This document shows, piece by piece, positions 1 through 36,467 of a stretch of DNA of 36,467 nucleotides (its first letter is position 1; each line of letters starts with the position of its first letter). The DNA is from Lacunisphaera sp. Its GTDB lineage: Bacteria; Verrucomicrobiota; Verrucomicrobiia; Opitutales; Opitutaceae. The notes under the pieces were generated by a model that saw nothing but the letters and a program-made list of their open reading frames with translations, did no database searches and was not told where the DNA came from. The stretch covers positions 1 to 36,467 of the forward strand of contig JAQSDJ010000077.1 of NCBI GenBank assembly GCA_029945855.1, written 5' to 3'. The translations under genes were made by a program, and so were the position numbers.

Positions 1-2
1 TC

Positions 3-245
3 ATCGACGGCGGCCACCAAACCGAGGTGGTCGTCAGTGACACCCGCAAGGCCCTGCCACTCTTGCGTCCGGGAGGCATGATGCTCTGGCACGACTTCTG
101 CCTGCAGCCCGACGTCATGGCCGGCTCGACCGTGGTGCAAGGGGTCGTCGCAGCCATCGAATCCCTCCGCCCCGAACTGCGGGCCCAGTTCGCCACCCTA
201 GCTTGGATCGATCCCAGCCTCATCCTGCTCGGCCTTAAGAAATGA
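3..245 (+). CDS. Class I SAM-dependent methyltransferase, C-terminal part (cut by window start)
   Basis: Only the last 80 residues are present; the first whole codon is at base 3. The segment opens with IDGGH, continues with [12 protein letters not shown] and ends with a beta-strand-like ILLGLKK. An (I/L)DG(G/D)H element followed some 25 residues later by a G-G-x(4)-HD turn is typical of the Methyltransf_24-like class I methyltransferases found in glycan clusters. The methyltransferase half of the fusion at 13080 has the same layout (FLDGDH, then VHDF). The stop TGA overlaps the ATG of the next gene (ATGA at 242-245), which suggests translational coupling. The substrate cannot be told from this fragment. 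Family call moderately sure. Confidence 0.7.
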
Positions 246-2221
246 AAAACGTCCCAACCGACCCCGGCTTCCTCCGCCTCGCCACTCTCGCACCCGAGCT
301 GCGCGTGGCCGACATCACGTTCAACGCGGCCCGCATCCGCACGGCCCTGCAGGCGGCCGCCAAGACCGGCGCCAGCATTGCGCTCTTTCCGGAGCTCAGC
401 CTCACCGGCTACACCTGCGGCGACCTGTTCGCGCAATCGCTGCTGCAGGAACGCGCTCTCGCCGGGTTGCGGGAGATCGCCGGCGCGACCCGGTCGCTGA
501 AGATTCATGCCGTGATCGGCCTGCCGCTGGCGGTCCAGGGCCGGCTCTACAATTGCGCCGCGGTGCTCGGCGCCGGCCGCGTGCTGGGCCTCGTGCCCAA
601 GCAATTTCTCCCCACCACCGGCGAATACTACGAGGAACGCTGGTTTACTTCCGCCGCCGGCCTGGCGCCGCTCGAGGTCAACTTTGGCGATTATTCGGCC
701 CCGCTGGCCACCAGTCTCCTCTTCACCGACGAGGCCGCAGGCTGCACGTTCGGCATCGAGATCTGCGAGGACCTGTGGGCCGTGCATCCGCCGAGCGGGG
801 ACCTCTGCCTCGCGGGCGCCAACCTCATCCTCAATCCCTCCGCCAGCAACGAGCTCCTCGGCAAGGCCGCCTACCGCCGCGACCTCGTGCGCCAGCAGTC
901 GGCCCGCTGCCTGGCCGCCTACGCCTACGCCTCGGCCGGCCCGGGCGAGTCCTCCACCGACGTCGTTTTTTCCGGCCACTGCCTCGTCGCCGAGAACGGC
1001 TCGCTGCTCGCCGAGTCGGAGCGCTTCAAGTTCGCCACCCAGATGATCTGCGCCGACATTGACCTCGGCCGCCTGCAGCACGAGCGGCTGTGCAACAGCA
1101 GCTTTTCCGCCGGAACGGCGACCCGTGCATTTCGCTCGATCAATGTCAGCCTCGCCAGCACCGCCGCGCGTGAACCGCTCGGCACCTTGCGCCCGAACCC
1201 GGCGCTGCCCTTCGTGCCCTCCGACCCGCGCATCCGCGCCGAGACCTGCCGGGAAATCTTCGCCATCCAGTCCACCGGCCTGGCCAAGCGACTCCGCCAC
1301 ACCGGCACCAAAACCGTAGTCATCGGTATTTCTGGCGGACTCGATTCCACCCTCGCCCTGCTGGTGGCCGCGCATGCCTTCGACCTTCTGGGCCTGGCCC
1401 GCAAGGGCATTCTCGCGCCCACCCTGCCGGGCTTCGGCACGACGCAGCGCACCCGCGGCAACGCCGAGAAGCTGGTCGAGGAAATCGGCGCGACCCTGCG
1501 GGTGATCCCGATCCACGACGCCATCAAGCAGCACTTCCGCGACATCGGCCACGACGAGCGCGTGCACGACGTCACCTACGAGAACGCCCAGGCCCGCGAG
1601 CGCACGCAGATCCTCATGGACCTCGCCAACCAGGCCGGCGGCTTCGTCGTCGGCACCGGCGACCTCTCCGAGGCCGCCCTTGGCTGGTGCACCTTCAACG
1701 GCGACCACATGTCGATGTATCACGTCAACGCCGGCATCCCGAAAACGCTGGTCCGCTACCTCATCGACTGGTGCGCCGACGCCGAATTTTCCGGGGCGCC
1801 AGCCAAGGTGCTGCACGACATCGCGGACACGCCCATCAGCCCGGAACTGCTGCCCACGACCGACGACGGCCAGCAGCACCAGCAGACCGAGGACGTCGTG
1901 GGGCCCTACGAGTTGCACGACTATTTCCTGTATCATGTCGTGCGCCATGGCTCCCGGCCCGCGAAGGTCCTGTATCTCGCCGAGTTGGCGTTTGCGGGCC
2001 GCTACCCGCGCGCCGTGATCCTGCGCTGGCTCGAGGTGTTCGTGCGTCGGTTTTTCAGCCAGCAGTTCAAGCGCTCCGCCATGCCCGACGGCCCGAAAGT
2101 CGGCTCGGTCGCCCTGTCGCCGCGCGGTGACTGGCGCATGCCCAGCGATGCCTCCGCCGCCGAATGGCTGGCCGAAATCGCCACCCTGAACCGTCCGACC
2201 CGGCGCACAAAGCGCCGTTGA
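242..2221 (+). CDS. nadE: Glutamine-dependent NAD+ synthetase
   Basis: 659 aa, the usual length of the two-domain bacterial enzyme that amidates deamido-NAD+ to NAD+ using ATP and glutamine in the cytoplasm. The N-terminal nitrilase-like glutaminase domain (about 1-300) shows the Glu-Lys-Cys triad: E51 in [16 protein letters not shown]120 in [16 protein letters not shown] and C175 in GIEICEDLW. The C-terminal synthetase domain has the ATP-pyrophosphatase loop ISGGLDST near 363-370, then [20 protein letters not shown] and VNAGIPKTL. The protein looks intact and active. The start is the ATG overlapping the upstream stop. A housekeeping enzyme inside a glycan cluster is odd; it may simply be hitchhiking, or it may support the several NAD-dependent sugar enzymes nearby. 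The second is speculation. Confidence 0.95.
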
Positions 2222-2268
2222 CTTGGGCAGCTCCTTCCGCACTTCTGGCGGCTCAATTTTTACCACCC

Positions 2269-3276
2269 ATGAAGGATAAACTCATCGTTGTCTGTGGCGC
2301 CGGCGGTTTCATCGGCGGCCACCTCGTCGCCGACCTGCTCAATCAGGGCCACACCCGCATCCGCGCCGTGGACCTCAAGCCGCTGGAGCGCTGGTATCAG
2401 AAATTCCCCGGCGTCGAGAACCTTTCCCTTGATCTGCAGGAACTGCCCGCCTGCCGCACCGCGACCAAGGGCGCCCATTGGGTCTACAACCTCGCCGCCG
2501 ACATGGGCGGCATGGGCTTCATCGAGAAGAACAAGGCCCTGTGCATGATGACCGTGCTCATCAACACGCACCTCCTCAAGGCCGCGCGCGAGCACGGCGT
2601 GGCCCGCTTCTTCTACGCCTCCTCCGCCTGCGTCTACGCCCACGACAAGCAGACCGACCCGAACGTCACCGGCCTGGTCGAGGCCGACGCCTATCCCGCC
2701 ATGCCCGAGGACGGCTACGGCTGGGAAAAACTCTTCAGCGAGCGCATGTGCCGGCACTACACCGAGGACTTCGACCTCGTGACCCGCGTGGCCCGCTTTC
2801 ACAACGTCTACGGCCCGCACGGCACGTTCGACGGCGGCCGTGAGAAGGCCCCCGCCGCGGTGAGCCGCAAGGTCATCAACGCCCGGCTGACCGGCACCAA
2901 CGAGATTGAGATCTGGGGCGACGGCCACCAGACGCGCAGCTTCATGTATATCGACGACTGCCTCCATGGCATGCAGGCGATCATGCGCAGCGAGAACATC
3001 ACCTTCCCGATCAACCTCGGCAGCGAGGAGAAGGTATCCATCAACCAGCTCGTCGACCTCGTCGAGTCCATCGCCGGCACGAAGCTCAAGCGCAGCTACA
3101 ACCTAACCGCGCCCAAGGGCGTGAACGGCCGCAACTCCGAGAACACCCTCATCCGGAAGATGCTCGGTTGGGAGCCCTCGATCCCGCTGCGCACCGGCAT
3201 GGAAAAGACCTACGCCTGGATCCATGACCAGATGAAATCGGGCCAGTCCAAGGACTCCGTCGTCAACCAGAGCTGA
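2269..3276 (+). CDS. NAD-dependent sugar epimerase, GDP-mannose 3,5-epimerase-like
   Basis: 335 aa from the ATG at 2269; the frame is open further upstream, into nadE, but that part is not epimerase-like. Extended short-chain dehydrogenase/reductase fold: Rossmann glycine loop GAGGFIGG at about 10-17, NLAADMGGMGF, SSACVYA and YGWEK with Y150 and K154 as the YxxxK pair. The family signature of GDP-mannose 3,5-epimerase is also visible: C121 in SSACVYA, the NVYGPHGTFDGGREKAPAA stretch with K193, and WGDGHQTRSFMYIDDC. In that family the Cys and Lys act as the acid/base pair for epimerisation at C3 and C5. Likely product is GDP-L-galactose or GDP-L-gulose, or a related sugar, for the surface glycan. 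The exact substrate is inferred from motifs only. Confidence 0.85.
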   Translation: MKDKLIVVCGAGGFIGGHLVADLLNQGHTRIRAVDLKPLERWYQKFPGVENLSLDLQELPACRTATKGAHWVYNLAADMGGMGFIEKNKALCMMTVLINTHLLKAAREHGVARFFYASSACVYAHDKQTDPNVTGLVEADAYPAMPEDGYGWEKLFSERMCRHYTEDFDLVTRVARFHNVYGPHGTFDGGREKAPAAVSRKVINARLTGTNEIEIWGDGHQTRSFMYIDDCLHGMQAIMRSENITFPINLGSEEKVSINQLVDLVESIAGTKLKRSYNLTAPKGVNGRNSENTLIRKMLGWEPSIPLRTGMEKTYAWIHDQMKSGQSKDSVVNQS

Positions 3277-3354
3277 GCCGCCCGCCCGGCGTCATTCCGC
3301 CCGGCGAAAACTTTCAGGTTTGCTTCGCCGCCCGCCCTGCCACTGTGACCGATT

Positions 3355-4383
3355 ATGGAGTTTGCCTCACCCGAATCCCACTTCACCGCCGATGTCGTCC
3401 AGCGCGGCCTGCTCCGCGCGGCCCCGTTCCAGCTCATGGATGTCGGTTGCAGCGGCGGCATCGCCCCGGCATGGCGGGTCTATGAACCCGACCTGCGGGC
3501 GCTGGGCATCGACCCGGTGGTGACGGAATGCGCGCGCCTCTCGTCCCTCGAAAAGAACCCGCAGATCCGCTACCAGCCGGCCTTCGTCGGGCTGCCGGAC
3601 GACCACCCGTTCAACCGCGAACGCGGCGGTGACGCTCCCACCCGGCGCAATCCCTGGAACCGCCTGTCCTCCGCCGCCGCGACCGAGGCGCTCGCCAAAC
3701 ACGTGGCCGCCGAAACCAAGCTGCCGATCCTCAACACCTGGCAATCCGAACAGCTCGCGCCGGTGCGGAAATACACCGTCGAGGAACTCGCGGCCGCGGA
3801 GCACCTGACTTCCCTCGACTTCCTCAAGATCGACATCGATGGCAACGACCTTGAGGCCCTGCTCTCCGCCGAGAAATTGATCCGCGAAAGCCCGGTGCTG
3901 GGACTTGCGCTCGAGGTTAATTACTACGGCAGCACCAAGCCCACCGAGCACACCTTCCACAACACCGACCGGTTGATGCGCAGCTGGGGCTTCGACCTCT
4001 TCGGCATCACCGCCCGCACCTACTCGGCGGGTGCCCTGCCCAACCGGTTTGTGTGGGACATACCCGCCCAGGCGATCTCGGGCCGGCCGTATCAGGGCGA
4101 CGCCCTTTACCTGCGCGATGCCGTGGGGCTGCAGGGCGAAACGGGCCACCCGGTCCTCTCGCCCGCCAAACTGCTCAAGCTGGCGTGCCTCTTCGAGAAT
4201 TTCTCCCTGCCTGATTTCGCCGCGGAGCTAGTCCGCAGCCACGGCACCGTGATGGGGATCAATCTCGATCGCTCCCTCGACCTGCTCACCCGCAGCCTGC
4301 GCCACGATGATGTCAGCTACCGCGAGCACATGCAGCGTTTCCGGGAAAATCCCGCGGCCTTTTACCGCAGTGGCCCGATGTGA
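3355..4383 (+). CDS. FkbM-family methyltransferase
   Basis: 342 aa. The SAM-binding loop appears as LMDVGCSGGIAPAW near residue 27, and the family-typical acidic strand SLDFLKIDIDGNDLEAL near 157-173, followed by LGLALEVNYYG. FkbM proteins usually O-methylate sugars or secondary metabolites. The middle of the protein (about 90-140) is longer than in compact FkbM enzymes such as the one at 25059. A 78-bp gap separates it from the epimerase, with no obvious promoter. Downstream comes a GC-rich hairpin and then a coding remnant. Target sugar unknown. Confidence 0.8.
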   Translation: MEFASPESHFTADVVQRGLLRAAPFQLMDVGCSGGIAPAWRVYEPDLRALGIDPVVTECARLSSLEKNPQIRYQPAFVGLPDDHPFNRERGGDAPTRRNPWNRLSSAAATEALAKHVAAETKLPILNTWQSEQLAPVRKYTVEELAAAEHLTSLDFLKIDIDGNDLEALLSAEKLIRESPVLGLALEVNYYGSTKPTEHTFHNTDRLMRSWGFDLFGITARTYSAGALPNRFVWDIPAQAISGRPYQGDALYLRDAVGLQGETGHPVLSPAKLLKLACLFENFSLPDFAAELVRSHGTVMGINLDRSLDLLTRSLRHDDVSYREHMQRFRENPAAFYRSGPM

Positions 4384-4398
4384 CCGGCCGCCGGCCGG
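4384..4398 (+). other. GC-rich hairpin directly after a stop codon
   Basis: CCGGCC, GCC, GGCCGG: a perfect 6-bp stem with a 3-base loop that begins right after the TGA of the FkbM gene. No T-run follows, so it is not a classical intrinsic terminator. It may protect mRNA 3' ends or may be chance in GC-rich DNA. Confidence 0.3.
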
Positions 4399-4515
4399 AC
4401 CGCGCGGCCGAGCGACAGAATAGCTCTCGACGAACGCGCCTTCCCTCATTGATGTCCTGTCCATGTTTGCCCACGTCTCCCTCATTGGCCCCGGTAAACC
4501 CGGTGGCAGTCATGA

Positions 4516-4677
4516 GCCCCAGCCTTGGTTCATCGTGCGGCCGATGGATTGTTCCGGGCGCCGGTCAACGCTGATTCGCGGCCGACTGGGCGCCTGAACC
4601 TGATGCGATCCACCGACAACTCCGCGATGGCCGTGGATCCGATTTTCAAGGCCCTGGCCCTCCGCCGCTCCACATGA
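4516..4677 (+). pseudogene. Unidentified 3' coding remnant in the 4384-4673 gap
   Basis: The 290-bp gap before the first chimeric glycosyltransferase is not featureless. An open frame runs from 4516 and ends LNLMRSTDNSAMAVDPIFK, ALALRRST, stop. From about 4590 on, the codons have the strong G/C third-position bias of real genes here. Its TGA (4675-4677) overlaps the next ATG (4674) as ATGA, the coupling used elsewhere in this cluster. A second open stretch in another frame starts at ATG 4463 (MFAHVSLIGPGKPGG) and stops at 4597; a frameshift could once have joined the two. I do not recognise the family. It could be the end of a decayed gene or a small unrecognised protein starting at ATG 4603. 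Confidence 0.4.
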
Positions 4678-7328
4678 GGCATTACTGCACCAGTCTTGAT
4701 CAGCACAGCCTGACCCGCGGTCTGGCATTGCACCATTCCCTGGTCCGGCACGCCGGTGCGTTCGAGCTGGTCGTGCTCTGCCTGGATACGGAAGCGGAGG
4801 CCGCCCTGCGGCGAAAAGAAATTCCTCAGATCCGCCTGCTGGCGGTGGCGGAATTGACCGGCAGCTATCCAGCCCTCGCCGCCGCCCGGGCCGACCGGAC
4901 CGGTCGGGAGTTCCATCTCACGTGCAAGTCCTGGCTGATGCTGCACCTGCTGCCGTCGATTCCCACGGGAGAACTCCTCACCTACCTCGCCGTCGACTTG
5001 TATTTCTTCAGCTCGCCGCAACCAGCCTATGACGAGATCGGCGTCGCCTCGATCGCCATCACCCCCCATCGTTTCCCCGCGACGCTCGTCCATCTCGAAT
5101 ACCAAGGAAAATTCAACCCCGGCTGGGTGTCGCTGCGGAACGACGCCACCGGCCGGGCCTGCGCCGCAGACTGGGCGACGCAGTGCGCCGTCTGGTGCTT
5201 CCAGCTTCCCGAGCCCCGCCGCTATGCCGATCAGAAATATCTGGATGCTTGGATCACCCGATTCCCCGGCACCATCAGCATCACCCATCCCGGCGTCAAT
5301 GCCGCCCCTTGGAATATCGGGGACCGCGCGATCACCGCGAACAGTCAGGGGCCGCAGATCAACCAGTCCCCGCTGATCTGCTATCACTTTTCCGGCCTGA
5401 CGCATCTCGACCGACAGCTTTATGATCCCGGCCTGCACCGGTATGGCGTCGCGCCAACCCCCGAACTGCGCGAGCTTATCTACCGCCCCTATTTACGGCG
5501 GCTCGGCAGCGACGACACCCTGCCCGCGCCCGATATTGTGCCCCCCGCCGCCGGCGACGATCCTCGCAGCGGCGCCGTGATTCCCCAGCTGTTGGAGCGC
5601 GTGCTCACCGCCGAACAAAATCGTGACCGCTGCCTGCTGGCCCTGGAGCGGACCCGCGCTGACGCCCGCCTGGTCATCGAGGATGATCGCGCGGCCAGGA
5701 TCGAACGGGACCGTTACACGCGGGAGGTCGAGCTGGAGCGCGACCAGCATCGGCAGTCATTTTTCGACACGAGGCAAAAGCTGCTGGCCTTTCATGATGA
5801 CCTGGTGCGCAACGTCGCCTACATCAAGACGCTCCACGCCGAGGCGGACCTGGTCAAGCAGGTCGCGGTGGACCGGGAGACCTACATCGCCAACCTCAAC
5901 GAGCAACTGGCCCGGCGGGAGACCGGCGGCGCCGGGCCGGATCTCGGGGAGTTCGGCCAGGCCTTCGCCCCGCACTGCCGCGAGCTTCGCCGCGTCCTGG
6001 TGCTCAAATACCATCCGCGCCTGCTCCCCTCAATCCTCTGGTGGTCCACCCTGGGCATCAGCGTGGAAGTGCTGGCCAGCCCGCCCGACATGGTCGGCCC
6101 GCCGCGCGGCCCGGTGCAGTTCTGGGGCGAATCCTTGTGGGACTGGCTGGGCGGGCTCAACACCCTGTTCAATGAGCAGGGCTATCTGCTCGCCAACCCC
6201 GACATCGCCGGGGCCATCGCCCGGGGCGAGGTGTCCTGCGGCTGGGATCATTTCCAGCGGTTCGGCCAGCGCGAGGGGCGGATCACCGGCACGCCGCATT
6301 TCCGCGCGGGTTTCGCCGATGCCGATGCCATCGCCTTCGACAGCGCGGATGCCGCGCCGCTTCTTCCCTGCCTGATCGGACGCCTCCAGCCGCAGCACCG
6401 GCTTTTTGTCAGCAGCTGTTTCAATCCGGCCACGCTCTGGTTGCCGGCGGAGACGGCCCGCACCATCGTGTTTGGCGACCTGTTGTGCTGTCCCCGAGCC
6501 TGGCTCGGGCCGCGCCTCCCGGCCGCGCTGCCGGTGGCGCACCGGCCGCCGCTCACCGCGGACCAGATCTACCCGGCCACTCCGGCCCAGCAAGCCGTGT
6601 GGCCGAAAATTTCCGTGGTCACCGTCAGCTTCAACCAAGCCGCCTATCTCGAGGAAACCATCCGCTCCGTGCTGGACCAGAACTATCCCAATCTGGAATA
6701 CCTCATCGTCGACGGCGGCTCGACCGATGGGTCGGTGGAGATCATCCAACGATACTCCGACCGCGTCGCCTGGTGGGTGAGTGAAAAGGACGGAGGGCAG
6801 GCCCAGGCACTGAACAAGGGCTTCGCCAAGAGCACCGGCAGCATCCTGACCTGGCTGAACAGCGACGACCGGCTCGCCCCGGGCAGCCTGTTCACGGTGG
6901 CCCAGCAATTCCTGCTCCATGCCCCCGACCTGGTGGCCGGTCGCTGCGCCCGGCTGACCGACCGAGAGCCGCAACCCCATCACCTCCATCGCAGCGTGCT
7001 GTCCTTCGGCCAGATCCAACCCCTGCCGCTCCCCGAGCTGCTCGACCTCGACCACTGCTGGTTGCAAGGCTGGTTTTTTCACCAGCCCGAAGTCTTCTTC
7101 TCCCGCCGAATATTTGAACGGGCCGGCGGCCGGCTGCGGGAGGACCTCCATTACAGCATGGATTACGACCTGTGGGTCCGGATGGCCCGGGCCGGCGCGA
7201 AGATCCTGCCCTTGCCGGAAATTCTCGCGCTCTTCCGCGTGCATCCGAAGCAAAAAACCGGCGGGGCCGACGTGCCCTACCTGCCCGAGCTCCGCGCGGT
7301 CAACGCCGCCCTCCGGACGCCAAGCTGA
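4674..7328 (+). CDS. Chimeric glycosyltransferase: GT8-like N-terminus, coiled coil, PDV module, GT2 C-terminus
   Basis: 884 aa with four parts. Residues 1-280 begin MRHYCTSLDQHSLTRGLAL and contain TYLAVDLYFF, a DxD-like strand, as in GT8-like enzymes whose N-terminus reads 'hYcT.fd..yl.rgl.L'. About 310-415 is charged and heptad-like, a predicted coiled coil ending in DDLVRNVAYIKTLHAE. About 430-640 is a module containing FNEQGYLLANPDIAGAI, then WDHFQRFGQREGR (about 500-536) and [20 protein letters not shown]. About 646-884 is a GT2 domain: [52 protein letters not shown]. The last three parts are paralogous to the protein at 10150. Likely a cytoplasmic enzyme adding two sugars; donors unknown. 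Confidence 0.85.
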   Translation: MRHYCTSLDQHSLTRGLALHHSLVRHAGAFELVVLCLDTEAEAALRRKEIPQIRLLAVAELTGSYPALAAARADRTGREFHLTCKSWLMLHLLPSIPTGELLTYLAVDLYFFSSPQPAYDEIGVASIAITPHRFPATLVHLEYQGKFNPGWVSLRNDATGRACAADWATQCAVWCFQLPEPRRYADQKYLDAWITRFPGTISITHPGVNAAPWNIGDRAITANSQGPQINQSPLICYHFSGLTHLDRQLYDPGLHRYGVAPTPELRELIYRPYLRRLGSDDTLPAPDIVPPAAGDDPRSGAVIPQLLERVLTAEQNRDRCLLALERTRADARLVIEDDRAARIERDRYTREVELERDQHRQSFFDTRQKLLAFHDDLVRNVAYIKTLHAEADLVKQVAVDRETYIANLNEQLARRETGGAGPDLGEFGQAFAPHCRELRRVLVLKYHPRLLPSILWWSTLGISVEVLASPPDMVGPPRGPVQFWGESLWDWLGGLNTLFNEQGYLLANPDIAGAIARGEVSCGWDHFQRFGQREGRITGTPHFRAGFADADAIAFDSADAAPLLPCLIGRLQPQHRLFVSSCFNPATLWLPAETARTIVFGDLLCCPRAWLGPRLPAALPVAHRPPLTADQIYPATPAQQAVWPKISVVTVSFNQAAYLEETIRSVLDQNYPNLEYLIVDGGSTDGSVEIIQRYSDRVAWWVSEKDGGQAQALNKGFAKSTGSILTWLNSDDRLAPGSLFTVAQQFLLHAPDLVAGRCARLTDREPQPHHLHRSVLSFGQIQPLPLPELLDLDHCWLQGWFFHQPEVFFSRRIFERAGGRLREDLHYSMDYDLWVRMARAGAKILPLPEILALFRVHPKQKTGGADVPYLPELRAVNAALRTPS

Positions 7329-7337
7329 CCCGCCTCC

Positions 7338-8336
7338 ATGACGCCTTCACCCGATTCATTCACCGCCTGGCTCGCCGGACTCCACAAGTGGCACGGCTGG
7401 CTGCAGCTCTCGGCCGAGCGGGCCTACATGCACGCCGAGGAGGAATACAACAGCCACTATGGGATCGCCGCCGTCGAGATGCGCGAAGGCGAGGGCTTCT
7501 GCCGCCTGCTGCAAACCCATCAGGTGGACACCAGCGGCCCGGCGCTCGAGATCGGTTGCGGCACCGGCTACCTCTCCTATGGTCTGGCCCGGCACTATCC
7601 CGGCCCCGACCTCCTGATTACGGATCCGTCCCCCACCTTCCTGCGGTTGACCCAGGGCCTGTTCGGCCCCGACTTCGCCGGCACTACCCGCCGGCACTAT
7701 GCCGTGTTTAATGCGGACGACATCGCGCTCCTGCCCGCCGGGATGTTTTCGGTCATCGGCCTGCGCTCCACCCTGCACCACATCCTGAAGGTGGAGGATT
7801 TCATCGCGGCCTGCGCCCGGGCGCTCCGGCCCGGCGGCGCCCTTTTCATGGGCTCCGAGCCATGCGCCACCGGCTTTTTGCTCATGGCCGCGGTGGCCCA
7901 ATCCATCCCCCATGCGCTGAAGGCGGCCGGCATCGAGATGCGCCCGGAGTGGAGTTACAAGCTCAACGACTTCACCAGCACCGTGCAGTTCTGCTGCAAC
8001 CGGGACATCGACAAAACTTACGGCGAGGACAAACACTTTTTCGACCCGTCCGAACTGGGCCGGCTGGGTGAGGCCCATGGCCTGAAACTGGAGTTCCTCC
8101 CCACGGGCTCCTTCCAGGATTTCGCCCCGCCCTACAGTTATGCCTTTCACTGCTTCAGCAGTTTTTTCCTGATGTATATGCAGTTCTGCATGCGGTTCGA
8201 TGACGCGTTCATGGAGCAAATCCGCCAGCACCTGCGGCCCCAGCTCAAGTATATCGACGACTGCTACCGCAGCCATGCCGGTCCGGCAGTCAGCAGTATT
8301 TTTCTCCTGAAGAAGCCCCGGATCGGGACCGGTTGA
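7338..8336 (+). CDS. Class I SAM-dependent methyltransferase
   Basis: 332 aa, starting 9 bases after the preceding stop. Motif I is LEIGCGTGYLSYGLARHY near 72-90, followed by the acidic strand end LLITDPSP and by the post-motif region ALRPGGALFMGSEP. This is a Methyltransf_11/25-type fold with N- and C-terminal extensions; the C-terminal 100 residues are rich in Phe/Tyr (YSYAFHCFSSFFLMYMQF) and may pack against membrane or acceptor. The tight spacing to the chimeric glycosyltransferase suggests it methylates the glycan that enzyme makes. Acceptor unknown. Confidence 0.8.
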   Translation: MTPSPDSFTAWLAGLHKWHGWLQLSAERAYMHAEEEYNSHYGIAAVEMREGEGFCRLLQTHQVDTSGPALEIGCGTGYLSYGLARHYPGPDLLITDPSPTFLRLTQGLFGPDFAGTTRRHYAVFNADDIALLPAGMFSVIGLRSTLHHILKVEDFIAACARALRPGGALFMGSEPCATGFLLMAAVAQSIPHALKAAGIEMRPEWSYKLNDFTSTVQFCCNRDIDKTYGEDKHFFDPSELGRLGEAHGLKLEFLPTGSFQDFAPPYSYAFHCFSSFFLMYMQFCMRFDDAFMEQIRQHLRPQLKYIDDCYRSHAGPAVSSIFLLKKPRIGTG

Positions 8337-8340
8337 GGCT

Positions 8341-8404
8341 GCCGGCCCCAGGCCGGCTCGTTCGCCAGAACCTCATTGCCAGCCAGTCCTTGTTTTCGGC
8401 TGGC
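8341..8404 (+). other. Two inverted repeats in the 144-bp gap before the sugar dehydrogenase
   Basis: GCCGGCC-CCA-GGCCGGC (8341-8357, 7-bp stem, 3-base loop) just after the methyltransferase stop, then GCCAGCC with a 13-base loop and GGCTGGC (8378-8404). The second loop contains TTGTTTTC but no T-run follows the stem. Possible transcription pause or mRNA end structures; no promoter I would defend. Confidence 0.3.
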
Positions 8405-8480
8405 CTGTGGCCACATAACTCCTTCCTTTGAAAGCACCGTCCGCTTGCCGGACCGGTCACTCCATCTCCCAATCCCTTCT

Positions 8481-9839
8481 ATGATTCAAAATGTCTCGGT
8501 CATCGGACTCGGCAAACTCGGCGGCAGCATGGCCGCCGGTATGGCTTCGCGCGGCCTCAATGTCATCGGCGTGGACGTGAACCGTCACGCGGTCGAGGCG
8601 GTCAACGCCGGCAAGGCGCCCGTGCAGGAGACCGGCCTCGGCGAGATGATCGCCGCCAACCAGGAGCGCATCCGCGCCACCCTGAGCACCGAGGAGGCCG
8701 TGCTCGGCAGCGACATCAGCTTCGTGATCGTGCCCACCCCGAGCGACGAGCGCGGAGCCTTCACCCTCCAATACGCCAGGTTTGCCTTCAAGTCGCTGGG
8801 TCAGGCCCTGAAGAAGAAAAAGGGCTATCACGTCATCGTGCTCACCAGCACCGTCCTGCCTGGCGCCACCCGCCACGGCCTGCTGCCCATCCTCGAGCAG
8901 GAATCGGGCAAGAAGTGCGGCCCTGACTTCGGCCTGTGCTACAACCCCGAGTTCATCGCCCTCGGCAGCGTCATCCGCGACTTCCTCAACCCCGATTTCT
9001 ACCTGCTCGGCGAATCCGACCCGCGGGCCGGTGACCTGCTCGAGCAGGTGCACCGCCGCGTCTCCCAGAACAATGCCCCCGTGAAGCGCATGAGCCTGGA
9101 GAACGCCGAGCTGGCGAAGATCGCCGTCAACAGCTACGTGACGATGAAGATTTCCTTCGCCAACATGCTGGCAGACTTCTGCGAGCACCTGCCCGGCGGC
9201 GACGTGGACGTGGTCTCCGACGCCCTCGGCATGGATAAGCGTATCGGCCGCAAATACCTCACCGGCGGCTTCGGTTTCGGCGGTCCCTGCTTCCCCCGCG
9301 ACAACGTCGCGCTCAATTTCATGGGCGGGCAACTGGGCGTGGACAGCAGCCTGCTCAAGACCAACGACGACTACAACCGCGGCATCTCCAAACGCTATAT
9401 TGAGAAGCTGCAGGCCGATCTGCCCAAGGGGGCCAATGTCGCGGTGCTCGGCCTTGCCTACAAACCGTTGTCCCATGTGATCGAGGAGTCACCGGGTATT
9501 TACCTGTGCAGGGCACTTTCCGAAGCTGGCTACCGCGTCATCGGCCACGACAACCTTGCCGCCCCTTACGCCGAGACGGCGCTAAAGATGAGCGCCCTGG
9601 TCACTGATTCCCTGGATGAAGCCCTCAAGGATGCCGATGTCGTGCTCGTGACCACGACCGACAAGTCCTACACCGCGCTGACAGCCGACCACCTGCTGCG
9701 CGGCCGGCCCGCCATCACCGTCATCGATTTCTGGCGCTGCCTCAAGCATCTCGCCGCCGACCCGCGCATCCGTTACGTGCCCATCGGCCTCTGCCGCGAC
9801 GAAACCGCGGCGGCCGGCCTCAAGCCCCTTTGGTCATAA
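8481..9839 (+). CDS. Nucleotide-sugar (UDP-glucose/UDP-ManNAc type) 6-dehydrogenase
   Basis: 452 aa from the ATG at 8481; 35 further in-frame codons upstream (MPASPCFRL...) lack family similarity and were left out. NAD-binding loop VIGLGKLGGSMAAGMASRG at the N-terminus, VIVPTPSDERGAF, the middle-domain helix with VNSYVTMKISFANML, and the catalytic cysteine C270 in GFGFGGPCFPRDN. The C-terminal Rossmann domain carries VAVLGLAYKPLSHVIEESPG. The family oxidises the C6 hydroxyl of a nucleotide sugar twice, giving a uronic acid donor. The TSTVLPGATR strand and the catalytic block are intact, so it should be active. Which sugar is oxidised cannot be told from motifs alone. Confidence 0.88.
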   Translation: MIQNVSVIGLGKLGGSMAAGMASRGLNVIGVDVNRHAVEAVNAGKAPVQETGLGEMIAANQERIRATLSTEEAVLGSDISFVIVPTPSDERGAFTLQYARFAFKSLGQALKKKKGYHVIVLTSTVLPGATRHGLLPILEQESGKKCGPDFGLCYNPEFIALGSVIRDFLNPDFYLLGESDPRAGDLLEQVHRRVSQNNAPVKRMSLENAELAKIAVNSYVTMKISFANMLADFCEHLPGGDVDVVSDALGMDKRIGRKYLTGGFGFGGPCFPRDNVALNFMGGQLGVDSSLLKTNDDYNRGISKRYIEKLQADLPKGANVAVLGLAYKPLSHVIEESPGIYLCRALSEAGYRVIGHDNLAAPYAETALKMSALVTDSLDEALKDADVVLVTTTDKSYTALTADHLLRGRPAITVIDFWRCLKHLAADPRIRYVPIGLCRDETAAAGLKPLWS

Positions 9840-9914
9840 GCGCTAACCGCGTATCTCCCGCGCCTCGGGATGATTCCTGACGTCGTAGGCGGCATGTCAG
9901 CCAATGCCCATTGC

Positions 9915-10079
9915 CTCTTTGGCCGATACAACGCCCGCTGCGGTGGTCGCCCGGGGGACTGCCCGGTCACGGAGGAAGTAAGCGACCGCCTGTTGCGCCT
10001 CCCGTTCTTCAACGCCATGACCCCGGAACAGCAGTAGAGGGTCATCGCCGCGCTCCACGAATTCACCCCGGACGCCTAG
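9915..10079 (+). pseudogene. 3' remnant of a DegT/DnrJ/EryC1/StrS sugar aminotransferase (WecE-like)
   Basis: The 310-bp gap between two genes reads, in one frame, [57 protein letters not shown]. 'GG..GDCPVTE.VSDRLLRLPF.N.(M/L)T.EEQ..VI.A' is the C-terminal signature of PLP-dependent sugar aminotransferases such as dTDP-4-amino-4,6-dideoxygalactose transaminase. Everything upstream, including the PLP lysine and the rest of the fold, is missing, and an amber codon at 10035-10037 interrupts what is left. It is a scar of a lost amino-sugar gene. Homology is recognisable from about 9921 on. Confidence 0.75.
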
Positions 10080-10085
10080 TCACCC

Positions 10086-10123
10086 CGGGCCGGCGGCTGA
10101 TGCGAGACTTTACAACCGGCCCG
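10086..10123 (+). other. Inverted repeat upstream of the second chimeric glycosyltransferase
   Basis: CGGGCCGG (10086-10093) and CCGGCCCG (10116-10123) form an 8-bp perfect stem with a 22-base loop, ending 26 bases before the ATG at 10150. It could structure the leader of the message or be a chance GC-rich match. Confidence 0.25.
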
Positions 10124-10149
10124 TAGCATGGACATCTTTGTCGGGTTAC

Positions 10150-13080
10150 ATGGCTTCCTCTCCCTCCCGCACTCCCTACCTTTCCGTCGTCGCAGCCTCC
10201 CGCAATGACGACCACGGCGGCGACCCGCTGGTCCGCACGCAGATCTTCATCAGCACCTTCGCCCGGCAGTGCGAGAAATACCAGCTGCCGGCCGAACTGA
10301 TCCTGGTGGACTGGAATCCGGTGGAAGGCCGGCCCGGCCTGGCGGGAGTCCTGCAGTTGCCGCCGGAGGCCTCCTATTGCCAGGCCCGGGTCATTACCGT
10401 GCCCGCGGTGCTGCACCATCGTTTTAAATACGCCAGCCAGCTGCCGTTCTTCCAGATGATCGCGAAGAACGCCGGCATTCGGCGGGCCCAAGGACGGTTC
10501 GTCGTGGCCACGAACATCGACATCATTTTCTCCGATGAACTGATGCGCCACATCGGCAGGAAGCAGCTGGATCCGCACAAGATGCTCCGGGTGGACCGCT
10601 ACGACATCCACCGGGACATCCCCGCGGGGTTCTCCGTGGACCAGATCTTGGATTATGCGTGGACCCATCCCGTGCGCACCAACCGCCGGCTGGGCCCCTT
10701 GGAATTGGTGGAGCACCTCTACGGGGACGAGCTGTTCAAGCGCCACTGTGTGCCCGGCCCGGAGGCCGGCGGACTGGTCGAGGGCATCGCCGTGACCGAG
10801 GAAGGCGGCGACTGGACGGTGCGTCCGCGGCGGGACACGCCCGTCGCGAATCTCCACACCAACGCCTGCGGCGATTTCACCCTCCTCTCCCGTGAGGGCT
10901 GGCAGGCCATCCACGGCTACGCGGAATTCGCCGGCTATTCCTTCAACATCGACAGCTTTGGCGTGGCGGCGGCCCATTACGGCGGCTTTGAGGAAGTGGC
11001 CCTCCTGCCCCCGTGCGTGTGCTTTCACATTGAGCACAGCCTCGGATCCGGTTGGACGCCCGAGGGCGAAAAGAAACTTTTCGCCCGGCTGCAGGAAAAC
11101 AAAATCCTCAATCCCGAATGGGAGGTCCTGAATCCCCTGATGGAAGACATGCGTCTGGGGGAAATGCCGACGGCCGTGAATGATCCGTCCTGGGGCCTGG
11201 CCGATTTCGAGCTGCCCGAGGAGCCGCTCCTCCCCGGCCGCATCGCTCCTTCCCCGTCGCATCCCCGGACCTACGAGGCCCCGCGCGGCCTGACGGTCAG
11301 CGCCCTGTTGCCGCAGTTTGACCTGGACCGCCTCACCGTCTGGCAGGAGCGGCTGAATTCGCCCACCAAGAAAATCGCCCGCCTCAACGAACTCCTGCAG
11401 ACCTCGGACAAGGACCGCGCGGAGCGCCTCAAGACCATCGATTATTATCAGGACAAGCTGCAGACCGCCTACGCCGACCTTGAGCGAAACGTCGCCTACC
11501 TCAAGACCCTCGAGGCCGAGATCGCCGCCCACGTCAAGCTCGCCGCCGAGCGCGACGCCCAGATTGCCCGTCTCTCCGCCGAAGTGAACCGCCTGAGGCT
11601 CGCCGCCGAGGCGTCCGGCCGGGGGGAACTCCAGACCCAGCTGGAACCGCAAGGCCGCCTGTGGGAGCGCTACGGCCGCCACCTCCGCCGGCTCGTGGTC
11701 GCGAAATACCACCCGGGCCTGCTGCCGCAGATCCTCTGGCTGGCGGCCCACGGCACCATCATCGAGGTATTCGCGGCGCCGCCGGGATTGGCGCAGAGCC
11801 TGGCCGACGCGCCGAAAAAACCCCGCATCCCGCGCGGCGTGGTTCATTTCTGGCAGGAGGATGTGTGGACCTGGCTCAGCCAACTCGACAGCCTCTTCAA
11901 CGAGAAGGTCTACCTGCAGGCCAACCCCGATGTCGCCGACGCCGTGGCCCAGGGACTGCTGCCGAGCGGCTGGGACCATTACCAGCTGTGGGGCGTGCGC
12001 GAACACCGCCTCACCGGCAACCCGGCCTATGATACCGGACTCGCGGAGGTGGACGCCGTGGCCTTCGACAGCTCGGACGCCCCGCATCTTCTGCCCTGCC
12101 TGATCGGGCGCCTTCAGCCGCATCACAAACTGCTGATCGGCAGTTATGACCCGGCGCAGACCTGGCTGCCGGCCGACTCGAGCCAGACCACCCTCGCCCC
12201 CGGCCTCCTGTTTTGCCCCCGGCCCCCGGCCCAGTGGATGGGGCCGCACCAGCCGACCAACGAGCTGCGCATCAAGTGGCCGCTCCTGCGCGCGCAGGAC
12301 GCCTACCCCGCGGTCTCCGCGCAAAACGCGCCCTGGCCCATCATCTCCGTGGTGACCGTCAGCTACAACCAGGCCGCCTATCTCGAGGAGACTATCCGCT
12401 CGGTGCTGGACCAGAATTATCCCAACCTGGAATACATCATCGTCGATGGCGGCTCCACGGACGGCTCGGTCGAAATTATCAAGAAATACGCCGATCGGCT
12501 CGCTTGGTGGGTCAGCGAAAAGGACGGCGGACAGTCCGAGGCCCTGAACAAGGGTTTCCAGAAGGCCACCGGCCGCATCCTGACCTGGCTCAACAGCGAC
12601 GACCGGCTCGCGCCCGGCAGCCTGTTCACCGTCGGCCAGACCTTCCTGCTGCACAACATCGACATGGTCGCCGGCCGGTGTGCGCGGGTGGCAGACCTAG
12701 AGCCCAAGCCCCACCATGTCCACCGCTCCTATCTTCCGCTCGGTCAGATCACCGGGCTGCGTCTGGACCACCTACTCGACCTTGAGGGCTGCTGGCAGAA
12801 GGGCTGGTTTTTCCACCAACCGGAGGTCTTTTTCAGCCGGGAAATCTTTGACCGCGCCGGCGGCCAGCTGCGTGAGGATCTTTACTACAGCATGGATTAT
12901 GATCTCTGGGTGCGCCTGGCAAAGGCCGGGGCGAGGATCTTTGCGCTGCCGGAGATCCTCGCGATTTTCCGCGAACACCAGAACCAGAAGACCGGCGGCG
13001 CGCACCTGCCCTTCCTACCCGAACTGCGCGCCGTCAACCAGGCCCACCGCGAGTCCGCCCAACCCGCTCAAACCAAGTGA
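10150..13080 (+). CDS. Chimeric glycosyltransferase: GT2-like N-terminus, coiled coil, PDV module, GT2 C-terminus
   Basis: 976 aa from the ATG at 10150 (an in-frame TTG lies four codons earlier). Residues 10-260 are a GT-A-like domain: [36 protein letters not shown] near 115-130 in the usual DxD place, and [19 protein letters not shown]. About 410-490 is a coiled coil with [16 protein letters not shown]. About 510-730 is the module with [28 protein letters not shown] and [20 protein letters not shown]. About 732-976 is a GT2 domain: [53 protein letters not shown]. From the coiled coil on it is a paralogue of the protein at 4674, while the N-terminal domain differs. Its TGA overlaps the next ATG (TGATG). 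Confidence 0.87.
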
Positions 13081-15002
13081 TGAGACCCGTCCCCGACAAA
13101 CGCCGCACCAGCGACCTGCCCCGGCGCATCCTTTTTCTCAACGACGTGGGCTTCCAATACGGCGCGGGCGTCGCCCAAGCCCGACAGGTGGAGGCCATGC
13201 TCGCGCTCGGCATCGAGGTCGGCGTCCTCGCCTGGGCCACCGGTAACGTGAGGCTCGAGGATGTCGGCACGCGGCCGATCGACCGCGATCTTTGGCTCGG
13301 TATGCACGAGGTCAACGACCTGGAGGGCGGCAAGACGATGTCCGACGACACCGTCATCGCCGGCCTGCTGATGGAAGTGGCGCGCTTCAACCCGGAGATC
13401 GTCCTCGTTGGCAACCTGCACGCGGCGCGCTGGCCCTTCCAGCTGCTGCCGGCCCTGCGCGGCATCGGCTGCCGCGTGATCACCTTCCTGCACGATGCGT
13501 ATCTCTATACCGGCCGCTGCGCCTACCCGGGCGGCTGCCAGCTTTATCTGACCGGGTGCAACGAAACCTGCCCGACCGCCGACCTGTATCCCCGGCTGGC
13601 CCCGCCCCTGATCGCGGGCGCCTGGCAGCTCCGCCGGGACATCTTCGGCGGCCCGCGCGGCGTCGAGGTCGTGGCCAACAGCCAGTGGAGCAAACGCATG
13701 TTCCGGACCGCGCTGCCCGTCAGCCCACCGGTCGAGGCGATTCACCTCGGCGCCGATGAATTTGTCTACCAGCCCGGCGACAAGGCCGCCGCCCGGCAGC
13801 GGCTCGGCCTGCCCGCCGGCAAGCCCATCGCGCTCTGCGCCGCCGTGAACTTCCAGGAACCCCGCAAGGGCTGCCGCGAACTGACCACGATCATCGCCGC
13901 CCTGCGGGACGAGGTCACCTTCGCGGCCTTCGGCCACAACGCGGATGAAATCCCCGGCCTGATCGGGTTGGGCTACCACCTCCGCGCGGACCAGCTGGCG
14001 ATTATTTATCAAGCGGCGGACATCTTCCTCGGCACCGCTACCGAGGAGGCCTTCGGCCAGACCATCATGGAGGCCCAGCTTTGCGGCGTGCCGGTCGTGG
14101 CTTTCCACACCGGTGGCGTGGAGGAGATCGTGCGGAATGAAATCACCGGCAAACTGGTCCGCAATGGCGACACCCAGGAGGCCATCGCCGCCATCCGGAC
14201 CACGTTGACGGACACCCGCTACAATGAGGTCGCCGCGCCATGGGCCCGGCAATATGCCGTCGCCCGGTTCTCCCAGTCGACGCACGAGTTGCGCTGGCAC
14301 CATTATCTCATGGGACTGGTCCAGACCGGAACGGGACGCAACCCTCCGACAATCAGCTACCCCGCAGACGACAGCGAGGACAGCGATCGCCATCGCCCCT
14401 CCTGGCCCGCCCCGGAAACCTTCCTGAACGACGAGCATGCACATATCTACGCGCAGACCTCCCAGCTGCCCGGCTGGCAGGCTCCGGGCGATTCCTTCAA
14501 GCTCTACGAGATGGCCTACCATGCCGGCGATGTGATCCTGGAAATCGGCACGTTTGGCGGCCGCTCGGCAACCGTCGAGCTGCGCGGTGCGCTGGCCAAT
14601 CCCGCGCGCACGGTGCGGCCGCAATTTTACGGCATCGACATCCTGGATGATTCGATCGCCCGCACCCGCCAGATTCTCGCGAGCGAGAAGCTCGGGAACT
14701 ACTGCCACCTGTTCCACGGCACGCTGCAGGGTTTCGTGCAGCGCTGGACCATCACCCCGACCATGGTCTTCCTCGACGGGGACCACACTTACGCCGGGGT
14801 GGCGACCGACCTGCGGACGCTCAGCGCCTACCTCAAACCGGGCACGCCGGTGCTCGTGCACGATTTTCTGAGTCCTGAAAACGCGACCGGCAAACTGGGT
14901 GTCCGGAAGGCCGCGGAGGAATGGGCCGACGCCGGCCACGGCCGGTTCATGGGTTGCTTTGGCTGCTGCGCCCTCTATCTAACCCTGCGCGGCGGACGCT
15001 AG
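13080..15002 (+). CDS. Fusion of GT4 glycosyltransferase and class I methyltransferase
   Basis: 640 aa from the ATG at 13080, overlapping the previous stop by one base (an in-frame GTG precedes it). Residues 15-405 are a GT-B fold of the GT4 type: ILFLNDVGFQYGAGVAQARQ at the N-terminus, a Cys-rich stretch YTGRCAYPGGCQLYLTGCNE, EPRKGCRELTTI, and the donor-binding block EEAFGQTIMEAQLCGVPVVA near 321-340, as in colanic-acid-type WcaC enzymes. After a polar linker, residues 440-640 are a Methyltransf_24-like domain: VILEIGTFGGRSATVEL near 485-501, YGIDILDD, FLDGDHTYAGV near 565 and VLVHDF. One protein could add a sugar and methylate it. Intact; sugar unknown. Confidence 0.87.
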   Translation: MRPVPDKRRTSDLPRRILFLNDVGFQYGAGVAQARQVEAMLALGIEVGVLAWATGNVRLEDVGTRPIDRDLWLGMHEVNDLEGGKTMSDDTVIAGLLMEVARFNPEIVLVGNLHAARWPFQLLPALRGIGCRVITFLHDAYLYTGRCAYPGGCQLYLTGCNETCPTADLYPRLAPPLIAGAWQLRRDIFGGPRGVEVVANSQWSKRMFRTALPVSPPVEAIHLGADEFVYQPGDKAAARQRLGLPAGKPIALCAAVNFQEPRKGCRELTTIIAALRDEVTFAAFGHNADEIPGLIGLGYHLRADQLAIIYQAADIFLGTATEEAFGQTIMEAQLCGVPVVAFHTGGVEEIVRNEITGKLVRNGDTQEAIAAIRTTLTDTRYNEVAAPWARQYAVARFSQSTHELRWHHYLMGLVQTGTGRNPPTISYPADDSEDSDRHRPSWPAPETFLNDEHAHIYAQTSQLPGWQAPGDSFKLYEMAYHAGDVILEIGTFGGRSATVELRGALANPARTVRPQFYGIDILDDSIARTRQILASEKLGNYCHLFHGTLQGFVQRWTITPTMVFLDGDHTYAGVATDLRTLSAYLKPGTPVLVHDFLSPENATGKLGVRKAAEEWADAGHGRFMGCFGCCALYLTLRGGR

Positions 15003-15003
15003 C

Positions 15004-17808
15004 ATGGCCCTTTACCTCGCTCATACCCTCGTTCTGCTTCTGGCTTCCTTCGGGGCGGCCCGGTCGCTGTTGCGCGGCGGGCTGGAGCGGCTGCTCGCGA
15101 TGGGCCTCTTGGCTTGGGGCAACCTCGTGGTCACCAGCCTGCTGCTTTCCTGCCTGCACCAACTGGGCGAACCGGCCTGGTTTTTCCGCACCTCCCTCGG
15201 CTTGGCCGGCGCGACTTGGCTGCTGCTGCGTCGCCTCGCACCGGAACCCGCACCCGCCGCGGGGGAAACCGATGGCGACCGGCCGAGCCCGCTCCTCCTC
15301 GCGGCTTTCATCCTCACACTGGCCCCGATCGCCTACGCCAGCATCCGCATCGCCGGCACCTACCTGCCCAACAATTACGACTCGCTCGCCTACCATCTGC
15401 CGCGGGCGATGTTTTATCTCGGCCAGGACAATCTCGCCCACTTCGACACGGGCAACCCGCGGCAGATCTACTTTCCATTCAACTACAACCTGCTGCAGCT
15501 CTTCAGCCTCATCTACAGCCCGCCGCTGCAGGTGGTGAACTTTCTCAATCTTGCGGCCTGGGCCGCGGCGGGCTTGGCCGTCTATCGCCTGTGCCGCCTC
15601 TGTGCCTTCCACGCCAATGCCGCCCTCATCGCCACGTGGCTGGCGGTCACGGCGACGCAGGTGCTCGCCCAGGCCACGGCGACCACGAACGACCTGCCCA
15701 CCGCCGCCGGCCTGCTGGCCGCGCTGGTGTTCGCCCTGCGCTGGCGACAATCCCGGCAGACCCGCGATGCGCTGCTCGCGGGCCTCGCGGCCGGGCTGAC
15801 GGCCGGCTCCAAGCTTACGGTGGTCTTCTTCGGCCCGGCCGCCGCGCTGATCGTGCTTGGCCTGGCGTGGCAGCACTGGCGGCGCGGCGAGACCCGTGCT
15901 TTCCTCACTAGCGTGCGGGCTTGGCTCGTCCCGGCGTTGCTGGCCGGCGCGCTCGCCGCTCCGTTCGCCCTGATCAACATCGCGGAAAAGGGCGAGTGGA
16001 TCAACAAGACCTACGACTTCACGCTGAACCGGCCGTTCTCCTTCGCCAGCGCGCTGCAGACCGGCGCGGCCTACCTGGTGCAGCTCTTCCTTGAGCCGCT
16101 GCATCGCTTCACCTTCGACCTGCAGTTCACCGCCCAGCTGAACGCCTGGGGGGCGCGCACCCTCTTCCCGCATTGGAACGAGGCCTATGCCTTTTCCCCG
16201 CTGTATCTTTTCCCTCCCGACCTGAACGAGGATCATGTCTGGTTCGGCTTCACCGGCCCGGCCATCCTGCTCGCGGCGGTTTTCTGCCTGGTGCGCTGGC
16301 GCCGCCTGCCGGCCCCCGCCGTGTGGCTGGCCGCGGTCGGCCTCGGGTGGTTCATCACCTACTTCCTGCTGAACAAGTGGTCGCTCTACAACCAGCGCTA
16401 CTTCGTGCCGGCCATCCTGGTGATGAGTCCTTGCGTTGCCGCCGTGCTGCAGGCCGGCTGGGACCAGCCGCGGCCCGGCCGCCTCCTCCGCAACCTCGTG
16501 GCCGGCCTCGTGCTGTGCACCCTCTGGCTCACGGGCGTTTACCTGTTCCAGAACACCAGCCGGCCCTACGCCCCGCTGTGGGCCGGTGATCCCGCCCCGC
16601 CCGCCCTGCCCACCCTGCCGCCGTTGATGGTGCAGCGCCTCGCCGGCCAGTCCCGTATCAACATTCACACCACCGACGGTAACGAGCGCATCTTCCTGCT
16701 CATGACGCACGGCCGGGGCCAGCGCTTCACTTCCTTTGCCCGGCCCGACCCGGCCGCCTACAACGTCTATTCGCACTGGGGTTTCGTCCGCAAGGTCGCC
16801 TACAGCAACATCGAGCAGCTCTCCTCCTACACGATCGTGGCTGTCCCGACCAAACGGACCGCGGGCGTCGAATTCCTCGGCACGATCAACTCGGGCCAGC
16901 CCGCGCTGGATTATTACGGCCTGGTGCCCCATGCCGACCGGGTGGCCGCCGGTGACGGGAACCGGAACGTGCTGGTCATCTTCTCCTACGCGCCGCGTGA
17001 GCCGAACCGCTACATGCACCTGCGCCTTGACGTCGTCGGCCTCAACGCGCCGGACCGGGCCCGCCTGCTTGTCGGCGTCGATTACACCGACGGGACGAGC
17101 GAAACCCTCGGCACCTTCACCGCCACCGGCCAGGCCCCCGCCTCCGTCACCCGGCCCTTCCGCCGCTTCACCATCCGCGTGGAGTCGGCCGAAGACGGCA
17201 AGGAACTCGGCGCCATCAACCTGCCGTATCTGCCGCGCGAGCTGCCGGGTGAGATCGAGGCCCCGATGAATCCCGCAACCATCATGGTCGATGAGCTGGT
17301 CACCGCCGAACCCCGGTCACTGGTCGTCACCGAGGGCCTCGGCGTCCCCGAGGGCCCCTACGCCCAGTGGAACCTGCCCCTGGTGCGCTGGGCCAAGGCT
17401 CCCGTGGTGCGCCTCGGGCTACCCGCCATCGCCGGGCTGGAGCAGCTCGACCTGTCCTTCAGTCTGCGGGCGCAGGCGCGCGACGCCGCGGCCGTCGACG
17501 TCGTGTTCAACGGTGAGCTGGTGGAGACCTGCCTGCTGCTGGGCCGCAACGCGTGGTCGGACCACCAGCTCACCCTCCGCCCCCGCCCGGGCCCGAACGT
17601 GATTGAGTTCCGCAACGTGTTCGTCAGCGGTGCGCCGGATTGGCTGGATTACCTCGCGCGTTATCCGGACGTGAAGGCGTATGTGCTCTCGCAGGGCATC
17701 CCCCTTGAGCAGGGCGCCCGCGCGCACTACGAGATGTTCGGCAAAAACGAGACCCGCACGCTGCACTATCAGCGCCGGGTCGAGCCGCTCGCCGGCGAGC
17801 CCTTCTAG
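15004..17808 (+). CDS. Giant polytopic membrane protein, GT-C (GT39-like) N-terminus with extracytoplasmic C-terminal module
   Basis: 934 aa. The first half has many hydrophobic segments and a loop with YLPNNYDSLAYHLPRAMFYL near 121-140, where GT39-like polyprenyl-phosphate-sugar transferases keep their catalytic acid. The second half (about 545 on) is predicted beta-rich: FTATGQAPASV, VVFNGELVETCLLLGRN (about 834). It ends with DWLDYLARYPDVKAYV and HYEMFGKNETR (about 879-919), the module seen in the chimeric glycosyltransferases. Likely transfers a lipid-linked sugar outside the membrane. It is paralogous to the protein at 20678, which is 13 or so residues longer at the C-terminus; here TAGTAG interrupts that tail. 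It starts one base after the preceding stop. Confidence 0.75.
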   Translation: MALYLAHTLVLLLASFGAARSLLRGGLERLLAMGLLAWGNLVVTSLLLSCLHQLGEPAWFFRTSLGLAGATWLLLRRLAPEPAPAAGETDGDRPSPLLLAAFILTLAPIAYASIRIAGTYLPNNYDSLAYHLPRAMFYLGQDNLAHFDTGNPRQIYFPFNYNLLQLFSLIYSPPLQVVNFLNLAAWAAAGLAVYRLCRLCAFHANAALIATWLAVTATQVLAQATATTNDLPTAAGLLAALVFALRWRQSRQTRDALLAGLAAGLTAGSKLTVVFFGPAAALIVLGLAWQHWRRGETRAFLTSVRAWLVPALLAGALAAPFALINIAEKGEWINKTYDFTLNRPFSFASALQTGAAYLVQLFLEPLHRFTFDLQFTAQLNAWGARTLFPHWNEAYAFSPLYLFPPDLNEDHVWFGFTGPAILLAAVFCLVRWRRLPAPAVWLAAVGLGWFITYFLLNKWSLYNQRYFVPAILVMSPCVAAVLQAGWDQPRPGRLLRNLVAGLVLCTLWLTGVYLFQNTSRPYAPLWAGDPAPPALPTLPPLMVQRLAGQSRINIHTTDGNERIFLLMTHGRGQRFTSFARPDPAAYNVYSHWGFVRKVAYSNIEQLSSYTIVAVPTKRTAGVEFLGTINSGQPALDYYGLVPHADRVAAGDGNRNVLVIFSYAPREPNRYMHLRLDVVGLNAPDRARLLVGVDYTDGTSETLGTFTATGQAPASVTRPFRRFTIRVESAEDGKELGAINLPYLPRELPGEIEAPMNPATIMVDELVTAEPRSLVVTEGLGVPEGPYAQWNLPLVRWAKAPVVRLGLPAIAGLEQLDLSFSLRAQARDAAAVDVVFNGELVETCLLLGRNAWSDHQLTLRPRPGPNVIEFRNVFVSGAPDWLDYLARYPDVKAYVLSQGIPLEQGARAHYEMFGKNETRTLHYQRRVEPLAGEPF

Positions 17809-17853
17809 TAGGTCTTTCGCCACCTGCGGCTGGAGGGTTTCCGGAAACCATGA
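17809..17853 (+). other. In-frame leftover of the conserved C-terminal tail after tandem TAG stops
   Basis: Continuing the frame of the 934-aa protein past TAG TAG (17806-17811) gives VFRHLRLEGFRKP and then TGA. The paralogue at 20678 ends MYRNIRLEGFRAP, TGA. In both, that TGA overlaps the next gene's ATG as ATGA (17850 and 23362). The ancestral gene therefore most likely ran to 17853 and was shortened by stop mutations, or the two amber codons are read through. Confidence 0.65.
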
Positions 17854-18995
17854 ACACGATCCCGCCCCCGCCCGCCCCGGACCGCAACGCCTACATCGAC
17901 ACGTTGCGGGGCTGGAGCATCGTGGGCGTCGTCTGCGTGCATTTCGCCGGCAGCTTCGTGACCACCGACATCCATGCGTGGAGCCCGTCTTTTTGGCTGG
18001 GCCTCACCCTGAACCAGGTGTTCGGTTTCGCCGTCCCGCTCTTCCTTTTTCTTTCCGGCCTGCTGGCCGGTGCCTCGTCCAAGGTGGTCCCGCTGGGCGA
18101 CTACTATCGCGCCCGGCTCTGGCGGATCGGGTTCCCCTATGCGCTCGCCAGCCTCGCCTCGTTCTTCCTGCTCAACCATTATGCCACTTGGCAGGCGCTG
18201 CCGGATATCGGGGCGAAATTCACGTGGCTCTGGCAGCACGTGTTCTTCTACGGCGTCGAGCCCACGCTCTATTTCATCCCGCTGATCCTGCAGCTGTATT
18301 TCCTGCAGCCGGCCCTCAAGGCGCTGCCGCGCTGGCTCAACCGACTCGTTCCCGCGCTCAGCCCCGCGCACGGCGTCCTGCTCCTCACCGGCCTGCTGCT
18401 GGCCTTGCATGTCACCCTCGGGCTGCTGTGTTACCACGGCACCCTAAATTATTATGTGTGGGGCCGGCCCAACGCGCTCTTCTGGGTCTTCTATTTTTTT
18501 GCCGGGCTCCACTTCCGCACGCTCGCCGGCCTGCTGTCCCGGCGGACCCTCGCGATCAGCGCCGGACTCACGCTGCTGGTCGCCGCGGTGACCATGGCGT
18601 GGAACGGCCTCCAGCTCGCCGACCCCACGCTGGTGGGGCTGAATTTTGAGCGCAACCGGCTCGACTTCGCCTACGTCCGCCCGGAAATGCTCATCTATGA
18701 CCTCGCGATGGTCGCCGGCCTGGCCACCGGGATCGCCCTGGGCTGGGCTCCGCGCGCCGGACTCGTCGCCTACCTCGGACGCTACACCCTGGAAATCTAC
18801 CTCTGGCACATCCTCGTTCTTTATTTTGGAGTCTGGCGCTACGCCGGGGCGCTGGATTCCTGCCGGCAGCTGCCGGAGATGATCGTCCTCATCTGTCTTG
18901 GCACCGCCGTGCTGATCGCCCTCGTCACCGACGGTTTTCACCGGCTGCGGGCTTTCATTCGCGACCACCGCTTGGTGCTGGTCAAGTCCAGCTGA
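17850..18995 (+). CDS. Acyltransferase-3 family membrane O-acyltransferase
   Basis: 381 aa, polytopic. Near the N-terminus YIDTLRGWSIVGVVCVHF places R20 and H31 in the R-X10-H arrangement of this family, followed by VPLFLFLSGLLAGAS and a positively charged YYRARLWRIGFPYA. Near the end, YTLEIYLWHILVLYFGVW is the usual last helices. Such proteins acetylate or otherwise acylate surface sugars (OafA-like) from the membrane. The ATG overlaps the ancestral stop of the preceding membrane protein gene, so the pair was probably translationally coupled before the TAG mutations. Acyl donor and acceptor unknown. Confidence 0.88.
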   Translation: MNTIPPPPAPDRNAYIDTLRGWSIVGVVCVHFAGSFVTTDIHAWSPSFWLGLTLNQVFGFAVPLFLFLSGLLAGASSKVVPLGDYYRARLWRIGFPYALASLASFFLLNHYATWQALPDIGAKFTWLWQHVFFYGVEPTLYFIPLILQLYFLQPALKALPRWLNRLVPALSPAHGVLLLTGLLLALHVTLGLLCYHGTLNYYVWGRPNALFWVFYFFAGLHFRTLAGLLSRRTLAISAGLTLLVAAVTMAWNGLQLADPTLVGLNFERNRLDFAYVRPEMLIYDLAMVAGLATGIALGWAPRAGLVAYLGRYTLEIYLWHILVLYFGVWRYAGALDSCRQLPEMIVLICLGTAVLIALVTDGFHRLRAFIRDHRLVLVKSS

Positions 18996-18999
18996 CCGA

Positions 19000-19075
19000 C
19001 GCCGGGCCGGCGGTCCCGGCGCTTAAATCGCTGTGGACATGCCCTGTGAAAACAGGCTCTTTGGTGGGCCAAAGA
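19000..19075 (+). other. Three consecutive hairpins in the 108-bp gap before the GT2 at 19104
   Basis: CGCCGGG with an 8-base loop and CCCGGCG (19000-19021); CCTGT-GAAA-ACAGG with a GNRA-type tetraloop (19043-19056); and TCTTTGG-TGGG-CCAAAGA, a 7-bp stem, one base further on (19058-19075). No T-run follows. Closely packed perfect stems could be a structured leader or a pause site for the gene downstream. The last two are not merely GC-rich. Confidence 0.4.
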
Positions 19076-19103
19076 CCGTCCTTCCTCACCCGTCCACGTC
19101 TCC

Positions 19104-20054
19104 ATGGCCCTTCCCAGTCCTCCCCGCACCCCGAGCCTCGCGGTCGCCATCCCCTGCTACCAGGAGGAGAAGACCATCGCGCAGGTCGTCGCCGACTTCA
19201 AACGCGAGCTGCCCGCCGCCGTGGTGTATGTGTTCGACAACAACTGCACCGACCGCACGGCCGAGTTCGCCCGCGCCGCCGGCGCCATCGTCATCCGCGA
19301 GAAACGCCAGGGCAAGGGACACGTCGTCGCCACCATGTTCGAGGTGGTCCGCGAGGACATCCTCGTGATGGTGGACGGGGACGGCACCTACGATCCCACG
19401 GCGGTCCACCGGCTGCTCGCGCCTATTCTGCAGGGCGACGCCGACATGACGGTCGCCGCGCGCCTGCAGCAATACAGCGACAAGTCGTTCCGCAAGTTCC
19501 ATGTGGCCGGCAACCAGATGGTCTGCTGGATCATCAACAAGATTTTTCACGCGGACATCTCGGACATCTTTTCCGGCTACCGCGCCTTCACCCGGGAGTG
19601 CATGCTCGCCATCCCGATCACCTCGCGCGGCTTCGACGTGGAGACCGAGCTGACGGTGCAGAGCCTCTACCGCGGCGCCGTCCTCCGGGAGATCGAGGCG
19701 CCCTATGGCGAGCGCCCGGCGGGCAGCTTCTCGAAGCTCCGCACCCTCCCCGACGGCATCCGCGTGCTGCTCCGCCTCTTTCTCCTGATGCGGGCCTACA
19801 AGCCGCTGACCCTGTTCGGTTCCCTCGCGATCGCCTGCTTTCTCGCCGCCCTGGCCTTTGCCAGCCTCCCGCTGATCGAGCTGGTCGAGTATCACCGGGT
19901 CATCAGCCGCGCGAGCGCGATCATCGCCATCTCCGGGTTCATGCTCGGCAGCCTGTGCCTCGCCCTCGGCCTGGTGCTGAGCTCGGTCAACCAACGCCTG
20001 CTCGAGCTCGAGCGCGTCGTCATCAAGCGCATCCAGAATTCCCGGCCGGATTGA
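19104..20054 (+). CDS. GT2 glycosyltransferase, dolichyl-phosphate-mannose-synthase-like, membrane-anchored
   Basis: 316 aa. GT-A domain: LAVAIPCYQEEKTIAQVV at about 13-30, VFDNNCTDRT, GKGHVVATMF, and the DxD site VMVDGDGTYDP near 91. SDIFSGYRAFTRECM and GFDVETELTVQ are typical of this subgroup. Two hydrophobic segments (about 233-255 and 270-292) follow, so the catalytic domain faces the cytoplasm. Family members move a sugar from a nucleotide donor onto polyprenyl phosphate, which the GT-C-like proteins of this cluster could then use. That link is inferred. A 481-codon frame overlapping it from 19046 is a shadow. Confidence 0.85.
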   Translation: MALPSPPRTPSLAVAIPCYQEEKTIAQVVADFKRELPAAVVYVFDNNCTDRTAEFARAAGAIVIREKRQGKGHVVATMFEVVREDILVMVDGDGTYDPTAVHRLLAPILQGDADMTVAARLQQYSDKSFRKFHVAGNQMVCWIINKIFHADISDIFSGYRAFTRECMLAIPITSRGFDVETELTVQSLYRGAVLREIEAPYGERPAGSFSKLRTLPDGIRVLLRLFLLMRAYKPLTLFGSLAIACFLAALAFASLPLIELVEYHRVISRASAIIAISGFMLGSLCLALGLVLSSVNQRLLELERVVIKRIQNSRPD

Positions 20055-20067
20055 CGCGACTCCCCGC

Positions 20068-20652
20068 ATGGGCACGAAGGATTTCAACGCGCTCGACCTG
20101 TTCATCTGCCGCTGGCGCTCGGGCATCGTCCGGCGCGCGCTCCGGCCCGGCGCCACCCTGCTGGACTTCGGCTGCGGCCACCAGGCGCTGTTCCTGCAAT
20201 CCGTGGCCCCGGCGCTCACGCGGGGCATCGGCCTCGACTACGACGCCAGCCCGGCCCGGCCCGCGGCGAACCTCGAGATCCAGCAATTCCACTTCACGGA
20301 CCGCTTTGCCTTTGCGGACGGCACGTTCGACCACGTCAGCATCCTGGCTGTGCTCGAGCACATCCCGCTCGACCAGGTGGACGTCCTGTTCCGCGAGTTT
20401 CATCGCATCCTCCGGCCCGGCGGCAGCGTGCTGCTCACCACGCCGACGCCCGCCTCGCGGCCGCTCCTCGAGTTCCTCGCCTTCCGGCTGAAGATCATTT
20501 CCGGCCCGGAGATCGCCGACCACAAGCACTACTGGAACCGGGCGGATATCCAGGCTCTGGCGGCGCGGGATGGTTTCACACTGGAGACCTACCAAACTTT
20601 CCAAGTCGGCCTGAACAGTTTTGCTGTTCTCCGAAGACTTCCCGTTACCTAG
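20068..20652 (+). CDS. Class I SAM-dependent methyltransferase (small)
   Basis: 194 aa, starting 13 bases after the previous stop. Motif I reads LLDFGCGHQALFLQSV near 31-46, then IGLDYDASPA, the motif II area FDHVSILAVLEHIP and post-motif ILRPGGSVLLTTPTP. This is a compact Methyltransf_11 domain with little extra sequence. Its close linkage to the membrane GT2 suggests action on the same glycan or lipid-linked sugar. Acceptor unknown. Confidence 0.82.
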   Translation: MGTKDFNALDLFICRWRSGIVRRALRPGATLLDFGCGHQALFLQSVAPALTRGIGLDYDASPARPAANLEIQQFHFTDRFAFADGTFDHVSILAVLEHIPLDQVDVLFREFHRILRPGGSVLLTTPTPASRPLLEFLAFRLKIISGPEIADHKHYWNRADIQALAARDGFTLETYQTFQVGLNSFAVLRRLPVT

Positions 20653-20677
20653 CGATTGCAAGGACGCGCCCTGCAAC

Positions 20678-23365
20678 ATGGACATCTTCCTTGCCCATAG
20701 TCTCGGTCTAATCTGGATGTCTCTCGGTGCGGCCCGGTGCCTGACGACCCGGCTGACAGACCAGCTCCTCGCAGCTGCGCTGCTCGGCTGGGGCAACCTC
20801 GTGGCGACCAGTTTGCTGCTCTCGCTGGCTCAGCGGCTCGGAGATCCATTGTGGAATCTGGGCCTTTCCGGGCTGCTCGGAGGATTGACCTGTCTGCTGG
20901 TGGCCAGACTGCCGCGTGAACCGGCCGAAGCTGAGACGTCGAGAGACCTGCCCCATAGTCTGTTGCTCAGCGTGTTCGTGGTGACCATTGCGACTCTAGC
21001 CGTCGGCGGTGGAGCGATCGCCTACACCTATCAGCCGAACAATCCAGATGCGCTCACTTGGCAGTTGCCGCGAGCCCTGTATTACTTGGGGCAGGGCAAT
21101 CTAGCTCACTTCGACGCGGTTGACCTCCGGCAGACCCACCTGCCTTTTAATCTTAGTCTGCTACAATTCCCGGCTCTGGCCTACGCCGCTCCGTTGCAAT
21201 GTCTCAACCTCTTCAATCTAGTCGCATGGATGCTCGCCGGCATGGGCGTCTACCGGCTTTGCCGCTTAGCCTCGTTCAGCGCGAATGCTTCCCTCGTCGC
21301 CTGCTGGCTGGTGCTCACCGCCCCGCCGACGATCGCCCAAGCCGTTTCGCTGACCAGCGAACTCCCGGCCGGCGTCGCCCTAATTTGTGGGCTGATATTC
21401 GGATTGCGGTGGCAACGGGCTCGACACGCGCGCTATGCCGCTCTAGCGGGTCTCGCGCTGGGTTTGGCCGCGGGTAGCGATTTGAACGTCATGCTCGGCG
21501 GCCTAATGGCGACCTGTATGTTTTTCGTTCAGGCGCGCCAAGCGGCACCCGCCGGGCACCGCACTTGGTGGGGCGCGGCCGGGTTAACGGGTGCCCTCGT
21601 GCTGCCGTTCGCCTTAATCAATTTTGTGCAAAATCCCGGCTGGATTCGCACCTATTTCGCCTTCGTGGCTGATCAGCTGCAGAACCCCGCCGGCCCGACC
21701 TGGTTGGGATTGTGGCCGCTCCCTGCAACCCCTCCACCGTTGTTCGCCCTGAATGAAAACTGCGTCGGTTTCGGTTTCACGGGCCCCTTGTTCCTGCTAG
21801 CGGCCATCTGGTTCATAATTCGGCGGCGACAACTGGCCTGTGCCGCTGGCTGGCTCCGATGGATTGGGCTCGGCTGGTTTTTCATCACCAGCCTTCTGCT
21901 GTGGGGTGGACTGGCTGGTGCCAGAAATTTTCTGCCGGTGCTGCTCGTGCTGAGCCCGAGCGTAGCCGCGCTTATTGAATCGGTCCGGATCAGCCGTTGG
22001 ATTATTCTGGTGGTAGCACTATCCTCCGTCTGGTCTTCGGGTATCTATTTGCTCCGGAATAACAGCCGACCGCTGCTCCCTCTGCTGAACTCCGCCTTCG
22101 CTCCACCAGCGCTACCGACCCTGCCCCTACTGTTGGAACATCACCTGTCTCGCCAATCTCGCATCAACATCGACACCGATGGGGTCGATGAGAGCATCTT
22201 GCCATTCATGGTGCAGGGGCGGCACCAGCATTTCACGGCCGACCATGAGCTCGTGATCGGTGCCTACAATCTCATGTCCCGCGCCACCACCTCGCGGAAC
22301 GCAGCTTACCTCCAACCCACCCGTCCGCCTACCTACACTCTGATTTCCCTGCCAACCAAACCCACCGCCGGGGTGGAATTCCTCGGGACAATCGGACGCG
22401 GGCCCGCCGCGCGCGATTACTTCGGAGTTGCACCCGACGCGGGCCGGACCTCCCCGATCACGACGAACCGGAACGTGCTGGTCACCCTGTATCACGGAGA
22501 CAAGCCAGCCGCACCAGAACGGATCAGTTTGCGGGTGGCAGGGCTTAACTCCGAGGATCACGCCCGGTTGACCGTGCTCGCGGCGGATCGCGCTGGCGGC
22601 AGCGTCCCCGTAGCCTCCTTCGACGCCGATGGCACCGCCACGGTCCCGATCACAACGCCTTTCCACCAACTCATTTTCCGGGTGGTCGGCACCACTACCG
22701 GCGCTGAGCTGGGCTCCACCGCCATCGCCTACCTGCCCTCCGAGGAAAAACCCGGCAAGCCCCTTGACGCCAGTTTGCCGACCGACACCAGTTCAATTTT
22801 TGTGACCGATCTGGTGCTGACCAAAAACCCGCAACCCATTTCCGTCGACGGCCTCCTACCGGTTGAAGGACCGTTCCCCCAATGGGACCTTCCCTATCTT
22901 CGCTGGCAACGGCAGCCCGCCGCCGTGATCACGATCCCTCCGACGGGCGGATTGGACCGTCTTCAGCTCTCCTTCAGCGTCCGCCTGAACGTGCGCCGGA
23001 AGGCCGCCCTCGATGTGCTTTTCAACGGGCAGCTGGTGCAAAACTACCGCATCGACGATCACACCGCCTGGCTGGACCAGACCCTCGAACTTGCGCCACA
23101 ACCGGGTGCGAACGTCCTGGAATTCCGGGATGCCCCCCTCAACATCGAACCCGACTGGCTGGACTACCTCGAACGATATCCGGACGTAAAAAAACATGTG
23201 ACCACCACCCGCGTCTCCCTCGAACAGGGCGCGCGGGAACATTACGAGACGCATGGTCGCGCGGAAGGCCGCACCATCCAGATCATCATGAAGCCGGAGC
23301 CGGCGCCCGATGGGTATTATTTCATGTATCGCAACATCCGCCTGGAGGGCTTTCGGGCACCATGA
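20678..23365 (+). CDS. Giant polytopic membrane protein, paralogue of the one at 15004
   Basis: 895 aa from the ATG at 20678 (MDIFLAHSLGLIWMSL matches the paralogue's start; 19 upstream codons overlap the methyltransferase gene and were dropped). Same layout as 15004: hydrophobic first half, beta-rich second half, then DWLDYLERYPDVKKHV and HYETHGRAEGR (about 826-867) and the intact tail YRNIRLEGFRAP. The GT-C loop reads YQPNNPDALTWQLPRALYYL: the Asp is kept, but the Tyr before it is Pro and the His of 'YHLPR' is Gln. Codon use up to about 22850 is less G/C-rich than in the neighbours (CTA, TTA, CTT are common). It may have a changed or lost activity. The stop overlaps the next ATG (ATGA). Confidence 0.75.
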   Translation: MDIFLAHSLGLIWMSLGAARCLTTRLTDQLLAAALLGWGNLVATSLLLSLAQRLGDPLWNLGLSGLLGGLTCLLVARLPREPAEAETSRDLPHSLLLSVFVVTIATLAVGGGAIAYTYQPNNPDALTWQLPRALYYLGQGNLAHFDAVDLRQTHLPFNLSLLQFPALAYAAPLQCLNLFNLVAWMLAGMGVYRLCRLASFSANASLVACWLVLTAPPTIAQAVSLTSELPAGVALICGLIFGLRWQRARHARYAALAGLALGLAAGSDLNVMLGGLMATCMFFVQARQAAPAGHRTWWGAAGLTGALVLPFALINFVQNPGWIRTYFAFVADQLQNPAGPTWLGLWPLPATPPPLFALNENCVGFGFTGPLFLLAAIWFIIRRRQLACAAGWLRWIGLGWFFITSLLLWGGLAGARNFLPVLLVLSPSVAALIESVRISRWIILVVALSSVWSSGIYLLRNNSRPLLPLLNSAFAPPALPTLPLLLEHHLSRQSRINIDTDGVDESILPFMVQGRHQHFTADHELVIGAYNLMSRATTSRNAAYLQPTRPPTYTLISLPTKPTAGVEFLGTIGRGPAARDYFGVAPDAGRTSPITTNRNVLVTLYHGDKPAAPERISLRVAGLNSEDHARLTVLAADRAGGSVPVASFDADGTATVPITTPFHQLIFRVVGTTTGAELGSTAIAYLPSEEKPGKPLDASLPTDTSSIFVTDLVLTKNPQPISVDGLLPVEGPFPQWDLPYLRWQRQPAAVITIPPTGGLDRLQLSFSVRLNVRRKAALDVLFNGQLVQNYRIDDHTAWLDQTLELAPQPGANVLEFRDAPLNIEPDWLDYLERYPDVKKHVTTTRVSLEQGAREHYETHGRAEGRTIQIIMKPEPAPDGYYFMYRNIRLEGFRAP

Positions 23366-25017
23366 ACGCACCGGCCCACCATCCCTCTGCCTTCCCGTGG
23401 CAACGGCTCCTCGCGCTCATGCTCGCGTTGTTTTCCCTCGGCATCGCCTGGGCCGGCATGACGGCCATCTCGCGCGACGATCCGTGGTATCGGAACACGG
23501 ACATGAACATGCACAACATGGTCGATGCCTTGGCGATCAACTCGAACATCTCGCCCAATCCCTTTGCCCAGCCCGCCGTGCCCCTGAAGTATCTTTTGGC
23601 ACTCGACTATCGCGTCCGGCACCAGCTTGGCATCCTGCCCGTCTGGAACATGGAAACATTCGGGGACAGCGCCGACCCGCTGCGCGAAATCCCACGCCTG
23701 ATCCGGATCGAACGCATGCACAGCCGGGTGCTGGTCATCGCCCTGATCCTCGCCGCGGCCGCACTGACGTATGCGGTCGCCCGCGACCTCGCTGCGACCG
23801 GCCTCGGCATAATCCTGCTGTGCGGGAGCGCGGGACTGCTCTTCCAAGGTCTCCTCGCCCGGCCCGAACTTCTCTGCGTGGGTTTCGGCAACGTGCTGGC
23901 CTTGGGATGCACCTGGCGCGCCACTATCACCCCACGCTGGCCGGCCAAACATGCCTGGCTTTTCCTCGCCGGGTTCCTGGGCGGGGTTGCCTCCCTAGAG
24001 AAAGTGCCGGGCGTTTGCTATGTCGCCCTGTGCTACGGCTGGTGCTGGCTGGCTGCCTGGATCGCCCGACGGGAGAATCCTGCGGCCGGCCCCGCCGTCC
24101 AGCCTGATTTCTGGAGCGGGCTGCTGCCCGCCGCGGCGGGCATCTCCATGCTTTGGCTGCTATTCCGGCTGGATTCGTTCCATGACGACCTCGGGCCGGT
24201 GGTGCTCGGACGGCTGCGTTTCGCCGCGATTGTGATCACCGTCCTGCCGCTCCTGGCCCAGGGAGCAGCCCGCCACCGGCGGGGAGCTTTCTTCGCCGAG
24301 CGGATGCGCGAGCTGGCCCTGCTCGGCGGCGGTGCCTTGGCCGCCCTCCCGCTCAGCTATCTTTTGCTGCGCGGGGTGATGTCGGAACAACCCGCCTCCC
24401 GCTACATGACCGGCGTGTTGCATTTTCTCGCCAATCCCGCCCCCTACGTGGAGGGCTTTCTGGGCGGAAAGGAAACGACGCGCCTTGCCTTGCTGTCCTC
24501 CCTGAAGGATGCCCCGTTTCTGTTCGGCGGCGCAGTTCTCTTGTCCGGGTGGGTCTGCCAGCTCCGGGGAGTGCCTCTCCGGCTCAAGGGTTTCATGGGG
24601 CTGCTGCTGGGCGGAGCATTGGGGCTGACCTACCTCATGAGCAAACGGCATTTCTCGCACCAATACAGCGTCTTCCCTCAAGTGCCGTTGCTGCTGGTTT
24701 GGACCCTCGGCCTGCACGCCGTCCTCCTCTGGTGGAGGGCCCGCCGCCCCGGCCCCGGCATGCCTTGGCCCGCACTCCTCGTGCTCCTCGCCTCGTTTGC
24801 CATCATGCTGACGGCCCAACGGCGCGTTCAATCCCGCTATTATTTCTATCAGGACGATGTCGGTTTGCCGGTTAACCACCTGACCCTGACCTTTCTGTTC
24901 GATCACGATGCCCACGCCGCCGCCTATTTGAAGCTCATGAAGGATCGTTACGGGGATCGCGAAAATTTCGCCAAGGAACTCGACCGCTACCTCTCCGATC
25001 CCGCCCACCGCGACTGA
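23362..25017 (+). CDS. Polytopic membrane protein, possible GT-C glycosyltransferase
   Basis: 551 aa from ATG 23362; the frame is open back to 22882 but that part only shadows the preceding gene. Hydrophobic segments run through most of the length, starting LLALMLALFSLGIAWAGM. The first large extracytoplasmic loop holds ISRDDPWYRNTDMNMHNMVD, rich in Asp as in GT-C enzymes, and the C-terminal part is polar (AYLKLMKDRYGDRENF). I do not recognise a named family. Its ATGA coupling to the giant membrane protein suggests the two are made together. Function as a sugar transferase is inferred from topology and context. Confidence 0.6.
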   Translation: MNAPAHHPSAFPWQRLLALMLALFSLGIAWAGMTAISRDDPWYRNTDMNMHNMVDALAINSNISPNPFAQPAVPLKYLLALDYRVRHQLGILPVWNMETFGDSADPLREIPRLIRIERMHSRVLVIALILAAAALTYAVARDLAATGLGIILLCGSAGLLFQGLLARPELLCVGFGNVLALGCTWRATITPRWPAKHAWLFLAGFLGGVASLEKVPGVCYVALCYGWCWLAAWIARRENPAAGPAVQPDFWSGLLPAAAGISMLWLLFRLDSFHDDLGPVVLGRLRFAAIVITVLPLLAQGAARHRRGAFFAERMRELALLGGGALAALPLSYLLLRGVMSEQPASRYMTGVLHFLANPAPYVEGFLGGKETTRLALLSSLKDAPFLFGGAVLLSGWVCQLRGVPLRLKGFMGLLLGGALGLTYLMSKRHFSHQYSVFPQVPLLLVWTLGLHAVLLWWRARRPGPGMPWPALLVLLASFAIMLTAQRRVQSRYYFYQDDVGLPVNHLTLTFLFDHDAHAAAYLKLMKDRYGDRENFAKELDRYLSDPAHRD

Positions 25018-25058
25018 CACCTGCGCCCTTCCGCCCTGCGCGCTGGCTTGCCAAGCGC

Positions 25059-25961
25059 ATGGCTTTCGGTCACATCCAACGCCTCCTCCAGCCAGCAATG
25101 CTCAAGACCAAACAGAAGATCAAGCTGGCGCGCCTCGTCCAGATCGTGGTGCTCGGCGCCCGCAAACTCGCCGGACGGAACGCCCGAACCCAAGTCACGC
25201 GCAAGCACATCGCCTGGGAGTTGGATTTGAACGAGGGCATTGATTTTTCCATCTGGCTGCTCGGCTCCTTTGAGCCCGAGACCGTCCGCTGCTACCAGCA
25301 GATCGTCCGGCCCGGCGACGCGGTGCTGGATATCGGAGCCAACATCGGAGCACACACCCCGCATCTCGCCCGATGCGTGGGCCCCCAGGGCCGCATCCTG
25401 GCGTTTGAGCCGACCGACTACGCCTTCGCCAAGCTCACCCGCAACGTCGCCCTGAACCCGGAACTCGCCGGCCGTATCCAGTGCTTGCAACTGCTGCTCG
25501 GCGATGCCGATGCCCCGGCCGGACCGACCGCCTCGCTCTACTCCAGCTGGCCGTTGAAGGATGAGGCCGGAACGCATCACCTGCACCAGGGCAAACTCAT
25601 GACGACGACGGGCGCACGTGCGCTCACGCTCGACACCGCCCTGGCCACCTCCGGCCTAAACCGGCTCGATTGTATCAAGCTTGACATTGATGGCGCCGAG
25701 TGCGCGATGCTGCGCGGCGCCCGCGCGACCCTGACCCGCTGGCACCCGCTTATTGTCATGGAACTCGCCCCTTACGTTCTCGATGAGAAGGGCGCCAGCC
25801 TCCGTGAACTTGTCCAGTTGCTGCAGGGCTATGGTTACAGTCTTGCCGACGCAGCCAGCGGTCAGGCCCTCGTCATGGATGCCGCGGTGCTCCAGGCGGC
25901 CATCCCGCCGGGTGCGAGCCTGAACGTCGTGGCGCGTCCGCACTCCCGGCCGGCAAACTAA
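25059..25961 (+). CDS. FkbM-family methyltransferase
   Basis: 300 aa. Motif I is VLDIGANIGAHTPHLARCVG near 90-109, followed by ILAFEPTDYAFAKLTRNVAL, and the FkbM strand LDCIKLDIDGAECAMLRGAR near 204-222 with IVMELAPYVL. The first 60 residues are basic (KTKQKIKLARLVQIVV) and could be an alternative start region; an in-frame ATG lies about 14 codons downstream. It probably O-methylates a sugar. It sits between two polytopic membrane proteins and shares little with the FkbM protein at 3355 outside the core. Confidence 0.85.
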   Translation: MAFGHIQRLLQPAMLKTKQKIKLARLVQIVVLGARKLAGRNARTQVTRKHIAWELDLNEGIDFSIWLLGSFEPETVRCYQQIVRPGDAVLDIGANIGAHTPHLARCVGPQGRILAFEPTDYAFAKLTRNVALNPELAGRIQCLQLLLGDADAPAGPTASLYSSWPLKDEAGTHHLHQGKLMTTTGARALTLDTALATSGLNRLDCIKLDIDGAECAMLRGARATLTRWHPLIVMELAPYVLDEKGASLRELVQLLQGYGYSLADAASGQALVMDAAVLQAAIPPGASLNVVARPHSRPAN

Positions 25962-25969
25962 CCCGAGCG

Positions 25970-27589
25970 ATGGAAGCGGAAGCGACACAACCCCACCGAC
26001 CGATCCATCCCCCGGGTGCAACGGACCACCGCGGCCACGCCGCACTCGTGATCACCTGTTTCCTGATCATCGCCACCTACGTGCTGCTGTGTGACCTCAA
26101 GGGAGTAAACACCGACGAGGGCCTGCGGCTGGGCATCATCAACGGCGGCCAGCCGTTCCGCCACGACACCCCGCCTGTCCCGTGGGAAGACGTGCTGCAA
26201 ACCGGCAAACCCTTCGCCTACCAGCCGCTCTACTTTCTCCTGCAGCGCACGGTCATGAACGTGGCACAATCGCACAGCGAGGTCCTGCTCAAACTCGTCA
26301 ACATCGGCTTCCTCTGGCTTTCCCTCCAGGGACTGCTCGCGTTGTCGGTCACCTGGCGGCTCCTGCCCCGCCTGTTTCTCCTCGGCGCATTCTCCTTCAA
26401 CGCCTATCTGCTCATGCATGTGCTGCAGATCCGCGAATACATCCTCGGGGTCACCTTCTACATCTGGTCGAGCTGGCTCGTGCTGCAACTGCTGGAGCGA
26501 AAGTTGCAACGAATCTGGTGGGACACCGCTTGGTTTACCGCCTATGGGCTCCTGTTAATTCTGGGCTTCTATGTGCAAACCTGGGTGGTGTTTGTGGCCG
26601 CGGCCCAGGGCCTGTTCCTCGTGGTGCGACGCCACCGCGACCGCTGGCGTTTCCATGCTCATCTCGCCCTCAGCTATCTGATGGTGGTCGCCGCAACCCT
26701 CCCCTTTCTTCGGGCCAACCACCAGCGCGTGGACGTTGGCCGATGGGGGACGGAGGGCACCGATTTGTGGCCCCAGCTCTCCAATGGATTTCACCTCGTG
26801 CTTACCGGCCATATCGCCGGACATGCAGCCTTCACGGAATTCCTCTTCTGGCTCTGGCCCGTGTTCATTGCCGCCGCCGCCATCATCATGATGGTCATGG
26901 CCCGCCCAGCAGATCCCACCACCGCTGATGCCCGCAGCGCATTCTGGCACCAAGGCCTGCTCATGATCCTGTCGATGACCTTTCCGTTCGCCTTCCAGGT
27001 CGTCTATTTTTTCCGGCTCGATAATCTTTCCGTGTGGCCGCGTTATTTTGTCATCCACTATTTCTTCGTGTTCTGGTTGCTGGCCCTCGCCGTCCGTTAC
27101 CTGCATGCCTTGGCCAGCTCCGGCGAGCTTTCGCTGAAGTGCCGTCGCCCCCTGCAAGCCTTGGTCGTCACAGCGATGGCCATGATGCTGGGTGCCGGCG
27201 TTTACCAGACGGCGAGCTACTACCGGGCTCCTTTTTTTGATACCAGCTTGAGCCCCACGTCCAACTGGCGCCGACTGGCTGTGGAAATTTCCCGCGTGCT
27301 CCGGCCCGACGATGTCATGGTCGTGCATGAACTGATCAACCAGTCATCCCTCACTTTCAGCCGGCCCCTGCCCAACCGGGTGCTGATGCTGACCGATCTG
27401 GAGCGCGCCGATCTGGACTCATCCAAACGCCTCGTTTACCTGGAATCGGTCAGCAGCCTCCCTCAGCGGGATGCCCTTGCCGCCCGAATGGCGGCGCTGG
27501 GTTACATCCACCTTCAGGAAGTCCGGCTGCATGCGCCGGATGGCCAGCACTTCATCCCGGATTGGCGCCTGCTCGTTTTCCAGCGTTAG
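25970..27589 (+). CDS. Polytopic membrane protein, GT39/ArnT-like glycosyltransferase candidate
   Basis: 539 aa, starting 8 bases after the FkbM stop. After a polar N-terminus comes a first membrane helix (AALVITCFLIIATYVLL) and then KGVNTDEGLRLG, whose Asp-Glu pair lies in the first extracytoplasmic loop, where PMT/ArnT-type GT-C enzymes have their catalytic acidic residues. Several more hydrophobic segments follow (LIVVRRH-type loops between them), and the last 120 residues are soluble (TSNWRRLAVEISRVLRPDDV...). Proposed role: transfer of a sugar from a polyprenyl-phosphate donor at the outer face of the inner membrane. Family level only. Confidence 0.65.
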   Translation: MEAEATQPHRPIHPPGATDHRGHAALVITCFLIIATYVLLCDLKGVNTDEGLRLGIINGGQPFRHDTPPVPWEDVLQTGKPFAYQPLYFLLQRTVMNVAQSHSEVLLKLVNIGFLWLSLQGLLALSVTWRLLPRLFLLGAFSFNAYLLMHVLQIREYILGVTFYIWSSWLVLQLLERKLQRIWWDTAWFTAYGLLLILGFYVQTWVVFVAAAQGLFLVVRRHRDRWRFHAHLALSYLMVVAATLPFLRANHQRVDVGRWGTEGTDLWPQLSNGFHLVLTGHIAGHAAFTEFLFWLWPVFIAAAAIIMMVMARPADPTTADARSAFWHQGLLMILSMTFPFAFQVVYFFRLDNLSVWPRYFVIHYFFVFWLLALAVRYLHALASSGELSLKCRRPLQALVVTAMAMMLGAGVYQTASYYRAPFFDTSLSPTSNWRRLAVEISRVLRPDDVMVVHELINQSSLTFSRPLPNRVLMLTDLERADLDSSKRLVYLESVSSLPQRDALAARMAALGYIHLQEVRLHAPDGQHFIPDWRLLVFQR

Positions 27590-27633
27590 GCCGCCAGCCC
27601 GGGGTCGCCCGCGCACATTCTCCTCGACGCAAA

Positions 27634-27662
27634 AGCCAAAAAACGGCTGCCTTTTGTCTCAT
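27634..27662 (+). terminator. Weak terminator-like structure in the 151-bp gap
   Basis: AAAAGCC, AAAAAAC, GGCT and GCCTTTT can fold into an imperfect stem, followed by TGTCTCATTTT. This gap is one of the few AT-richer spots in the window. The stem is short and interrupted, so this is only a possibility. The rest of the gap holds no gene I can see. Confidence 0.25.
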
Positions 27663-27740
27663 TTTGGACCTGATACACCCGTCCCGGTCACTGCCGCCCT
27701 TCTCTCCCTCTGCCCACTCGCAGGCTTCAACGCTCGTGTC

Positions 27741-28508
27741 ATGAAATCCGCCCAAGCCCTGCCGCTCGAGCAACACAACATCGAGATCCAGCGGAACCGC
27801 GCGGCTTGGGCGCGCAAGCCCATGTTGCGGGAGATCTACCATGATTTCTACCGGCGGATCGCCGCCTGGATCAATCCCGCCATCCCCGGCCCGGTGGTCG
27901 AGCTCGGCTCGGGCATGGGGCGCATCAAGGACGTCATTCCGCAATGCGTGACCACCGACCTGTTTCCCAATCCCTGGCTGGACCGGCGGGAAAACTGCTA
28001 CGCGCTGAGCTTCGCCGACGGCTCGGTTTCCCACCTCATCCTGTTCGACGTCTGGCACCACCTGCGCTATCCCGGCACCGCCCTGCGGGAGTTCCACCGC
28101 GTGCTCGCACCCGGCGGCCGGTTGATCCTGTTCGAGCCCGCCGCGAGCTGGGTCGGCCGACTGGTCTATCATTTCTTCCATCACGAACCCGTCGCCGTCC
28201 GCGACCCGATCACGTGGCTGGCCCCGGCCGGCTTCTCCGCCGCCGACGCCGACTACTACGCGGCCCAGGGTTCCGCCACCCGCCTGTTCTGGTGGGGCGA
28301 AGGCCACGCCCGCCTGACCGGCTGGCGCCTGCGCGAGGTGCGTCCGCTCACCTCTTTTGATTATTTCGCCTCCGGCGGCTTTTCCGGCCCGCATCTCGGC
28401 GGCCGGTTCCTGCACGGCCTGATGCGCGCCCTCGATTGTGTCACCTCGCCCCTGCCCCGCGTTTTCGCCGCCCGGCTCCTCGTGGTGCTCGAAAAGGAGC
28501 CAGCCTGA
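27741..28508 (+). CDS. Class I SAM-dependent methyltransferase
   Basis: 255 aa from ATG 27741; the frame is open 90 codons further upstream but overlaps the previous gene with no family match. Motif I is VVELGSGMGRIKDVIP near 53-68, then TTDLFPNPWLD, the motif II region SHLILFDVWHHLRYPG and post-motif VLAPGGRLILFEP. Aromatic-rich C-terminal part (YHFFHHEPV, DYFASGGFSGPH). A Methyltransf_11-type enzyme. It is followed after one base by the methyltransferase-GT2 fusion, so the two are probably co-translated. Confidence 0.82.
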   Translation: MKSAQALPLEQHNIEIQRNRAAWARKPMLREIYHDFYRRIAAWINPAIPGPVVELGSGMGRIKDVIPQCVTTDLFPNPWLDRRENCYALSFADGSVSHLILFDVWHHLRYPGTALREFHRVLAPGGRLILFEPAASWVGRLVYHFFHHEPVAVRDPITWLAPAGFSAADADYYAAQGSATRLFWWGEGHARLTGWRLREVRPLTSFDYFASGGFSGPHLGGRFLHGLMRALDCVTSPLPRVFAARLLVVLEKEPA

Positions 28509-28509
28509 C

Positions 28510-29928
28510 ATGTCCGCCGCCTCCACCCTCACGCAGCAGCATCTCGACCGGATCCGCGCCTTCTACGAAGAGGCCCCGGTCTCCCCCGGTCGGCTGGCCC
28601 GGCATTACCGCGCGCAGCTGGCCCATTACTACAACCTCCTGATTCCCGCCGACGCCTCGGTCCTGGAGATCGGCTGCGGGTCGGGCGAACTGCTCGCCCT
28701 CATCCAGGCCGGTCGCAAGGTCGGGGTGGATCTTTCGCCCCGCCAGATCGAGGCGGCCCGCGCCCGGGTCCCGGATGCCGAATTTCACGTGCAGGCCGGG
28801 GAAACCCTCGATCTCGATGAGCACTTCGACTGCATCATCATCTCCGAGACCCTGAACCAGGCGGCGGACGTGCAGCAATTGCTCGAGCGGCTCCATCGCG
28901 TCTCGCACCCGCACACGCGGCTCGTCTTCAATTATTTCTCCAATGTCTGGCGACCGGTCCTTGCCGTCGCCACCGCCCTCGGCCTGCACGCCCGCCAGCC
29001 GCAGAGCAGCTGGATCAGTTCGGCCGATGTCCGCAACCTGCTCAATCTCGCCGACTGGAGGCCCATGGTGCTCCAGACGCGCATTCTGGTCCCCTTTCCC
29101 TGCCTCGGGCTCGACGTCCTGCTCAACCGCTGGGTGGCCCCTTGGTTGACTTGGTTTTGCCTCACCGTGTTTTGCGTCGCCCGCCCGGGGCGACCGGGAG
29201 CGGCCGCGCAGCCGACCGTCTCCGTCGTCATCCCCGCCCGCAACGAGGCCGGCAACATCGAGGCCGCCGTCCTCCGCACGCCCGCCATGGGCGCCGGCAC
29301 CGAGCTCATCTTCGTCGAGGGCCACTCGAAGGACCACACCTGGGCCGAGATCCAGCGCGTCGCCGCGAAATATCCGGAGAGGCGGATCAAACTCATGCAG
29401 CAGACGGGCAAGGGCAAGGGCGACGCCGTGCGCCTGGGCTTCGCCGCCGCCACCGGCGACATCCTCATGATCCTCGACGCCGACCTCACCATGCCGCCCG
29501 AGGAACTGCCGAAGTTCTACGCCGTCCTGGCCGAGGGCCGCGCCGACTTCGCCAACGGCTGCCGCCTGGTTTACCCGATGGACGAGCAGGCGATGCAGTT
29601 CCTGAATCTCTGCGCGAACAAGACCTTCGGGATCATCTTCACCTGGTTGCTCGGTCAGCCCGTGAAGGACACGCTCTGCGGCACCAAGGTGCTCAGCCGC
29701 GCGCACTACGGGCAGATCGCCGCCAACCGCGCCTACTTCGGCGACTTCGATCCCTTCGGTGACTTCGATCTCCTCTTCGGCGCCGCCAAGCTGAACCTCA
29801 AGATCGCCGACGTGCCGATCCGCTACAAGGAACGCACCTACGGCACGACGAACATCCAGCGCTGGAGCCACGGCTGGCTGCTGCTGCGCATGGTGCTGTT
29901 CGCCGCGCGCAAGCTGAAGTTCGTCTGA
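28510..29928 (+). CDS. Fusion of class I methyltransferase and GT2 glycosyltransferase
   Basis: 472 aa from ATG 28510, one base after the previous stop. Residues 1-225 are a methyltransferase: VLEIGCGSGELLALIQAG near 52, VGVDLSPRQIEAARARVPDA and FDCIIISETLNQ. Residues 235-472 are a GT2 domain: VSVVIPARNEAGNIEAAVLR, VEGHSKDHTWAEI, GKGKGDAVRLGFAAATGD, and the DxD site MILDADLTMPPEELPKFY near 321-338, then LCGTKVLSR and DFDPFGDFDLLFGAAKL. The GT2 half is the polyprenyl-phosphate/dolichol-like subtype without membrane helices at the end. The stop overlaps the next ATG (TGATG). It may join a sugar and methylate the product. Confidence 0.87.
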   Translation: MSAASTLTQQHLDRIRAFYEEAPVSPGRLARHYRAQLAHYYNLLIPADASVLEIGCGSGELLALIQAGRKVGVDLSPRQIEAARARVPDAEFHVQAGETLDLDEHFDCIIISETLNQAADVQQLLERLHRVSHPHTRLVFNYFSNVWRPVLAVATALGLHARQPQSSWISSADVRNLLNLADWRPMVLQTRILVPFPCLGLDVLLNRWVAPWLTWFCLTVFCVARPGRPGAAAQPTVSVVIPARNEAGNIEAAVLRTPAMGAGTELIFVEGHSKDHTWAEIQRVAAKYPERRIKLMQQTGKGKGDAVRLGFAAATGDILMILDADLTMPPEELPKFYAVLAEGRADFANGCRLVYPMDEQAMQFLNLCANKTFGIIFTWLLGQPVKDTLCGTKVLSRAHYGQIAANRAYFGDFDPFGDFDLLFGAAKLNLKIADVPIRYKERTYGTTNIQRWSHGWLLLRMVLFAARKLKFV

Positions 29929-31226
29929 TGGGCCCGCCCGCCGTGTCGCTGCTGTCCTACATTGACCAGCCGGCCGATTGGTCCGACCCGTCGCGCTGCG
30001 TCATCATCCGCGGCTGGTGCTTTGTGGACGACGGACGGACCGTGACCGGCATCCGCCTGCGCACCGCCGACCGCGAGTTGCACGGGGTCGTCGGCCTGCC
30101 CCGGCCCGATGTGCGGGCCGCCCTGCCCGCGGCGCCGGATGAAAACACCGGCTTCGAAATCCGCGGCACGCTCCCCGCCGGGCGCCAGCACCTTGTCATC
30201 GAGGCCCGGCTCGCCGACGGCACCTGGGCCACGATCATGGACCGCCAGGTGCGGATCAGACGCCTGCTCCTGCCGCTCTGGCTCGGTGGCGGCGACTGGA
30301 CCGAACTGATGTTCTTCCAGATGCCGGCCCACATGGCCCACCCGCCGCATCCGGTGAGGCACGAGACCTTCCCCGCGTCGCGTCCCGGCCTGGTCCGGCC
30401 GAAACTGTCCATCGTCACCCCTTCCTACCAGCAGGCCCGCTACCTCGGCGAGACCATGCGCAGCGTGCTTGAGCAGGATGTGGCGGTGGAATACGTCGTG
30501 CAGGACGGCGGCTCGACCGATGGCAGCGCCGAACTGATCGAGCAAATGGCGAAAGATCATGGTCCTTCCTCCCGCCTCCCGCCTCCCGCCTCCCGCCTTG
30601 TCGCTTGGACCAGCGCCCGCGACGGCGGCCAGGCCAACGCCATCGCCCGCGGCTTCGCCCAGACCAGCGGCGGGCCCGACGATGTCATGGCGTGGCTCAA
30701 CTCCGACGACTACTACCAGCCCGGCGCGCTGGCCTTCGTCGCGGACTACTTCGCGGCGCATCCCGAGGTCGATGTCCTCTACGGCCACCGCATCGTGGTC
30801 GACGAGGAATCGCGCGAGATCGCCCGCTGGTTCCTGCCGACGCATGATGCCGGGGTGCTGCGGCTGAATGATTTCGTTCCGCAGGAAACCCTGTTCTGGC
30901 GCCGGCGGGTCTGGGACCGGGCCGGCGGCCTGGATCCGGCCTACAATTTCGCCATGGACTGGGATCTGCTCCTGCGCCTCGACGCCGCCGGCGCCCGGAT
31001 CGTGCGGGTGCCGTATTTCCTGGCCTGCTTCCGGGCGCATGCGGCGCAAAAAACCGCCGCCTTCATGCACAGCTCCGGCCAGGACGAGATCACCCGCCTG
31101 CGCGAGCGCACCCACGGCCGCCGCTTCCCCGCCCACGAGATCGAGCGCCATCCCCGCCTGATGGCCTACCTGCGCCGGAGCGCGTTCCTCCAGTTCCTCT
31201 GGGGGCTGGGTTTCCGGGCCGGCTGA
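29928..31226 (+). CDS. GT2 glycosyltransferase with N-terminal beta-rich module
   Basis: 432 aa. Residues 1-110 form a separate module: YIDQPADWSDPSRCVIIRGW, TVTGIRLRTADRELHGVVGL, RPDVRAAL, NTGFEIRGTLPAGRQHLVIE. Similar modules precede glycosyltransferases in other bacterial glycan clusters; its role is unknown. The GT2 domain follows: LSIVTPSYQQARYLGETMRS near 160, [61 protein letters not shown]. Between SAELIEQMAKDHG and VAWTSARDGG it has about a dozen extra residues (SSRLPPPASRL) relative to the GT2 domains at 4674 and 10150, encoded by the 7-bp tandem repeat at 30568. Intact frame as sequenced. Confidence 0.87.
   Translation: MGPPAVSLLSYIDQPADWSDPSRCVIIRGWCFVDDGRTVTGIRLRTADRELHGVVGLPRPDVRAALPAAPDENTGFEIRGTLPAGRQHLVIEARLADGTWATIMDRQVRIRRLLLPLWLGGGDWTELMFFQMPAHMAHPPHPVRHETFPASRPGLVRPKLSIVTPSYQQARYLGETMRSVLEQDVAVEYVVQDGGSTDGSAELIEQMAKDHGPSSRLPPPASRLVAWTSARDGGQANAIARGFAQTSGGPDDVMAWLNSDDYYQPGALAFVADYFAAHPEVDVLYGHRIVVDEESREIARWFLPTHDAGVLRLNDFVPQETLFWRRRVWDRAGGLDPAYNFAMDWDLLLRLDAAGARIVRVPYFLACFRAHAAQKTAAFMHSSGQDEITRLRERTHGRRFPAHEIERHPRLMAYLRRSAFLQFLWGLGFRAG
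30568..30595 (+). repeat. Four perfect tandem copies of CCTCCCG inside a GT2 gene
   Basis: The 7-bp unit CCTCCCG occurs four times head to tail, with a further CCT after it. Seven is not a multiple of three, so gain or loss of one unit would shift the frame of the GT2 gene near codon 214 and remove the catalytic half. The repeat codes for the Pro/Ser/Arg-rich insert of that protein. Confidence 0.9.
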
Positions 31227-31267
31227 CGGCGGCGTGCCAAGGATTGATTTTATTGGTCCGCTCCGCG

Positions 31268-32218
31268 ATGAATAGGGCGATGCTGTTGTCCATCATCGTC
31301 CCCGTCTACAAGGAAGAGAAGAACATCCCCGAGTTCCTCCGGCGGCTGCAGCCCAGTCTGGCCCCGATCACGGCGGACTATGAGATCATTTTCTCGCTCG
31401 ATCCCTCGCCCGACCGCACGGAGGAGGTCATCCTGGAACACCGCGCCAAGGATGAGCGCCTCAAGCTCCTGAAGTTCTCCCGGCGCGTCGGCCAGCCCAT
31501 GGCCACGCTGGCCGGCCTCGAATATTCCCGCGGCGACGCGGTCATTGTGATGGACGTGGACCTGCAGGATCCGCCCGAACTCGTGCTCGAGATGGTCGCA
31601 AAATGGCGCGAGGGCTTCGACATCGTGCTGCCGCAGCGTCGCCAGCGCACCGGCGAGCCCTGGGTCAAGCAGGTGGTCTCCCACGTCGGCTACAAGGTCA
31701 TCAACAAGATCGCCGACGTCACGATCCCGCCCAACACCGGCGACTTCCGCCTGATGTCGCGCCGGGTCGTCAACGAGGTGGTCAAGCTCAAGGAGTCCCA
31801 TGGCTTTCTGCGCGGCATGGTCGCCGTCGTCGGCTTCCGCCAGATTCTCCTGCCCTTCGACCGCCCGGCCCGGCACGCCGGCGAGACCAACTACAACCGA
31901 TTCTTCGGTTCGTTGCGCATCGGCTTCAACGGCATCTTCTGCTTCTCCACCTACGCGCTCCAGCTCAGCACCATGCTGGGCTTCGCCATCGCCGGCTTCT
32001 CCTTCCTGCTGATGGGCATCTATCTTTTCTACAAATTCATGGGCTGGCAGATCCTCTGGGGCAACCCGACCCTCGTGATCCTCATCTCCTTCCTCGGCGG
32101 CATCCAGCTCATCAGCGTCGGCATCCTCGGTGAATACATCGGCCGCATCTACGAGGAGGTGCGCGGGCGCCCCAAGTTCATCGTCGACCGCTCCGCCGGT
32201 TTCGAAGCACCCCGCTGA
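31268..32218 (+). CDS. GT2 glycosyltransferase, GtrB/DPM1-like, with two C-terminal membrane helices
   Basis: 316 aa from ATG 31268; an in-frame TTG at 31244 would add eight residues. GT-A domain: LSIIVPVYKEEKNIPEFLRR, IIFSLDPSPDRTEEVI, GQPMATLAGLEYSRGDAVIV, and the DxD site VMDVDLQDPPELV near 98-110. SHGFLRGMVAVVGF and ARHAGETNYNRF are standard for the bactoprenol glucosyltransferase subgroup. Two helices (about 231-253 and 264-290) are followed by GEYIGRIYEEVRGRPKFIVD, also family-typical. Expected reaction: transfer of a sugar from UDP-sugar to undecaprenyl phosphate on the cytoplasmic face. A putative partner for the GT-C-like proteins of the cluster. Confidence 0.9.
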   Translation: MNRAMLLSIIVPVYKEEKNIPEFLRRLQPSLAPITADYEIIFSLDPSPDRTEEVILEHRAKDERLKLLKFSRRVGQPMATLAGLEYSRGDAVIVMDVDLQDPPELVLEMVAKWREGFDIVLPQRRQRTGEPWVKQVVSHVGYKVINKIADVTIPPNTGDFRLMSRRVVNEVVKLKESHGFLRGMVAVVGFRQILLPFDRPARHAGETNYNRFFGSLRIGFNGIFCFSTYALQLSTMLGFAIAGFSFLLMGIYLFYKFMGWQILWGNPTLVILISFLGGIQLISVGILGEYIGRIYEEVRGRPKFIVDRSAGFEAPR

Positions 32219-32226
32219 TCTCCGCC

Positions 32227-32973
32227 ATGCCGACTGTCCCGTGGCCGAAGATCCTCCCGCCGCTCACGCCCGAGCAGCAGGCCCGCAATGACCAGTTCAT
32301 GAAGATCTGGCACGAGGAACTGGCCCGCCGCTCGCGCTACGGGCTGGTCGAGCGGTTCAATCACGAGTGGCCCGTCCGGCACTCGCCCCCCAGCTTCCGC
32401 ACCACCCTCGAGATCGGGGCCGGCCTCGGCGAACACCTCGACTACGAGCACCTGACCCCGGAGCAGGCCCGCGGCTACTACTGCAACGAATACCGCGAGA
32501 ACATGGCCGCCGACATCCGCCGGCGTCACCCGCAGGTGCAGACCGTCGTCGGCGACTGCCAGCAACGGATGGATTTCCCCGACGGCCATTTCGACCGGAT
32601 CCTCGCCATCCACGTGCTTGAGCATCTGCCGAACCTCCCCGCCTGCCTCGCGGAAATGCACCGGCTCGTGAACAAGGCCACCGGCCGCCTCCTCATCGTC
32701 ATCCCCACCGAGGGCAGCCCCGCCTACGGCTTGGCCCGCCGGCTCTCCGCCCAGCGCGTCTGGTATCGACATTTCACCGCACCCTACGTCGAGTTCTACG
32801 GTCGTGAACACCTCAACCTCGTGCCCGAGATCCTAGCGGAACTGGACCCTTACTTCACCATCGAACGCCGCTCCTGCTTCCCCCTGCCGTTCCTGCCCTT
32901 CGTCTTCTGCAACCTCGTCATCGGCTACGTCCTGAAGCCGCGCGCGCAACCGCCGCTTGGCGCGGCGGAGTGA
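32227..32973 (+). CDS. Class I SAM-dependent methyltransferase
   Basis: 248 aa. Motif I is TTLEIGAGLGEHLDYEHLTP near 59-78; then YYCNEYRENMAADIRRRHP, VVGDCQQRMDFPDGHFDRIL, IHVLEHLPNLPACLAEMHRL and LLIVIPTEGS. A Methyltransf_11 fold with an N-terminal helical extension of about 50 residues and a hydrophobic C-terminal part (FPLPFLPFVFCNLVIGYVL). The TGA at 32971-32973 abuts the left end of the inserted element; before that insertion, its stop appears to have overlapped the start of the epimerase gene as GTGA. Acceptor unknown. Confidence 0.82.
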   Translation: MPTVPWPKILPPLTPEQQARNDQFMKIWHEELARRSRYGLVERFNHEWPVRHSPPSFRTTLEIGAGLGEHLDYEHLTPEQARGYYCNEYRENMAADIRRRHPQVQTVVGDCQQRMDFPDGHFDRILAIHVLEHLPNLPACLAEMHRLVNKATGRLLIVIPTEGSPAYGLARRLSAQRVWYRHFTAPYVEFYGREHLNLVPEILAELDPYFTIERRSCFPLPFLPFVFCNLVIGYVLKPRAQPPLGAAE

Positions 32974-32974
32974 A

Positions 32975-32985
32975 AGGGAAAGTGA
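32975..32985 (+). repeat. Left terminal inverted repeat
   Basis: AGGGAAAGTGA, matched by the reverse complement at 33426-33436. It follows directly on the TGAA that contains the methyltransferase stop codon. Confidence 0.7.
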
Positions 32986-33002
32986 AGGTGAAACCCGCGC
33001 GA

Positions 33003-33374
33003 ATGCCTGAAACCTCAAAACTCCACCAGTTCGGGGCCCAGCAAAAGTCCCTCGCGCTTTTCGATCTGGTCGTTGGAGACCTTGCCCTCCTCGCCCATGA
33101 ACCCGCTTCCCCGCGTCTGGTTTCCCAGCAGATCGCCAGCGCTGACCCGATCGCGACGAACATTGAGGAGGGATATGGTCGCGGCTCAAAACGCGACTAC
33201 GCCCACCTCCTCCTCATTGCCCGCGGTTCCGCCCAGGAAACCCGCGGCCGCTATGGCCGCCTGAAGCACTGGCTCGCAGCCGGTTTGATCACGCAACGGA
33301 TTGCGTTATGCGACGAAATCATCGGTATTCTCACCGCCACAATCAGTCGCTTGAGGGAACAAGAAACGCCCTAG
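33003..33374 (+). CDS. Four-helix-bundle protein, 23S rRNA intervening-sequence family (S23/IVP)
   Basis: 123 aa from ATG 33003; an in-frame GTG at 32970 would start inside the terminal repeat and the previous gene. The signature ATNIEEGYGRGSKRDYAHLL (51-70), followed by IARGSAQETRGRYGRL, is typical of the TIGR02436/PF05635 family, whose first members were found in intervening sequences of 23S rRNA genes and which is related to the Avd accessory protein of diversity-generating retroelements. The family forms small helical oligomers; the biochemical role is not settled. It has nothing to do with glycans and lies in the inserted element, so it is probably a passenger or the selfish core of it. 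Confidence 0.9.
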   Translation: MPETSKLHQFGAQQKSLALFDLVVGDLALLAHEPASPRLVSQQIASADPIATNIEEGYGRGSKRDYAHLLLIARGSAQETRGRYGRLKHWLAAGLITQRIALCDEIIGILTATISRLREQETP

Positions 33375-33400
33375 GTCAGTCTTGCCCTGCTCTCTTCCCC

Positions 33401-33430
33401 CTCACCCTCACTCTCACCCTCACTCTCACT
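33401..33430 (+). repeat. Five hexamers CTCACC/CTCACT near the right end of the insertion
   Basis: CTCACC CTCACT CTCACC CTCACT CTCACT, head to tail, running into the right terminal repeat (the last hexamer overlaps it). It lies just upstream of the epimerase start, in the space where a ribosome binding site would sit; no purine-rich Shine-Dalgarno sequence is present there. Confidence 0.8.
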
Positions 33431-33436
33431 TTCCCT
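33426..33436 (-). repeat. Right terminal inverted repeat
   Basis: TCACTTTCCCT on the + strand, reverse complement of the left end. Its last T is also the first base of the TTG start codon I propose for the epimerase. Confidence 0.7.
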
Positions 33437-34440
33437 TGAAACATGCTTTCGTGACCGGCGCCGCCGGCTTCATTGGCTCCACCCTCACCGACCGCCTGCT
33501 CGCGGACGATATCGCCGTCACCGGCTGGGACAACCTCTCCACCGGTCAGGAACGGTTCCTCGCCGGCGCCCTCGCACACCCGCGCTTCCGGCTCATCCGC
33601 GGCGACAACCTCGACCTCCCCGCGCTCACCGCGGCGATGCAGGGCGCCGACTTCGTCTTCCATCTCGCCGCCAACGCAGACATCAAGGACGGCTGGAACC
33701 ACCCGCGGAAGGATCTCGAGCAAAACACCATCGCGACCTTCAACGTCCTCGAGGCCATGCGCGCCACCGGTGTGCGTCGCATCGCCTTCTCGTCCACCGG
33801 CTCCGTCTATGGCGAGGCGCTCGTCACCCCCGACCGCCCCACGCCCGAGACCGACGCCTTTCCCATCCAGACCTCCCTCTATGCCGCCTCCAAGGCCTCC
33901 GGCGAAGGCCTGATCTCCTCCTACGCCGAGGGCGGCCAGCTCGACGAGGCCTACCTCTTCCGCTTCGTCTCCATCCTCGGCGAGCGCTACACCCACGGCC
34001 ACGTCTTCGACTTCTACCAGCAGCTCGTCGCCCATCCCGACCACCTGCGCGTCCTCGGCGACGGCAAGCAGCGCAAGAGCTACCTCTACGTGCAGGACTG
34101 CATCGACGCCCTGCTTCACGTCACCCGCGCGCACACGGCCCGCGACGCGAAACACCGCACGCAGGTCTACAACCTCGGCACGCCGGAATACGTCGAGGTC
34201 AACCAGAGTATCGGCTACATCTGCGCCGCCCTGGGACTCAAGCCGCGGCTGGAATACACCGGCGGCGACCGCGGCTGGATCGGCGACAATCCCTTCATCT
34301 TCCTCGATACAAAAAAAATCTCGGCCACCGGCTGGCAGCCGAAGCTGACCATCGAGCAGGGCATCATCCGCACCCTGCGCTGGCTCGAGGCCAACCGCTG
34401 GGTCTACGAAGCGCGGACCGCCGGCACGCCGCCGTCTTGA
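33436..34440 (+). CDS. NAD-dependent sugar epimerase/dehydratase (UDP-glucose 4-epimerase-like)
   Basis: 334 aa from a TTG at 33436 (MKHAFVTGAAGFIGSTL...); longer in-frame extension into the repeat would add an unlikely Pro/His/Ser string. Rossmann loop TGAAGFIGS at 7-15, then WDNLSTG, FHLAANADI, SSTGSVYGE with the catalytic Ser/Thr, and Y149-A-A-S-K153 as the YxxxK pair; later VLGDGKQRKSYLYVQDCIDA and YNLGTPEYVEVNQ. Extended SDR of the UDP-sugar epimerase group. The TTG seems to result from the insertion next to it: the ancestral start was probably GTG overlapping the methyltransferase stop. Expression may be reduced. Substrate not determined. Confidence 0.87.
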   Translation: MKHAFVTGAAGFIGSTLTDRLLADDIAVTGWDNLSTGQERFLAGALAHPRFRLIRGDNLDLPALTAAMQGADFVFHLAANADIKDGWNHPRKDLEQNTIATFNVLEAMRATGVRRIAFSSTGSVYGEALVTPDRPTPETDAFPIQTSLYAASKASGEGLISSYAEGGQLDEAYLFRFVSILGERYTHGHVFDFYQQLVAHPDHLRVLGDGKQRKSYLYVQDCIDALLHVTRAHTARDAKHRTQVYNLGTPEYVEVNQSIGYICAALGLKPRLEYTGGDRGWIGDNPFIFLDTKKISATGWQPKLTIEQGIIRTLRWLEANRWVYEARTAGTPPS

Positions 34441-36092
34441 TGCCGCCCGCCGCCAAAATTTCTCTGGGCCGTTGGATGTGGGCGGCCGCCGTGCTGCTCA
34501 TGCTGGGGGAGTTCCTCCTGTTCGACCGGATGACGTCCCGGCACCACGCCTCGGTCTACCCGCGCTGGAACGACCAGATCCAGTATCTCACCGAGGCCTA
34601 CACCGCCTACGAACACGCCCAGGTCCACGGCCTCGTTGCCGGGTTGAAAATGGCCCTGAGCAAGACCGCCCTGCAAGGCACCCTGCACGACACCGCCGCC
34701 TTGTTCGCCTTCCAGGCGTCCGGCTCGGCTTCGCGCAGCGCGGCGCTCAGCCTGAACATGTTCGTCTTCCTCGCCTGGCAGGCTGCACTGCTGTTCACCG
34801 TCCCGCGGCTCACCGGCTCGCGCACCCTCGCCTGGATGGCGTTCGGGCTGCTGCTCTGCGTGGCTTGGCCGTGGTCCGCCGAGGCGGGCTCCGCCGTGGA
34901 CTTCCGGCTCGACCACGCGGCGATGTGCCTGATGGGCGTGACCTCCTGCCTCGCGTTGCTGACAGATGGATTTCGTTCGCTGCGCTGGTCGCTTGCCTTC
35001 GGCGTGGGCGTGGGCGTGACCCTGCTGGAGCGCTTCCTGACCGGCGCCTACTTCGCCCCCATCTTCGTGGTCACGGCCCTCGCGCTGCTCGGCACCGCCG
35101 ACCGCTGGCGCCGCCTTCGCCACCTGACCCTCGCCGGTGCTGTGGCGGCCGCGCTGGCCCTGCCTTTTTTCTGGATGAGCCGCACGGCCATCTACACTTA
35201 CTACTGGGTCGGCCACGTCACCGGCGCCGAAAGCACCGCGCGTCTCCGCGGCTTCGACCCCGCGCAATCGGCGAAATTTGTCTTCGGCCACCTCGGCGAC
35301 ATGCACCTCGGCGCCTGGTTCGGCTGGACGGTGGCGGGCCTCACCGGCCTGCTGCTTGTCCTGCTCGCCGTCGGGCCGCGCCGCGCCGGAACCGGCCTGG
35401 CCCGCGACTGGCTCTGCACCAGCCTCGCCTTCCTGCTCCTGCCCGCCGCCATCCTCACCCTGCACAAGCAGAAGTCGGAGTTCGTCCTCGGCGTGCTGGT
35501 GCCCGGCGTCGTCCTGCTCGTGCTCTGGCTCTGGCAGGTCCTGTGGAGCCGGCTCGATCTTCCCGCGGTCCCGGCCTGGCGACGCTGGCTCCCGGTCCTG
35601 CCGGCGCTGGCCGCCTTGTGGGCCGGCGGCAGCTACTTCGTCCAGCGCCAGCTCTGGTCGCCGCACCACCCGGAGTTCCGCGCCAGTGCCGCCCAGGTCA
35701 ACCGGATGGCCGACCTGATCTTCGCCTCCGCCCGCGACCGCGGCCTCACCCACCCCTATATCGGCATCGACCAGGTGGTCGACTTCATCGACGCCCCCAT
35801 TTTGCAGGTGATCTGCTACGAGCAGCAGAAAACTTGGATGCCCTTCGTCATCCAGCTGCCCGACAGCATCCTCGCCGACAAGGAGGAGGCCATCTTCTAC
35901 CGGCTCAACCTCTGTGACTTTGTCGTCCTGACCGACGAGATGCCCGGGGACGGGCACTGGCCCTACGACAAACAGATGCACCGCCTTTATCCCCGGCTGA
36001 AGGAGTGGTGCGAGGTGAACCGCCAGCGGGCCGAGACCTTCTCCCTCTTCAGCCGGCGGATGTCGCTTTACCAGCGCCCCAAGGTCCCCTGA
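34440..36092 (+). CDS. Polytopic membrane protein, GT-C/GT39-like glycosyltransferase candidate
   Basis: 550 aa from ATG 34440, overlapping the epimerase stop by one base (TGATG). First helix WMWAAAVLLMLGEFLLF, then a loop with YPRWNDQIQYLTEAYTAYEH, whose Asp lies where GT-C enzymes carry the catalytic acid. Many further hydrophobic segments reach to about residue 400 (SLRWSLAFGVGVGVTLLERF, VVLLVLWLWQVLW); the C-terminal 140 residues are soluble and contain YIGIDQVVDFIDAPILQVI. No closer family recognised. The coupling to a sugar epimerase supports a role in glycan assembly. Confidence 0.62.
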   Translation: MPPAAKISLGRWMWAAAVLLMLGEFLLFDRMTSRHHASVYPRWNDQIQYLTEAYTAYEHAQVHGLVAGLKMALSKTALQGTLHDTAALFAFQASGSASRSAALSLNMFVFLAWQAALLFTVPRLTGSRTLAWMAFGLLLCVAWPWSAEAGSAVDFRLDHAAMCLMGVTSCLALLTDGFRSLRWSLAFGVGVGVTLLERFLTGAYFAPIFVVTALALLGTADRWRRLRHLTLAGAVAAALALPFFWMSRTAIYTYYWVGHVTGAESTARLRGFDPAQSAKFVFGHLGDMHLGAWFGWTVAGLTGLLLVLLAVGPRRAGTGLARDWLCTSLAFLLLPAAILTLHKQKSEFVLGVLVPGVVLLVLWLWQVLWSRLDLPAVPAWRRWLPVLPALAALWAGGSYFVQRQLWSPHHPEFRASAAQVNRMADLIFASARDRGLTHPYIGIDQVVDFIDAPILQVICYEQQKTWMPFVIQLPDSILADKEEAIFYRLNLCDFVVLTDEMPGDGHWPYDKQMHRLYPRLKEWCEVNRQRAETFSLFSRRMSLYQRPKVP

Positions 36093-36112
36093 GAGTCATC
36101 ACCCCCTGTCCC

Positions 36113-36467
36113 ATGTTGCACGTCACCATCCTCGGCCTCTGGCATCTCGGCACCGTCACCGCGGCCTGCCTGGCGCGGCACCATCGCGTCACCGGCCTCG
36201 ATTTCGAGGCGCCGGTGATCGACGGCCTGCGCGCGGGGCGCGCCCCGTTGCACGAACCCGGGCTCGACGCCCTCCTCGCCACCGGCCTCGCCGGCGGCAA
36301 CCTGTCCTTCACGACCGATCCGGTCGCGGCTGCGGCCAGCGACGTCCTCTGGGTCTGCTACGATACGCCGGTCGACGCCGATGACCGCTCGGATGTCGAC
36401 TGGGTGCACGCGCGCCTCGCCCGCGTGCTGCCGGTCCTGCGGCCGGGCACCGTGGTGCTGATTTCCT
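36113..36467 (+). CDS. UDP-glucose 6-dehydrogenase-like protein, N-terminal part (cut by window end)
   Basis: 118 residues are present. It begins MLHVTILGLWHLGTVTAACL with a Rossmann loop in the variant form GLWHLGTVTAA rather than GLGYVG, followed by VTGLDFEAPVIDGLRAGRAP, LHEPGLDALLATG and VLWVCYDTPVDADDRSD, which are the usual family blocks. The catalytic Cys lies beyond the window. It is the second dehydrogenase of this kind in the cluster (the other starts at 8481) and clearly a different subfamily, so the cluster may make two uronic acids. It starts 20 bases after the preceding stop. Confidence 0.85.
   Translation, partial: MLHVTILGLWHLGTVTAACLARHHRVTGLDFEAPVIDGLRAGRAPLHEPGLDALLATGLAGGNLSFTTDPVAAAASDVLWVCYDTPVDADDRSDVDWVHARLARVLPVLRPGTVVLIS

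Follow-up and report, generated by a model that had tools for sequence, protein, structure and literature searches.

Tandem in-frame TAG codons, found in a single assembled genome, opposite a conserved Tyr-Tyr pair near the end of a glycosyltransferase gene

Introduction

In one Opitutaceae assembly, a membrane glycosyltransferase gene ends at two consecutive TAG codons, and beyond them the same frame runs on through a tail that an intact paralogue shares. Is the protein shortened at these codons, are they read through, or are they errors of the assembly?

The locus and its tandem stop

The window (the whole stretch of DNA analysed, 36,467 nucleotides) is contig C77 of genome G000, an assembly of 5,008,298 bases in 330 contigs that is 99.14% complete and presumably metagenome-derived. 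The features needed here are as follows.

15004..17808, + strand: PMT_2-like membrane glycosyltransferase gene, 934 codons to the first TAG (ORF; PF13231, 38.6 bits, cut-off 26.1)
17806..17811, + strand: tandem TAG TAG on an ancestral Tyr-Tyr pair (sequence; sense codons at 30/30 other distinct homologous sites)
17812..17850, + strand: in-frame tail VFRHLRLEGFRKP, 3′ of the stops (sequence, relatives, predicted last beta strand)
17832..17837, + strand: GGAGGG within the tail, putative Shine-Dalgarno motif of the next gene
17850..18995, + strand: downstream acyltransferase gene, 381 aa, intact (ORF; PF01757, 106.9 bits, cut-off 31)
17851..17853, + strand: ancestral stop, a TGA that overlaps the following ATG (sequence; same position in the relatives read)
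20678..23365, + strand: intact paralogue with the same tail (sequence, full-length alignment)

The N-terminal membrane half of the glycosyltransferase is a member of the PMT_2 family (PF13231), scoring above the gathering cut-off. The protein differs from that family in its long C-terminal beta domain, which matches no Pfam or NCBIfam model at E 0.01, and its match to NCBIfam NF047440 is far under the cut-off of that model. Glycosyltransferases, a sugar-nucleotide dehydrogenase and the acyltransferase make up the neighbourhood; loci of this kind vary between strains. As in the window (15004-23365), several relatives hold at least two tandem copies of this glycosyltransferase type per locus (L007, L089-L092, L096). 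Homologues are present in 20 of 252 family genomes and 6 of 21 genus genomes, and the close homologues that lie in named records come from Opitutaceae-type assemblies.

The preliminary description had reported TAG TAG, then VFRHLRLEGFRKP in the same frame, and lastly a TGA lying on the next ATG, with a matching tail in the paralogue, and the sequence agrees on both counts. The TGA and the acyltransferase ATG at 17850 share the letters ATGA; in the paralogue, MYRNIRLEGFRAP is followed by a TGA at 23363-23365 that likewise shares ATGA with an ATG at 23362.

Relatives and the age of the change

We compared 32 sources and, leaving out duplicate tails and alignments that stopped short of the site, obtained 31 distinct homologous sites. 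Stops are found at one of these, that of the window, whereas conservation in relatives would be expected of programmed readthrough. Opposite TAG TAG, the other 30 sites have Tyr-Tyr (18), Tyr-Phe (10, including the paralogue), Arg-Phe (1) or Phe-Phe (1), so that the first position is Tyr in 28 and the second is Tyr in 18 and Phe in 12. The nearest relative (L022, which belongs to genome G018; 90% identity at the protein level) reads TAT TAT, as does L027, and TAC TAC is found at ten sites. At both codons, the TAT of the nearest relative is a single base from TAG. Given the tyrosine pair in relatives and the one-base distance of each codon, the two ambers occupy the place of two ancestral tyrosines, an ancestry that the preliminary description missed.

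That description had also allowed that relatives might all lack the tail; 30 of the 30 other distinct sites carry it. Because of this, and because the paralogue and the TAG-bearing protein align over their full length (42% identity), the likeness of the two tails is not due to chance.

Nucleotide identity to L022 is 90.1% for the gene, 85.3% for the last 100 codons 5′ of the stops and 87.2% for the 13 tail codons, among which three differ synonymously and one non-synonymously. The tail thus appears free of any sign of long neglect, 13 codons being too few to prove selection or to date the change, and part of it may be conserved for its role in starting the next gene. With sense codons in the relatives and one non-synonymous change in 13, the stops are private to this genome and look recent; if so, the tail would still read well because little time has elapsed. 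These data agree with an earlier proposal, in which recent point mutations removed the tail and little drift has followed.

Expected effects of termination

If TAG TAG is present in the cell, RF1 would terminate there and the protein would lack its last 15 residues. We modelled the fold of the C-terminal 390 residues with the stops read as Tyr (mean pLDDT 68; 74-94 in blocks of the last 150 residues). The last beta strand of the model comprises residues 377-387 of the folded part and starts at the second stop, so truncation would be predicted to remove the last strand of the C-terminal beta domain. A search at E 0.1 found no solved structure with a sequence relationship to this domain. Fold comparison gave matches to carbohydrate-binding modules and other beta-sandwiches; with low TM-scores and a model of only fair quality, we claim no family assignment from them.

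The acyltransferase would start 38 nt past the stops in place of overlapping one. Loss of the tail had been thought to break the coupling of the two genes. The ATGA overlap does give way to this gap, but GGAGGG remains, 12 nt from the acyltransferase ATG, so that coupling would be weaker and not necessarily absent. In the tail region compared, L024 and L026 have no GGAGGG.

Could strand loss or uncoupling of the acyltransferase usefully alter a surface polysaccharide, so that the double stop was fixed by selection? The locus, with its glycosyltransferases, sugar-nucleotide dehydrogenase and acyltransferase, is of the strain-variable kind that would suit such a history. However, TAG TAG recurs in no second genome across the 31 distinct sites, and tandem stops are seen behind 8 of the 547 sampled ORFs (2 of the 112 ending in TAG), so a double stop at a gene end needs no special cause. 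We consider selected truncation very unlikely.

Other genes interrupted by TAG

A sample of 816,934 bases (16.3% of G000) yielded three more genes in which an in-frame TAG is the sole visible fault.

L200:18996, − strand: ffh, TAG at residue 375 (TCG in G018)
L191:6123, − strand: D-isomer 2-hydroxyacid dehydrogenase, with the NAD-binding domain spanning the TAG (188.9 bits)
L198:17791, − strand: secreted-type protein with a PEP-CTERM-like end 3′ of the TAG (19.7 bits, Pfam cut-off 20.7)

The last of these is the weakest case, its match being just under the Pfam cut-off. The ffh product is 86% identical to that of G018 over 410 residues that extend to either side of the TAG, and the codon directly 3′ of the TAG is ATG. 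The gene is single copy in G000, the other match being partial and under the cut-off. Across the genus, 17 of 21 genomes have ffh matches, 18 in all, and a stop is found only in that of G000, the 17 others being stop-free. In the family, 216 of 252 genomes have a match, and there is no stop among the matches listed, all of them stronger ones from genomes other than G000. One congener (G004) is unusual in that two of its ffh matches are full length and exceed the cut-off (612 and 561 bits), perhaps through mixed binning.

Normally ffh is essential, and no cell would be expected to survive on an Ffh truncated within its signal-binding domain. Its TAG is therefore a false stop, or UAG is suppressed, or translation may restart at the following ATG to give a two-piece Ffh.

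Several scans bear on how special TAG is among such faults. The first ab initio scan was too strict, giving no candidates in G000 and one in G018. The second gave 39 in G000 (16 TAA, 14 TGA, 9 TAG) and 63 in G018. By eye, most of these resemble adjacent genes that share a frame, the second one starting shortly 3′ of the stop. The scan gives negative scores to short tails like that of the glycosyltransferase and misses them. When candidates with an ATG no more than 18 codons from the stop were removed, a filter that also drops ffh and the PEP-CTERM gene, 3 were left in G000 (1 TAA, 1 TAG, 1 TGA) and 9 in G018 (1 TAA, 1 TAG, 7 TGA). By eye, we counted only the dehydrogenase as broken; the TAG of G018 at L116:15585 could be another case. 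Homology lists of stops contain 19 entries for G000 and 11 for G018, including wrong-frame ORFs and stretches 5′ of true starts. All entries other than ffh and the glycosyltransferase site were set aside, on the reading of six alignments and otherwise by eye. Among indel-type faults, there is one possible frameshift in G000 and none in G018, which argues against an indel-rich assembly.

Is the UAG codon read through?

The preliminary description offered readthrough of the ambers as its other explanation. UAG would then be decoded usefully, by a suppressor tRNA that escaped recognition or by a near-cognate tRNA, for instance one for tyrosine, giving full-length glycosyltransferase, Ffh and other proteins. 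Three observations invite this reading. Tyr at UAG would give back the sequence of the relatives at the glycosyltransferase site; the TAG-bearing ffh is the only one in the genome; and all four broken genes are broken by TAG, none having been recognised with TGA or TAA as its only fault, a judgement made by eye, not a program count, over 16% of the genome.

The uniformity of the stop is less telling than it seems. With this codon usage, single substitutions would be expected to yield TAG in 60% of nonsense changes, giving four-of-four TAG a P value of 0.13, and we reject it as proof of suppression; roughly 1.6e-4 false bases per site would yield four such genes. Nor is the replaced residue constant across TAG sites, being Tyr and Tyr here and Ser in ffh.

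Tests of the decoding machinery and of stop usage also argue against readthrough. ARAGORN, run over all 63 RF00005 matches of this 99.14%-complete genome, found no tRNA with a CUA anticodon, one partial match yielding no tRNA. RF1 (prfA) is present and intact, scoring 455 bits, over the cut-off, with its PVT and GGQ motifs. TAG is a common terminator, found at the end of 112 of 547 sampled ORFs in G000 and of 154 of 841 in G018. There is no clear enrichment of back-up stops behind TAG: the next 10 codons contain one in 26/112 cases, compared to 58/330 for TGA and 21/105 for TAA. Back-up stops are reported not to be under selection in eubacteria (PMC6764699), so this result says little. We also compared codons with G018 in 139 matched ORFs (48,037 codons). 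Of 1,109 Tyr codons, two face a TAG, both of them at this site, and a role for TAG as a genome-wide Tyr codon is rejected.

Taken with the TAG in the sole ffh, these results leave natural amber readthrough improbable at this site. A broader version, in which an Opitutaceae-like lineage decodes UAG at useful efficiency with no recognisable CUA tRNA, essential genes such as ffh included, and keeps TAG as an ordinary terminator, the Tyr-Tyr codons having drifted to TAG TAG under this cover, seems to us slightly more improbable still.

The phylum does offer a precedent for a recoded stop. Tiny verrucomicrobial endosymbiont genomes are reported to recode UGA to Trp, and UAG stays a stop (PMC8204192). 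Candidatus Organicella resembles the present case in its phylum and in that its genome assembly has genes interrupted by a stop codon. It differs in that its codon is UGA, its genome is that of a 158-kb endosymbiont and a matching tRNA is present, whereas here the codon is UAG, the genome measures 5 Mb, RF1 is present and no matching tRNA was found. The literature that we searched listed no natural amber readthrough in free-living Verrucomicrobia. If the ambers are real and read through, they would constitute natural amber suppression in a phylum for which that literature listed only endosymbiont UGA recoding.

Cause of the change

We judge TAG TAG to be, very probably, a private and very recent nonsense change in one assembled genome, by which a Tyr-Tyr pair kept by orthologues would have become two amber codons. 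In kind the change is ordinary. Belinky et al. 2021 (PMC7918605) describe in-frame stops in bacterial genes as widespread and short-lived, with a substantial fraction expected to be artefacts. The glycosyltransferase stops belong to this known kind: sense codons have become stops, frame and tail are kept, and the state is short-lived. They differ in that the study focuses on stops shared by species, whereas here two adjacent codons bear the same change in one genome.

Two causes are about equally likely. A false consensus sequence, that is, an assembly error, has a little less than an even chance, and a fresh, real lesion is nearly as plausible; the ffh TAG tips the balance slightly toward error. 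Errors make no distinction between essential and dispensable genes; given one in ffh, a false stop at the glycosyltransferase site is quite likely. A sequence error is also what the preliminary description had named as counting against its reading.

Two points count against a private nonsense change. All four TAG-broken genes would fit suppression also, and the same substitution twice, three bases apart, is improbable for independent events, whether errors or mutations, and calls for a linked cause. A linked cause for the doubled substitution was sought as a template for the 13-mer at the site, and none was found, the window holding no second copy at up to two mismatches. TAGTAG itself occurs six times in the window, five of them on the opposite strand, against 1.17 expected.

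If the stops are artefacts, false stops in a 99%-complete assembly can reach even ffh, and claims of gene loss from single assemblies need read support. The ffh site offers a cleaner test than the glycosyltransferase site, as a cell should not easily live with truncated Ffh.

The tRNA array and other tRNA-like sequences

Contig C109 of the same genome carries an array of 24 tRNA genes by ARAGORN (L063, 2888-8876). The gaps are mostly filled by further degenerate tRNA-like units ending in CCA, and many T-loops read TGCGA or TGCAA, not TTCGA. The array includes a tyrosine tRNA and would be suspect if UAG were read through. We searched the array for a suppressor, taking 41 units under a loose definition and each CTA in 2801-9000. 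One unit (3021-3108) has CTA on a weak, 4-of-5 stem; it overlaps a tRNA-Gly (3073-3146) and is taken as chance. Adjoining the array are a TROVE/Ro60-like gene (6268-7707), two sub-threshold YrlA-like RNAs and an RtcB-like ligase gene (9988-11937), a combination that suggests an RNA-repair island.

ARAGORN calls over the whole of G000 include no tRNA-Asp (GTC), which is probably due to an assembly gap; the only unit with a GTC loop is a degenerate one of the C109 array (L063:3956-4032). At about 200-280 of L078 (contig C221), a tRNA-like stretch with a CCA end and a partial RF00005 match, without an ARAGORN call, is possibly a tRNA remnant.
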